This document shows, in pieces, positions 1 through 64,000 of a stretch of DNA of 64,000 nt. The notes below the pieces were generated by a model. It was not told where the DNA came from. It worked only from the letters and a program-made list of their open reading frames with translations, and searched no databases. A program made the position numbers and the translations under genes. This DNA comes from Bacteroidia bacterium (GTDB taxonomy: Bacteria > Bacteroidota > Bacteroidia > UKL13-3), in the NCBI GenBank assembly GCA_014376805.1, contig JACMQU010000117.1:1-64000 (forward strand), given 5' to 3'. Positions within the stretch are counted from its first letter, which is position 1; every line of letters starts with the position of its first letter.

Positions 1-3000
1 AAGCCTGGTAAATAATAACTGTCCGCTTGTATTGGTAACGCGTATGCTTCCACTGTTTGAACTAATAACTTTTATAGGAACCTGAGACATGTTTGCAGTG
101 CTTCTGAAGTGCGTGGTTTTGCCATTTATAGTATAGTCATATTCAAGCACTTTATTATCAGAAAATTTGCCGGTAAGTTTTGCTATGGCCATTAATGAAT
201 AGGCTGTTGTTTGTGTACTCATCCACATATCACTTGCAAGTTGTTTGCTAATTGTTTTTAATAAGCCCAATGCTTTTGTTTTTTCATCCAACAATATTAA
301 GGTTTCCAACATCATCGCTTCATCTCGTTCGGCTGAACCATAAGTGTACATATAATAAGTGTTGGTGGTATATTGATTTGTAGCTATCATTTTTTCGGCG
401 TTTATTAATGCATGTGCAATGTCTTTGTTGCCGCAAATAACATATGTTGCCGCTAGCCTCCATCGTGCAGCAGAACTGAGCGTATGCGATTCTTTTAAAC
501 GATTCATAGCACCTAATTCCGGGGCTTTGGCAAGTGCAAGGGTGTATAAACGGTATGCCTGCACCTGGTCGTTATTCCACTGCGATGATTGTGTCCATGA
601 TGAGGCTTTATTGCGCTGATATTTTTTCCAGTTGGCCAAAAAATTAACAGGTAATGCATAGCCTTCGTTTTGTGCTTCTATCATAAAGTGTCCGGCATAA
701 CTCGTTGCCCATTCGTCCGCATTTTGTTCCCCCGGCCAGTATCCCATACCTCCTTCAGAAGTTTGAAAGAGCCTTAATTTTTGAATGCCTGCTTTTACAT
801 TTAGTTCAATCTCTTGTTTCCATCCTTCATTCAGATCCAGTAATTTATTTAACGATAACTGAGGGAATACAGCCGAAGTAGTTTGCTCTACACAACCATG
901 CGGATACTGAATTAAATAGCGCAACCTGTTTTCTAAATTGATGGGTGGAATACCCGACACTTCCAGAACTGCTGTATTGGTGCCGGCCATACCGGGTGGT
1001 GTATATTTCGTCTCCCATGTTTTATTTGCTTCAACAGTTCCTTCATAATAATTACTTGCATAAGGATTGGGGTTCCTTACATCTAATTCCACTTCATAAA
1101 ATGCTTTTTCAGCACCGGCGCTTACCATCACTTTTACTTTTGCAATGCCTAAAATACTTCTTACTTTCAGGTCAAAATCTATTACCTCATCGCCGGGCTT
1201 TGTAAAACTGATAGTTTTTGTTGAACCGCCCAAAACCTGCACCAAATTATTCCCTGTAACTTCCACCTTCACCTGTTTAATTTTGTCCTCCATTGCAAAT
1301 ACATTAACAGGTAATTTAACAATTTCACCGGAACGTAATACTCGTGGTAATGTTGCCAATACCATCAATGGTTTTTTAACAGGCACTGCTTTCTCCGCAA
1401 AACCATAAGCACCTTCATAACCTGCAACTAACATTACACGCACTGAACCCACATAGTTTTCAATGTTAATGGTGTGTTGAGTCGACTTGCCTGCCTCTAA
1501 ATTCAGTGGGCCTATAAATTTTACAACAGGTTTAAAACGCTTTGCTTTATTGGCTCCCGATTTCCTGTTTATACCTTCATCGCCACCAATTGATAATATG
1601 CGGTTAAACTGTGTTCCAAATGCGCCCATTACAAAATCAAACATATCCCAGGTTTTAACTCCAAGGGCTTCGCGTGCGTAAAAACTTGTATGTGGGTCGG
1701 GTGTCTTAAAACGTGTCAGGTCAAGCAATCCTTCATCAACAATAGCAAGTGTATATGTCATTGCTTTTCCACTACCTTCGCTCACTGTAAGGGTGTTCAG
1801 TTGGTCAGGTCTTATTTGGTTAGCCATCGTTAATACAGGTACAAGTTTAGTTGTGGGATCTTCCACTTTAACAGGCATCATGCCATACATACGAATAGGC
1901 AAATCGTTGATTGTTTGTGCGTGGGGCTGAACCAATGTGATATGAGCATATACATTAGGCAGCATGCTTTTTGTGATTTTAAATGAATAACTTGTTTGAC
2001 CTTCCCTGGCTTCAATCCAGTGTGTTTCCAATACCTCAGAGCCAGATTCAATACTTAACAAAGCTCGACCGGCTTTAGGCGTAGGCATGTTTAAGCTGGC
2101 AGTTTCACCAACGCGATACACTGTTTTATTCATGCTAAAAGTTAACATAGCTGCTTCAATTGGGTTATCCCTGTTAGCTCTCCCGGCCCATCCCGGCCAA
2201 TCCATGTAAAACACTTTAGCCGTTGAGTGCCCGTCTTCATCGGTTACTTTTAACAGGTATCTTCCCCACTCGGGATAGTTAACTTTGAAATTAAACCTGC
2301 CTGTTCCATTTACTAAATTAATTTCCTGTTGTTGCAAACTTTTATATTCTTCATTTTGAGAATAGGAGCTTAAATCTTCTGTTGATCTGTCCCACCACCA
2401 GCGCCAGTTAACTTTATACAATTGCGCAGTTACGCTTCTTGAACCCTGAATTAAAGCACCTTCGGGGTTTACACATACTATCTGAACCGATTGCATGGTA
2501 TCGGTTAAAAGCATGCCCCTTGCATTATCACCCGTAGGAATTTTGATTCCAACATAAGCAGTATATGGATTATATGGAATAGAAAATCGATCAATGCTAA
2601 AGCTCCCTCCGGGTTCAAAAACTTTGGTAATAAAATTAGCATTGAGCTTCCCTGCAGGACTATTTTTAAAGGCGAGATCCATGTTTAAATTAGCTTCCCC
2701 ATTTTCATCCAGGCGGCCTTCAAAAACTGTTCTTACGTCCGATTCAAATTTTTTTGTCGGGTCATCAAAATCATATTCCGGATACCGTTTAAAAATTGTT
2801 GTTGCCGGTGTTAATGTGGCTTCAACTTTAGCGTTCAAACCATCGGCAATAGCACCATGTAACCAACGCGATTTAAGGGTGGTGGTAATTTTGTCGTTTT
2901 TTGTAAGATACGGTTTGTCAAAATTCAGCTCTATTTTTAAGCGATTTGGCATTACTGTTTCTATTCTTATATTTTTTTGAAAAGTAATACCACCTACTTT

Positions 3001-5154
3001 AATTTTGGCCTGCCAGATACCGGTTGGGGCATCCACATCGGTACATGTTCTAAAGCTGTAAAACCCATTAAGCGATGCGCTTTGAATATGCCTTTTATAT
3101 AAACTGCTATTGGGATCAAACAGCTCAAACGAAACAGGATGCATGGCCGGCAGTGTTTTATTCCGGTCTTCCAGAATAAAGGTGAGGTATAATGAATCGT
3201 CCGGCCTCCATACACCGCGTTCGCCATATATAAAACCTTTCAATCCTTTTTGTACTACATCTCCAGAAACATCAAACTGGCTTATGGGTAATGATGAACC
3301 CTCATCTAATTTTAAATAGGCTCGCTGATCCTTTAATTTGGCAATTGCAAGAAAAGGTTTTCGTTCTGTTAAAATCTTTACTAATCCCTCATTATCTGTA
3401 GTTGCAGTAGTTATTACCTGTTGCTGATAATCGAGCAATTCAATGGAAACACCGCTTACTGTTTGTGTGGTTACTAAATTTGTAACCGCAAATAAATATT
3501 CTTTGCCCGAACCCTTCTTTGCTATAATACCAAGGTCTGAGGCCATAACATTTCTGGTAACCCATCTCGCACTGGTAAAGTAAGAATTGTGGCAGGGGTT
3601 ATCCCGCTCATTCCAATTATAAGCTGAACCGTAATTGCCTTCATATTCATCCCAGTAACTTTCTTCATTCAAATTCTCTTCATCCCAGTTCTCTTCATCT
3701 ATAACCTGCATTCCTTCCTCTTTAACTGTTGCTTGTTTGTCGTTGTCGCAACTGTATAAAGAATATGCTTTTTTGAAAGTTATTTTAACCTGGTAGATCG
3801 CTCCTTGTTCAGCTTTTATCATGTCGTCAAGATCAATGGCAAAATGATTCGACTTGTGTAAATCTGTTAGTTTATCCGTATCTAATCGAATTGTTTTTTT
3901 TACCAGTGGTCTTCCAACCCTTACCAATTGATTAGATCCATTCATATCATTTACCTGGAAGAACTGGGCGATATTATTTTCATATATTTTTATTATGGTA
4001 ACATCAACTGCATTTAATCCAACAGCTTCAAAAGGTAAAATAAGTTTATTGCTTGCTGGCATAATTACCCCTTTACCTAAAAACTTCACCGCTGGTAAAA
4101 GGTCGGCAAAATCAAGATCAAATGATTGTGTATGTTTATGTTTAAAACCCAGTACGTTTTGAATGCCCTGCATAACATTTAAACGATGCGAACCCTTTAA
4201 GTTAATACCGGGATAGCATTTAACCTGGTTTCCATCAATTGTAAATTTTATATCAATATTATTTGTTGTAGCCGTATGGGTTAATTTGTCAAAATGAATA
4301 AGTCCGGTTAAGTCCTGGCTCGTTAAAATAGGATCAGAAAAATACAGGGAAATATATTGTGCTCCATCATACACCACTTTTACGCCCATCACTTTAAAAT
4401 CGCCTAATGCCGGTATCTCTACTTTGTGTTCACCTTTAACGTTAATACCCAATGGTTTGCCTTCCCATTTTATAAGCAGTTCGCCTGCTGTTGTTTTTCT
4501 AACTATACTGTCTATTATATAACGGTGTGTACGTTTATCTGCTGCATGTTCCCATTTAATATGAAAACGATTTCCTTCCTGTACAGCAAGTAATAATTCT
4601 TCGGTTTTTTTATCCTCTTCTGTATCTGCGGTAAGTAAGGTGCCGCTTATTCTTTGATATATTTGCCGGATAGGATCAATCGATTCAAATATTGGATACG
4701 ACACTTCAACTGATTGCGGAATAATGGAAAATTGGAATGGAAATTCTTCAAGTTCTTCCGGAACAACTAAAATGCGTTTCAATAAAAATACACCTTCATA
4801 TTTTTCGCCTGAAACCATCGGTTTTTCAGGCTTAAATTCAATGGTAGAAGCATCAATCCATTTAGCTTCTCCTTTAATTTTAGGGCTGAACTCAAACACC
4901 TCTGCTATGGACCCAACCTTGCTGCTATCTGCAAAATTACCTGCAAAATGTATTCTAATCCTTGCATCGCGGGAAATTATTCCTGCAGTATGTGCACTGA
5001 TATAACTTGCAAATGCCGGGTTTATTCTATCCTGTTTTTTATGGGCTGAACGAGAGGTGAAAAAATAAATAATTCCTATTATTGCGGCTATACTGATAGC
5101 CATAAAAATGGTTTTGGTGCTAAATTTTTTAGCAGGAGGGTTGGGGTTATTCAT
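1..5154 (-). CDS. Alpha-2-macroglobulin family protein, incomplete (C-terminus lies beyond the left edge)
   Basis: Manual minus-strand translation from ATG at 5154: MNNPNPPAKKFSTKTIFMAISIAAIIGIIYFFTSRS... (N-terminal TM/lipid anchor-like). The frame is still open at base 1 (...SNSGSIRVTNTSGQLLFTRL). Contains IQYPHGCVEQTTSAVFPQLSLNKLLDLN (CxEQ thioester motif, codons at 883-894). Absent from the ORF track because there is no stop in the window. Confidence 0.88.
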   Translation of the reverse strand, partial: MNNPNPPAKKFSTKTIFMAISIAAIIGIIYFFTSRSAHKKQDRINPAFASYISAHTAGIISRDARIRIHFAGNFADSSKVGSIAEVFEFSPKIKGEAKWIDASTIEFKPEKPMVSGEKYEGVFLLKRILVVPEELEEFPFQFSIIPQSVEVSYPIFESIDPIRQIYQRISGTLLTADTEEDKKTEELLLAVQEGNRFHIKWEHAADKRTHRYIIDSIVRKTTAGELLIKWEGKPLGINVKGEHKVEIPALGDFKVMGVKVVYDGAQYISLYFSDPILTSQDLTGLIHFDKLTHTATTNNIDIKFTIDGNQVKCYPGINLKGSHRLNVMQGIQNVLGFKHKHTQSFDLDFADLLPAVKFLGKGVIMPASNKLILPFEAVGLNAVDVTIIKIYENNIAQFFQVNDMNGSNQLVRVGRPLVKKTIRLDTDKLTDLHKSNHFAIDLDDMIKAEQGAIYQVKITFKKAYSLYSCDNDKQATVKEEGMQVIDEENWDEENLNEESYWDEYEGNYGSAYNWNERDNPCHNSYFTSARWVTRNVMASDLGIIAKKGSGKEYLFAVTNLVTTQTVSGVSIELLDYQQQVITTATTDNEGLVKILTERKPFLAIAKLKDQRAYLKLDEGSSLPISQFDVSGDVVQKGLKGFIYGERGVWRPDDSLYLTFILEDRNKTLPAMHPVSFELFDPNSSLYKRHIQSASLNGFYSFRTCTDVDAPTGIWQAKIKVGGITFQKNIRIETVMPNRLKIELNFDKPYLTKNDKITTTLKSRWLHGAIADGLNAKVEATLTPATTIFKRYPEYDFDDPTKKFESDVRTVFEGRLDENGEANLNMDLAFKNSPAGKLNANFITKVFEPGGSFSIDRFSIPYNPYTAYVGIKIPTGDNARGMLLTDTMQSVQIVCVNPEGALIQGSRSVTAQLYKVNWRWWWDRSTEDLSSYSQNEEYKSLQQQEINLVNGTGRFNFKVNYPEWGRYLLKVTDEDGHSTAKVFYMDWPGWAGRANRDNPIEAAMLTFSMNKTVYRVGETASLNMPTPKAGRALLSIESGSEVLETHWIEAREGQTSYSFKITKSMLPNVYAHITLVQPHAQTINDLPIRMYGMMPVKVEDPTTKLVPVLTMANQIRPDQLNTLTVSEGSGKAMTYTLAIVDEGLLDLTRFKTPDPHTSFYAREALGVKTWDMFDFVMGAFGTQFNRILSIGGDEGINRKSGANKAKRFKPVVKFIGPLNLEAGKSTQHTINIENYVGSVRVMLVAGYEGAYGFAEKAVPVKKPLMVLATLPRVLRSGEIVKLPVNVFAMEDKIKQVKVEVTGNNLVQVLGGSTKTISFTKPGDEVIDFDLKVRSILGIAKVKVMVSAGAEKAFYEVELDVRNPNPYASNYYEGTVEANKTWETKYTPPGMAGTNTAVLEVSGIPPINLENRLRYLIQYPHGCVEQTTSAVFPQLSLNKLLDLNEGWKQEIELNVKAGIQKLRLFQTSEGGMGYWPGEQNADEWATSYAGHFMIEAQNEGYALPVNFLANWKKYQRNKASSWTQSSQWNNDQVQAYRLYTLALAKAPELGAMNRLKESHTLSSAARWRLAATYVICGNKDIAHALINAEKMIATNQYTTNTYYMYTYGSAERDEAMMLETLILLDEKTKALGLLKTISKQLASDMWMSTQTTAYSLMAIAKLTGKFSDNKVLEYDYTINGKTTHFRSTANMSQVPIKVISSNSGSIRVTNTSGQLLFTRL

Positions 5155-5512
5155 AGTGGTTATTGCTCTTGATTTTTAGAACAAGTAACAAAAATTATTT
5201 TGAACTTTGAAAAGAGAAAAATCAGGATGATGACTAGAACAATCTTTTCAACTTATTTTAAAAGAAAAAAATATAATAAAGGGAACTTCTATGGCTTAGA
5301 TTACTGCACTTTTGGTTCAGGAAAATAAATAATATTTACTGGATTTTTTTATCAACAGGCGCTTTGGCTTCTACTTTATAGAACTCTTAGGGCAGTGTTA
5401 TCGTTCTTCTCTAATGAATTTTAAATGGATAAACTTTCTTTCTGTAATAATAGAAATTTTATGTGTTTTATCCTTTTGACTAACCCTTTGCACACACTCT
5501 TTTTTATTTAAT

Positions 5513-6364
5513 CTACTTAATTATAAAAAACTCCTGATCTAAACCTTTTTTATGTTTGTGAATTGATTTAATCAACTCCAGTATATTGGCATCTATAATT
5601 TTGTTAAAATTAAAATTTATTTTTTGTTCATCATAGCGCTTTTTACTCCCTGCGGTTTTAATTAATTTTTCTATGTTTACAGGGGTAAAAAATTTTGCTT
5701 TGTTTGGGAGATGCCTTTTGAACTCATTTATATATATGCCTATTCCGGCAAAATCAAAGTCGCCAAAGTGTAAGTAATTGTTAGGTATAATTTGCAGCCA
5801 TTTAATTAAGTCCTTACTTTGGTTCTGCGGATAACGGCTTACAAAAAGAGGCTTGATATGTTGAAACAAATGAAGCTGTTTATGGATGAGTCTAAAGTTT
5901 TCAGCATTCTCTATTCCTACAATAGTAACGTCTGGTTCGGGCATAAAATTTTCAAAATCAGATATAAAATGAAAAGTTCCGCTGGCTGGGTTAAGTATAT
6001 ATGGCTGTCCGTTTAATAAAGTATTTAAAGGCATATAAGTGTTCACTAAAAAACCTTTGAAGGTTCTAACTGATTTCAGTTTAGAATCGGTGGCAATGGA
6101 TACTAAATCTGCCCTAATTAAATCTGTGCTTTTTAGAATTTCAATGTAGGTGTATAGATCATTAATGCCAAAATGGTTTTTTAAATAAAATTGCAGTTGT
6201 TGTTTATCGGCAATCTGAATTGTGCTTTTAATTTTACCGGGCTTATGGATAATTCCTTCAGATAATAAATCTCTAATAATTGCATGCTTTAGTTTGCTTG
6301 CAGGTATCTTTTCTCCACCGTTTAGTAACAGAAGTTTTTCGGCAATATTTAAAGGCAGTTTCAT
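5513..6364 (-). CDS. jetD-like: JetD/MksG-like Toprim-domain nuclease subunit of a Wadjet-like system
   Basis: 283 aa. Toprim-like motifs IVGIENAENF (E152) and HFGDFDFAGIGIY (D202/D204), C-terminal GLDQEFF. ATGA overlap with the upstream SMC-like gene. Wing-helix-like N-terminus. Confidence 0.72.
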   Translation of the reverse strand: MKLPLNIAEKLLLLNGGEKIPASKLKHAIIRDLLSEGIIHKPGKIKSTIQIADKQQLQFYLKNHFGINDLYTYIEILKSTDLIRADLVSIATDSKLKSVRTFKGFLVNTYMPLNTLLNGQPYILNPASGTFHFISDFENFMPEPDVTIVGIENAENFRLIHKQLHLFQHIKPLFVSRYPQNQSKDLIKWLQIIPNNYLHFGDFDFAGIGIYINEFKRHLPNKAKFFTPVNIEKLIKTAGSKKRYDEQKINFNFNKIIDANILELIKSIHKHKKGLDQEFFIIK

Positions 6365-9300
6365 TGCCGTTCTCTATTATTAGTGATTAAACGATTAATG
6401 ATTGTTACACTCTTATCATCCTTTGCTAACTTATAAGTGTACCTGTATGCAAGTGCATCAAAAGATTGCGGTGAGCTGTTTATCAGATTTATATTTCTGT
6501 CGTTAGCAAATTTTAAAATGCCCCTAACGTTTGTGGGATGAAGTTTTCCAATTTCATCCATCATACAATGAAGCCTGAAATCTTTAAATCTGTTTTTTGT
6601 TGCGCCTTCCTTAAAAACATTTAAAAGCATAATGTTTATCATCGCTTTTACTAAAACATCCGTTCCATCAGAGCCAACATTGGCCAGATTCTGCACCCAG
6701 TTTGTGTCGTTGTCATTCTCAACAATTTTAAATTCTAATTCAAATGAATCAGAAAGATGAATGTCGTTGTGTTTGTAATTTGAGATTTCTTTCACCAATA
6801 AAGACAATAACCCTACCGCTTTTTTATTTTTCGTTTCTCTCGTTTGCTCGTTGTTTGAAAACAAATTCGCTTCCCCTAAATCATTTATATTTTCATCATT
6901 AAACTTTTTTATTTCCATCAAAAGATGAACAACTTTGTTTGCACTAAAAGCAACACGTAATTCTATACTTTTAATCACACCGGCAAAATTTCTTTTTACA
7001 AAATCTTTATTTATATCGCTGATTACTGTCCGTATTTCCCCTTCTTTTGAGAGCAGTTCTGTAGTTTCTTTGCCAACTTGTTTTATAATGTCGGCAAAAA
7101 GTTCATTCACTCTTTTCTCATAAAGTGATATTTTGTCTTCATCAATAAACTCTTTCAAGTCTTCTGCAAATTGAAAAAATTCAGACTGCTCTATTAGATT
7201 TAATTTAAACTTGAAAATATTCTGAGTATGAAAATTTCCATTAAATTTATTAATTGCTTCCTGTAATTCTCTGTATCTGTCAATACCCTTGTAATGTGTA
7301 TTATTTAATTCTTCTATTAAAATTATGCAGCGTTTTTCTGTTCGGAATTCATCAGTTGGTTCAGCGGATAGATCCTTAATACTTTTATAACAATCGGTCA
7401 ATTCAAATAATTTATGCTTTTGCAGATCTTCTGCAATGTTTGCGAGTTGTTGCGCTATTACTAAAATCGTAGATTTAAGTATATCAATTTCAGCAATCAA
7501 CGTTAGTCTCTGCGTATGGTGTTTATCTTGCTCAATCCCCAACTGATTTTCAAAATTTGTTTTCTGGTTTTTAAAATGCTGCACCTTATCAAATAGTTGC
7601 TCTTTGTCGTATTTATATCTCTCTGTAATGGAAGTATTATTTCCAATAAATTCCAATTCAGTTGCTACTTCTGATATTTTTATTTCAAGGTTCAAAATCT
7701 TTTTTGTCTCTGCACCTTTATCGTTAAATTCTTTTTTCTGCTCCTCTTTCAGAATATTGATTTTTTTATGAGTATCAATTTTTTTATTCTGAACTTCAGA
7801 ATTTATTAAAGCAATTACTTCATCAACTTTCTTTTGTGCTGCATCTACATTGTTTTTTTTGTCTTTTTTCCTGTTTTCAATTTGCTTCTTACTTATGTTT
7901 TCAATACGATTAAATTCATTTTCAGCATTTAATTTTGCTTCACTTATGAGCTGTATTTCATGGTCAATTTTGTTTAAAGCCGATTGCTTATCACTTGCTG
8001 CTTTATTTATAAGTTCTTTAATGTTTACTTTTGCTTCATTCAGTTTTATTTTATGCTGTTCATTTATATATTCGTTATTGCGTATAACATCTTTACACTT
8101 GCTGATTTTTTGCTGGTATTTGCGCTTCAGGTTTTCTACATCATTACTCAATTGTTCTGCAAGCGTAATAATGTTCTTTTGTATACCGGTAGTATGGTTT
8201 TTTAATTCTGCTTTATCGTTTTCATAGTCAGAAACGGTTTTAACAGTTTTGTCTATTTCAGATAGATCTAAGCGGATTCCATAAAAATTAAAATCCGACG
8301 AAACTTTCTCAGGAGATAATCCCGACTTAAATAATATAGTATCTTCATCAATAACTTTCCCAATTGTCTTTTGCCAACCGGGATATTCTTTATTAAGCCA
8401 GCCGTAAAAAGAATTTTTACTATTTTCTAACTTATCGCTTATGGAAACAATTTGATCATCGATGCTGCTTATTTGCTGAATAAATTTTTCTCTCTTGTTG
8501 GAGGCAATTTCTTCAACTCTATCTTTCTCTATCTCCCATTGTTTTTTAAGGGTTACTTCTTCATCTGCTTTTAGCGTTATTTCATTCTCAGAAATTCTTA
8601 TTTTTTCTTCAAAATTATTTATATCATGCGTGTACTTTTCAATTTCAATTTCATAATAGCGCTTATGCTTTATTTCTGCTTTTGAAATTTGTAAATTATT
8701 AATGTTTTGCTTTTTTTCTTCCAGTAAATTTTTTGCAAATTGCAATTCTTCCAAATGTTGCTTTTTTATGTCTTCAACTAATTTGTCATATTCTTTTACA
8801 AGTTTTTCTTTTAGCTGAAATAAATTTTCATTTAAAATATTAATATCAGTTTGTTTTGCATTCTCAAAAGCTGACAATTGATTTGTAAGCTGATTTATTT
8901 GAGCTTCATATTTTTGTTTAATATCAATGAACCTGGCTTCCAGTACTTCCTTTTGACTGTTAAAGTCATCTCTTTCATTTTCCCGCTCTTTCTTTTTTGC
9001 AACTCTTTGAATAATGTTTTCAATAGTCAGGGAGATTCCATTTATATTTATGTTTTCATAAAGTTGATACTTTTCTTTTGCCTCTTTTATTTTACTTTCA
9101 TAAACACTTATTTCGGCAGTTATTTTATCTTTTTTTGTCTGAAATTTTTTATCAATTTCAGAAATTTTATTACCTAATTGAAATTTCTGAGCCTCTTCAC
9201 TTTGCAATTTTTCTGAAATTTTCGGTTGTTGATTTTTGATTTCATTAAATTGCCATACTAATGTCCTGGCCAATTGTTCTTTTTCCCTACTTAAAAATTT

Positions 9301-10062
9301 AATAGCTAAAAATATGGTAGCAACTGTTTCAGCCTGCTTACGAACTATTATTTCACCACTCTTTGTTCTATCAGTCCATTTTTTAATATCCGTAAGCTGA
9401 GTGTCGAAATCCTTGAGATGATGGGAATAGTTTGATAAGTCAATATTAATTTCCTCTTCATTTAAAGACTTAATGATGGTGTCTTTAATAAATTCACTTT
9501 CTACTTTATAATTTAGAAATACATGCTGAATTGCTCTTGGAATATTTTGATATTGTTTGCTTTCAAGAATTGAATATTTTCTGAACTCAGCACCCACACC
9601 TTGACTGTTGCCATAAAGTATATTTCTATAATCATCGTATTTGTCAATTTTTCTTGTATAACTTATTTCTTTTCCAAATGATAATTTCAGTTTATCCCAG
9701 GTTTCATTAGCCCTTCCTTCATTATTGATAAAATATTTTTTGTCATAATGGGTATCTATAAAACGGTAACATGCCCTGCCCTGTGATTTGAAAACCAGGA
9801 TGCAATAAGGTCCGGTTTCCCTTATCACTTCATAAATAATATAGGAGTCCTGATAAGGTAAATAGAATTCAACAAAGCTTTTTTTACCCACCGGAATTCC
9901 CAGTTTTTGTTGATTTGCATTATAGAAAAAAAGCAAAGCCCTGAGTAAAGTGCTTTTACCAACACCTTGCGTTCCTATAAAATGAACATTTCCATCCACA
10001 TTTATTTCTGAATACTTTATTGAAGCACTATTGATGAATATAATTTTACTCAGGTATCTCAT
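6361..10062 (-). CDS. jetC-like: JetC/MukB/MksB-like SMC ATPase
   Basis: 1233 aa. Walker A FIGTQGVGKSTLLRALLFFY near the N-terminus, very long charged coiled coil, C-terminal VGSDGTDVLVKAMINIMLL (ABC signature-like) and LHCMMDEIGKLHP (Walker B). Confidence 0.82.
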   Translation of the reverse strand: MRYLSKIIFINSASIKYSEINVDGNVHFIGTQGVGKSTLLRALLFFYNANQQKLGIPVGKKSFVEFYLPYQDSYIIYEVIRETGPYCILVFKSQGRACYRFIDTHYDKKYFINNEGRANETWDKLKLSFGKEISYTRKIDKYDDYRNILYGNSQGVGAEFRKYSILESKQYQNIPRAIQHVFLNYKVESEFIKDTIIKSLNEEEINIDLSNYSHHLKDFDTQLTDIKKWTDRTKSGEIIVRKQAETVATIFLAIKFLSREKEQLARTLVWQFNEIKNQQPKISEKLQSEEAQKFQLGNKISEIDKKFQTKKDKITAEISVYESKIKEAKEKYQLYENININGISLTIENIIQRVAKKKERENERDDFNSQKEVLEARFIDIKQKYEAQINQLTNQLSAFENAKQTDINILNENLFQLKEKLVKEYDKLVEDIKKQHLEELQFAKNLLEEKKQNINNLQISKAEIKHKRYYEIEIEKYTHDINNFEEKIRISENEITLKADEEVTLKKQWEIEKDRVEEIASNKREKFIQQISSIDDQIVSISDKLENSKNSFYGWLNKEYPGWQKTIGKVIDEDTILFKSGLSPEKVSSDFNFYGIRLDLSEIDKTVKTVSDYENDKAELKNHTTGIQKNIITLAEQLSNDVENLKRKYQQKISKCKDVIRNNEYINEQHKIKLNEAKVNIKELINKAASDKQSALNKIDHEIQLISEAKLNAENEFNRIENISKKQIENRKKDKKNNVDAAQKKVDEVIALINSEVQNKKIDTHKKINILKEEQKKEFNDKGAETKKILNLEIKISEVATELEFIGNNTSITERYKYDKEQLFDKVQHFKNQKTNFENQLGIEQDKHHTQRLTLIAEIDILKSTILVIAQQLANIAEDLQKHKLFELTDCYKSIKDLSAEPTDEFRTEKRCIILIEELNNTHYKGIDRYRELQEAINKFNGNFHTQNIFKFKLNLIEQSEFFQFAEDLKEFIDEDKISLYEKRVNELFADIIKQVGKETTELLSKEGEIRTVISDINKDFVKRNFAGVIKSIELRVAFSANKVVHLLMEIKKFNDENINDLGEANLFSNNEQTRETKNKKAVGLLSLLVKEISNYKHNDIHLSDSFELEFKIVENDNDTNWVQNLANVGSDGTDVLVKAMINIMLLNVFKEGATKNRFKDFRLHCMMDEIGKLHPTNVRGILKFANDRNINLINSSPQSFDALAYRYTYKLAKDDKSVTIINRLITNNRERQ

Positions 10063-10621
10063 GTTTGGCGTCTTCTGATATGTTGATGGAAATTATTAAT
10101 TGTTCAAGGTAATTAAATGATGCCAGTACTTTATATTCATGCGAGATTAAGTTTTCAATTTCAATAAATTTATCTTTTTCAAGGTCATTTAAAATTTTTT
10201 CAATTATCTCATTAAACTTATCTTTTCCTGCGCTGTATCTTTTTAATGCCTCTAATTTAGTTTTCAATTCCGCATCTAAATTTAGTTTAACTAAAATGTC
10301 AGACGGAGTAAATCTAAAACCTGAGCAAAAGGAGCTGTCAAATGTTTTTAAGAAATCAAGAATATCTATCCATTTAAATGCTTGTTCAATTTTTCTTTCC
10401 AAATCAATTTTATTTTCAAGCCGCGAAAAATAATAATACTCATTTCCCTTTTCCAAAATGAAACTGATGTTTAAAAAGTAGTCATATAAATAATCAAAGT
10501 TTTGATCCTCTTCAATAACCGTATAAAGTTTTCGGATAAATTCATCATTACTGTTAGAGCAAATAAATTGCCCTCTGCTGAGTATTTCAAATATGGAAGC
10601 TGTTTGTTTAGGTATATTCAT
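10046..10621 (-). CDS. jetB-like: JetB/MukE/MksE-like small KITE-type subunit
   Basis: 191 aa acidic helical/winged-helix-like protein directly upstream of, and overlapping by 17 bp, the SMC-like gene. Call is mostly by size and synteny. Confidence 0.6.
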   Translation of the reverse strand: MNIPKQTASIFEILSRGQFICSNSNDEFIRKLYTVIEEDQNFDYLYDYFLNISFILEKGNEYYYFSRLENKIDLERKIEQAFKWIDILDFLKTFDSSFCSGFRFTPSDILVKLNLDAELKTKLEALKRYSAGKDKFNEIIEKILNDLEKDKFIEIENLISHEYKVLASFNYLEQLIISINISEDAKHEIPE

Positions 10622-10623
10622 TG

Positions 10624-11826
10624 TTAAATTCCTATCGGATAAACGAGTGCAAATTCTACTTCTTTATCGGCATTAAATTTTTCTGTTACTTCATATAAAG
10701 TTTCATACTGAGAAATCATTTGACAATAAACAGTTACCTTTTCATCATAAGAAAGTCTTTTTTCAAAATTGTAACCCATCACAAATTCAAACAAATTATT
10801 TCCCGAGGCTAAAAATCCATTATTTACTTCTTCCAGATTGATTTGAATTTCCACTTCGGTATATGTTTGCAAATAATCATTTGAAATATTTCCGGCAAGT
10901 GGTAATTTATGGTTAGCAACTGACTTTGATTTTTTAGCAACTTTTAAGATACTTCCGTATGCATCATTGTCAGTTTGCAAATATTCCAATGACAACTTCA
11001 GTGGATACGACGGATTTGATTCAAAAATAACCAGGTCACTTTTAAAAATTACTTCATCTATGTCGGTGGCAGCTCTTATCGTAAACTGGTCTCTCAAATA
11101 TTTTAATTGCCGCAATTTTTCAATAACACCGCTTTGATATTTGATCTGATTGAGATATTCAATAATCTGTTTTTGAATTTCAATCATGTTGTGCCTGCAC
11201 TCATTTAATTGAAGTTTCAGATCGATTATTAAGCGGTTAAGTTCATCATCTAACGCGGATTTGAAAAAAGTTTGTTCATCTTCAGAAATGAGCTTATCTG
11301 TTTGTTCAATAAACAAATTAATGTCTTTGCGCTTTTCATCAAGGTTCTCCAGTTTCGTCTTCTTGTTTTTATAATTCGGTTCGTTTTTAAACGTATTTTC
11401 AATGTTCCTTTTTAAGTCTATTACATTTCTGAAAGTAATATTTCCGATTTTTCTTAACGTGTTTTTTACCTTTCTCAGGTAGTCGTATTTTCTGTTTTCT
11501 TTGTTCTCTTGTAAGTAGTAAAGAATGTTTTCTTTTACACTCCTGATATTGTCATTAATCGTAGCTATATTTAATTCTTCGTTCACATCCAGCACATCTT
11601 CAAAAAATTGCAAAAACTGGTCGTCAATTTCTAAGAAATTACCGTTTGATCTTATTACTGCGTGATTAATCAGGAATTGAATTCTGTCATCATTGTGGTC
11701 AACAACTTCCAGCGCAAAATCATACTTATAAGCAAGCATTTTGCGCTTTTCAAACATTTCTGTTAAAATTTTATGCTCTCTTATAAGTGTGGAAAGCAGT
11801 TCCTTTATAGAAGTAAAAGTATTCAT
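10624..11826 (-). CDS. jetA-like: JetA/MukF/MksF-like kleisin subunit
   Basis: 400 aa. Predicted N-terminal winged helix (ALEVVDHNDDRIQFLINHAVIRSNGNFLEIDD), central helical region, 2 bp upstream of the small subunit gene. Call is by architecture and synteny. Confidence 0.6.
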   Translation of the reverse strand: MNTFTSIKELLSTLIREHKILTEMFEKRKMLAYKYDFALEVVDHNDDRIQFLINHAVIRSNGNFLEIDDQFLQFFEDVLDVNEELNIATINDNIRSVKENILYYLQENKENRKYDYLRKVKNTLRKIGNITFRNVIDLKRNIENTFKNEPNYKNKKTKLENLDEKRKDINLFIEQTDKLISEDEQTFFKSALDDELNRLIIDLKLQLNECRHNMIEIQKQIIEYLNQIKYQSGVIEKLRQLKYLRDQFTIRAATDIDEVIFKSDLVIFESNPSYPLKLSLEYLQTDNDAYGSILKVAKKSKSVANHKLPLAGNISNDYLQTYTEVEIQINLEEVNNGFLASGNNLFEFVMGYNFEKRLSYDEKVTVYCQMISQYETLYEVTEKFNADKEVEFALVYPIGI

Positions 11827-11938
11827 TTATAAAGTTTGTAAAGCAAACATAATTGGTGTTTGTAGGTGAATTTATTTATAAATGTAGTTCAAGGTCATTA
11901 TCTTAATTCAGAGCATTAATTAGATTTTTTTGTTTCTC

Positions 11939-13528
11939 TCAGGCACGTATTACACCCGGTTTAAATTCCTTGGTTATCGGCGCATTGTTAGCGGCTTCAA
12001 TACCCATGCTAATCCATTTGCGGGTATCAACCGGGTCAATAATAGCATCAACCCAAAGCCTGGCAGCAGCATAATATGGCGATGTTTGTTTAGTATAACG
12101 ATCTGTAATATTTTTAAGGAGGGCAGCTTTATCTTCGGCCGTAATAATTTTACCTTTTGCTTTTAACGATGCTTCTTCAATCTGCAATAAAACTTTTGCG
12201 GCTTGTGAGCCTCCCATAACAGCAATGTTAGCGTTAGGCCATGCTGCTATTAAACGCGGGTCGTAAGCCTTGCCACACATCGCATAATTACCTGCACCGT
12301 AACTATTACCTGTTATGATAGTAAATTTTGGCACTATCGAATTGGCTTGGGCATTAACCATTTTAGCACCGTCTTTTATAATGCCGCCTTGTTCACTTCT
12401 TGAACCCACCATAAAACCGGTAACATCTTGTAAAAACACTAAAGGAATTTTTTTCTGATTGCAGTTCATTATAAAGTGTGCTGCTTTATCGGCACTGTCG
12501 GAGTAAATAACACCGCCAATCTGCATCTCACCTTTTTTTGTTTTTACTACCATTCTGTTATTGGCAACTATGCCCACTGCCCATCCGTTAACACGTGCAT
12601 AACCACATAAAATTGTTTTGCCATACAGTTCTTTATATTGGTCAAACGAACCTGCATCAACAATGCGTTCAATTATTTCAACAACATCAAATGGTTTGGC
12701 TGATCCTATTATATCTGTTACAGTAGACATTTCTTTAGCAGGCTCAACCGGATCAATGTGATTAAAACCTGCCTTTTCAAAATATCCTATCTTATCCATG
12801 ATGCTTCTAATGCGGTCAAGGCAGGCTGCATCGTTTTCAAATTTATAATCAGTAACACCCGAGATCTCGCAATGCGTAGTGGCACCACCTAATGTTTCAT
12901 TGTCTACATCTTCACCAATGGCTGCTTTAACAAGGTAACTGCCGGCTAAAAATATCGAGCCTGTTTTGTCTACAATCATTGCCTCATCACTCATAATGGG
13001 AAGGTATGCGCCACCTGCAACGCAGCTTCCCATTACCGCCGCAATTTGGGTTATGCCCATACTGCTCATCACGGCATTGTTTCTAAAAATTCTTCCGAAA
13101 TGTTCTTTGTCGGGGAAAATTTCATCTTGCATTGGTAAAAATACACCTGCACTATCCACCAGGTAAATAATCGGCAACCTGTTTTCCATAGAAATTTCCT
13201 GCGCACGTAAATTTTTCTTGCCGGTAATGGGGAACCATGCTCCGGCTTTTACCGTAGCATCATTGGCAACTACAATGCATTGTCTGCCGCTAACATAGCC
13301 CATCACCACTACTACCCCGCCGCCCGGGCAACCTCCGTGTTCCTCATACATCTCATAGCCTGCAAGGGCTCCTATTTCAATGCGTGGCGCATCTTTATCA
13401 AGCAAATAATCTACCCTTTCTCGGGCCAGCATTTTGCCTTTTTCTTTTTGTTTACCTGCAGCTTTTTTGCCACCACCTTCATAAATTTTTTCAAGTCTCT
13501 GTTTCAGTTCTGCTAAAAGATTTTCCAT
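11939..13528 (-). CDS. Acyl-CoA carboxylase beta subunit (carboxyltransferase; methylcrotonyl-/propionyl-CoA carboxylase type)
   Basis: 529 aa. Carboxyltransferase motifs: ARERVDYLLD, GGCPGGGVVVVMGYVSGR, VDSAGVFLPMQDEIFPD, MGSCVAGGAYLPIMSDE, GNSYGAGNYAMCGKAYDPR. Confidence 0.93.
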   Translation of the reverse strand: MENLLAELKQRLEKIYEGGGKKAAGKQKEKGKMLARERVDYLLDKDAPRIEIGALAGYEMYEEHGGCPGGGVVVVMGYVSGRQCIVVANDATVKAGAWFPITGKKNLRAQEISMENRLPIIYLVDSAGVFLPMQDEIFPDKEHFGRIFRNNAVMSSMGITQIAAVMGSCVAGGAYLPIMSDEAMIVDKTGSIFLAGSYLVKAAIGEDVDNETLGGATTHCEISGVTDYKFENDAACLDRIRSIMDKIGYFEKAGFNHIDPVEPAKEMSTVTDIIGSAKPFDVVEIIERIVDAGSFDQYKELYGKTILCGYARVNGWAVGIVANNRMVVKTKKGEMQIGGVIYSDSADKAAHFIMNCNQKKIPLVFLQDVTGFMVGSRSEQGGIIKDGAKMVNAQANSIVPKFTIITGNSYGAGNYAMCGKAYDPRLIAAWPNANIAVMGGSQAAKVLLQIEEASLKAKGKIITAEDKAALLKNITDRYTKQTSPYYAAARLWVDAIIDPVDTRKWISMGIEAANNAPITKEFKPGVIRA

Positions 13529-13676
13529 GTAAGGATTTTTATTTTATAATTATTTTTTTAGTTGATAAGCTATATGCCAAGGGCAAAAGCCAAAAGCATT
13601 TGCTGCAAAACTATTATTCGTAAACGAATTTCAAAGTATGTTTGCAAGGTTGTGAAGAAAAACCTACTTTTGACCC

Positions 13677-13772
13677 GGGTGAGCCCTGTACGACCAGCTC
13701 CCTCTAATCCCCCAGGTCAGGAATGAAGCAAGGGCGTGAGGTTTGTAGCGGTGCGATGCAGTAAGCTTGCCC
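13677..13772 (+). ncRNA. ffs: Bacterial small signal recognition particle RNA (4.5S-type)
   Basis: Core CCCCCAGGTCAGGAATGAAGCAAGGG. Terminal stem GGGTGAGC (13677-13684) pairs with GCTTGCCC (13765-13772) including G-U pairs. Followed by a T-rich run. Confidence 0.85.
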
Positions 13773-14171
13773 ATTTTTTTTTATTTGGATTGTTTATTTT
13801 TCTTACTTCATCCCCATGTTTTTTGGTAATTTTAATTTGATAAGCAGTTGCACAGATTTATACGAAGTTGGCAACAGTGCTTATGCGTAATTCTTGCAAG
13901 CAATTAAGCTAAACCACTATTTTTCCCCATTTGTAAAACTCAATTCCCGCCCGATTCTGATCTGGTAGTTGCATTTTTTTTCCGGTTGTTTTATAGTATG
14001 AAATTATTTTATCTATTTTTTCCTCTCTTCAGTGATTAAAGGTGTTGGATCAACTGCGAAGTTTACTCCGGCAGGCACTTTAATGTATCCAATTGTCTAT
14101 TATTTAATTTAATTAAGGCCCTAAATGCAAACTTAAAACAGGTGATTTGAAGATTATCGATTTACATAAAA

Positions 14172-16697
14172 TTACTTTATAACTTTCCTCCTTATTAAGT
14201 GCTTATTCCCAAACTCAATTTCCACAATATACATTCCCGTTGCTATTTGATCTGTTTGAATAGTCTGATTTGATTCAACCGAAACAGGCACCAGTTTCCC
14301 ATTTATATCAAACATATTTATTTTTGAGATCTGAAGATTCAATGGGTTAGTAATGTTGATCTGATTTGTAAACGGATTAGGATAAATATTTATTCCATCA
14401 AATGCCGCATCAAACTTTAAAACACCTGTTGAAGTATTCAGCAATCCCATCTTCATGCCATTACCAAAACTGCTTACCCACATTTCATTTTTGTTATTGG
14501 GATTAAAATATACCCTTTCTGGTTGGCGAAATGGATAGCTTGTAACAAGTGTCCATGTTGGTGTTACTGCATTCATATTGCTGCTCACCCACAAGCCCTG
14601 TGTTTCGGTAGTAAGATAAGCTTCTGTTAATTTCTGCGGATTGAAAGTAACAGAGGTAACTCTTTCAAATTGTGCGCCTGATAATTTTGTCCAGGAGGTG
14701 CCGCGGTTACTTGTTTTATATAAACCACCCAGTCCATTTGCCGGCCCGCCCCAGCCACTAAACACACAGGCATACCAGGTGCTTTGTGTGCTGTCATTCG
14801 GATCAATTACTATGTCTTTTGTCCAGTATTTCATTCCTGCATCGCTTAAGTCTGCCCAGGTTGAAGTTACCGGATCAAACATAAATACGCCCGAACTTGC
14901 AGTAAATGCACCTGCCGCGGTTCTTCTGCCCGAAAAGGAGCACAGCACTTTACCATTATTTAAAACTTCAATACTGGCCGGATGACCTTCTGTTCTGGGT
15001 GGGTTTGCAAGCTTTATCCAGGTTGAACCCACACCTGCCGATAAATTATCAGTCATATAAATTCCACCTGTTTGCGCGCCTGCAGTGCCTCCAAAATGAA
15101 TCACCGAAGCAAACATGCGTTCCGGGTTATTCAAATCAGCAGCGAGCCAGAAAACGGGGTGATTAAAGGTGTGTAGTGTAGACCAGTTCGCCCCTTTATC
15201 AACTGAAAAAACTATTTTGCCGTTTGCATCTGTTGTGTCTAATTGTGCATCTGCTAAGCGGGTACTTTGGTACATATCATGAATATTAGAACAAGCACCA
15301 TAAAGATTTCCATTTTTTGCCTGTGCTATTCTGTATAATGAGTTTACAGAAAATCCATTGTAGGAAAACCCCCAGCTATTACCTCCATTTATACTTCTTA
15401 TTCCGCCTATGTCACTAAAACATCCTATAATGCTATTGGTATCCTGCCAATGAATTTGCCAGCAGGTAGTATTTTCCAGCCCAGTGCTTTGATAGGTTTG
15501 TTTTATTGGTGTGGCTGCACCTGCATGATGTTGTCCGGATGCCTTAACATAAGCCTGTTTCCAGTTTGCGCCCCCATCAGCACTTGCCTGCACATTGCTG
15601 TAGTTTGAAAACATTACTTTGTTTGCATTATTTGGTGCAACAGTTATACCAAAACAAGTCTCACTCCAACTCCAGTTTTTATCTCCGCCAGCTCCTTCCC
15701 AACCGGTGGTAATATTACTGTTGTTGTTGGTGTTAAATACTTTATTCCAGTCGCTGCCGCTGTTAATTGATTTATAAACGAGTGGCCCGCCCGTAGCATT
15801 ATCATGCCCTCCAAGGTAAATGGTATTAATATCATTTTTAGCCATGGCAGCATACATAATAAAATCGCTCGAAAAATTAATTCCTACAGATTGGTTTATC
15901 CAGGTATTGTTTGCATTATCCATGGTATAAACCCCTTTAGCGAAGTTGTTATAATTCCATGGCATCACGCTATTGTTAGTAAGTGCTGCATTAGAGGTGA
16001 TGCAAACAAAACGGGTATTGGTTCCGTACTTTGCTCCGGCAAAACTCCAGATAACCTGACCAGCAGGAATGGAGATAGTGGTTTGAACCGAAAATGAATT
16101 TCCACCGTTTACAGAACTAATCAGCCCGTCATTGGTTCCAATATAAATGTTATTGCCATTCCAAAAAGTGCCTCCCATACTAATGCCGGAACCACTACTT
16201 GCCGCATGTTTAACAAGCGTAAAAGTGGCACCCCCGTTTTTCGAATAAAGAATATCTCCATAGGCAGCAATTAATAGTTGCTGTGGGTTATCATAGTTAG
16301 CCGAAATTTTATTTACTTGTCCGTACGTTGAACTGTTATAACCAGTCATTCTAAGCCATGTAATCCCGCCATCAGTTGTTTTAACAGGGTATCCGATATT
16401 GCCATCATTGTGGTTGCAATAGGCTATTTTAGGATCATTGGTAAACTCATAAGTGGATGTGTTAAACACCTGCAATTTTAAAAAATGAATCTGAGAATAG
16501 GACAATCCATAATTAGTACTATGAAACAATTCACTCATATCACAGCTCACATAAAACTCACTGTCGTTTGCCGGGTTAATTGTTGGAAAAAAAAGCGCAC
16601 CGCCGCCGCCAATGCCTTTTGTGGCAAAGCTTGTGGGTTGTGCATTTGTATTGATTAAATTAGTGAGTAAAGCTAAAACGAATATTATATTTTTCAT
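14172..16697 (-). CDS. Secreted BNR/sortilin-like repeat (GH74-like beta-propeller) protein with T9SS C-terminal sorting domain
   Basis: Likely start is the internal Met (MKNIIFVLALLTNLINTNAQ signal peptide) rather than the ORF-track start at 16778. Repeated SxDGGxxW-like motifs (TTDGGITW, SADGGANWKQ, KSINSGSDWNKV, KTSNRGTSWTKL). C-term IYPNPFTNQINITN...GMYIVEIEFGNKHLIRRKVIK. Confidence 0.85.
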   Translation of the reverse strand: MKNIIFVLALLTNLINTNAQPTSFATKGIGGGGALFFPTINPANDSEFYVSCDMSELFHSTNYGLSYSQIHFLKLQVFNTSTYEFTNDPKIAYCNHNDGNIGYPVKTTDGGITWLRMTGYNSSTYGQVNKISANYDNPQQLLIAAYGDILYSKNGGATFTLVKHAASSGSGISMGGTFWNGNNIYIGTNDGLISSVNGGNSFSVQTTISIPAGQVIWSFAGAKYGTNTRFVCITSNAALTNNSVMPWNYNNFAKGVYTMDNANNTWINQSVGINFSSDFIMYAAMAKNDINTIYLGGHDNATGGPLVYKSINSGSDWNKVFNTNNNSNITTGWEGAGGDKNWSWSETCFGITVAPNNANKVMFSNYSNVQASADGGANWKQAYVKASGQHHAGAATPIKQTYQSTGLENTTCWQIHWQDTNSIIGCFSDIGGIRSINGGNSWGFSYNGFSVNSLYRIAQAKNGNLYGACSNIHDMYQSTRLADAQLDTTDANGKIVFSVDKGANWSTLHTFNHPVFWLAADLNNPERMFASVIHFGGTAGAQTGGIYMTDNLSAGVGSTWIKLANPPRTEGHPASIEVLNNGKVLCSFSGRRTAAGAFTASSGVFMFDPVTSTWADLSDAGMKYWTKDIVIDPNDSTQSTWYACVFSGWGGPANGLGGLYKTSNRGTSWTKLSGAQFERVTSVTFNPQKLTEAYLTTETQGLWVSSNMNAVTPTWTLVTSYPFRQPERVYFNPNNKNEMWVSSFGNGMKMGLLNTSTGVLKFDAAFDGINIYPNPFTNQINITNPLNLQISKINMFDINGKLVPVSVESNQTIQTDQIATGMYIVEIEFGNKHLIRRKVIK

Positions 16698-16990
16698 ATC
16701 AACATCTTTAAGAATATATAAACCTACAAAATTTGTAACTGAACTGCAAATCATATTCAAAAGGTTCAAACAGGTCACTCATTTTTTTATACGATATATT
16801 ATTTGCTTTTAATACCTTGACTCATCTTTTAACAATTAAAGAATTATCTATGACAAACAATAGTACCTCACTGAATTCCTCAACCATTCCCGGGAAGCGT
16901 TTACTTTTTATGAGCAGGGTTTTTTAAGAAAATTTCAAATGCATGATTTAATGTTCATCAATTTTAAAGAATGATTTTAGAGAATAATAA

Positions 16991-19076
16991 ATGAATAAGA
17001 AAACATTATCTGAAAGAGATATTTGCACCAAGTTTATTACCCCTGCTTTAGAGAAAGCAGGTTGGAACAAACTCACCCAGGTATTGGAAGAAGTGAGTTT
17101 TACAGATGGTAAAATAATTGTTCGTGGCAAGTTGACGGCAAGAGGGCAAAAAAGCGGGCCGATTACATTCTCTATCACAAACCCAATATCGCAATTGCCA
17201 TCATTGAAGCCAAAGACAATAAACATATTGTTGGCGCTGGTATACAGCAAGCATTGGACTATGCCGAAAGCCTCGACCTGCTTTTTGTTTTTAGCAGCAA
17301 CGGAGATGGCTTTTTATTTCACGACAAAACAGCAACAGACGGAAATATTGAAACCGAAATCGCTTTAGAAGATTTTCCATCACCCGAACAACTCTGGCAA
17401 AAATATTTAATCTATAAAGACATCCCGAAAAATACAGATGTTGAAAAAGTTATTTCCCAGGATTATTATTATGATGGCTCCGGAAGAAAACCACGGTACT
17501 ATCAACAAATTGCCATTAACCGAACCGTTGAAGCGATTGCCAAAGGTGATAAGAGTGTTGCTTGTGATGGCCACCGGCACAGGTAAAACGTATACAGCCT
17601 TTCAAATCATTCACCGTCTTTGGAAGTCGGGCGCTAAAAAAAGAATCTTGTTTTTAGCTGATAGAAATAACCTGATTGATCAGACAAGAGGAGGCGATTT
17701 TAAATATTTTAAAGACAAAATGACCATCATTAAAAAGAAAGTGGTGGAAGAAAACGGGAAAGAAAAATTAGTTAGTAATAAAAAACGAGGCATAGACAGC
17801 AGTGACAAAGCGTATGAAATATTTTTAGGCATTTACCAGGGTTTAACAAACAATGATATAGGAATTGAAGATGCGTACAAAGATTTTAGCGCTGATTTTT
17901 TTGATCTGATCATTATTGATGAGTGTCACAGGGGAAGCGCAAAAGAAGACAGTGCATGGCGTTCAATTTTAGATTATTTTAAAAATGCAACGCAAATTGG
18001 CTTAACTGCCACGCCCAAAGAAGACAACGTAACAAGCAATTCAGACTATTTTGGTAAGGCTATTTATACTTACTCACTCAAGCAGGGTATTGATGATGGA
18101 TTTTTAGCGCCTTACCGGGTGATCCGTGTAGGACTAAATGTTGACCTGGAAGGCTGGCGCCCTTCAAAAGGGTTTTTAGATAAAGAGGGAAATGTTGTTG
18201 AAGACAGAGTTTACAACCGCAGAGATTTTGATAAGTAAATTGTAATTGCGGAACGTAGAAAAATGGTTGCGAAAAAAATTACGGAGTTGCTAAAAGGTAC
18301 CGACCGGTTTGCTAAAACAATTGTATTTTGTTGTGATATTGAACATGCCAATGGAATGCGCACTGGCATTGCAAATGAAAATGCTGATTTAGTTGCATCA
18401 AACCACAAATATGTAATGCAGATAACAGGCGATAATGAGGAAGGCAAAATGGAATTAGACAATTTTATTAACCCCGAAGAAGCCTGATGGAAGCTGGGTG
18501 GCTCATGAGCCACGACAAAAGATTTATGTAAACGGAATTGATGTTGCCATACTTTCTGAAAGAGAAATGTATTACGACAAAAACGGTCAGTTAATTACTG
18601 TAAGTTTAAAAGATCATACCAAACAAATTATAAAAGGAAAGTATGCCTCACTTGATGATTTTTTAAACAAATGGAACAGTACTGTTAGAAAAGAAGCCAT
18701 CATTACAGAATTGCAGGAACAAGGAATTCTGGTTGATGCGATAATGGCAGCAGTTGATAAAAATTTAGACTTGTTTGATTTAATTTGTCATATCGTTTAC
18801 GATCAGCCAACACTTACAAGAACAGAAAGAGCAAACAATGTGAAGAAGCGAAACTATTTTACGAAGTATGGAGATCAAAGCCGCAAAGTATTAGAAGCAT
18901 TGCTTGATAAATACGCAGATGAAGGAATTGAAAACATTGAAAGCATTGAAGTATTAAGGATAAAACCATTTGACGAATTTGGTTCTCCAACAGAAATAAT
19001 TAGAGAGTTTGGAAGCAAGGAAAATTATCTTATAGCAATTAAGGAGTTAGAAATTGAATTATACAAAACGGCTTAA
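16991..19076 (+). pseudogene. hsdR: Type I restriction endonuclease R subunit, degraded
   Basis: Homologous pieces spread over ORFs 16991-17368, 17254-17586, 17438-18238, 18263-18487 and 18498-19076: IIEAKDN nuclease motif, [31 protein letters not shown]-terminal DGSWVAHEPRQKIYVNGIDVAILSEREMYYD. Two frameshifts, an in-frame TAA and an internal deletion. Confidence 0.9.
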
Positions 19077-19144
19077 AGATGTTTATAAAATAGGAAAATA
19101 AAATTTGGAACCATTAACCATAAATATATATTTGCAATTAACAT

Positions 19145-19190
19145 GCTCACCCCGCTTCCCGATGATCAGCGCGCTTAGGGTGGGCTTTTT
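19145..19190 (+). terminator. Rho-independent terminator-like hairpin between hsdR remnant and Abi gene
   Basis: GCTCACCC (19145-19152) pairs with GGGTGGGC (19178-19185, one G-T pair), followed by TTTTT. Confidence 0.6.
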
Positions 19191-19204
19191 ATGTTTTTAG
19201 AGGT

Positions 19205-20093
19205 ATGAGTAAAATTAACTACAACAAGCCTCCACTTAGTTATTCCCAACAACTTGTTCAACTCAAACTAAGAGGATTGATTATTGAAAATGAGCAAAAA
19301 GCACTTCATTTATTAGAAAATATTAGTTATTACAGGTTAAGCGGATATTGGTTTCCATTACTAATTAATAAAGAAACCCATCAATTCAAACCAAATAGAA
19401 ACTGCGTTTAATTTATATTGTTTTGATAGAGAATTGAGACAATTAGTTTTAGCTGAAACGGAAAAGATAGAAGTAGCCATTCGCGCAAAAATGATCTATA
19501 TCTTTTCTCATATACACGGACCTTTTTGGTTTCAGGATGCTGCAAATCTTTCAAAGCCTGATAAACATGCTATGTCTTTTTCTAAAATAGGCGAAGAATT
19601 TAAACGAAGTGATGAAGAGTTTATTAAGGCCTTTAAAAGTAAATATACTAACCCAATTCCGCCAAGTTGGATGACGCTTAAAATTACTTCATTCGGAACA
19701 TTATCCCTTTTATATAAAAACCTTAAACCTTCAACACAAAAAAGAGAAATAGCAAATTATTTTGGTCTATCAGATGTTGTATTTGAAACATGGATACACA
19801 GCATTGTTTACCTTAGAAATGTTTGTGCACACCATACTCGCTTATGGAACCGTGCAATGAGTATACAGCCCCAAATACCAAGGGCGCCAAGAAATCAGTG
19901 GTTAAATAATACAAAAGTAGCTAACAACAGAACTTATTTTATTTTGAGTATGGTAGCTTATTTATTGCAAATCATCAATCCTCACAATAAATTTACAGAT
20001 AAATTCAAATCACTATTGGAAAAATATCCAAATGTAGATACCAAAGCTTTAGGGTTTCCGAATGATTGGGAAAATGAACCACTATGGCAATAA
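19205..20093 (+). pseudogene. Abi_2 (AbiD/AbiF-type) abortive infection family protein, frameshifted
   Basis: ORF 19205-19411 (SYSQQLVQLKLRGLIIENEQKALHLLENISYYRLSGYWFPLL) and ORF 19434-20093 (upstream-extended QIETAFNLYCFDRELRQLVLAETEKIEVAIRAKM ... RNVCAHHTRLWNR, HEPN-type RxxxxH) form one protein split by a frameshift near 19392-19400. Confidence 0.85.
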
Positions 20094-20104
20094 AATAATA
20101 ATAA

Positions 20105-20341
20105 ATGAGCAATATTTCAGGAATAATAGCAAGCATCAGAACAATCATGTGGCAAGACACCGGTTTGAATGGAGATGCACAACGTATTGAACAATTAGGG
20201 TGGATGCTGTTCTTAAAAATATTTTCCGACAAAGACCTTGAACTAGAGTTGATGGACGCTGATTATAAATCTCCAATCCCTGCCGAATTTCATTGGATAA
20301 AAGAAAAAGGAAACTGGGCTGGCGATAATGAAGGAATAACC
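20105..20341 (+). pseudogene. hsdM: Type I restriction-modification methyltransferase, N-terminal stump
   Basis: MSNISGIIASIRTIMWQDTGLNGDAQRIEQLGWMLFLKIFSDKDLELELMDADYKSPIPAEFHWIKEKGNWAGDNEGITG matches the HsdM N-terminus in character. Reading then enters unrelated IS sequence. Confidence 0.8.
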
Positions 20342-20670
20342 GGCTTTAGCTTTTCTCCCATTGCCAACAGGCCATCGCATACATGCCGAAGGCCTGTAAC
20401 ATCAGCTAATACTGAATAGCACATCGTATATAGATGGTTAAGCGTACTGAATTTTTTAACGGCAAAGTCGCTGTCCGTCTGCTTAACTGCTTTAGTTATT
20501 ATTGAGCCCGGTATTAGCTTTAAAACCTGACCCAACGTGTTCTGTCCGAAAAAATATTTACTTTTGTTCATGGTGTTTGGTTGTGCAAAAAACAAAATAC
20601 CATAAAAAAATGGGAGATTACTACTTGTTGGTAACTCCCTTTATCATAAATTTATTTCGGACACTAATGA
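20342..20670 (-). mobile_element. IS4-family (DUF4372-type N-terminus) transposase remnant
   Basis: Minus ORF 20290-20595 contains MNKSKYFFGQNTLGQVLKLIPGSIITKAVKQTDSDFAVKKFSTLNHLYTMCYSVLADVTGLRHVCDGLLAMGEKLK, resembling the N-terminus of IS4-type transposases. The rest of the element is absent. Boundaries are approximate. Confidence 0.7.
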
Positions 20671-20679
20671 TAAATAATA

Positions 20680-22235
20680 ATGAATTCAGAATTTTTTGAT
20701 CATTTAAAAAATTTAATACTAACCCATATTTGTTTATTGGTTCAGGTTTATCACGTCGATATTTGAATTTGCCAACCTGGGAAGAATTGCTCATCAAATT
20801 TTTCAACAACTCCAATATTATTGGTGATTTTGAATATTATCAATCAAAAAGTAACAACAATCTACCAGCCTTAACAAGCGCATTAGCAAATGAATTTCAT
20901 GAGGTTTGGTGGAAGGACATTAAATTTGAAGATGCAAGAACCACTTATAAAACTTTTGCTAAAGAGAAAATAAATCTTCCATTAAAGATTGAAATTGCAA
21001 ACCTAATTCAGAATATTCAAAAACAGGAAAAGCAATTTGATAAGGAAATAAGTTTACTAAAGGAAAGTGTAATAGATGGTATTATAACAACCAATTGGGA
21101 CACCTTTCTTGAAACTGTCTTTTCAGATTACAATGTATTTATCGGACAACAAGAACTATTATTTTCAGAATCAATTTCAATCGGGGAGATTTATAAAATA
21201 CACGGATGTGTTACAACGCCGCAATCTTTAATCATAACAGAAGAAGATTACAATGACTTTAATAACAGAAACGCTTATTTGGCCGCTAAACTTCTGACAA
21301 TTTTTGTTGAACATCCGATAATTTTCATCGGTTATTCGTTGTCAGACCAAAATATTCAACAAATAATTGATTCAATTGTAAAATGCGTTGACACACAAAA
21401 TTTGGATAAACTTAAAGACAGATTGATATTCGTTGAGTGGAAAAAAGGTTCAGAGTTTGAAATAAAGGATAGCAGTATAAAATTACTTGACAATAAAGTA
21501 TTACCTATCAAGCTAATTAAAACAGATTCTTTTGAACCGATATTTGAAACATTGTCAACTCTTAAAAGACAAATTCCAGTTAAAATATTAAGGAAATTAA
21601 AAAATTCTGTTGTGGAGTTCGTAAAATCAAGCACGCCATCTACTCAAATATATGTTAAAGATATTGAATCAATTAATGACGATACAAAGATTGAATATGC
21701 TATTGGTGTGGGTGTGGCAACTCACCTTATTTCTTCCATGGGTTACAAAAGTATTGAAACAATAGATTTAATTGAAGATGTTTTATATCAAAATAAAAAC
21801 TATGATACGATTCAATTGATTGAAAATGCTTTTCCAAAAATGTTAAAGGGAAACGGCTATATCCCTATTTACAAATACCTCAGAGAAGGAAACTTACTCA
21901 CTAAAAATGCTGGGTTAACCTTATTAGCGGTTGCAAAGTTTAAAGGGAAATTTGAATTAAAATTTGATGCGCCAAATTGCTATTTACCTGCTGCTTCTTA
22001 TCAAAAAAAACAAACGGAAATAAGAAGAAACCATCCTGATGTTAACTCCATTATCAAGGCCTTCGATAAAAGTCACACTTTAAATTTTATTCCACTTTTA
22101 GATCCGAAGTCTATTGACCCCAGTCAGCTGGTAAATTTTCTACGAACATGTTTTCATGATAATACAGTAAATAAAACAACACCATTTAGAAAAATAGTAT
22201 GCTTATACGACTATTTAAAAAGTGGTTTAGCTTAG
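20680..22235 (+). pseudogene. SIR2-like domain protein (probable defence effector) with 1-nt frameshift in an A6 tract near the start
   Basis: MNSEFFDHLKK|FNTNPYLFIGSGLSRRYLNLPTWEELL... is restored by one extra A at 20706-20711. Then DGIITTNWDTFLETVF, IYKIHGCVTTPQSLIITEEDY, HPIIFIGYSLSDQNIQQII. The ORF-track start at 20730 is a TTG inside the SIR2 fold, so it is unlikely to be the native start. Confidence 0.8.
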
Positions 22236-22271
22236 TTCATTAAATGAATTAAGAACATATTGAGAACTTAG

Positions 22272-22370
22272 AATCTTCGTGACGAATTAAAAACAACCAT
22301 AGCCAATAATAACCAACACTACAGCAACCAACTTTTGCAGGCGGCATTAAAAGATGCTTTGCAGGTGTGA
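22272..22370 (+). pseudogene. hsdS: Probable 3' remnant of a type I RM specificity subunit
   Basis: Translation NLRDELKTTIANNNQHYSNQLLQAALKDALQV* resembles HsdS C-terminal coiled-coil tails. Located where hsdS would follow hsdM. Confidence 0.5.
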
Positions 22371-22395
22371 AGGTTAAAGTAATAAATTAAAAAAG

Positions 22396-22701
22396 ATGGA
22401 TTCAAAAATACTTTTAAAAAAAATACTCGAACGCTTTAAAGAAAAGGGGATCGCCCGGGTTGATGGTTATAATTCTTTTGGCTATATAAGGGAAACTGAA
22501 AATGCTGTATTTGTTACAAGGGAAACAGGTAAAGATACACCTATTCCATTTAAAAAAATTATGATCGGGATTGATGCTTACAAAGCCAATGCATCAATGT
22601 ATCAAACTACACCTACTGCATTAAGAGAGGTTGGCATTACACACGTAACAAGTCCCATTTTTGCTTTGTTACATTTGTTAGATGCAGAAGATTACAATTA
22701 A
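22396..22701 (+). CDS. Conserved hypothetical small protein, 101 aa
   Basis: Intact ORF just after the hsdS remnant; no recognised domain (MDSKILLKKILERFKEKGIARVDGYNSFGYIRETENAVFV...). Confidence 0.6.
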   Translation: MDSKILLKKILERFKEKGIARVDGYNSFGYIRETENAVFVTRETGKDTPIPFKKIMIGIDAYKANASMYQTTPTALREVGITHVTSPIFALLHLLDAEDYN

Positions 22702-22733
22702 CTTCATACCTACAATCCTACCGCATCCTCACC

Positions 22734-23480
22734 TTAATAAACATGCTGTCCGCCATTAATACTATAATTGGCCCCTGTAATAAAGCTGGTTGCTTCCGAT
22801 GCTAAAAACGAAACAAGATGTGCCACTTCATGCGTGCCGCCAAGCCTGCCCACAGGTATTTGAGATACAATCATATCACGCACTTTTTCGGGCACAGCCA
22901 TAACCATGTCTGTGCCAATATAACCGGGTGAAATGGTATTTACAGTGATGCCATATTTAGCTACTTCCATGGCAAGTGTTTTGGTAAAGCCATGCATGCC
23001 TGCTTTAGCCGCGCTATAATTGGTTTGGCCAAACTGCCCGCGTTGTCCGTTTACTGAGGAGATGTTAATGATACGTCCGAATTTGCGTTCAATCATACCA
23101 TTGATAACATGGCGTGTGCAGTTAAAAACGCTGGTAAGGTTTGAGTTGATCACTTCATTCCATTGTTGCGGACTCATATTAGCAAGCCTGGTGTCACGGG
23201 TAATGCCGGCATTGTTAACGAGGGTGTCAATGGGGCCAAGTTCCGATTCTATTTTGGTTATCATATTGCCTACAGATTCAAAGTCAGTAACATCACCTTC
23301 ATAAATGTCAATATCAAAACCCTCTTTTTGCATAGCTATTTTCCATTCATCGGCTTTCTGTTTATTGCGGTAGTTAGCAATTACATGAAATCCATCTTTA
23401 TATAATTCTTTACACATAGCAGTGCCTAAGCCGCCTGTTGCACCTGTTACCACAACAAGGCGTTTATTAAGTTTATCCAT
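22734..23480 (-). CDS. SDR family acetoacetyl-CoA / 3-oxoacyl-ACP reductase (PhaB-like)
   Basis: 248 aa. TGATGGLG, NNAGITRD, YSAAKAGMHGFTKTLAMEVAKYGITVNTISPGYIGTDMV. Confidence 0.92.
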   Translation of the reverse strand: MDKLNKRLVVVTGATGGLGTAMCKELYKDGFHVIANYRNKQKADEWKIAMQKEGFDIDIYEGDVTDFESVGNMITKIESELGPIDTLVNNAGITRDTRLANMSPQQWNEVINSNLTSVFNCTRHVINGMIERKFGRIINISSVNGQRGQFGQTNYSAAKAGMHGFTKTLAMEVAKYGITVNTISPGYIGTDMVMAVPEKVRDMIVSQIPVGRLGGTHEVAHLVSFLASEATSFITGANYSINGGQHVY

Positions 23481-23927
23481 TATATTTTTTTTATTAGGGT
23501 GTAAACGAATGTAATAAAAAATAATAAGGATGGAGAAAATTTTACTTTCTAAATTAGGGCACTATTAAGCATAGGCAAACAGGATACTGTTAGGCGGATT
23601 TAATTGCTAAACCATTGGAGTTATTTTTTAAAACACGCAGGCACATAAGTTCACATAGCAGCACTTAGAAGTTTATATTGCTTAAAGGCTATATTGGGCC
23701 GGGGGGTTAGATTGTTAAGATAAATATATGAAGATCAATTTATAAACATACCCAATTATAGTTTTAAAATCGAATGTGCCTGGGTTTAAAAATTGAAATT
23801 ATTGAATCATCTGTGAACAAACAATTTAAGAATAAACACATTGGTAGCACCTTTCATAAGGAAGCAAATCAGCAAATATATCTTCCTGTAAAATAATAAA
23901 ATTGCTTACGAATGAATACAGCAAATG

Positions 23928-24683
23928 CTATTTCATTTTTATATAAACCTGCTTCAGGTTATTTTTACCTATGCGTTCATCAACCTGCAGTTTATCTATA
24001 CTTTTTATAAATGGAAGCATTTTGGTAAAGCCGTAGTTTCTCGGGTCAAAATCGGGTTGTTTTTTTAACAGGCTGTTGCCTAAGTCACCCAGGTATGCCC
24101 AGCCATTCTCATCGGCAAGGTCGCTTATAGAGTCGCGTATTAGTCGGATAAATTTTTTATCAATAATATTTAAGGCTATAACTTCTTTCGGAATTTCTTT
24201 GGTGGTTTTACCGCTTGTTTTTACAAGTAATTCAACCTCTGAAGGTTTTAAAATTTCTATATAAATAAATTTTTCGCATGCAGCTATAAATGATCCCGGG
24301 GTTTTCTTTTCACCAATCCCTATCACCTTCATGCCGGCCTCTCTTAAACGTGTTGCAAGCCTTGTAAAATCGCTATCGCTTGATACAATACAAAAGCCAT
24401 CCACCTTGCTCGAGTAAAGTATATCCATGGCATCAATAATCATTGCACTGTCTGTTGCGTTTTTGCCCGAAGTATAGCTGTACTGCTGCACAGGTGTAAT
24501 CGCATTCTCCAACAGTACTGTCTTCCATCCTGATACCGTAGGTTTCGTCCAGTCGGCATATATACGCTTAAACGTTGGTGTGCCGTATTTGGTAATCTCT
24601 TCAAGCATTTCCCTTACATTGGCATAAGGCACATTATCTGCATCAATAAGTACTGCTAGTCTAAGATCTTTTGTCGTTTCCAT
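23928..24683 (-). CDS. NYN domain (LabA/DUF88-like) protein with C-terminal OST-HTH/LOTUS-like domain
   Basis: 251 aa. AVLIDADNVPY, DSAMIIDAMDILYSSKVDGFCIVSSDSDFTRLATRLREAGMKVIGIGEKKTPGSFIAACEKFIYIE, and a C-terminal winged-helix-like region. Confidence 0.85.
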   Translation of the reverse strand: METTKDLRLAVLIDADNVPYANVREMLEEITKYGTPTFKRIYADWTKPTVSGWKTVLLENAITPVQQYSYTSGKNATDSAMIIDAMDILYSSKVDGFCIVSSDSDFTRLATRLREAGMKVIGIGEKKTPGSFIAACEKFIYIEILKPSEVELLVKTSGKTTKEIPKEVIALNIIDKKFIRLIRDSISDLADENGWAYLGDLGNSLLKKQPDFDPRNYGFTKMLPFIKSIDKLQVDERIGKNNLKQVYIKMK

Positions 24684-24698
24684 TTGCCTGAACCTGCT

Positions 24699-26120
24699 TT
24701 ATTGTTTGATGATTTTTTTAATAATGCTTTGATTATTTACTGCGCGAAAAACGGTGATATATAATCCTTTATTTAATCCTGTAAGATCAATATAACTGAT
24801 ATCGGAATCCGACTGAATCAATACTTCTTTGCCAAGCAAGTCATACATCCGTACTTCAATAATATTTTTTTCTGCTTTCAGATAAAGATAATCACTTGTA
24901 GGATTTGGGTACACTGTTAAATTGTTTTGGTTGTCTTCCTCCAGAATGCCTGCAGGCCATTTGGCAAACATCCCAAAAAATTGAATCACCTGGTACACTT
25001 CATCACTATGAAAACGATCTTCTGTATAACAAATAAATACCTGGTTCGCAATTTCAATTGCCATGGCTTTTGTAATAGTTGTATCTGCCAATTGAAAAAG
25101 GATTGTCCATGAAGTATCTGCTGCAGGGTTAAAATTTAAAAAACTTTTTGAATCAAAATATCCCTGTGACAGCAACAGTGAATATATGCGAACAGAAGTT
25201 GCACTGTCTATACCGGCAATTCTTGTAAACCTATTTGGGGTTACCGGAAATGGTTCATGCACTTTTAAAACACCCGAAATCCCCCGGTCTGTAAGAATTT
25301 TATAATTGAGTTTACATTTGGAAAGTTTAAGTGAGTCTTCAAACACATCATTACGTGAAGGTATCCAGTATGTAGGTGTGGTTGTTACATTAATAGCAGT
25401 TGTTGAACCCGGTGTGTTAAGGAGACAGGTGCCGCTAAATTTTTTTATGGCAGATAGAATAGAAGCAAAATTACCGCTTTGAGAATAGCCAACGGCATAA
25501 ATATGAGTTGCATAATTTATCAGTCCCCGGTTGGTTAAAGTATCTAAAATTTTTCCTACATTTTTAATATCCGGATTGGTTGCTACCGTAAAATTATTAT
25601 TCCATTGAAAAGGTGCTGTACCTCCTAAAATTCTATCGGTACTTTCAGTAGCCAGAACTCCATAACCTTTCGCTACAGAATAGTTAAGAAAATTTCTCCC
25701 TTCAACACTTTGAAACCATTCTTTGGCATTACCGTTTTTGCCATGAAAAAAAATTATTACACCCCTTAACTTGTCTGCTGGCCCCGGGAAATAGTGATAC
25801 ACTACACTGCCATTTATAGAATCAAGAACCGCTGTCCAGGCTGTTGCTGGCGTGTATATAGGTGTAAGGGTAACATCAGCACTCAGGTTTTTTAACAAGG
25901 TGCCTGTTGAAAACGAATCAGACAGGATAGCTCCATTTGTTGTCCAGCCATCAAAAATTGTATTTGCAGGCCCCGGGTTTGCCAGTATGTAAACACTATC
26001 ACCAATATTGTATGTGCCCGAGCCAAAGCCATTTTTAACAGTTACATTAAAAGTTTGAGCTCCGGAGCGAACAACAGTAATAAGGAGAATGTAGGTGAAT
26101 AGTAAATATATTTTTCTCAT
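24699..26120 (-). CDS. Secreted alpha/beta-hydrolase (esterase)-like protein with T9SS sorting domain
   Basis: 473 aa. Signal peptide MRKIYLLFTYILLITVVRSGAQ, GVIIFFHGKNGNAKEW, IYAVGYSQSGNFAS (GxSxSG), C-term VYPNPTSDYLYLKAEK...KGLYITVFRAVNNQSIIKKIIKQ. Confidence 0.8.
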   Translation of the reverse strand: MRKIYLLFTYILLITVVRSGAQTFNVTVKNGFGSGTYNIGDSVYILANPGPANTIFDGWTTNGAILSDSFSTGTLLKNLSADVTLTPIYTPATAWTAVLDSINGSVVYHYFPGPADKLRGVIIFFHGKNGNAKEWFQSVEGRNFLNYSVAKGYGVLATESTDRILGGTAPFQWNNNFTVATNPDIKNVGKILDTLTNRGLINYATHIYAVGYSQSGNFASILSAIKKFSGTCLLNTPGSTTAINVTTTPTYWIPSRNDVFEDSLKLSKCKLNYKILTDRGISGVLKVHEPFPVTPNRFTRIAGIDSATSVRIYSLLLSQGYFDSKSFLNFNPAADTSWTILFQLADTTITKAMAIEIANQVFICYTEDRFHSDEVYQVIQFFGMFAKWPAGILEEDNQNNLTVYPNPTSDYLYLKAEKNIIEVRMYDLLGKEVLIQSDSDISYIDLTGLNKGLYITVFRAVNNQSIIKKIIKQ

Positions 26121-26300
26121 ATGGATTTATAAAAATAGTTGATATATACTGAAACACAAATTAAGTTTAAACCGAGCAAATGATCTATACATATTATAAG
26201 CTGTAAGGTGTTAATAAGCGAAATTATAGGATTTATGGAATAAACCATATAGTACTAAATAATTTCTCTTTTACTGTCACTTACGTATCAACCAATTTAA

Positions 26301-26462
26301 TCAGTAATTTTATATCAGGCACTCATTTTTTTCAAACCCACCGTGCAGTATGCTATTGTTAAAGCAGCTTTCATCATATTTTTTCTTGCCATTGAAAGCT
26401 CGTTAAATGAGGCTTTTTTTAACCTCGTTTATTGGTCACTGGGTGTATTCTGCTATGGTTGA
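26301..26462 (+). pseudogene. Possible membrane-protein fragment (O-antigen ligase/polymerase-like C-terminus)
   Basis: Open reading SVILYQALIFFKPTVQYAIVKAAFIIFFLAIESSLNEAFFNLVYWSLGVFCYG* with no start codon context. Hydrophobic; the frame stays open after the TGA to ~26640. Confidence 0.3.
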
Positions 26463-26645
26463 AAGCGGAATGAACAGATTGGTTTATTAAGACAATTTTA
26501 CACAAACGCTATGAGTAAACGCGTCAACAGTGGCAAAAATTCTTTTTTTATTCTGAAAGAAATTATTCTGAAATGTAATAATTCAATAACATTCCCAAAT
26601 GATAATGCGTATGCACTTACAGTTTTTATTTCTGCCATTGAATAA

Positions 26646-26873
26646 TTAGTTAGATTCTTTAGGACCTCGTAAATGAATGACCAAACCATTTAAAAAGTTG
26701 CGTAAAATCTGATCTCCGCATTCTTTATAATTGGGGTGATCTTCTTTTCTGAACAAGGCACTTAATTCACCTGCAGATATTTTAAAATCAACGAGTGAAA
26801 GAATTTTAATAATTTCATCATCCCTTAATTTAAGTGCTACTCTAAGCTTTTTAAGAATGTCGTTGTTGGTCAT
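26646..26873 (-). CDS. DUF1456 (YehS-like) family protein
   Basis: 75 aa: MTNNDILKKLRVALKLRDDEIIKILSLVDFKISAGELSALFRKEDHPNYKECGDQILRNFLNGLVIHLRG. Confidence 0.8.
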   Translation of the reverse strand: MTNNDILKKLRVALKLRDDEIIKILSLVDFKISAGELSALFRKEDHPNYKECGDQILRNFLNGLVIHLRGPKESN

Positions 26874-27126
26874 TGGTTATACTGGATTAGGGCAAATATA
26901 ACAGTTATTACCGATTGACAGTTTTATTAACGCAGACAATATTATTCGCCAAACGCAACAGTTACTGTTAGTATTAAAAACTTTCCGCTTTTCCGCTTCA
27001 TCGGATTGTTTAATATTTCCAGGTTGAAAATGAACAATTGGAAAAAATGACAATAAGATTAAATTCGCTAAGTTTTTATATATAGATTTTTTTTGAATGA
27101 TTTAAATCCATACCCCTATTAATAAG

Positions 27127-29301
27127 ATGAACAAGGTAATTGAGTTATTGAATGAGGCTTATACTTGCAGAGTTAATAATCTTAACCGAAGTACCGAACT
27201 TGCAAATGAGGCACTGATCATTAGCCGCAACATGGATGATAAGGCTTTAATTGGTAAGAGTCTATGTCGGCTTGCGCTGTTTGCCATGATTAAAGGTGAA
27301 TACAAAGAGTCGATGCGTATGTCTGAAGAGGCAATGGTTTATTTCGAAGAACTCCACGATGAAAAGGGCATTGCAGATGCCAAATACAATATAGCCGGTA
27401 TTTATTATAAAACGAATAACTATCATCTTGGATTGGTTTACCTGATAGATTGTCTTTCAATTTACCGTAAGTATAATGACTATCATAATCAGGCAAGGGT
27501 TCAAAAATCATTAGGTACCATTTATGAATATTTTGGTGATCAGAAAAACGCAGTAAAATCTTATGAAAGTGCGATAGAAGCTGCACGTGAAGCGGGGGAT
27601 CTAAACCTTGAATCGAATGTATATAATCCTCTTTCCGGAATTTTTCTGAACCAGGATAATATAAGCAGGGCTATGGACATGATTGAGCGTTCTATAGAAA
27701 TGAAAAAGCATTCAGGTGATATAAGAGGTCTGGCATTTGCGCTTTATGGAAGAGGAAAAGTTTATACCAGAACGAAAAGATTTGCGGAAGCTGAAGTGGA
27801 TTTTAAAGAAACACTTGCCATCCATAAAGCAATGGGAGAGAGGCTCGGAATGGCTATGGCTTACTATAAGTTGGGTGCTCTTTATGTGGAGATGAATGTA
27901 ATTGAAAAAGCAAAATACACACTGGAAGAAGCGCTAAGATTTAGTGAAGAATATAATATTGTGATTATTAAATTTAAGTGTTATTATCTTTTGTATCAGA
28001 TTTATAAAAAAGAAAACAATGCGGAAACATCACTAAGTTATCTTGAACAATACCTATGTGAGAAAGAGGGTGTAATTAATACACAAACATTAAAAATTAT
28101 TGAAAATTATGAGTTGATTACTAAAATGGAATCTCTCGAAATGGAAGCTCAGTCGCAGAAAGAAAAGGCTGAGATTACCGAGAAAAAAAACAGGGCCGAA
28201 CATGCTGCCCGTGTAAAACAGGAATTCCTTTCTACCATGAGTCATGAAATAAGAACGCCCCTGAATGCAGTTATAACCATTGCCTCCTTGTTAAAAGATA
28301 AATCTAATGAAGAAGATAAGCAACTTCTTGATGCCATCAAATTTGCAGGAAACAATTTGCTTTTGATTATAAATGATATCCTTGATTTTACAAAACTTGA
28401 ATCTGGTAAGGTGCTGCTGGAAACGCGTCCGTCTGATTTTAAATCATTAATCGAAAACATAAAAAATACCTATGTAAGCCTTGCCATTGAGAAAGGTTTA
28501 GATTTGCATTTGAATATAGATCCTTCCCTCTTTGTAATCTATGAATTGGATGAGACAAAAATCTCCCAGATTCTCGGTAACCTGATCACCAATTCCATAA
28601 AATTCACAGATTATGGTTGGGTTACTATAGAAATTGAAAAATTAAATAGTGAAGAGAACAGTGATACGCTGAGGTTTAAAATTAATGATACGGGTGTTGG
28701 TATAAATAATAAACATTTGGATGAAATATTCGAAAGTTTCTTTCAACCAAAAACTGTTACCACCAGAAAGCATGGTGGATCTGGATTAGGTTTAGCCATT
28801 GTTAAACGACTTGTTGAACTCCATGGCAGCAAGGTGTTAGTTAATAGTATCGTTGGTGAAGGTTCAACATTTTATTTTGATATAAAACTTGAAAGATCTG
28901 ACAGGCCATTAAGAGAGGCCGTTAAATATTCAAATAAGTTAAAAGAAAAAACAGTTTTGCTGGCTGAAGATAACATGGTAAATGCAATGGTGGCTATAAA
29001 GCTTCTTTCTAATTGGGAGATAAAAACGGTACATGCAAAAAATGGAAGGGAAGCAATTGAAAAATCTAAACAAACAACTTTTGATTTTATATTAATGGAT
29101 ATTCATATGCCTGAAATGGATGGTTTTGAGGCAACGAAACATATTCGTAAATATAAGAACATGAATATGACTACACCTATATTCGCATTAACAGCAGATA
29201 TTACCGCAGAGTTTCAGGAAGAATATAATCCGTATTTTAATGGCTTCTTACATAAGCCAATTGAAATTGATAAATTGTATGAAGCATTGATGAATGCATA
29301 A
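27127..29301 (+). CDS. TPR-repeat hybrid sensor histidine kinase/response regulator
   Basis: 724 aa. N-terminal TPRs, FLSTMSHEIRTPLNAV H-box, ILGNLITNSIKFTD N-box, GSGLGLAIVKRLVELHG, receiver LLAEDNMVNAMVAIKLL...FDFILMDIHMPEMDGFEATKHIR. Confidence 0.95.
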   Translation: MNKVIELLNEAYTCRVNNLNRSTELANEALIISRNMDDKALIGKSLCRLALFAMIKGEYKESMRMSEEAMVYFEELHDEKGIADAKYNIAGIYYKTNNYHLGLVYLIDCLSIYRKYNDYHNQARVQKSLGTIYEYFGDQKNAVKSYESAIEAAREAGDLNLESNVYNPLSGIFLNQDNISRAMDMIERSIEMKKHSGDIRGLAFALYGRGKVYTRTKRFAEAEVDFKETLAIHKAMGERLGMAMAYYKLGALYVEMNVIEKAKYTLEEALRFSEEYNIVIIKFKCYYLLYQIYKKENNAETSLSYLEQYLCEKEGVINTQTLKIIENYELITKMESLEMEAQSQKEKAEITEKKNRAEHAARVKQEFLSTMSHEIRTPLNAVITIASLLKDKSNEEDKQLLDAIKFAGNNLLLIINDILDFTKLESGKVLLETRPSDFKSLIENIKNTYVSLAIEKGLDLHLNIDPSLFVIYELDETKISQILGNLITNSIKFTDYGWVTIEIEKLNSEENSDTLRFKINDTGVGINNKHLDEIFESFFQPKTVTTRKHGGSGLGLAIVKRLVELHGSKVLVNSIVGEGSTFYFDIKLERSDRPLREAVKYSNKLKEKTVLLAEDNMVNAMVAIKLLSNWEIKTVHAKNGREAIEKSKQTTFDFILMDIHMPEMDGFEATKHIRKYKNMNMTTPIFALTADITAEFQEEYNPYFNGFLHKPIEIDKLYEALMNA

Positions 29302-29683
29302 GAAAACGACTTATTACCGGGCTCATCTGAAAATGTTCGGATTTAAGTAATTTATCTTTAAAGTATACATGCGGGTTTCCTGTTAATATCTATATCGTTG
29401 CGTTCAGGTCAAATGTCTGCAGCCTGTAAAGTCGTTTTAAAGATAATTGTAATTCTCTGTGCTATTCTTACTGCCGCAAATGTTTGGTGTGGGAAGGATG
29501 GTAAAACGGTTGAACTTAAATTTATGGTAAAAACGAACATCGATATATCAGATTTAAACATCGGATTATTTTTTATTAAATGGATGATTCGATGGAAAGA
29601 TCACCATATCCAAGTTCCTAAAGCAGGAAGGAAATGTAAGAGGTTGTTTTTATGATTGGTGTTAATGCAGGCGTAAATTCTGG

Positions 29684-31471
29684 TTATATTGGTTGAGTAA
29701 ATAACCCTTCCCCCGATAAAACAAACTGATGGTCATATAAATTTTTATAAAACCCGCCTTTAGCTAACAACTCCGCATGGTTTCCCTGCTCAACAATTAT
29801 TCCTTTATCCATTACAAGTATCTGATCGGCATCCATTATGGTACTTAACCGATGTGCAATAACAATACAACTCCTTCCTTTTCTCATTTTTTCAATAGCA
29901 CTTTGTATCACTACTTCTGTTTCATGATCAATAGAGGAAGTGGCTTCATCGAGAACAAGAATAGCGGGGTTAGTAACCATTGCCCGCACAAAAGAAATTA
30001 ATTGCCGTTGCCCCACCGATAAACTTGCACCCCGCTCATATACCTGCTGATAATAACCATCAGGCAGTTGTTCAATAAAAGGGTGTGCACCCAGTAATCT
30101 GGAAATAGCTATAATTTCCTCTTCCCCGATTTGTTTGTTAAATAAGCGGATATTATCTATGATGGTACCACTGAATAAAAACACATCCTGCAACACTACG
30201 CTGATATATCTGCGCAGACTTTGATTGGAATAGTTGCAGATGGGCACCTCATCAATCAGAATCAATCCCTTGTCAATTTCATAAAATCGATTCAGTAAAT
30301 TGATGATACTCGATTTACCTGCACCTGTTGCCCCCACCAATGCAATGGTTTGTCCATTTTTTACTTTAAAACTGATGTCTTTTAAAACTGTTTCACCGGG
30401 TGTATAACCGAACCATACATTTTTAAATTCTATATTACCTTCAGGTCTTTGCATCAATAAAGTTCCAGAGGGTTCTAAGTCTTCCTGTTTCTCCAGTAAC
30501 CTGAAAATACGGTCACTGGCTACCATGCCCATTTGCAGGTTATTAAAACGGTCTGCCAGTTGTCTGATTGGTCTGAAAAATAAATTGATATACATAATAA
30601 ATGCAATGATGGTTCCTATAGATAAGTGTTGATCCATTGCACCTTTGGCGCCATACCAGACTATAAGTCCTATAGAAATTGCTGACAACACTTCTACAAC
30701 AGGAAAGAACACAGAATAATAAAACACTGATCTAATATTGGCATCCCGGTGATCTTTGTTGATAGCTTTAAACGCATCATACTCGCGTTGCTCTCTATTA
30801 AACAACTGTACAATGTGCATGCCCGAAATATGCTCTTGTACAAATGTATTGAGCCTTGCCACCTGGTTTCTTACCTCTTCAAAACTCTCTTTAACTTTTT
30901 CTTTAAACAGATAGCCACTGTAAAACAACACGGGTATAACAGAAAGGCTTACCAGTGAAAGTTTCACATCAGTAATGAACATCAGGATCAGAATAAATAT
31001 GATTTGAAAAATATCACCAACAATATTGATCATTCCCTCACTGAACACTTCGCTGATTGTTTCTATATCACTTATGCTGCGTGTTACAAGTGTGCCCACG
31101 GGTGTCCTGTCAAAAAACCTTAATTGTAACCCGAGTAAATGTCTGTAAATTTTATTGCGCAGGTCCATTATAATTTGCTGACCAAGGAAATTGGCAAGAA
31201 TAGTACTCCATAATTGTATGGCTGCATGAACAATCAATAATCCAAAAATGACCAGGCTCATTCGCAACAAACCTTCTTCATTGCCGGATGCCACATAATG
31301 ATCGAGTGTATATTGGATCAGGTATGGACGAAAAGGTCCTAAAAAGGACATTGCGAGTGTTAAGACAACTGCTGAATAAAATTGTTTTTTAAATGGAAGG
31401 GCCAAGGAAAAGATTTTTCCAAATAAAGTCCAGTCAAAGGCTTTTCCTATCTTGATTTTTTTTGTCGACAT
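29684..31471 (-). CDS. ABC transporter, fused permease/ATP-binding protein (MsbA/MdlB type)
   Basis: 595 aa. TM domain, IALVGATGAGKSSIINLLNRFYE, ASLSVGQRQLISFVRAMVTNPAILVLDEATSSIDHETE. Confidence 0.95.
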   Translation of the reverse strand: MSTKKIKIGKAFDWTLFGKIFSLALPFKKQFYSAVVLTLAMSFLGPFRPYLIQYTLDHYVASGNEEGLLRMSLVIFGLLIVHAAIQLWSTILANFLGQQIIMDLRNKIYRHLLGLQLRFFDRTPVGTLVTRSISDIETISEVFSEGMINIVGDIFQIIFILILMFITDVKLSLVSLSVIPVLFYSGYLFKEKVKESFEEVRNQVARLNTFVQEHISGMHIVQLFNREQREYDAFKAINKDHRDANIRSVFYYSVFFPVVEVLSAISIGLIVWYGAKGAMDQHLSIGTIIAFIMYINLFFRPIRQLADRFNNLQMGMVASDRIFRLLEKQEDLEPSGTLLMQRPEGNIEFKNVWFGYTPGETVLKDISFKVKNGQTIALVGATGAGKSSIINLLNRFYEIDKGLILIDEVPICNYSNQSLRRYISVVLQDVFLFSGTIIDNIRLFNKQIGEEEIIAISRLLGAHPFIEQLPDGYYQQVYERGASLSVGQRQLISFVRAMVTNPAILVLDEATSSIDHETEVVIQSAIEKMRKGRSCIVIAHRLSTIMDADQILVMDKGIIVEQGNHAELLAKGGFYKNLYDHQFVLSGEGLFTQPI

Positions 31472-31640
31472 TAATTAGGGTCAAAAATAAGATGTTAAAA
31501 GCATAAATAATTAAATAAGCAGCAGATCTTATACTAAATATTATTATTAGCTAAAATTTTAATTTCAGGTGTGAAAAAATAATACCGGAGAGACCGCATT
31601 ACTCATTTTTTTGAGTATGTTCGTAACATAAAGACCTTAT

Positions 31641-32840
31641 ATGATTCGAATAATACTATTTCTTGCCCAAAGTCTCATTATTTTTTATTTATTGGTTCCG
31701 TTTGTTTCTTATGTTTTAGTAACTATTCAAAGGCTCTTGGGCATGGGCATAACCAAAGATGTTCCTATTACAAAAAAATACAGTTTCGCAGCAATTGTTT
31801 GTGCACACCAACAATATACTTTTATAGAACCGCTTGTTGATTCTCTCAAAAAGCAAGTTTATAAAAATGTACATATATATGTGGTGGCTGATAAAATCCG
31901 GGAAGACTTAAGTCATTTGAATGGTCCGGGAATAACTATCCTGAAACCTACAGAAGATCTGAATGCAAAAACGAAGTCTATATACTTTGCAATTGAAAAT
32001 TTTGTAGAACCACACGATGCCCTCTCGGTTTTTGATGCAGATAACCTGGTTCACCCAGAATATTTTAGTTTAATGAACCAGCATTTTAACCGTGGGTTTA
32101 AAGTGGTTCAAGGCAGAATTGCTCCTAAAAACCTGAACACCGACGCAGCTTGCATGGATGCGGCCAATGAAACATATTATACCTTCATTGATAAATTCAG
32201 CAGGCCAAAACTTGGCTTGTCATCAGGTATCTGGGGCTTAGGGTTTGCTATGGATGTAGAGATTTTCAAAAAAGTTGAATTCGATGTGTATTTGTCGGGC
32301 TTTGATAAAAAACTGCAAGCTACAGTAATCACCCTCGTTGATAAAATATGGTATGAACCACAAGCCATTGTATTTGATGAAAAAACATCCACAGGAGAGG
32401 GTTTAATCCAACAAAGATCAAAATGGTTGTATGGGTATTTCAGATACGCCAGGTTAGGCCTTAATGTGATTGCAAATGGCATTGCTAAATTTAGTTTTGA
32501 TAAGATTTATTATGGTATCAACCACATGCGTCCCCCGCTGGTAATTAAATTTCCTGCTGTGGCTATTTTCCTGTTACTGGATTTCATCTTTTACCCGCCA
32601 TTAGGAATATTTTTACTCTGTTGTGTTGCTGCCTTTTTTGTATCATTCATACTGATAATACTTACTTATGCTAATGACAAACGTGTTGTACGGGTTTTGC
32701 CTAAAATTCCGCAGTTTGTTATGCTGCAGTTATTGGCTATCTTAAAGGTTCGTAAGGCTGCTAAACATACTCATACGCAACACACGCATGCTGTTTTTAT
32801 AGAAGAGGTAATGGCTGAAATTAAACCCTATGAGCAATAA
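31641..32840 (+). CDS. Glycosyltransferase family 2 membrane protein
   Basis: 399 aa. N-terminal TM, SFAAIVCAHQQYTFIEPLVDSLKKQ, ALSVFDADNLVHPEYF (DxD), STGEGLIQQRSKWLYGYF, C-terminal TM helices. Confidence 0.88.
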   Translation: MIRIILFLAQSLIIFYLLVPFVSYVLVTIQRLLGMGITKDVPITKKYSFAAIVCAHQQYTFIEPLVDSLKKQVYKNVHIYVVADKIREDLSHLNGPGITILKPTEDLNAKTKSIYFAIENFVEPHDALSVFDADNLVHPEYFSLMNQHFNRGFKVVQGRIAPKNLNTDAACMDAANETYYTFIDKFSRPKLGLSSGIWGLGFAMDVEIFKKVEFDVYLSGFDKKLQATVITLVDKIWYEPQAIVFDEKTSTGEGLIQQRSKWLYGYFRYARLGLNVIANGIAKFSFDKIYYGINHMRPPLVIKFPAVAIFLLLDFIFYPPLGIFLLCCVAAFFVSFILIILTYANDKRVVRVLPKIPQFVMLQLLAILKVRKAAKHTHTQHTHAVFIEEVMAEIKPYEQ

Positions 32841-33864
32841 AAAAGCACTTTTTTTTAAAGCATGTTCTCTTCTCCCAATGGCCCCTTTAATGGCTCTCAA
32901 TAAGCACTCAGGCTTGTTTATTCCTATCTATCACGCCATAACCAATGAAAGGTTGATTCATCTGGAACATATACTTCCTTATGGTTCAAAAAACAGTAAG
33001 CAGTTTGAAAATGATCTTGATCTGTTGCTTAAAAATTTAAACCCGGTTAGTTACGCTGATTTATATGCCTGTATCCGCGATGGCAAGCCTGTTCCACCGA
33101 AAAGTTTTATTATTACTTTTGATGATGGTCTTAGACAAACGTATGAAAATGCAACTGATCTTATGGTGAAAAAGGGAGTGCCGGCTATCTTTTTTTTAAA
33201 CACCGGTGTGTTGGATAATAAGGCATTATTACATAGGTATAAGGCGAGTATTTTACTTGAATTTATCAAACAACAAAATAACCATAACCTTGAGCATAAA
33301 GTTGAAGCTATCTTAAAGTTAAATGGAATTATGATGCCCGGATATGCTGCTGGAATAAAAGCCATCAATTACAAAAATAAACAGGTTTTTGATATCCTGG
33401 CAAATGAAATAAATTATTCATTTGATGATTACCTGAAAAAGCATAAACCTTATATGAGTAGTGAGCAGGTGAAGGATCTGAAAAAAAAGGGCTTTATTTT
33501 AGGAAGCCATAGCACCTGGCACCCAGAATACTGGAATATCGATATCAATGAACAGGTAAATCAAACCCAATCGGCTATGCAGTATTTGAAGGAACATTTT
33601 AATGAAACAAACCGCACTTTTTCTTTTCCGTTTACAGATATAAAAACCCCTGTGAGTTTCTTTGATGCATTAAAAAAGGAAGCTCCTTTTGAATTGCTTT
33701 TTGGATCACAAAAACTAAAAAAAGATATAATCCCAAATATGATTCATCGATTTGACGGGGATAATAATTTGAGTGATATGGAAACTTATTTAAAAACCTT
33801 ATTGGTATTTCAATCACTTAATAAAATGCGCGGTCAAACTATAGTAAACCGGTCAGCTAATTAA
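32830..33864 (+). CDS. Polysaccharide deacetylase family protein
   Basis: 344 aa. PKSFIITFDDGLRQTYENATDLMVKKGVPAIFFLNTG, LGSHSTWHPEYWN. Overlaps the upstream GT2 gene by 11 bp. Confidence 0.88.
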   Translation: MSNKKALFFKACSLLPMAPLMALNKHSGLFIPIYHAITNERLIHLEHILPYGSKNSKQFENDLDLLLKNLNPVSYADLYACIRDGKPVPPKSFIITFDDGLRQTYENATDLMVKKGVPAIFFLNTGVLDNKALLHRYKASILLEFIKQQNNHNLEHKVEAILKLNGIMMPGYAAGIKAINYKNKQVFDILANEINYSFDDYLKKHKPYMSSEQVKDLKKKGFILGSHSTWHPEYWNIDINEQVNQTQSAMQYLKEHFNETNRTFSFPFTDIKTPVSFFDALKKEAPFELLFGSQKLKKDIIPNMIHRFDGDNNLSDMETYLKTLLVFQSLNKMRGQTIVNRSAN

Positions 33865-33880
33865 AAAAAAACAATCGTAT

Positions 33881-34957
33881 TTAAGCAGCTACACCAATAT
33901 TTTTTAGGTGTAATAAGTGTGAACGCAAAGCACTAATCACAGTAGGGAATTCATTGTAAGCCACACCAAAATCTTTACAGGTTTGCATAAGGATTTTATT
34001 TACTTGTGGATAATGCACATGGCTTATTCTTGGAAATAAATGATGTTCTACCTGAAAGTTAAGCCCACCCAATAACCAGCTTACAGATTTACTGCCAGTG
34101 GCAAAATTGAAAGTTGTGTTTAACTGATGAATGGCCCATTCTGTATCTATTTTTGTGCTTTCTCCTTTAGTATCAATAAAAGGGGCATCTTCCACTACAT
34201 GTGCAAGTTGAAAAACTACAGCAATTACTAAACCGCAAACAAAAACGGTAAGGGCATATCCGATAAGTGTATTAACTACACCGGCGAAGATAAAAGGGAC
34301 AATTAAAAACAATCCAACATAGCCAATTTTTGTACCCCAGAAAATTAAATGTTCGGCGATGCTCATTTTACGCAACGGCGTATGCTCAGAAATTTTACCA
34401 CCAAAATACTTGGTGAAATCATTCATAAACACCCAGAACAAATAAGTCATTCCATATAGTAACATGCCATACACATGCTGAAAACGATGAAACCAGTGTT
34501 TGGGTTGGCTGGCATGAACACGAATCCATGGTTTAATATCTATATCATCATCCATACCTTCAATATTGGTATATGAGTGATGATTGATATTATGTTTTTG
34601 TTTCCACATATAACTGCTTCCACCCATAATATTTAAGGAGTAGCTCATAATTTCATTAACCCATTTTTTGCTTGAATAACTGCCGTGTGCGCCATCATGC
34701 ATTACATTAAAGCCAATGGCTGCCATGTCAAATCCCATAATAGCACAAATCCCTAAGCTGATCCATCCCGATTCCGGAGTAAAAAAAACCAATACTGTAT
34801 AACATACTGCCAGGATGGTAAGTAAAATACCTGTTTTGAGGAACAACCTGAAATTTCCAGTGGACTTTATGTTTTTTATAATGAAATAATCATCAACACG
34901 CTGACGTAATGTATTAAAAAACTGTGCATTGCTATTATCAAATTTTATTTTGGCCAT
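33881..34957 (-). CDS. Membrane fatty acid desaturase (acyl-CoA/linoleoyl-CoA desaturase-like)
   Basis: 358 aa. Histidine boxes HDGAHGSYSSKKWVN, KHNINHHSYTN, NFQVEHHLFPRISHVHYPQV. Confidence 0.93.
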   Translation of the reverse strand: MAKIKFDNSNAQFFNTLRQRVDDYFIIKNIKSTGNFRLFLKTGILLTILAVCYTVLVFFTPESGWISLGICAIMGFDMAAIGFNVMHDGAHGSYSSKKWVNEIMSYSLNIMGGSSYMWKQKHNINHHSYTNIEGMDDDIDIKPWIRVHASQPKHWFHRFQHVYGMLLYGMTYLFWVFMNDFTKYFGGKISEHTPLRKMSIAEHLIFWGTKIGYVGLFLIVPFIFAGVVNTLIGYALTVFVCGLVIAVVFQLAHVVEDAPFIDTKGESTKIDTEWAIHQLNTTFNFATGSKSVSWLLGGLNFQVEHHLFPRISHVHYPQVNKILMQTCKDFGVAYNEFPTVISALRSHLLHLKNIGVAA

Positions 34958-35088
34958 ATTTACATATTAAGGATGGCAAGATACTTAAAAACTTACAGCC
35001 ATTTTAATGACTTTAAACATTTTTCCCCACATCTTGTAATAAGCCGGTAAATTTAATCATATTTGTGGTCTTGCAAACCTTTCCCACA

Positions 35089-35379
35089 ATGCGTCGAGAT
35101 AATGAATTAAGTATGAAAGAAATGATCAATAAGTTTGTTGATCAGAACAAATTGAAGCCTAAATTACTGGAGGCACAATTAATAGAATTATGGCCTAAAA
35201 TTGTTGGGGATCTTATTTCAAAAAATACAGACAAAATTCAGGTTTATAAAGGGCAGCTTATCTTATATATAAATTCTCCGGCTATGCGCAATGAATTACA
35301 ATACCAGCGTAAAATACTTGCCGATTTGGTAAATAAGGAATTGAATTGTGATTTTATAAATGATGTTTTGATCAGGTAA
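35089..35379 (+). CDS. DUF721 / DciA-like protein
   Basis: Likely start at 35089 (MRRDNELSMKEMINKFVDQNKLKPKLLEAQLIELWPKIVGDLISKNTDKIQVYKGQLILYINSPAMRNELQYQRKIL). Confidence 0.8.
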   Translation: MRRDNELSMKEMINKFVDQNKLKPKLLEAQLIELWPKIVGDLISKNTDKIQVYKGQLILYINSPAMRNELQYQRKILADLVNKELNCDFINDVLIR

Positions 35380-35387
35380 GATATAGA

Positions 35388-36143
35388 TTAAAAAGGTTTC
35401 AGTTTCCCCCTTTTTAATTTTATTTTTAAATTGTCAATTGTGTCGAATCCTGAAATATGAATTCGCTTAATTTCATACAGATCTTTAACTGGTAATTTTT
35501 GAACGCTATTGCCAACTCTGAATGCAGCTTTTAAACCAATGTTTTTAAATATGGTTTTCATCTCATTTAATTGCTTTTTGCTGCCTGGTCTGCTTCCATA
35601 AGGATAGGCAAAATATGGCAGGAATGGTAACTTAAATTTATTACATAACGAGATGTTTTTTAAAATTTCATTTTCCATATCCTTAGAAGAAAGTTTTGAA
35701 AACGGAGAGTGAGTTGTGCTGTGTAATCCAATTTCCATCACTTCGGGGTCAAGGTTGCGTAAGTCTGAGCAATCTGCGTACTGATGTTCTTCGTCGCCAG
35801 TTTGTTCATCACTTTTTTCCTTTAATTTATCGCCTATAATGTACACTGAACCTTTAAATCCGTATTTGCGTAACAGCGGGTAAGCATATTTAATCTGGCT
35901 AAGGTAACCATCATCGAAAGTAAAGTAAATCGCTCTTTCCAGTTTCGGAATTTCTCCCGTAACAATTTTACCTAACTGAGAAAGGGATACCGGCTGATAA
36001 CCCTCTCCTTTGAGGAATGATAAATAACTTTCGAATAGTTCTGGCGGAGTATTCATCACACTTGGATCTTTAGGTAAGATTTGATGAAAAAGCAAGATTG
36101 GAATTCCCTTTTGTGGAGGTATTAAAAAATGCAAATAAGACAT
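35388..36143 (-). CDS. Polysaccharide deacetylase family protein
   Basis: 251 aa. RAIYFTFDDGYLSQIKYAYPLLRKYGFKGSVYIIG, EIGLHSTTHSPFSKLS, FAYPYGSR. Confidence 0.9.
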   Translation of the reverse strand: MSYLHFLIPPQKGIPILLFHQILPKDPSVMNTPPELFESYLSFLKGEGYQPVSLSQLGKIVTGEIPKLERAIYFTFDDGYLSQIKYAYPLLRKYGFKGSVYIIGDKLKEKSDEQTGDEEHQYADCSDLRNLDPEVMEIGLHSTTHSPFSKLSSKDMENEILKNISLCNKFKLPFLPYFAYPYGSRPGSKKQLNEMKTIFKNIGLKAAFRVGNSVQKLPVKDLYEIKRIHISGFDTIDNLKIKLKRGKLKPF

Positions 36144-36265
36144 GCTTCAAAGAACGTTAAAATATGGCGAAAATCTACTTTAAAGCAGATTATATTTTTT
36201 ATTTTAATTTCTGTTCCTACCTGATTTTTTTATTAGTTTCGTTGCTTACTTATAATAATAAAAAA

Positions 36266-37948
36266 ATGAGGTTAATAGAATGTGTGCCTAATTTTAGTGA
36301 AGGTAATGATATGCAGATTATTAAGCAAATTACGGATGTTATAGAAAGTGTTCAGGGCGTGATGTTACTGGATGTAGATGCAGGTAAAGGCACTAACCGA
36401 ACTGTTGTTACCTTTGTAGGCGGGCCGGAAGCCGTTATTGAAGCAGCTTTTCTTGCTATCAGTAAAGCCGCTGAACTCATTGATATGCGTAAACATAAAG
36501 GGGAGCATTCCCGTATGGGGGCTACCGATGTTTGTCCATTGATTCCTATAAGCGGGATTAGTATGGAAGAGACTGTTTTATTTGCGCAAAAACTAGGAAA
36601 AAGAGTAGGAGAAACTTTAGCTATTCCTGTTTATTTATACGAGTATGCACAACCTGATCAGGAAAGGAATAATCTTTCTGTGATTCGGGCGGGTGAGTAT
36701 GAGGGTTTTTTTGATAAAATAAAATTACCGGATTGGAGGCCAGATTATGGGACTGCCGTTTTTAATGTAAAAGCCGGTGGAACTGTTATAGGAGCACGTG
36801 ATTTTTTAATTGCCTATAATATTAACCTCAATTCAAAATCAGTGCGACTAGCAAATTCAATTGCTTTTGATGTAAGAGAAGCAGGAAGGGTTAAAAGAGA
36901 AGGAAATCCTGTTACAGGTAAAGTGGTAAAGGATAGTGAAGGGAATGATGTCAGGGTTCCAGGAACTTTGAAATCATGTAAAGCGATTGGCTGGTATATT
37001 GAAGAGTATGGTATTGCACAGATAAGCATGAACCTCACAAATTATAAAGTTACTTCTGTGCATAATGCTTTTGAAGAAGTGTGTAAAAGTGCTGACAGCC
37101 GTGGCATACGAATAACTGGCAGCGAACTGGTTGGTCTGATACCCTTACAAGCTATGATAGATGCGGGAAAATATTTCTTACAAAAACAAAAAAGATCAAC
37201 AGGTGTAAGTGAACAAGAGTTGATACAAATGGCTATTACATCATTGGGGCTGGATCAGTTAAGTAAATTTGATCCGGAACAGAAAATAATAGAATATAAA
37301 TTACGCAACACCACAAAAGAACGTTTAATAAAGATGGATCTGCTTGCTTTTGCTAATGAAACTGCAAGTGAAAGTCCGGCACCGGGCGGGGGCTCTATTA
37401 GCGCATACGTGGGAAGTTTAGGTGTGGCCTTAGGAACGATGGTAGCTAATCTGAGTGCGGGTAAAAAAGGCTGGGAAGATCAGCTTGCTTTTTTTAGTGA
37501 TATGGCTGCTTCGGGCCAGCTTATAAAAGATGCTTTGTTGAAAGCCGTTGATGAAGATACCGCCGCATTCACTGAAATAATGATGGCCTTTGCTCTTTCT
37601 AAAAACAATGAACAAGAAAAAGCAAACAGGATAGCGGCTATTGAAATTGCTACCAAATATGCCTGCGAAATTCCGCTAAAAGTGATGCGAATTGCTAACA
37701 GCAGTTTGCCGTTATTACGCGCTATGATAGAAAAAGGAAATCAAAATTCTGTTACCGATGCCGGGGTGGGTGTTTTATGCGTGAAAGCCGCAGTGAAAGG
37801 TGCTTATTTTAATGTAATGGTTAATGCTAAAGGATTAAAAGATAAAGTGTTTGCCGATAAAATAATTGCCGATTCTAAAATATTACTTGCCCACAATGAA
37901 CAAGAGGCAGATGCTTTGATTGAAGTGATTGAAAAGGCTGTGGCTTAA
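36266..37948 (+). CDS. ftcD: Bifunctional glutamate formimidoyltransferase / formimidotetrahydrofolate cyclodeaminase
   Basis: Likely start at 36266 (MRLIECVPNFSEGND). DVDAGKGTNRTVVTFVG, KHKGEHSRMGATDVCPLIPISG; cyclodeaminase region ASESPAPGGGSISAYVGSLGVALGTMVANLS. Confidence 0.94.
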   Translation: MRLIECVPNFSEGNDMQIIKQITDVIESVQGVMLLDVDAGKGTNRTVVTFVGGPEAVIEAAFLAISKAAELIDMRKHKGEHSRMGATDVCPLIPISGISMEETVLFAQKLGKRVGETLAIPVYLYEYAQPDQERNNLSVIRAGEYEGFFDKIKLPDWRPDYGTAVFNVKAGGTVIGARDFLIAYNINLNSKSVRLANSIAFDVREAGRVKREGNPVTGKVVKDSEGNDVRVPGTLKSCKAIGWYIEEYGIAQISMNLTNYKVTSVHNAFEEVCKSADSRGIRITGSELVGLIPLQAMIDAGKYFLQKQKRSTGVSEQELIQMAITSLGLDQLSKFDPEQKIIEYKLRNTTKERLIKMDLLAFANETASESPAPGGGSISAYVGSLGVALGTMVANLSAGKKGWEDQLAFFSDMAASGQLIKDALLKAVDEDTAAFTEIMMAFALSKNNEQEKANRIAAIEIATKYACEIPLKVMRIANSSLPLLRAMIEKGNQNSVTDAGVGVLCVKAAVKGAYFNVMVNAKGLKDKVFADKIIADSKILLAHNEQEADALIEVIEKAVA

Positions 37949-38218
37949 TTGCCAATTACCTGAATTAAACTACTGGATTATTATAAGAATTTTAACCTTC
38001 GGGTATATTTTGTTTTTATGGTTTAAATAATGAAGAAGTAAATTTTAACTTATAAAAAAATCTATGGTAGTTGATAAAATCGATTCAAAGATTATATCGT
38101 TTTATTGAAAAAAAACTACTGATACTTTTAAGGTTTAATTATTTTTACCAGCGAACCTTATCTATAGAGATCACGGTTAAAACAAGCTACTATTTCCTCC
38201 TGCAATCCGGTTGAAAAT

Positions 38219-38240
38219 TAAATCCTATTTATAGGATTTA
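38219..38240. repeat. 22-bp hairpin TAAATCCTAT-TT-ATAGGATTTA upstream of Y1 transposase
   Basis: Perfect 10-bp inverted repeat around TT, read directly. Core CCTATTTATAGG is shared with 39378-39397. Confidence 0.8.
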
Positions 38241-38373
38241 GTTGCAATCAGTTATTAGGGTATTCATTTTATTCGTGTTTAATTTGAGCCGTTCAATTTA
38301 CAAAAATAATAAAGCTGAATGTAATGAAATTTGGTTAGATATTTAAAAAAATTGTCAGTTAAAAATTAATGCA

Positions 38374-38799
38374 ATGGAGCAAAAATTTTCAAAAAAAATT
38401 ATACATTTGATGTTTTCAACCGATAAAGGAGAGGCCCTCATCTTAGAAGATAAGGAAAGTATTATATATGATTACTTATCGATGCAATTAAAGGAACAGC
38501 ATTGCACTCCTAAAGCAATCAATGGCATGCCGGATCATATTCATTTGTTATTTGAATTGAATCAACCAAAACCCATTCATGAAATTGTAAGTAAGGTGAA
38601 AGAAAACAGCAGATACTGGATAAATAAACAAGGATTATTGTGTGAGAATTTTACCTGGCAAAAAGGCTCTGGCGTTTTCAATATTCATGAACGTGATGCA
38701 AAAAGTCTGAGTACCTATATTCTTAACCAGAAAGGGATTCATCAAACCATTAGTTTTAAGGAAGAATATATGTCATATCTTAAATTAAATTTATTGTAA
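38374..38799 (+). CDS. Y1 (HUH) REP-associated/IS200-like tyrosine transposase
   Basis: 141 aa. KKIIHLMFSTD, NGMPDHIHLLFELNQ (HxH), TYILNQKGIHQ (candidate catalytic Tyr), FKEEYMSYL. Confidence 0.9.
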   Translation: MEQKFSKKIIHLMFSTDKGEALILEDKESIIYDYLSMQLKEQHCTPKAINGMPDHIHLLFELNQPKPIHEIVSKVKENSRYWINKQGLLCENFTWQKGSGVFNIHERDAKSLSTYILNQKGIHQTISFKEEYMSYLKLNLL

Positions 38800-39377
38800 T
38801 TTTACGGTTTATTTATAAAGCCGGATGTTATATAATATAAAAGTTTTTTCTGATTGGTTTATTGGATCAAAATTGCGTTTTGTTATGCACAAAAGACCTT
38901 AAATACAATTTGTAAACAGGTAAATTTTATACCTTTAGCAGGTATGTGGTAGCTAATTGTACGTAACTGATTGCTATTCGCTTTCCTGTATTTTTTTTTA
39001 AAATTCTTCTGTTTAAAATTTTAAATTGAATTGCAGTTGCAATAGGGCTTCCGGTGCAACTGCAATATGGTAACTTTTAATTAATGGCAGTACAATTATG
39101 TTCCAATTTATTTTATTTGGGTAACTTTTTTAAAGCCTTAGTTTTGGCTTAACAGGCTAAAACGGAGCTTTAAAATGAATTAACAACCCATACGGATTTT
39201 AGCATAACTCCGGAGGGCATTTTTTTCGGGTATCCATAGGTATTATAATTTATGATTTTTAACCCGTGTAAAAATCTATCGTGAAATTGTGGTTCTTTAT
39301 TATTTATATCCATACCTATATCTTGGTAAAAATCATATTTTGTTGTGTCAAAGGTGTGGAAATTCAGATTTTTAATC

Positions 39378-39397
39378 AATACCTATTTATAGGTATT
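39378..39397. repeat. 20-bp hairpin AATACCTAT-TT-ATAGGTATT downstream of Y1 transposase
   Basis: Perfect 9-bp inverted repeat around TT, read directly. Core CCTATTTATAGG is identical to the upstream hairpin. Confidence 0.8.
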
Positions 39398-39959
39398 TTT
39401 GAGTCTGAATAAAATTGCCTGCATGTTCCTGTTATATCCTTTAAACTAACAACAATTTAAATGTATGGGTAAGGTTCCTTTTTAAACGCAAGTATTCTGG
39501 TAGGTTTGTGCTTTCTTATAAATAATGTAACAGTACCATGTAACTGCTGTTACTTTATAAGAACTGTGGTAGAATTTGAATTTAGTTTCACGTACATTTA
39601 ATTCAAACTGGCTGTTTGTTTAAATGATTTCCATAGGTATGTCTAAGTCATCCTGATTGTAGTCGCTCATAAAGTTGGGTTTAACCACTATCCTCCAATG
39701 TGAGCGAGTACAAGTGCAAAGAAAATACCTACGGAGAGGGTGTTTTTAATAAGTAAAAAGCACCAAATAATACCTAAAAATTTTCTGTCTGTTACCCACG
39801 CGTAAATGGTAAATAAGTAAATTATTTAAAGTTGTAGTAGCCTAATCTATCAGGCAATTCCATTAGCTATATTGCACGTAACAATTTATTTGGGATGACA
39901 TGATTTTGAATGATAATAAAATGCAATTTTTATAGGGGGATTTTTTGGTTTGTGCACCA

Positions 39960-41390
39960 CTAATTTTTTACTTCAGCAATTTTATTGATCATCCCTTTAA
40001 AAATAAAACCATGAAATGGAAATACCGAATACCAGTATAATCTGCCTAATAAGCCCAATGGTCTGAATGTTGCGGTTTGCGTTAGAATATTATTTTTGTC
40101 AATTTTAAATTCCAGCCATGCTTCGCCCGGCAGTTTCATTTCTGCATATAACAATAATCGTTTCTCTTCTTTATCTGCAAAAAGAACACGCCAAAAATCA
40201 AGGGCGTCACCCGATACTATTTCTGTCTCACTTTTTCTTCCTCTTCTCATTCCTACTCCACCGGAAAGCTGATCTAAAAAGCCTCTTATTTTCCAAAGCC
40301 AGTTGCCGTAATACCAACCGGTTTTACCACCAATAGACCAAATTTTTTCAAGCGAGGTGTGACCTGTTTTAAGCTGAAGTACACGAATATCTTTATAGCA
40401 TCCGTTAACCGGTACTTCAATAAGTTTAGAAAAACCTTTGCTGAATATTTGACTTGTTTGCGCATCTTTCCAGCTTGAGAGCACTTGGTTTTGTTCAATT
40501 TTATCAAAGGCAAGTTTTATGGAGGTGTTATAATCCAATAATTTTATACCCAGCAACGAAGTTAAATTGTTGGGTTTGCAGGTCACTTCAATTTTCATGC
40601 TATTTACTAAATTCTTTGCAAGCGCAAAAGATGTGGCCGTTACAAAATATAACCAGTAGGAAGAAATTTTTGGTGTCATTATCGGTACGATAATTATATG
40701 CCTTTTCAACCCACGTATTTTTGCAAAACGTAAAAGCATCTCCTTATAACTTAAAATGTCGGGACCACCAATGTCATAACTTTTATTATAAGTTTCTACA
40801 TTACCAATAACACCACTTAAAAATTCTACAACGTTGCGAATAGCAATAGGCTGACATTTTGTTTTTATCCAGCGCGGAGCAATCATGATAGGTAATTTCT
40901 CCACTAAATCGCGAATGATTTCAAAAGAGGCACTTCCTGAACCTACTATGATACCGGCTTTTAAAGTTGTAAGTGCGAACCTGGCTTCTGATAAAATTGA
41001 TTCCACATTTTTTCTGGAAGATAAATGCTTGGATAACTCAGCAGCATTGCTAATTCCACTTAAATAAATAACCTGTTTAGTATTAGTTTGTTCAATTCGT
41101 TCTTTAAAATTTAAAGCACATATTTCCTCCATGTTTTCAAAGTCACCTGTTTGTGTAGACATGGAATGGATAAGGTAATAAGCTAAATCAATATCCTCCG
41201 GAATAAGCTCTAAACTTTTTTTGTTCAAAAAATCGGACTCTATTACACAGAGATTTGGAGACATAAACTTTTTCTTGTTAAATCTGTTTTTGTCTCTTAC
41301 GCAACAAATCACTTCATGACCATTTTGCAATAAAACAGGCAATAACCTTTGTGCTATATATCCGGTTACTCCGGTAAGAAGAATTTTCAT
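39960..41390 (-). CDS. NAD(P)-binding SDR-like protein with DUF2867 C-terminal domain
   Basis: 476 aa. MKILLTGVTGYIAQRLLPVLLQNGHEVICCVRD, LAYYLIHSM, C-terminal LFADKEEKRLLLYAEMKLPGEAWLEFKI...RPLGLLGRLYWYSVFPFHGFIFKGM. Confidence 0.88.
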   Translation of the reverse strand: MKILLTGVTGYIAQRLLPVLLQNGHEVICCVRDKNRFNKKKFMSPNLCVIESDFLNKKSLELIPEDIDLAYYLIHSMSTQTGDFENMEEICALNFKERIEQTNTKQVIYLSGISNAAELSKHLSSRKNVESILSEARFALTTLKAGIIVGSGSASFEIIRDLVEKLPIMIAPRWIKTKCQPIAIRNVVEFLSGVIGNVETYNKSYDIGGPDILSYKEMLLRFAKIRGLKRHIIIVPIMTPKISSYWLYFVTATSFALAKNLVNSMKIEVTCKPNNLTSLLGIKLLDYNTSIKLAFDKIEQNQVLSSWKDAQTSQIFSKGFSKLIEVPVNGCYKDIRVLQLKTGHTSLEKIWSIGGKTGWYYGNWLWKIRGFLDQLSGGVGMRRGRKSETEIVSGDALDFWRVLFADKEEKRLLLYAEMKLPGEAWLEFKIDKNNILTQTATFRPLGLLGRLYWYSVFPFHGFIFKGMINKIAEVKN

Positions 41391-41552
41391 AAACTAATAG
41401 AAATTATTTTCCGATTTGTAATGACAATTTAAATTTATTGATTTTTTTATCAAAAACATCCTTTTTTAAAAATGTTTTTTCTTGAAGAATTTTTTCATAT
41501 TACAAGTAAGTTTTCTATTAGTTTATTTAATTAATTGTGTGGCATAAAATAT

Positions 41553-42251
41553 CTATGTGTTTAAAGAAGACATGCCACCATCAATATGCATTATCTGCCC
41601 GGTAATCCAATTTGCTTTATCCGAAAGTAGAAATGCGGACATATCAGCGATATCGTTTGGGGTACCAATTCTTTTTAAAGGATTGTGTTGTTTATTTGCT
41701 TCCAGTTTTTGATCAGTATTAATAAGAGAAGCTGCAAGTGGCGTATTGGTTAAGGAAGGTGCTATACAATTAACTCTTATTTTGGGAGCTAATTCAGCAG
41801 CCAGTGCTTTTGTCAGTCCTTCAATTGCCCCTTTAGAAGCAGAGACTTGTGAATGAAAAGGAAAGCCTATTTGAACGGCTACGGTAGAAAATAAAAGAAT
41901 GGATGAATTTTCAGCATTTTTTAATTTTGGCAACACAGCTTGTATAATTTTAATTGCTCCTATCACCTGAATGTTGAAATCAATTAAAAATTCTGAAGGT
42001 GGAATTCTGCTAAAAGGTTTAAGATTGATAGTGCCAGGACAATACACCACTGCATTTATCGTATCCGGCAAATAGTCTAAATTTAAACTTTCGTCTAACA
42101 CATTCAAATAATGGTACTCAATTAAACTATTATTTGAAATTAATTTATTTTTATTATATGTTCCATACACCTGATGACCGGATTCACATAATTGTTCAGC
42201 AAGTTTTTTCCCAATTCCCGAGGATGCGCCAATGATTAAATAGTTTGCCAT
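41553..42251 (-). CDS. SDR family oxidoreductase
   Basis: 232 aa. ANYLIIGASSGIGKKLAEQL, SQVSASKGAIEGLTKALAAELAPKIRVNCIAPSLTNTPL, GQIMHIDGGMS. Confidence 0.92.
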   Translation of the reverse strand: MANYLIIGASSGIGKKLAEQLCESGHQVYGTYNKNKLISNNSLIEYHYLNVLDESLNLDYLPDTINAVVYCPGTINLKPFSRIPPSEFLIDFNIQVIGAIKIIQAVLPKLKNAENSSILLFSTVAVQIGFPFHSQVSASKGAIEGLTKALAAELAPKIRVNCIAPSLTNTPLAASLINTDQKLEANKQHNPLKRIGTPNDIADMSAFLLSDKANWITGQIMHIDGGMSSLNT

Positions 42252-42621
42252 AATTGTAATACTATAATTTTATAGACTTATAACAAACGGATTGGTATTT
42301 TGTTGCGTTTTTATATAAACTTGATGATAAACAATAAGAATCAACATTATAGTAAAAGCCTTAGAAGAGCTTTTAACTGTATAAATCCTGACAGTGATTA
42401 ATTAACCTGTTTCTTCCTAAATCACATTTTTACCCGGTAAGATATAATATGTGAACTAGGGTTAACTTAATTTACTTTAATCAACAGCGTAGGCATAAAG
42501 TTTAATCGATAGATTTAGATTTTGTGAACAAAGCAATTTCGTCCATATAAAACTTGTGAGTATTACAATTTGTTTGCCTGATAACTTAATCCATTAAATT
42601 TATAAGTTTCCCGGGTTAAAA

Positions 42622-42888
42622 TTAACCATTTAAATAGTCATTTAGTTTTCCTTCAATTGCTTTGCAACTTACTAAGAATGGTTTTTTTGAAATTGTTATA
42701 TGGATAGGTGATGAATCATTCAGCATATAATTTCCTATAATCTCCCCAAGGGGAGTTGGGGTGCTAAAATTACCCGATGAAGTATCACCGTTAAATACAC
42801 CGCCTGCTCCATTTATAGCTTCAGAAACTTTTGTGATCAGGCTATTAGCATCCCCGTTAAATTCTATAGAAAATGAACAATGTGACAT
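42622..42888 (-). CDS. Hypothetical protein, 88 aa
   Basis: Intact ORF with coherent composition; no recognised motif. Confidence 0.5.
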   Translation of the reverse strand: MSHCSFSIEFNGDANSLITKVSEAINGAGGVFNGDTSSGNFSTPTPLGEIIGNYMLNDSSPIHITISKKPFLVSCKAIEGKLNDYLNG

Positions 42889-42934
42889 CTTAGTTTTTTT
42901 AATTGTAATACAAATTTATACTTACCCAAATATC

Positions 42935-45490
42935 TTATTTACCATACTCCACCAGGTTCACAAATAATCTATATGCACCAGGCACGCCTGCCGGTAATTC
43001 CCTAAAGAAAGCAAGACCTGTATAAATATAAGTTCCTTTGCCATATTTGGCAATTATGAGGCTTCCCTTGTTAGGCTTTTCATTAGGGTCGTTCATGAGC
43101 AGCGGGCATTGAAAATTTGAGTCCAGGTCGCTCGCAAAATATATTCCTCTTTCCTGTATCCATCCATCAAAATCTTTACCGGTAATTTTATTTGGTTTGT
43201 TCAGGAGAGCATGATCAGGAATCGCAAAAGTTACAGGGGCCTCTTCAATGGTTACACGTTCTCTGCTAAGCTTAAATGGAACCGGCGAAATCTGCTCTTT
43301 TAACGGGCCTGCAAAACTGTTGGTATTGTATTGCACCACCAGGTTCCCTCCATTCTTTACATAATCAAACACGCGCTGCTTAAATTGTTGTAGTTTTTCA
43401 TTGGTATTAAATGCACGCACCCCAACAACTATTGATGGATAAATTGAAAGGTCGCCGTTTTGTAATTGCTGATCCGAAATTTTCACCACCTGATAGCCTA
43501 CCTGTTCAAGTGAGTTAACAATTTCGTCACCTGCGCCTTCTATGTATCCAACGGTTTGCAGTTTCCTGTTCAGATTCATTTTAACAAGTTTTGCTTCTGC
43601 CACCGGGAACCATGTTTGAACGGGAATATGATCGTATTTTATTTCTTTGATCCCACGACCATACTCAACATTATTTACGGTAGCCGAAACTTTCATAGTT
43701 GATTCCATATCAAATGCGGGAGGAGTAAGCATAAAAGACATTACCAGTTCATCTCCTTTAACGGCTATTTCAAATGCCAGTCCTTTATCAGTGTTAGAAT
43801 TAAATTCTTCATGTGGTTTATTGTCTTTCGAAGTCATCTTCCATCCATCAGGAATCTGAATATTCAACTGCCCCTTTACATTGTTGCGACCTGCCTTTAA
43901 GGTAATAAAAATTTCTTTGGATTTTTCAGCTGCAAACACCACACTTTTTTGCTGAAGATTGATCATTACAGGAGGTGTAATTATTAAAGGCCGGTAAAGT
44001 TCCCCTTTTTCAGGATCAGACCATTTATACTGAAATTTTCTATATAAACTATAATTATAATAACCATCAATCTGAAATGCGAAATCTGATAAATAACCTT
44101 TAGAATTGTATGGGTTTTCAGTTAACATATTTTCGGTGATTTGAAATGAATTATCCTTGATTGGATAAAATAACCAATAGGGCATGGTTAACGATGAATC
44201 TTTGTGCGGATCGCTATCTAAAGTTGCATGCAGGAATTTATAAACTGAATCTTTTCTTAATATAATATCGTAATCAGGCAAACCACCTTCGCCATTGTAG
44301 CCACTATAAATAAAGCCGTTTAAAGAGATCCGGTTATTGCCTCTGTTAATGGCATTAAACGTCATCTTCAATGTATCATCAAGTGAATAGTTATAGGTAT
44401 TAGACAGGGTTTCCACAAATAATCCGGCACATGCAGTAATCAATTCATTCGCTTCATAAAACTTCATGGTTTCGGAAGTTATTTTTGTATGATCAATATT
44501 ATTTATCTGATTAAGCTGATCGATAAAAGTTTTCAGATAGAAGATGGTGAGTTCAGGCTTTTGCGCATTAAATTTTTTAATGGCTTTGTTTAAATTTTTT
44601 TCAATTGCTTTTCCTCCTTTTACATGCTGCCAGGTAAAGTCTATTCCCTTAAATAGATCCTTTACCGTTGTGTCGCCTCTAACCGGTTTAAAGTATTCAA
44701 AGGATTCACCTCTTTGCTTGGCACTGCCAAAACCCTGAGATTTATGCATGCTGCGACTTTCTGCTGCAAGTTCTCCACAGCTTTTGCCTAGTAAGGGATT
44801 ATATGCACCTACATCTAATTTTATTAATTGGCTCAGATCTGCATTAGGGTTGAAAAAGCGTGCAGTACTGTTATGAAATAACCGCTTTGGTTGCCATGTA
44901 TCTACAAACGCTAACTGCTCCGGAAAGCGGTTCTTATCACCTGCTGCATCATATGCTTCTTCTGCCAGCAAAGCAGATGCTGTATGATGTCCATGGCCGC
45001 CGCTGCCATCAGTTGAAAAGCGGGTGATAATAATATCTGGTCTGAAACTTCTAATGATCCATACCACATCTGCCAGTATGGAATCATGAGTCCATTTGGT
45101 AAAAGTTTCCTGTACATTTTTACTGTAACCAAAATCATAAGCGCGTGTAAAAAATTGTTCCGCACCATCAACCCGGCGTGCTGCCAAAAGCTCCTGGGTT
45201 CTGATCAGGCCTAATTCTATGCCTTGCTCTGAACCAATTAAATTCTGACCGCCATCGCCGCGTGTTAAACTCAGATAGCCTGTGCGCAAACATTTCTCAT
45301 TTTCGAGATATGCCAGTAACCGGGTGTTTTCATCATCAGGATGTGCAGCTATATAAAGTACGGAGCCAACAGTATTTAGTTTCTTCAATTGCAGTAGTAT
45401 TTCTGATGAAGTATAACTATGTGGTGCCTGGGCAATTGCAGCGGCTGCTATATAAAATAATAGCACAAGACTGAGTAAATTCTTATTCAT
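42935..45490 (-). CDS. Secreted PIG-L (LmbE-like) deacetylase family protein
   Basis: 851 aa. Signal peptide; GSVLYIAAHPDDENTRLLAYL, TRGDGGQNLIGSEQGIELGLIRTQELLAARRVDGAEQFF, DGSGGHGHHTASALLAEEA. Confidence 0.93.
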   Translation of the reverse strand: MNKNLLSLVLLFYIAAAAIAQAPHSYTSSEILLQLKKLNTVGSVLYIAAHPDDENTRLLAYLENEKCLRTGYLSLTRGDGGQNLIGSEQGIELGLIRTQELLAARRVDGAEQFFTRAYDFGYSKNVQETFTKWTHDSILADVVWIIRSFRPDIIITRFSTDGSGGHGHHTASALLAEEAYDAAGDKNRFPEQLAFVDTWQPKRLFHNSTARFFNPNADLSQLIKLDVGAYNPLLGKSCGELAAESRSMHKSQGFGSAKQRGESFEYFKPVRGDTTVKDLFKGIDFTWQHVKGGKAIEKNLNKAIKKFNAQKPELTIFYLKTFIDQLNQINNIDHTKITSETMKFYEANELITACAGLFVETLSNTYNYSLDDTLKMTFNAINRGNNRISLNGFIYSGYNGEGGLPDYDIILRKDSVYKFLHATLDSDPHKDSSLTMPYWLFYPIKDNSFQITENMLTENPYNSKGYLSDFAFQIDGYYNYSLYRKFQYKWSDPEKGELYRPLIITPPVMINLQQKSVVFAAEKSKEIFITLKAGRNNVKGQLNIQIPDGWKMTSKDNKPHEEFNSNTDKGLAFEIAVKGDELVMSFMLTPPAFDMESTMKVSATVNNVEYGRGIKEIKYDHIPVQTWFPVAEAKLVKMNLNRKLQTVGYIEGAGDEIVNSLEQVGYQVVKISDQQLQNGDLSIYPSIVVGVRAFNTNEKLQQFKQRVFDYVKNGGNLVVQYNTNSFAGPLKEQISPVPFKLSRERVTIEEAPVTFAIPDHALLNKPNKITGKDFDGWIQERGIYFASDLDSNFQCPLLMNDPNEKPNKGSLIIAKYGKGTYIYTGLAFFRELPAGVPGAYRLFVNLVEYGK

Positions 45491-45778
45491 AATAATCTCT
45501 CAAAGTAAAATAAAACACCCCATAATTTTACACTAAAAAAAATAAACTTTGTTTTTACTAAGTTGCTTACAGTTAAATTATAGCTAAATGGTGCGAACTT
45601 ATAACCCCTGCCCGCAAAATCCGAGTTAGCTGTGAGCTTTTATAGCATAGGTTTTCTGTAAGTAATTTAAGGAGGTTTTTTATAACTACATAACTTTTGC
45701 CAATGACATGCGGAAGGACCAAAATGCTTTAACGCCAAATTTTAAACAGCCATAAAAATGCTTTACTTTGCAAGGATT

Positions 45779-47038
45779 ATGTCTACAATACTACTTAAAA
45801 ATATCAGCTCATTAGTTGGTATGGAGGAAAGCGGAAAACTTAAAAAATCCGGTAATGAAATGGCTGAACTGGCGATTATGGAAAATGCCTGGCTATTTAT
45901 AAAAGATGGTTTGATTGCGGAATATGGATCTATGAAAGATGAACAAACAGTTGGATCATATAGCGATGTGAATACAATTGATTGTACAGGTAAATTTGTG
46001 CTTCCGTGTTTTGTGGATTCTCATACACATCTGGTATTCGCAAATACCCGCGAAGAGGAATTTGTGATGCGCATAAAAGGAATGACTTATGAAGAAATTG
46101 CAGAAGCAGGCGGAGGTATTTTAAATTCAGCACGAAGGTTACAGGACATGAGTGAAGATGCCTTGTATGAAAATGCATTGAAACGTTTGCATGAAGTGAT
46201 TGGATTTGGTACAGGTGCTCTTGAAATAAAAAGCGGTTACGGTTTAACGGTTGCGGATGAGTTAAAAATGTTACGGGTTATTAAACGGTTAAAGGTGGTT
46301 TCTCCAGTCATTATAAAAGCAACATTTCTTGGTGCTCACGCATTTCCCTTGGCATATAAAAATGATCACAAGGCTTATATAGATTTAATTATTAATGAAA
46401 TGTTGCCTAAGGTTGTAGAAGAAAACCTGGCCGATTATATTGATGTATTTTGTGACACCGGGTTTTTTAATCCTGCTGAAACTACTCAAATATTACAAGC
46501 CGCCGCAAAGTATGGTTTGAAGCCAAAAATACACGGAAATGAATTGGGTTATACTGGTGGTGTACAGACCGCAGTTGAAAATAATGCCCTAAGTGTTGAT
46601 CATCTTGAATATACCGGCGATGAGGAAATTTCCTGCTTATTAAAAAGTTCAACAATGCCAGTAGCTTTGCCGGGTTGTTCGTTTTTTTTAGGAATTCCAT
46701 ATGCACCCTTCAGAAAAATGATTGATGCCGGTTTGCCTGTATGTCTGGCCAGTGATTATAACCCGGGAAGCACCCCCAATGGGCGCATGGGCTTTGTAGT
46801 TTCGCTAGCTTGTACCCAAATGAAATTAACACCTGAAGAAGCAATTAACGCAACAACAATTAATGGTGCCTATGCAATAGAACTTAGTGATAAAATGGGT
46901 TCCATTACAAAAGGCAAATATGGCAATGTTATCATCACAAAGGAGATGCCATCTCTGGCCTATATGCCTTATAGCTTTGGTGTTGATATGGTGTGGAAGA
47001 CTATTATTATGGGTAAGGTTTTCGAGAAGCCGCAGTGA
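45779..47038 (+). CDS. hutI: Imidazolonepropionase
   Basis: Likely start at 45779 (MSTILLKNISSLVGM). FVDSHTHLVFANTREEEFVMRIKGMTYEEIAEAGGGILNS, EIKSGYGL, LASDYNPGSTPNGRMGFVVSLACTQMKLTPEEAI. Confidence 0.94.
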   Translation: MSTILLKNISSLVGMEESGKLKKSGNEMAELAIMENAWLFIKDGLIAEYGSMKDEQTVGSYSDVNTIDCTGKFVLPCFVDSHTHLVFANTREEEFVMRIKGMTYEEIAEAGGGILNSARRLQDMSEDALYENALKRLHEVIGFGTGALEIKSGYGLTVADELKMLRVIKRLKVVSPVIIKATFLGAHAFPLAYKNDHKAYIDLIINEMLPKVVEENLADYIDVFCDTGFFNPAETTQILQAAAKYGLKPKIHGNELGYTGGVQTAVENNALSVDHLEYTGDEEISCLLKSSTMPVALPGCSFFLGIPYAPFRKMIDAGLPVCLASDYNPGSTPNGRMGFVVSLACTQMKLTPEEAINATTINGAYAIELSDKMGSITKGKYGNVIITKEMPSLAYMPYSFGVDMVWKTIIMGKVFEKPQ

Positions 47039-47479
47039 TATTTATTATTGGATAAAAGCGCCGGTAACTTTAATAAGAAATATATTGCTATTACTGGTTT
47101 TTAGAAATTTCAAACTTTTTTTCAATTTCCTGCTTTTTAAATGTTTTTTCTTCGTGGTGAAATACAACTTAATTTTTCTCAAAAGTTTCGGGCTTCAAAA
47201 CCATTCTTACCCATATCCATTTAACTACTCACAATATGCAATTAGGTTCAACTCATTCAATTGTTTTTTTTTAATTAAAAATAAATTAGATTTTGTATTG
47301 CAAGCCTTAAAATACTTTTAATTAACATTTCCATTATTAAAATACACAATGAATTTAGCCGGTTAAAATCTGTACAGGAAAAATTGCGCTCCTCTATAAA
47401 ACCATTAATTTGCAATTGCATTAAGCCAGTTGAAACACAACATAAAATAACTTAGGATAATGAGATTCTTAAGAAAAAA

Positions 47480-48175
47480 TTACTTCTCCATTACAATCAT
47501 TCTTTGCAATTCTTCTCTAGTATGGGTGTCTAAAAACCTGCCTGTATACTCTGCTGTGATGGTACTGCTGGTCAAATCCTGCACACCGCGCATGGCTACA
47601 CACAAATGATCTGCTTCAATGATTACTGCAACATCATTCGTATGCAATACTTCTTTTAGCATATTCGAAATTTGTATGGTCATTCGCTCCTGAACTTGCG
47701 GGCGTTGGGCAAAGTATCTTACAATACGGTTTAGCTTAGACAGGCCAACTACTTTACCGTTTGGGATATAGGCCACATGAGCTTTGCCAATGATAGGAAC
47801 AAAATGATGCTCGCAAACACTGTGAAAAGAAATATTCTTTTCGATGAGCATATTTTTGTAGTTGTACTTGTTCTCAAATAATTTGGCAACAGGCATGTTT
47901 TTGGGATCAAGTCCTTTAAACATTTCCAGTACATACATTTTAGCTACCCGGTTAGGGGTTCCTTTTAAGCTGTCATCATTTAAATCTAAGCCAAGAATGA
48001 GCATGATCTCTTTAAAATGCTTTTCTATTAGTTCGATTTTTAATTCATCGTCTAATGCAAAAGCATCTTCGCGAAGTGGTGTTTCCATTGAAAAACCTGC
48101 ATGATCATCGCCTTTTTCTTCGTGGCGAAGGTTTTTAATTTCCGTTGTATTCAACGAAGTTTCTTTCTGTTTCAT
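47480..48175 (-). CDS. folE: GTP cyclohydrolase I
   Basis: 231 aa. ISFHSVCEHHFVPIIGKAHVAYIPNGKVVGLSKLNRIVRYFAQRPQVQERMTIQI, ADHLCVAMRGVQD. The true start may be internal. Confidence 0.95.
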   Translation of the reverse strand: MKQKETSLNTTEIKNLRHEEKGDDHAGFSMETPLREDAFALDDELKIELIEKHFKEIMLILGLDLNDDSLKGTPNRVAKMYVLEMFKGLDPKNMPVAKLFENKYNYKNMLIEKNISFHSVCEHHFVPIIGKAHVAYIPNGKVVGLSKLNRIVRYFAQRPQVQERMTIQISNMLKEVLHTNDVAVIIEADHLCVAMRGVQDLTSSTITAEYTGRFLDTHTREELQRMIVMEK

Positions 48176-48545
48176 AAAGAGTCACTTTCAGTTTTAAGTG
48201 GTTATTTAATCTGCTTCTTAATAATTTCCAGATCACCACTGCAATGTTTTCTGCTGTTGGATTAATTGTTTTAAATTCTTCACAATCCAAATTTAAGTTT
48301 TTGTGATCAAACCTGTTTTCAACCTGTTCCTGAATAAGCTGGCCGAGCCATTTCATGTCAACCAAAAATCCACTAACAGGATCTATTTCTCCGGTAACAG
48401 TAACTATCAGATCATAATTGTGACCGTGATAATTTATATTATTACAATTTCCGAAAAACGATTTGTTCTTCTCATCAGTCCACTCTTTTATATGCAACCT
48501 GTGTGCAGCATTAAAATGGGCCTTTCTTGATACAGCTATTTCCAT
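48135..48545 (-). CDS. 6-pyruvoyl-tetrahydropterin synthase / 6-carboxytetrahydropterin synthase family
   Basis: 136 aa. RKAHFNAAHRLHI, FGNCNNINYHGHNYDLIVTVTGEIDPVSGFLVDMKWL, FDHKNLN, TAENIAVVIW. Confidence 0.92.
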   Translation of the reverse strand: MEIAVSRKAHFNAAHRLHIKEWTDEKNKSFFGNCNNINYHGHNYDLIVTVTGEIDPVSGFLVDMKWLGQLIQEQVENRFDHKNLNLDCEEFKTINPTAENIAVVIWKLLRSRLNNHLKLKVTLYETERNFVEYNGN

Positions 48546-48910
48546 TGAGGGGATAAAGATAATATACCGGATTTAACTTTTATAGTTTGTGTTTACTATA
48601 TCATAAAATCCAGATACAAGTATAAAGCTATATTAAGTTAAATTGTTTAATTTTTTTTTAAAAAAGTTCTATTAATTGTGAATTAAAATTCTAATTTTTG
48701 ATGGAAATCATAATTTTAATGTACTGATTTTCATAGAAAATATTGGCTTTTATTGTTTTGTATAATGTGCCTTTATTAATTTAATTGTTTTATAATCAAG
48801 CTACTAATGCTAAATATAGATTAAATGACAATAATCAGAGAATAATATTTGGAAGTATAAATAGAAGATCATTAACTTTGTTTAACAAAATCATTAATAA
48901 GTTAAACAAA

Positions 48911-49471
48911 ATGACCTCCATAGCATTTAAACAAATGGTTCAGAAAGAAGCCAGGCCGCTGAAACATTATGCCTATCAACTTACCCGTAATGTTGAAGAT
49001 TCGAATGATTTAGTTCAGGAGACGATGTTAAAAGCATTTACGTACCAGAATAAATTTGAAGCAGGGACAAATTTGAAGGGTTGGTTATATACCATCATGA
49101 AAAACACCTTTATCAATAATTACAGGCGTATGGTTAAGCGCAATACTTTTATTGATCAGACCGACAATGATTATTACCTTGATTCTGTTTCCCCACTAGT
49201 TAAAAATGAAGGTGAACAGAAGTTTATCAGACAGGATATTGAAAGTGCCATTAATAAACTTCCTATGAACCTAAGTAAGCCATTTACTATGAATTTTAAA
49301 GGGTTTAAATACCATGAGATAGCAGATATACTTCACATTCCAATTGGAACGGTTAAAACAAGGATTTTTGTAGCCAGAAGGCAATTAAGAGAGAACTTAC
49401 ATACCTATGGCAAAATGTATGGTATGGATTCCGCTTCGCTGAGTGAACGTAAAGATTTGTGCAATAGTTAA
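48911..49471 (+). CDS. ECF-type RNA polymerase sigma factor
   Basis: Likely start at 48911 (MTSIAFKQMVQKEARPLKHYAYQLTRNVEDSNDLVQETMLKAF). Region 4 GFKYHEIADILHIPIGTVKTRIFVARRQLRENL. Confidence 0.92.
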   Translation: MTSIAFKQMVQKEARPLKHYAYQLTRNVEDSNDLVQETMLKAFTYQNKFEAGTNLKGWLYTIMKNTFINNYRRMVKRNTFIDQTDNDYYLDSVSPLVKNEGEQKFIRQDIESAINKLPMNLSKPFTMNFKGFKYHEIADILHIPIGTVKTRIFVARRQLRENLHTYGKMYGMDSASLSERKDLCNS

Positions 49472-49561
49472 CCACATTTAAACTACCGGGTTTTTCTGAT
49501 CTGGTTATTTTAAAAGGTGAATTTTATCTAAAGTAAATTATTTTAACAATAAAAGTTTAAT

Positions 49562-49597
49562 AAACGGCAGTTTGATTTTCATACTGCCGTTTTATTT
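49562..49597 (+). terminator. Rho-independent terminator downstream of sigma factor
   Basis: AAACGGCAGT (49562-49571) / ACTGCCGTTT (49583-49592), perfect 10-bp stem followed by T-rich TATTTT. Confidence 0.85.
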
Positions 49598-49670
49598 TGT
49601 ATGATTGCGTTGAAAAAAATTCTGGAAGAAGATTTGTTTTATTCTATTATTTTTTATAATTATTTTCCTG

Positions 49671-50534
49671 ATGAAAAAATTTACGCTATTAAGTTGTTTA
49701 TGTTTCCTGGGTTTTAACCTGTTTGCTCAGTTTGGGAATTTTAAAAAAAGAGCAGATTTGGAAACTTTTAAGGATACAAAACTCATTGTTGTATTGTTTC
49801 CGGATAGTGCATACAGTTATTCACTGATGGCTGCCATAGAAAAATACTGGACGTTTACCGGTTTTGAATTTGCAGAGGATACTGCCATGCAACGGTACCG
49901 CAAAGGCGATTATGCGTTTATGTATTTCAGCAAATCAAAAGGATCAAAGAATAAATCGAAAGTAGCCAGTTCAGAACAAGATTTTAATGGTCTTGTAATC
50001 ACTCGTAAATTTAGCAGGAGAGTATTGCCTGATAATTTACTGGCTTATGCGTATTGTGGCAATAAAATTGATACAGGCGATTGGGAAATTGAAATGATTC
50101 GTGCGGTGCAGTTGATGAATAACTATTTTAATTATGCAATTCAGGCTAAGAATGATGGCGAAATTGGTTCAACAAAAATGATGAATAACTATCCAACGGA
50201 TAAAAATTTACTGGTTGATAAAAAATTATTAATTGAAACCGGACAATTGGATATGAAAGGAAGTAAAGAAGATGCCATGACATCTTTTGATGGTGATGCA
50301 GAAGAAGTTGAAATGGAAGAAATTCACAAAGCAATTAAAAATCAGGATAATAGTTTCTTATACTATTATCATTCTAAGGATGAAAAATATTGTAATAAAT
50401 TAGTTGTAAGTGCAGCTAATAGTGAGCTTATGTATTTTGAAAGTGCAGCCCCTGATAAATGTAAATGTACCTCAAAAGATTTAAAGGCTTTAAAGACTTT
50501 TAAAATTAAGGCAGCCAAATCTGTTGCAGACTAA
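49671..50534 (+). CDS. Hypothetical secreted protein
   Basis: 287 aa with signal peptide MKKFTLLSCLCFLGFNLFAQ. Confidence 0.75.
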   Translation: MKKFTLLSCLCFLGFNLFAQFGNFKKRADLETFKDTKLIVVLFPDSAYSYSLMAAIEKYWTFTGFEFAEDTAMQRYRKGDYAFMYFSKSKGSKNKSKVASSEQDFNGLVITRKFSRRVLPDNLLAYAYCGNKIDTGDWEIEMIRAVQLMNNYFNYAIQAKNDGEIGSTKMMNNYPTDKNLLVDKKLLIETGQLDMKGSKEDAMTSFDGDAEEVEMEEIHKAIKNQDNSFLYYYHSKDEKYCNKLVVSAANSELMYFESAAPDKCKCTSKDLKALKTFKIKAAKSVAD

Positions 50535-50590
50535 GCATAATTTGAAACGTATTCTATTGTTACTTACTTGATTATTTCTTATAAAGATAA

Positions 50591-50959
50591 CTAATCCAAT
50601 CCCCACGTATCGTACAAGACGTTTATATAAGAGTCTTCTGCATTCTCCATTTTATTATCGGCCATTACAACTTTCATGGCAAATGCAATGAGTTTATTGC
50701 GTTCTTCAGACTTGCTGATTTTAAAAAATTGCTCAGCAGTTTCAATAAAATGTTCCATTAAATTTTCTTCCGGACAAGCACGTAAGAAAGCCTGTTCTTT
50801 TATTATCTCAATAGGTTCCTTATAGTTTTTTTCCAGGAATTCCAGAATAACTGAACTTTCCGCCTTATGGATGGAACCATCAGCAAGACTTAAGGTCATC
50901 AAAAGATGAAAACCGGCTTCTGTTTTATTCATTTTGGTGATGAATTGCGTTGTTGGCAT
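50591..50959 (-). CDS. TerB-like family protein
   Basis: 122 aa. EAGFHLLMTLSLADGSIHKAESSVILEFL...KLIAFAMKVVMADNKMENAEDSYINVL resembles TerB-like metal-binding helices. Confidence 0.65.
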   Translation of the reverse strand: MPTTQFITKMNKTEAGFHLLMTLSLADGSIHKAESSVILEFLEKNYKEPIEIIKEQAFLRACPEENLMEHFIETAEQFFKISKSEERNKLIAFAMKVVMADNKMENAEDSYINVLYDTWGLD

Positions 50960-51187
50960 AACTGTTTTTTTTGTTGGTTCAAGATAATTTTTAAAATGTA
51001 TAATGCAAATTTTATTTTTAATTATAAATCAAACCTCAATATATACAGTGAACTATATTGTAAGGATAACAACTTTTAGGAAAAACTAATGTTGAAATTC
51101 CTTCACAGAAAGTGTTAAATTGTATTAATATAATGTTGTATAGTTTTTATGGATCAATGCCTTTAAGTTTGTTAAAATATTCTGATT

Positions 51188-52327
51188 ATGAAATTTGGTA
51201 CGAAAGCCATCCATGCAGGCCAGGAGCCTGATCCAACCACCGGTGCAGTTATGACTCCGATCTATCAAACAAGCACTTACTGGCAGGAAAGCCCGGGTAA
51301 GCACAAGGGTTATGCCTATGCCAGAGGAAAGAATCCAACGCGCTCAGCACTTGAGAAATGTCTGGCTGCACTTGAGAATGGTAAACATGGCCTTTGCTTT
51401 TCTAGTGGTATGGGTGCCACTGATGCAGTAGCAAAACTTTTAAGGCCCGGCGATGAAGTTATAACCGGGAATGATTTGTATGGTGGTACCTATCGGATGT
51501 TTACGAAGGTTTTTGCACATTATGGAATTAAATTCCATTTTATTGATTTAAGTGACCCCGCCAATATTGTTCCTTATATTAATGAACATACAAAATTATT
51601 ATGGGTTGAAACACCAACAAATCCAACGATGCAAATTGTGGATATTGAAGCCTGTGCAAAGATTACAAAACAATACAAAATCATCTATGCTGTAGATAAT
51701 ACTTTTGCATCTCCTTACCTGCAAAATCCATTAGATTTGGGCGCAGATATAGTGATGCACAGTGTAACCAAATACCTGGGCGGACATAGTGATGTGATAA
51801 TGGGAGCACTGATCACAAATAATGATGACCTGCATGAACAACTCGCATTTATTCATAACTCATGCGGCGCTACACCGGGTCCGATGGATAGTTTTTTAGT
51901 ATTACGGGGTTTAAAAACACTGCACCTGCGAATGAAAGCACATTGTGAAAATGGTGCTGCGATTGCTCATTATTTAAAAAAGCATCCTAAAATTGAAAAG
52001 GTTTATTGGCCTGGATTTACAGATCACCCTAACCATGAAGTTGCAAAAAAACAAATGCGCGATTTTGGTGGGATGATCTCTATTGTTTTAAAAGATGCTG
52101 ACCTTGATGAAACATTCAGGATTGCCTCTTCTTTTAAAGTATTTACCCTGGCAGAAAGTTTGGGTGGTGTAGAAAGTTTAGTTAACCATCCGGTTACCAT
52201 GACACATGCTTCTATACCAAAGGAACAAAGAGAGAAAGCCGGTGTTACCGATAATTTATTGAGATTAAGTGTAGGTGTGGAAGATATAGATGATCTAATG
52301 GAAGATTTAAAAATGGTACTTTCATAA
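51188..52327 (+). CDS. Cystathionine gamma-synthase/lyase family PLP-dependent enzyme
   Basis: 379 aa. MKFGTKAIHAGQEPDPTTGAVMTPIYQTSTY, GADIVMHSVTKYLGGHSDVIMGAL (PLP Lys), LAESLGGVESLVNHPVTMTHASIP. Confidence 0.94.
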   Translation: MKFGTKAIHAGQEPDPTTGAVMTPIYQTSTYWQESPGKHKGYAYARGKNPTRSALEKCLAALENGKHGLCFSSGMGATDAVAKLLRPGDEVITGNDLYGGTYRMFTKVFAHYGIKFHFIDLSDPANIVPYINEHTKLLWVETPTNPTMQIVDIEACAKITKQYKIIYAVDNTFASPYLQNPLDLGADIVMHSVTKYLGGHSDVIMGALITNNDDLHEQLAFIHNSCGATPGPMDSFLVLRGLKTLHLRMKAHCENGAAIAHYLKKHPKIEKVYWPGFTDHPNHEVAKKQMRDFGGMISIVLKDADLDETFRIASSFKVFTLAESLGGVESLVNHPVTMTHASIPKEQREKAGVTDNLLRLSVGVEDIDDLMEDLKMVLS

Positions 52328-52446
52328 ACAATAACTCTTAATTTTCACTTAATAATTTATCCATTAAAATATTTTATTGCTGAACACTAATTTTTATTGA
52401 TCCTTTACAGGTGCCAATTTTATTGAGAAAAGTTAATATTATATTA

Positions 52447-52487
52447 AAAACAGCTTATTGATCTATTCAGTTTGCTGTTTTTTTTAT
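52447..52487 (+). terminator. Rho-independent terminator-like hairpin downstream of cystathionine gamma-synthase gene
   Basis: AAAACAGC (52447-52454) / GCTGTTTT (52474-52481) followed by a T run. Confidence 0.65.
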
Positions 52488-52692
52488 GCAAAATGCCTTG
52501 CAATTTCCGTTTTAATATTCTTATTTGAATTAAGTTTTAATAAATAAAATACCTCGAAAGTTGGTATTGAAATGTTTTTTATTGCCATATTTTTTCTCAT
52601 AACAGCCTATTTATTTTTTAAAAAATACTTAAGACTTCATAGTCTTTTCATGTGTACTATTTTTTTATTTCCTAACTTATAAATTATCTCCT

Positions 52693-55600
52693 ATGAATAC
52701 AAAACATTTACATTTAAGTACTAAAGGTAGCACAGTAAAAAATTTATTTAAAACAACTGATAAACGGGAATTAAAGTTAAAGTTTAACATATCTGCGAAA
52801 GGCTTACTCCTTTTTTGTTTTTATATGTTAAGTCTGTCTATTTATATAGAAGTTCATGCACAATGTTATACATCTACATCCTATTGTGTTCCGGTTGTTA
52901 CCAATATAAACAATTATAATATAGGCATACAAAATGTTACATTAGGAAGTACTATTAATAATAGTTCGGTAGCTACCGGCAATTCACCATACTATTTTGA
53001 TTATACAACCCAGTCTGTTACCAGTGCAGCAGCGGCCACTATATCAGGCTCTGTAACCAACGGAAGTAGTAATTCAACGGGAGCAAGAATTTTTATAGAT
53101 TATAACCAGGATGGAATCTATAGTACTTCAGCACCTGAATTAGTATGGACATCACCTACAACAACTCCAAATGCAATTGTTGCGCTTTCATTTACTATTC
53201 CTGTTTCACAACCTGTAGGCGTTTACAGAATGCGGATCACGGGAGATTTGGGTGGACAGGCAGCTAATCCGTGCACACTAGGTTATGGAGAAATAGAAGA
53301 TTATACTTTACTGATCCCGTCAGGAAGTGTTGATGTGATAAATGGAGGATATACATCCCCGAATTATTTTGTCAATGGTAATAATACTATTGGGTTCAGC
53401 TTCAAAAATATTTCAGGCACCACAATCACATCAGCCACTATCGGTTATCAGTTAGGTTCAAATATTCCTATAACACAAATTTTAACTGGCTTAACAATTG
53501 GGGCAGGCGCATCATTTACAGCCAGTTTTACAACACCATTAAATATTTCGGCTACCGGATCTTACAACTTAAAAACATGGGTAAGCAATCCAAACTCTGC
53601 AACCAATATTACGCCAGGTAATGATACCATTTGTCGTACGTTTGTTACATATTGTTCAGCGGCTTTAAGCGGAACATATACAATTAATCCTGCGGGGAGT
53701 GGAACTACGAATTTTACCCGGTTTGGTGCAGCAGATTCTGCCTTATTGTCTTGTGGAGTTTTGGGGCCGGTTACTTTTAATGTGGCAGCAGGAACTTATA
53801 ATGAACAAATTCTGTTTGGCACTGTGCCCGGAGTTTCAGCAGTTAATACGATAACATTTGATGGTGGAACAGGCGGAGCAAGTACACACATCATCAGTTA
53901 TAATTTTCCGGGAACTCCAATAAATTATGGTGTTATTCATTTAAACGGATCAGACTATTTCATATTTAAAAATCTTACCTTTCAATCAACCAGCACTAAT
54001 TATGGTTATGGGGTTTTGCTGAGTAATGCAGCAGATAATAATATCATTGACAATTGCACTATTGACTTAGGAACGATAACGAATGGATCTGCTTCTAATT
54101 CAGCAGGTATTAATTTCAGTAGCTCTTTTACCGGTACTTCCAGTTCAGCCAACCATGGTAACAATAATATTATCCGCAACTGTCAGATTATCGGAAGTGC
54201 ATCGGGCGGGCCATACAGAGGAATTAATTTATACAGTAATTCATCTGCCACAGGATCAAATGTAAACAATCAATTTATTAATAATAACATTACCAATTTT
54301 TTTGAGTCGGGTATCTATATGTATTATTATCTGGATGGCACAGTGATTCGGGGTAACAATATTTCAAGGCCTGACAGAACCTCTTCCGGAACAGTATATG
54401 GAATAAATGCAAGCTTTTATTTTACTAATACAATTATAGAAGGAAATAAGATCTTTAATCCGTTTGGAGGAGCACTGACATCCGGTAACGGATTTTATGG
54501 AATAGCGGTTCAGTATGGTTATATATCAGGTGGAACGAATGTTATTAGGAATAATGCCATTTTTAATATTAATGGCAATGGCACAGATTATGGTATTTAT
54601 GATTATTATAATTATGCCGGAATGAGTATTTATAACAATACCATTTCGCTTGATTATGCCACCCCTAAAACAAATGCCAATCCCGACTATGGAATTTATC
54701 TTTATTATGGCAGCAACGGCTCCAGAGATTTACGTAACAATATTGTTACTATGCGCAGAGGAGGAACAGCTAATGCATCCAGATTTGGTCTTTATCTTTC
54801 TGATTATTATTCAGGACTTGTATCCAACTATAATCTATACCTGGTTAACGCACCTTTGGCGGGTAATATACCCTTTTACCAGGCAGGGATTAACTATCAG
54901 AGTCTGGCTGCATGGAAGGCTTCAAACAGTAATCAGTTTGATCAGAATAGCGTAAGTTTTGACCCAATCTATAACAATATTGTAAGCAATGTAACACCTA
55001 CATCATGCGGTGTGAATAATTTGGGTACGCCATTAACAGGAGTAACAACTGATATCAGCGGTACAGCAAGAGGCAGCATACCAGATTTGGGTGCATATGA
55101 ATTTACAACAGCCACCGGATTAAACAACGGCTCACTTATTGGCCTTGATGCGGCAACGAGTTTGTTATGTGCGGGAGGTGTAAATGCCATAGTTACCTTA
55201 AAGAATGAAGGAACGGGAAACATCACTTCTGCCAAGTTAGACTGGACTGTTAATTCGGTTGCACAAACGCAATATGTTTGGAGTGGAAATCTTGCTCCTG
55301 GTGCTTCCATAAATGTGAATATCGGGATTGCAACATTTACTGCAAATTCAGTAAATACGCTAAATGTATATATTACACAAACTAACGGTTCACCCGATGC
55401 CTGTTTTCTAAATGATACTGCTAAGTTATCCGGCACTTCCAGTATGAGTGGCAATTATACAATAGATGCTGCAGGTTCGGGGCTTACGAATTTCACCTCC
55501 TTTACGGCTGCGGTTACCGCACTTATTACAAGAGGTGTTTGTGGACCTGTAACCATGAATGCAGTTGCAGGAACTTATAATCAGCAAATCAATATAACAA

Positions 55601-58600
55601 GTATAGCAGGTTCTTCTGCCCTTAATACGATTACTTTTACGGGGGCCGGATCAGCTACAGTTTTAACATACTCGGCAACAACTTTCGGTTCACCACATAC
55701 GATTAGATTTGACAATGCGCAATGGATAAGGTTTAAAAATATATCTGTTATCGGAACAGGTGTTAATTATTCGTGGCCGGTACATATTTATAATAACAGC
55801 AGTAATATCCAAATTAGAAATTGTATTATTAGCTCCACAGCTTCATTAAATATACAAACGAATACAAACTTTTGCGGTGTAGCAATAACTAATGCTACCA
55901 CGTCTTTATCGGGTTCAATGGCTTCTTTCAATATTGATATCGATAGTAATGTTATTCAGAATAACTGGTATGGAATAAGTATGTATGGTAGTTTTACAGC
56001 AGGGATAAATCTAAACATTTATATGCGCAACAATAAGATTGACAGTGCAGGCTTTTATGGTATAAATGCCTACTATCTTTCGAATGTTAAAATAAATAAC
56101 AATGCTATTAATATGCGGATGGGTAATGGTGCATCAACTACCTCAACGGCCATCTCCTTAAATAACTGTTTAAGTACATCATCTGATAATATTCAGGTTA
56201 ACAGAAATAAGATTATTAACAGTGCACAATTTGGGATTTATCTGAGTACTTCAGGCGGCTCTTCTACAACACAAAGATGTCAGTTAATTAACAATGCTAT
56301 TGGGGGTGGATTTACAAATGCAGCTTCTACCGGTATTTATTTTACTTCAGCTAATTATTGGGATGTATGGCATAACAGTGTAAACATTGATAATGCAGCA
56401 ACAGGTATATCACAAGCAATTTATCTGGCAGGTAGCGGGTCTACTTATAATGATATCAGGAATAATAATTTTTCTATTACACATATCAATGCCTCAGGTG
56501 CGATTGCTTTCAGATCTGTTTCGGGTGCAACCACAAATGTGCTTAACTATAATAATTACTATAAGGAAGGCGCAGGTTCAGGTACTACCTTAATAGTAGT
56601 AAGCGGAAGTAATTATACTCCATTAAATTACAATACTGCCACCTCCGGTGGAACTGGTTCCTTTAACAATAATTCTAATTTTACTTTTTCAACAAATCTG
56701 TTACCTACTTTTTCAGCAGGCAAAGGCTTTCTTCTCTCACAGGTATCAACAGATATTACAGATTTTGTTAGAAACAACCCGCCCGATCTAGGGGCATATG
56801 AATTGTCTTCCAACTCAGTTATTGATGCAGGGCTTATTACCCTTATTTCTCCGGATACTACTTTATCATTAGGTTCTCAAAATGTATCTGTTGTAGTTCG
56901 TAATTTTGGTTCAACTACAATTACCTCATTTCGGATACGGCATACGGTAAATGGATTGAATTTACAGGATACGCTGGTAACCGGAATTTCACTTGCACAG
57001 AATAGTTCCATTACTGTTAATATGGGAATTAGTAAACAGGCTGTTTTTGCTATAGCAGCCAATACATTTAAAGTTTATTTGCATTTGCCCAATGGCAGTA
57101 ATGATAACAATCAGTTAAATGATACAATTTCAATTGGTCCCCGATTCCCAGCTATGAGTGGTGTGTTTACAATCAATCCGGTTGGAAGCGGAGCAAATAA
57201 CTTTATTAGTTTTACGAATGCAGTAACTGCATTAAACGGAGGAGGGGTAAGCGGACCTGTAAAATTTAATGTGAGTGCCGCAACTTATACAGAACAGATT
57301 GACATTACTGGTATATCCGGTTCATCTGCTATAAATACCGTAACCTTTGATGGTGGGGCAGGTAACGCAGCGTCACGCTTTTTACAATATACAGCTCCAT
57401 TGGTTACAGATGCTCACACGGTACGATTTACAGGTAGCAGTTATGTTACGTTTAGAAATATTACCATAAAGGCATTAGGAACTTCATATGGCCTGGCGGT
57501 TCATTTTATGGGTGCAGCTTCTTTTATTAATATTCAAAAATGCAGTTTGATTGTTGCTACGAGCACCAACCAGTCTGTAAGACCTGTACAACTGAATAAC
57601 TCCAATAATTCTCTGAATGGCGGGCAATGCGGTGGAACATCAGGGGCCGTGCACGATATCAGTATTGATTCAAACTATATATCAGGTGGCTATGAAGGGG
57701 TTTATCTTACGAGTAATTATACTGTTTTAAGTAGTACTCCATTATTTAATTTCAGGTGGAACATAATGGAGAACATGTATAATTATGCATTTAATATTGC
57801 CCAAACATCAGGTTACAATATACAAAGCAATCTGATAAAATTGTCTGCAGGTAACTCAAACAGTTCTGGGATTTATCATTGCAATGGTGGTGGCGGAAGT
57901 CCAAAAATTTATATTGTTGGAAATACGCTGGAAAATATTGGAAATAATGGAGTGCAGTTTCTAACAGCAAATATTCCTGCAGGATCTATTATTGCCACCA
58001 ATTATTTTAAACCTACTTTCAGCAGTGCTGCACCTGCCGCAATTGTTATGACTTATACTTCTGGTTTGTTAGTATATCATAATACTATACTAATGAATAT
58101 AGCCGGAGGAAATGGAATAACTGTACAAGGAATTAGTGGCTATACCGGTAATGATGTAAGAAATAACCTTATTATTTTACAATCACCTGTTGCAACCGGT
58201 CTTGGTCTGTCGTTTGAAACAGGTGAACTAGCAGTGTGTAATACCAACACCATAGTTAAAAGTAATCCTGTAAGTGCCGATGTGGCGCGAATAAACGGAG
58301 TGAATTACCAAAACAGTAATTTTATTGGTGGGGGTGGGTTCAATACAAATTCTTTTACAGATAATCCAATACTTGTTTCTATAGCTGATCCAAGACCCAA
58401 CAGTGTTTGTCAGAAAGGTGTTCCAATAACATTTGCGATACCGGGTTTCGGAAATATTTCGAGGGATATTTTAGGGATTATCAGAAATAATCCGCCACAG
58501 GTTGGCGCTGCTGAACCTGCAGGAGGCTTTTCAATTGATGCGAATCTGGTGAGTTTTATCTCTCCTGTTTCTTATCCGGTAGTGCCAGGTGCACAGGATG

Positions 58601-61600
58601 TAAAAGTAGTGGTAAAGAATGCCGGTAACACCTCATTAACTTCGTATTCTGTATCGGTTACTTTAGGTGCTGTTACCAGAACTATTGTAAGGTCTGCTGT
58701 AAGTTTAATTACCTGTGCAGTTGATACGGTTGTATTTACCGGAGCAAACCAGCTTACCTTGATTAGCGGTGTTAATGTAATTACCGCTAGGGTTTCTAGT
58801 CCTAATGGAGGTACCGACTTCAATCCAGCCAACGATACCTTATCCAGAATATTTGTTACGCCACTTAATGGTACTTATACCATAAATTCCGGAGCGGCAG
58901 TAAGTGCTACTAACTTTCAGTCTGTTGTTGATTTTGCGTATTCATTAAATAACGGAGGTATGAGTGGTGCGGTAGTAGCTAATGTTGTAACAGGTAGTGG
59001 GCCTTATACAGGGCAGGTTGAGTTTAGAAGAACAACAGGAATGAGTGTTGTTAATACAGTTACAATTAATGGGAACAATAATATTATACAAGCCAGTCCT
59101 GATGCCACCAATTGTTATATTATCTTTTTAAATGGTGCAGATTATATGCGGTTCAACAATCTTACCATACGCACATTAAATGTTTCCTATGGTATTGGTT
59201 ATTTATTTCAGAACAGAGCTGATTCAAATATTATTGATAACAATACGATAGATTTTGGAAATATACTTACAAATTCAACAGCGTTTATTGCTTTTTCAGC
59301 GTCAACAAATTCTCCAACTGGCACAGGCGGTACTTATAACGGGATTAATAATGTAATTAAAAATTGTACGATGCTAGGAAATGGAACGGGAGGGCCAACT
59401 TATGGCATCACAGTTATGGGTGGCACTACTGATTATACATCTACCACTTTAGCTCAGTATAATCAATTCATAAATAATGATATGAGAGACCCTTCTCAAT
59501 TTGGGTTTTATATAAACTTTGGAAACCGAAACCTGATAAAAGGTAACAAAATAAGCATGCCAACACGCACAACTTTAACTTCATTTTATGGCATTTATTC
59601 TAGTACAAATTATATAGGAGATACCATTGATGGAAATCAGATTTTTGATATTTATAAATCAGTTCCAACCAATACAAGCCAGTTTTATGGTATGTATAAT
59701 ACAAGCGCTGCGTTTGGTAATTCTGCTTATCCTCAACTGATCAGAAATAATATTATTTACAATATAAAAGGGCAGGGGGGACATTATGGATTCTATAACG
59801 CAAACAGTTATTATTATAATTTGTATCATAATACTGTAGTACTGGATGATCCATCAACTACAACAAATGCAAGTTATGCTTATTATTTAAGTGCCTTTTC
59901 TACTACCTATAATTCATCTGTGAAGAACAATATTTTTTACATAAACAGGGGTGGTACCGGTGTCAAATATTGTATATATATACCATCGGCTTTTACACCT
60001 AGTGGTACATTTACAATAAACAACAATGCATTTTATGTTAATAACAATTCTGTTTCGGGATATGTAGGTTATTATGCCGCCAACTTTCCAACCCTGACCA
60101 ATTGGAAAACAGCCAATAGCAGTGCTTTTGATCAGTTAAGTGTTTTTGCGAACCCTAATTTCAGAACCTACATTGCGGCTAATTATTTTCAGCCCGCCAA
60201 TGACACTCTCAATAATATTGGTAGCAACCTGCAAAGTATTGTACCTGTTGATATAACGGGATTACCACGCAGCAATACACCTGACCCCGGCATCTATGAG
60301 TTCTCATTGCCTTCGGTTGATGTAGGTCTTACCCGCATTACTGCACCTGTAAGTCCAATCTCCGTTGGCTTTCAGAATGTAAATGTAACCGTTAAGAATT
60401 TCTCCCCTACACCTTTAACAAGCACTACTGTGGGATGGTCAGTTAATGATACAGTTCAGACACCAAATATTTGGTCGGGCTACCTGGTAAATGGCGACTC
60501 AAATTCATTTACCGTTGGTGGTAATAATTTTACGTATTCTGGCTTATACAAAATAAAAGCCTGGTCAAGTTTACCAAATAATATCATGGATAGCTTTACA
60601 TATAATGATACGGTGATAGCTACTGTTTGTACACCACTTTCCGGAACGTTAACTGTTAATGCCACTTTACCTGCAACATCAACTAATTTTCAAAGTATAA
60701 CTGCGTTAGCACAATTGTTGCAGTTGTGTGGTATAACAGGTGCCGTTCAGGTAAATATTGCTCCTGGTACTTACAATGGTCAGGTTACTTTCAACAATAT
60801 TCCGGGATCATCGGCAACCAATACTATAACATTTGCCGGAGGAGATTCGGCAATATGTAATATCACACATAACGGTACAGTACAACGTGCAACCCTGTTA
60901 CTCAACGGTGCAAAAAATCTTGTTTTCAGAAATATTACATTTGACGCTACCGGTTCTGCCAGCGCTACGGCAGTGCAGTTAATAAATTCAGCAGATAGTA
61001 ATACCTTTGTGAGATGCACATTCAGAACTCCTGTTACTACTTCCGGCTCTGTTAATTCATTTGTTGCATCTGGATCGCTAATCACGGCTTTAGCAGCGGG
61101 TAACAGTGCAAACTATTTGCTTGTTGATAGTTGTACTTCAACAGGAGGTTATTATGGCATGGTACTATATGGAAACACTTCTCCAAAAGGAATTGCTAAT
61201 ATCATAAGAAATTCAACTATTACTAATTCCTATAATTATGGTGTGTATCTGAATAATCAGAATAGTGTTCAGGTTATTAAAAATAATATCAACAATACAG
61301 GCCTTGTTCAGAACAATACGTTTCCATTTGGGCTCTCCCTATTGTTTTGCGACAATGCGAATAAGATTATTGGAAATTCTATTTCAGGGACATTGGGGGG
61401 CTATGGTATTTATCTCTCACAAACTTTAGGAACTTCAACCATTAGAACAGTTATAGCTAATAACATGATACAGATTGGAGCGGGTGTAAATGTTACTTAT
61501 GGAATATACGAAACCAGTAACGCATATACAGATATTGTATTTAATACAGTAAAATTAAATACGGCTGAATCCGGTTATACAGGTGCGGCTCTATATACCA

Positions 61601-64000
61601 ATGCCTCTTCACCTTCCGTATTTAACAATGTTAACATTGTTAACAATATTTTTCTTTCTCCGTTTGGTTCACTAGCTGTATATACCGTAACACCAGCAAA
61701 TCTTGGTACCGCTTCTTATACCATAGATAACAATGTTTATTATTCTACCGCAACTTATCCATTCAGAGGTGCCAATACAATATTTGGTTCTCTGGCAAAT
61801 TACAGGGCCGCAGGTATAAATTCATTAGGAAGTTATATCCCTTCTAATAACAGCCATAGTCAGTACTTCATGCCCACTTTCTTTTCGGCAGCCAACTTAA
61901 GATCTATTTCCACTAATCTGAATGATTCGGGTGTGGCAGTAGCCTCCATCTTAACTGATATAGATGGGTCTGCGAGGAGTAGTACGCCGGATATAGGCAT
62001 TCTCGAATTCTCCCAGCCTGCCAATGATGCAGGTGCAGTTGCAATTCTTACACCTGTTCAGCCTTTAATTCCTGGATTAAGTGATATTTATGTGCTTATC
62101 ACCAACTTTGGCACCTCTTCGCTTACATCTGTAAATGTTACTTACCAGATTGATACTGCTATCAGAACGCTCACCTACAGCGGAACAATTTTACCCGGCG
62201 CATCTGATACTGCCCGTTTCAATTCAATAAGCGGTTTGGGAGGTACAAGTCAGCGATACAATTTCCTGGGTGGGTTAAAAGTGATCAGAGCCTGGACTTC
62301 CATGCCAAACGCTTCAACTGATTCTATAACTATTAATGATACTACACAAACCACTATTTGTGGCGCATTAGGTGGTGCCTATACTATTAATCCATTGGGT
62401 TCAGGCAGTACTAACTTTGTTTCTATACAGGCAGCAGTTGATAAACTAATTTGTGGCGGGGTGTATGCACCAGTAATATTTAATATTGCTTCGGGTACTT
62501 ATAATGGTCAAATCACCATTCCGGTTATCACAGGAACAAATGCTACAAATACGATTCTGTTTAAATCTGCAAATAACAATGCCACAAGTGTTATGATAAC
62601 TTCAAATACTTCCGGATTAACTTCTAATTACACGTTAAATGCAGTTGGTTTGCAGTATGTTACTTTCCGGTACTTGAGTTTCCAGAATTTGAATACAAGC
62701 TATTCACGTGTGGTTAGCATTAATAAATTTACTGCCGCCAACACTAATTCAAGTGAATTAGAGTTCAGGGATTGTATTTTTAACGGCCAGGCTATCAATA
62801 ATACGGCTGATCAGTACTGTATAATTTATGGTCCAACAGGTGAGTTTGCAACCAATCTTCGTTTTATAAACAATACATTTAACAATGGTTCCTCAGCCAT
62901 TGTGCTGGGCGGACAGAATATAGTAAATAATTTCACACCAGGCTTAACAGTTGATTCATGTACATTCATGAATCAATACTATGCTGCGTTGTTTTTAACC
63001 AACAGAGGAGCAAACTCCATCAGGCAGAATATAATCAATCTATCTGCTGCTTATACAGGTGCTATAGGTATTTACCTGGCAGGCTCACAGAATGAAAGTT
63101 TTATTTTAAGGAATAACATTCAGAATCCTTCTGGAAACTTTGGTATCTATTTGGTCAACCATGCTTATTATGCAGCAACAGGAATTCTGAATATTGCACA
63201 TAATGTTATCAATATGCAAAGTTCTTCAGCTACCGAATATGGCGTTTATATTGTCAGTTCATCACAGATAAGTTGTTATAACAATACGATCAGAACGAAT
63301 GCCTCATCATCTTTTGGATTTTATGTTTCAGGCAATCCTTCGTTTGTAAATGGTACCACTTTCCCTGCTACCAATAATTTGAAATTCTTCAATAACCTTA
63401 TTGTTTTAACAGGAGGGGTACCCCTGTTTCTTGATTTGCTTGCCAAAGCAGGAACGAATCTGAATGATTATAATTTATACTATACCTCAGGAACCAATAT
63501 GGCAACACTTGCAGGTGTAAATTATTCTACCATTCAATCTATTAGAAATGTGATTTACATGGGGAGTGATGCTAACTCATTAAACAGAAATGTGGCCTTT
63601 ACCAGTGCAACTAATCTAAGGCCCGATACAACTTCTGCAAATGCATGGAATGTAAATGGAAGGGGTAATTTTAACAACAGCATTTCATACACTGCTTATG
63701 ATATAACAGGAAGGTCAAAAAGTAATACGGTAGAAACAGGTGTACCCGATATTGGAGCTTATGAAATTACACCTTCATCAATGCCTTTCCCAATAACTAT
63801 AACGGGCAGTATTGGTTATGGGAATACTCAATTTATAGTTGAAGATGCGGATACATTGGGTAATGTGCTTTGGGGTTTTACGGGAACGCTTCCTTCCACA
63901 GTTGCCGCAAGGTATTTCCCGGGTTCATTAATCAGTAACCCTGCTGCATACCGGATATTGTTCCCTGCAAAATATCTTGATATGCATTATAGAATTGATG
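52693..64000 (+). CDS. Giant secreted GEVED + parallel beta-helix + CARDB-like repeat protein, incomplete at right edge
   Basis: Open frame from ATG 52693 (MNTKHLHLSTKGSTVKN...), still open at 64000 (FPAKYLDMHYRID), >3,760 codons. Absent from ORF track because no stop is present. GEVED-like TGDLGGQAANPCTLGYGEIEDYTL, repeated NNNIIRN/GIY beta-helix strands, six homologous modules. Confidence 0.88.
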   Translation, partial: MNTKHLHLSTKGSTVKNLFKTTDKRELKLKFNISAKGLLLFCFYMLSLSIYIEVHAQCYTSTSYCVPVVTNINNYNIGIQNVTLGSTINNSSVATGNSPYYFDYTTQSVTSAAAATISGSVTNGSSNSTGARIFIDYNQDGIYSTSAPELVWTSPTTTPNAIVALSFTIPVSQPVGVYRMRITGDLGGQAANPCTLGYGEIEDYTLLIPSGSVDVINGGYTSPNYFVNGNNTIGFSFKNISGTTITSATIGYQLGSNIPITQILTGLTIGAGASFTASFTTPLNISATGSYNLKTWVSNPNSATNITPGNDTICRTFVTYCSAALSGTYTINPAGSGTTNFTRFGAADSALLSCGVLGPVTFNVAAGTYNEQILFGTVPGVSAVNTITFDGGTGGASTHIISYNFPGTPINYGVIHLNGSDYFIFKNLTFQSTSTNYGYGVLLSNAADNNIIDNCTIDLGTITNGSASNSAGINFSSSFTGTSSSANHGNNNIIRNCQIIGSASGGPYRGINLYSNSSATGSNVNNQFINNNITNFFESGIYMYYYLDGTVIRGNNISRPDRTSSGTVYGINASFYFTNTIIEGNKIFNPFGGALTSGNGFYGIAVQYGYISGGTNVIRNNAIFNINGNGTDYGIYDYYNYAGMSIYNNTISLDYATPKTNANPDYGIYLYYGSNGSRDLRNNIVTMRRGGTANASRFGLYLSDYYSGLVSNYNLYLVNAPLAGNIPFYQAGINYQSLAAWKASNSNQFDQNSVSFDPIYNNIVSNVTPTSCGVNNLGTPLTGVTTDISGTARGSIPDLGAYEFTTATGLNNGSLIGLDAATSLLCAGGVNAIVTLKNEGTGNITSAKLDWTVNSVAQTQYVWSGNLAPGASINVNIGIATFTANSVNTLNVYITQTNGSPDACFLNDTAKLSGTSSMSGNYTIDAAGSGLTNFTSFTAAVTALITRGVCGPVTMNAVAGTYNQQINITSIAGSSALNTITFTGAGSATVLTYSATTFGSPHTIRFDNAQWIRFKNISVIGTGVNYSWPVHIYNNSSNIQIRNCIISSTASLNIQTNTNFCGVAITNATTSLSGSMASFNIDIDSNVIQNNWYGISMYGSFTAGINLNIYMRNNKIDSAGFYGINAYYLSNVKINNNAINMRMGNGASTTSTAISLNNCLSTSSDNIQVNRNKIINSAQFGIYLSTSGGSSTTQRCQLINNAIGGGFTNAASTGIYFTSANYWDVWHNSVNIDNAATGISQAIYLAGSGSTYNDIRNNNFSITHINASGAIAFRSVSGATTNVLNYNNYYKEGAGSGTTLIVVSGSNYTPLNYNTATSGGTGSFNNNSNFTFSTNLLPTFSAGKGFLLSQVSTDITDFVRNNPPDLGAYELSSNSVIDAGLITLISPDTTLSLGSQNVSVVVRNFGSTTITSFRIRHTVNGLNLQDTLVTGISLAQNSSITVNMGISKQAVFAIAANTFKVYLHLPNGSNDNNQLNDTISIGPRFPAMSGVFTINPVGSGANNFISFTNAVTALNGGGVSGPVKFNVSAATYTEQIDITGISGSSAINTVTFDGGAGNAASRFLQYTAPLVTDAHTVRFTGSSYVTFRNITIKALGTSYGLAVHFMGAASFINIQKCSLIVATSTNQSVRPVQLNNSNNSLNGGQCGGTSGAVHDISIDSNYISGGYEGVYLTSNYTVLSSTPLFNFRWNIMENMYNYAFNIAQTSGYNIQSNLIKLSAGNSNSSGIYHCNGGGGSPKIYIVGNTLENIGNNGVQFLTANIPAGSIIATNYFKPTFSSAAPAAIVMTYTSGLLVYHNTILMNIAGGNGITVQGISGYTGNDVRNNLIILQSPVATGLGLSFETGELAVCNTNTIVKSNPVSADVARINGVNYQNSNFIGGGGFNTNSFTDNPILVSIADPRPNSVCQKGVPITFAIPGFGNISRDILGIIRNNPPQVGAAEPAGGFSIDANLVSFISPVSYPVVPGAQDVKVVVKNAGNTSLTSYSVSVTLGAVTRTIVRSAVSLITCAVDTVVFTGANQLTLISGVNVITARVSSPNGGTDFNPANDTLSRIFVTPLNGTYTINSGAAVSATNFQSVVDFAYSLNNGGMSGAVVANVVTGSGPYTGQVEFRRTTGMSVVNTVTINGNNNIIQASPDATNCYIIFLNGADYMRFNNLTIRTLNVSYGIGYLFQNRADSNIIDNNTIDFGNILTNSTAFIAFSASTNSPTGTGGTYNGINNVIKNCTMLGNGTGGPTYGITVMGGTTDYTSTTLAQYNQFINNDMRDPSQFGFYINFGNRNLIKGNKISMPTRTTLTSFYGIYSSTNYIGDTIDGNQIFDIYKSVPTNTSQFYGMYNTSAAFGNSAYPQLIRNNIIYNIKGQGGHYGFYNANSYYYNLYHNTVVLDDPSTTTNASYAYYLSAFSTTYNSSVKNNIFYINRGGTGVKYCIYIPSAFTPSGTFTINNNAFYVNNNSVSGYVGYYAANFPTLTNWKTANSSAFDQLSVFANPNFRTYIAANYFQPANDTLNNIGSNLQSIVPVDITGLPRSNTPDPGIYEFSLPSVDVGLTRITAPVSPISVGFQNVNVTVKNFSPTPLTSTTVGWSVNDTVQTPNIWSGYLVNGDSNSFTVGGNNFTYSGLYKIKAWSSLPNNIMDSFTYNDTVIATVCTPLSGTLTVNATLPATSTNFQSITALAQLLQLCGITGAVQVNIAPGTYNGQVTFNNIPGSSATNTITFAGGDSAICNITHNGTVQRATLLLNGAKNLVFRNITFDATGSASATAVQLINSADSNTFVRCTFRTPVTTSGSVNSFVASGSLITALAAGNSANYLLVDSCTSTGGYYGMVLYGNTSPKGIANIIRNSTITNSYNYGVYLNNQNSVQVIKNNINNTGLVQNNTFPFGLSLLFCDNANKIIGNSISGTLGGYGIYLSQTLGTSTIRTVIANNMIQIGAGVNVTYGIYETSNAYTDIVFNTVKLNTAESGYTGAALYTNASSPSVFNNVNIVNNIFLSPFGSLAVYTVTPANLGTASYTIDNNVYYSTATYPFRGANTIFGSLANYRAAGINSLGSYIPSNNSHSQYFMPTFFSAANLRSISTNLNDSGVAVASILTDIDGSARSSTPDIGILEFSQPANDAGAVAILTPVQPLIPGLSDIYVLITNFGTSSLTSVNVTYQIDTAIRTLTYSGTILPGASDTARFNSISGLGGTSQRYNFLGGLKVIRAWTSMPNASTDSITINDTTQTTICGALGGAYTINPLGSGSTNFVSIQAAVDKLICGGVYAPVIFNIASGTYNGQITIPVITGTNATNTILFKSANNNATSVMITSNTSGLTSNYTLNAVGLQYVTFRYLSFQNLNTSYSRVVSINKFTAANTNSSELEFRDCIFNGQAINNTADQYCIIYGPTGEFATNLRFINNTFNNGSSAIVLGGQNIVNNFTPGLTVDSCTFMNQYYAALFLTNRGANSIRQNIINLSAAYTGAIGIYLAGSQNESFILRNNIQNPSGNFGIYLVNHAYYAATGILNIAHNVINMQSSSATEYGVYIVSSSQISCYNNTIRTNASSSFGFYVSGNPSFVNGTTFPATNNLKFFNNLIVLTGGVPLFLDLLAKAGTNLNDYNLYYTSGTNMATLAGVNYSTIQSIRNVIYMGSDANSLNRNVAFTSATNLRPDTTSANAWNVNGRGNFNNSISYTAYDITGRSKSNTVETGVPDIGAYEITPSSMPFPITITGSIGYGNTQFIVEDADTLGNVLWGFTGTLPSTVAARYFPGSLISNPAAYRILFPAKYLDMHYRID

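Follow-up and report, generated by a model that had tools for sequence, protein, structure and literature searches.

Within the window, i.e. the whole 64,000-nucleotide stretch of DNA from a Bacteroidia bacterium that we analyzed, we observed an operon of four intact open reading frames on the minus strand (11826→5513), each beginning with ATG and free of internal stops. In the order of transcription, these code for a predicted JetA/MksF-like kleisin of 400 aa (10624..11826), a JetB/MksE subunit of the KITE type with 191 aa (10046..10621), a JetC/MksB SMC-like ATPase of 1233 aa (6361..10062), and a JetD/MksG-like Toprim nuclease of 283 aa (5513..6364), with the coordinates, sizes, and order that the first-pass annotation had given. 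The kleisin and MksE genes are separated by a gap of 2 bp, and the MksE/SMC and SMC/JetD pairs overlap by 17 bp and 4 bp, respectively; hence, the four genes are probably translationally coupled. Downstream, a junction at 5155..5512 leads to a minus-strand gene with the Pfam domains of alpha-2-macroglobulin (A2M; 1-5154, cut by the window start), and upstream, a junction at 11827..11938 leads to a minus-strand acyl-CoA carboxylase-type gene (11939-13528), a conserved neighbor in the genus. The upstream junction, which is also marked by a shift in GC content, is probably the site of the operon promoter; promoter and terminator scans around the operon stayed at chance level.

The SMC-like protein matches the Pfam family DUF3584 across aa 18-1203 (E=4e-52), i.e. 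it is MukB-like over nearly its full length. It displays a Walker A motif (GTQGVGKST, aa 30-38), a hinge-like conserved stretch (GWL...PGW..TIGKV, aa 554-570), a signature-like GSDGT (aa 1130-1134), and a Walker B motif (CMMDEIG, aa 1166-1172). Scanning GTDB genomes yielded 442 confirmed relatives of this protein, and in the best 80 of them, which we read, the G-K-S of Walker A, the GS-GT of the signature, and the D-E of Walker B are invariant (80/80). These features uphold the earlier description of the ATPase as SMC-like, and it did not group with non-SMC ABC or RecN-type proteins unlinked to JetD. The 191-aa protein, hitherto assigned through architecture and synteny, is recovered by the Pfam MksE model (PF21980) with E=1.2e-40 and 140 bits against a cut-off of 27. 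The 400-aa protein, assigned on the same grounds, has no family match in Pfam, NCBIfam, or PADLOC. For the operon proteins, both single-protein and profile searches of PDB sequences recovered no relevant solved relative, so that a structure comparison was needed. The AlphaFold model of the 400-aa protein, built with 15 homologs, is of moderate confidence (mean pLDDT 74.7, pTM 0.47) and has a winged helix at the N-terminus, long helices, and a beta hairpin at the C-terminus; its top PDB matches in Foldseek are E. coli JetA (8q72_E; E=1.6e-4, prob 0.99) and MukF (9gm7_C, 7nz2_C1, and 3euh). Low global TM-scores are to be expected when an elongated protein is modeled apart from its complex, and they were indeed low here; hence, the call rests jointly on match ranking, domain order, and synteny, the gene standing first in most of the best 80 of the 442 relatives. 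The model thereby supports its identification as a JetA/MksF-like kleisin, and neither this protein nor the MksE subunit was placed outside the kleisin and KITE folds.

The 283-aa protein had been read as a Toprim nuclease from its IENAENF and GDFDFAGIG motifs, and the evidence bears this out. It matches Pfam DUF7281 (E=2.2e-8, aa 147-279) and, partially, the PADLOC models JetD1 (1.1e-5) and JetD3 (0.001) over the Toprim half. In Foldseek searches, its AlphaFold model (pLDDT 85) matches topoisomerase VI-A (1d3y, 2.4e-5) and Spo11 (8urq), and a Topo VI-A/Spo11-type fold is the one reported for JetD (PMC10586767). The residues E152, N153, D202, D204, Q277, and E278 are invariant in all 71 full-length relatives from the best 80 of 442, with E152, D202, and D204 constituting the metal site. 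As regards the N-terminal CAP domain of JetD, the model has a small helical domain with a short beta element at this end, without a family match to DUF3322. All the ATPase and nuclease motifs singled out by the first-pass annotation are thus present, and they are conserved far beyond chance in the relatives.

The best 80 of the 442 relatives come from Bacteroidota, except for a record titled Melioribacter and a metagenome-assembled genome labeled Nitrospirae. Most of them retain the gene order kleisin-MksE-SMC-JetD, and 73 of these 80 have the nuclease gene, either full or contig-truncated, usually right after that for the SMC protein. The branch members lacking JetD (L078, L100, L111, L138, L143, L151, and L055) are scattered over the SMC tree. 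We looked for a substitute effector in these seven loci, and their downstream genes proved mutually unrelated, with no common replacement. In one of them (L138), the Gabija genes gajA-gajB lie directly after the operon. A set of close relatives without JetD (L042, L061, L062, and L069) constitutes a further group, the D clade. For some relatives, the record types the replicon as a plasmid, where self-immunity or size escape would be needed; some of these plasmid-typed records contain housekeeping genes and may be mislabeled pieces of chromosomes. The literature that we searched contained no functional assay on this branch.

The operon shares with Wadjet type I (E. coli GF4-3, P. aeruginosa PA14, and C. 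glutamicum MksBEFG) the same four subunit classes in the order kleisin-KITE-SMC-nuclease, and the E-N, D-x-D, and C-terminal Q-E motifs of the Toprim domains align. However, the kleisin is shorter (400 versus ~480 aa in JetA) and is not a DUF3375 protein, JetD is ~100 aa shorter (283 versus ~390 aa), with a much reduced N-terminal half lacking DUF3322, and the SMC protein is ~100 aa longer (1233 versus ~1130 aa in JetC). Thus, the epithet "compact" used in the first-pass annotation holds for the kleisin and JetD but not for the SMC subunit. Type I is defined by DUF3375 in JetA, DUF4194 in JetB, and DUF3322 with DUF2220/JetD_C in JetD; none of the window proteins matches DUF3375, DUF4194, or DUF3322. 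With PADLOC-DB 2.0.0, the locus gave sub-domain matches only to the type I–III models (JetC1 over 43 residues, JetD1 and JetD3 over the Toprim half), none of them to JetA2, JetA3, JetB2, JetB3, JetC2, or JetC3; the comparison to types II and III was made through these models. A search of the phylum with the JetD3 and JetC2 models returned only weak partial or coiled-coil-like matches, none of which offered a clear reference for type II or III. The relatives likewise show only short PADLOC matches, and true type I loci of the same class show full-length matches to the type I models.

The relationship to the MksBEF/MksBEFG family is more direct, in that the KITE subunit belongs to Pfam MksE and the SMC protein to DUF3584; the P. 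aeruginosa MksBEF system lacks a nuclease (PMC10586767), whereas the window operon has one. The same difference separates it from E. coli MukBEF, the MukF subunit of which matches the kleisin in fold, although profile similarity to MukF, MukE, and MukB is at background (MukB being compared without its C-terminal end). As for Smc-ScpAB, there is no SMC_hinge or ScpA match anywhere in the genome bearing the window. In hhalign comparisons, the window type matches a JetD-less sister group at 100% and a short-SMC lineage ("type B") at 98% through JetD (E=1e-14) and at 98% through the N-terminal SMC head, and its kleisin, MksE, and SMC profiles are at background against local type I loci and MukBEF. 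An operon that combines a kleisin, a KITE subunit, an SMC ATPase, and a Toprim nuclease with an acidic metal site and a Topo VI-A-like fold is a JetABCD/MksBEFG system in the broad sense, and this one is not of type I. It is a divergent variant that escapes the PADLOC type I–III models. The earlier suggestion that it may be a poorly described Bacteroidota subtype accords well with its weak partial PADLOC matches, its profile separation from type I and MukBEF, and the almost exclusive presence of its relatives in Bacteroidota.

The genomic context points to a recent arrival. The GC content of the operon is 0.302, as against 0.387 and 0.419 in the flanking genes and ~0.40 at the upstream junction. 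In two sister genomes (G016 and G002), the A2M and carboxylase genes are directly adjacent without the operon, and in two others (G003 and G018), different genes lie between them. A window-type nuclease is present in ~9/390 sampled genomes of the class (~2%), apart from two fragments. A decayed defense island with broken type I restriction genes, an AbiD-like gene, and SIR2/PDC-S25 lies at 17.0-22.2 kb, 5-10 kb from the operon. Hence, the operon is an accessory insertion, recent in a Bacteroidota genome, and its low GC content, the empty site in sisters, its rarity in the class, and the nearby defense island are together the hallmarks of an acquired immune system.

The same genome contains a second Mks operon on another contig (C182, locus L035) that belongs to type B. 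It codes for an SMC protein of 883 aa, a kleisin of 398 aa, and an MksE protein of 178 aa, lacks JetD, and is followed by a chorismate synthase gene in a neighborhood common to two congeners. Neither this system nor the accessory insertion had featured in the first-pass annotation. Type B differs from the window type in its shorter SMC protein, in the gene order SMC-(JetD)-kleisin-MksE, and in the usual absence of JetD. Its SMC protein is found in 33 of the 37 genomes of the family, and among the 30 type B loci that we read (29 from the family), the kleisin gene directly follows that for SMC in 26, JetD intervenes in three (G015, G027, and G029), and one ends too early. As one of the JetD-bearing genomes (G015) is a congener with an SMC protein of 83% identity, the nuclease must have been gained or lost recently; loss is the simpler reading because JetD occupies the same position in more distant members (L038 and L050). 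SMC_hinge and ScpA are absent from all 37 genomes of the family and are found together in the same four of 60 relatives. Among 80 further genomes, the hinge is restricted to certain families, with none in the tested genomes of families f41, f9, f20, f37, f15, and f4, which carry Mks; these absences are at the HMM threshold, with some of the genomes incomplete. Given a near-universal, mostly nuclease-less Mks lineage and the undetected Smc and ScpA, we posit from this distribution that a nuclease-less Mks is a candidate for the condensin reported in Bacteroidetes, where Hi-C data led to the inference of "currently unidentified SMC complexes" in Bacteroides (PMC10197239).

In type I systems, DNA is extruded by JetABC dimers, which come to a halt once a small circle has been extruded completely and then set off cutting by JetD (PMC10586767, PMC10123090); in C. 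glutamicum, the nuclease is MksG (PMC10123090). We propose, at a probability of about 0.83, that the window operon specifies an accessory, horizontally acquired JetABCD/MksBEFG-type complex that would cut circles in a Wadjet-like manner, by analogy with type I; its most likely function would be the shape-sensing destruction of small circular DNA. In such a complex, kleisin dimers would connect two SMC dimers, with MksE at the flanks, and the whole would draw in DNA by extruding loops at the expense of ATP. If the DNA is a small circle, both motors would exhaust it and stall, whereupon JetD would be activated and cut the circle, and the chromosome and linear DNA would be spared. The proposal draws directly on the four genes with their folds and families, the intact ATPase and Toprim residues, the linkage of the nuclease in most relatives, and the insertion. 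The operon has the conserved components that each step requires, and loop extrusion, circle sensing, cleavage, and an anti-plasmid role would follow from likeness to the characterized type I systems. The much shorter N-terminal half of JetD relative to type I, without a Pfam DUF3322 match, speaks against a Wadjet-like reading. The existence of JetD-less members in the same branch implies that the motor may also work without the nuclease.

The same mechanism might have phages or other circular intermediates, such as circularized phage genomes and integrative elements, as its main targets. Shape sensing would cover any small circle, and there are phage-defense genes and gene remnants nearby; nevertheless, this version appears unlikely, as the studied Wadjet systems restrict plasmids, and circles above ~100 kb or linear DNA escape them (PMC10586767). 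Distinctly less probable is that the complex is mainly a chromosome-organizing, MksBEF-like condensin with JetD in an auxiliary or regulatory role. The close JetD-less relatives in the D clade and the scattered losses, the lack of detectable Smc or ScpA in the family, and the organization of the chromosome by P. aeruginosa MksBEF without JetD (PMC10586767) are all compatible with such a role, but the operon is sporadic and inserted, all the metal-site residues of its JetD are kept, and the other Mks lineage of the genome, being near-universal in the family, better suits housekeeping. The restriction locus 5 kb away has a visibly broken hsdR region, but it is very improbable that the operon, too, is inactive and in decay, as its four frames are full length relative to the relatives and every conserved catalytic motif is intact.

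The window type represents only one part of the Mks diversity in these bacteria. A search of genomes with a single MksE protein was too low in sensitivity; of 395 genomes in the class sample, 119 have a match above the cut-off of the Pfam MksE model, and for type I JetA (DUF3375), the figure is 17 of 390. As the coordinates place the MksE match solely inside a type I locus in 12 of the 119, other Mks lineages account for ~107 genomes, which span the window type, the short-SMC type B, the JetD-less D group, and a set with proteins of 440-215-1080-312 aa. Defense surveys that use the type I–III models would miss the window-type branch; if this branch cuts plasmids, Bacteroidota, among them the gut Bacteroidales, would have an unnoticed obstacle to the uptake of plasmids. 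The nuclease-less relatives also render testable the conversion from defense to condensin proposed earlier (PMC10586767), with the added interest that nuclease-plus and nuclease-minus Mks systems are paired in a lineage without a detectable Smc. Along these lines, we tentatively suggest, at slightly less than even odds, that in many of the Bacteroidota families devoid of Smc-ScpAB, a divergent Mks lineage became the main chromosome condensin through loss of JetD, even as sister lineages, such as the window operon, stayed mobile plasmid cutters. If true, immune nuclease and condensin would have been repeatedly interconverted in Bacteroidota, and some cells would contain the two side by side.

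In the JetD Toprim nuclease (window 5513-6364), Tyr178 is shared by all 71 full-length sequences compared and Tyr73 by 70 of the 71; either could conceivably serve as a topoisomerase-like tyrosine. At L138 (10928-14166), the Gabija genes gajA and gajB directly follow a window-type operon that lacks JetD. In the genome G178, the window-type SMC gene is broken into two ORFs of 594 and 551 aa (L057:2299-5981), while JetD is of full length; the same genome also has a JetD-less Mks operon (L042). We further observed near-identical SMC genes at L074 and L114, whose source MAGs are titled Melioribacter and Nitrospirae, a situation that reflects either misbinning or inter-phylum transfer.

Window-type operons are also borne by three plasmid-typed records (L253, L252 and L251), from Phocaeicola, Persicobacter and Parabacteroides, with JetD present in the first two genera and absent from the third. 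The Parabacteroides record, on which genes for glutamine synthetase and NAD synthase are also found, may derive from a chromosome. A distinct kleisin-KITE-SMC-Toprim set of about 440, 215, 1080 and 312 aa occurs in Bacteroidota at L041 (2369-8486), L044, L040 and L070. Its KITE profile is closer to MukE, and L041, the sole member scanned, has no proper Jet match in PADLOC.

Elsewhere in the window, a decayed defence island (16991-22240) comprises broken hsdR-like pieces, an AbiD-like ORF (19434-20093), an HsdM-like fragment (20105-20419), as well as a SIR2 gene from the PADLOC family PDC-S25 (20730-22235). The plus strand encodes a Bacteroidales small SRP RNA (13670-13776; Rfam RF04183, E=1.3e-17) and a very long ORF (52693-63999), which spans no fewer than 3769 aa and extends past the window end.

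All 37 family genomes, the one under study included, are without a match to SMC_hinge or ScpA, and hence Smc-ScpAB is not detectable there; SMC_hinge was likewise missing from many further families in the class that carry Mks genes. This genome has a second Mks operon (contig C182, 486-4887), which encodes an SMC of 883 aa, a kleisin of 398 aa and an MksE of 178 aa, lacks JetD and adjoins the chorismate synthase gene. SMCs of this second type are present in 33 of the 37 family genomes, three of which have a JetD gene between those for the SMC and the kleisin.
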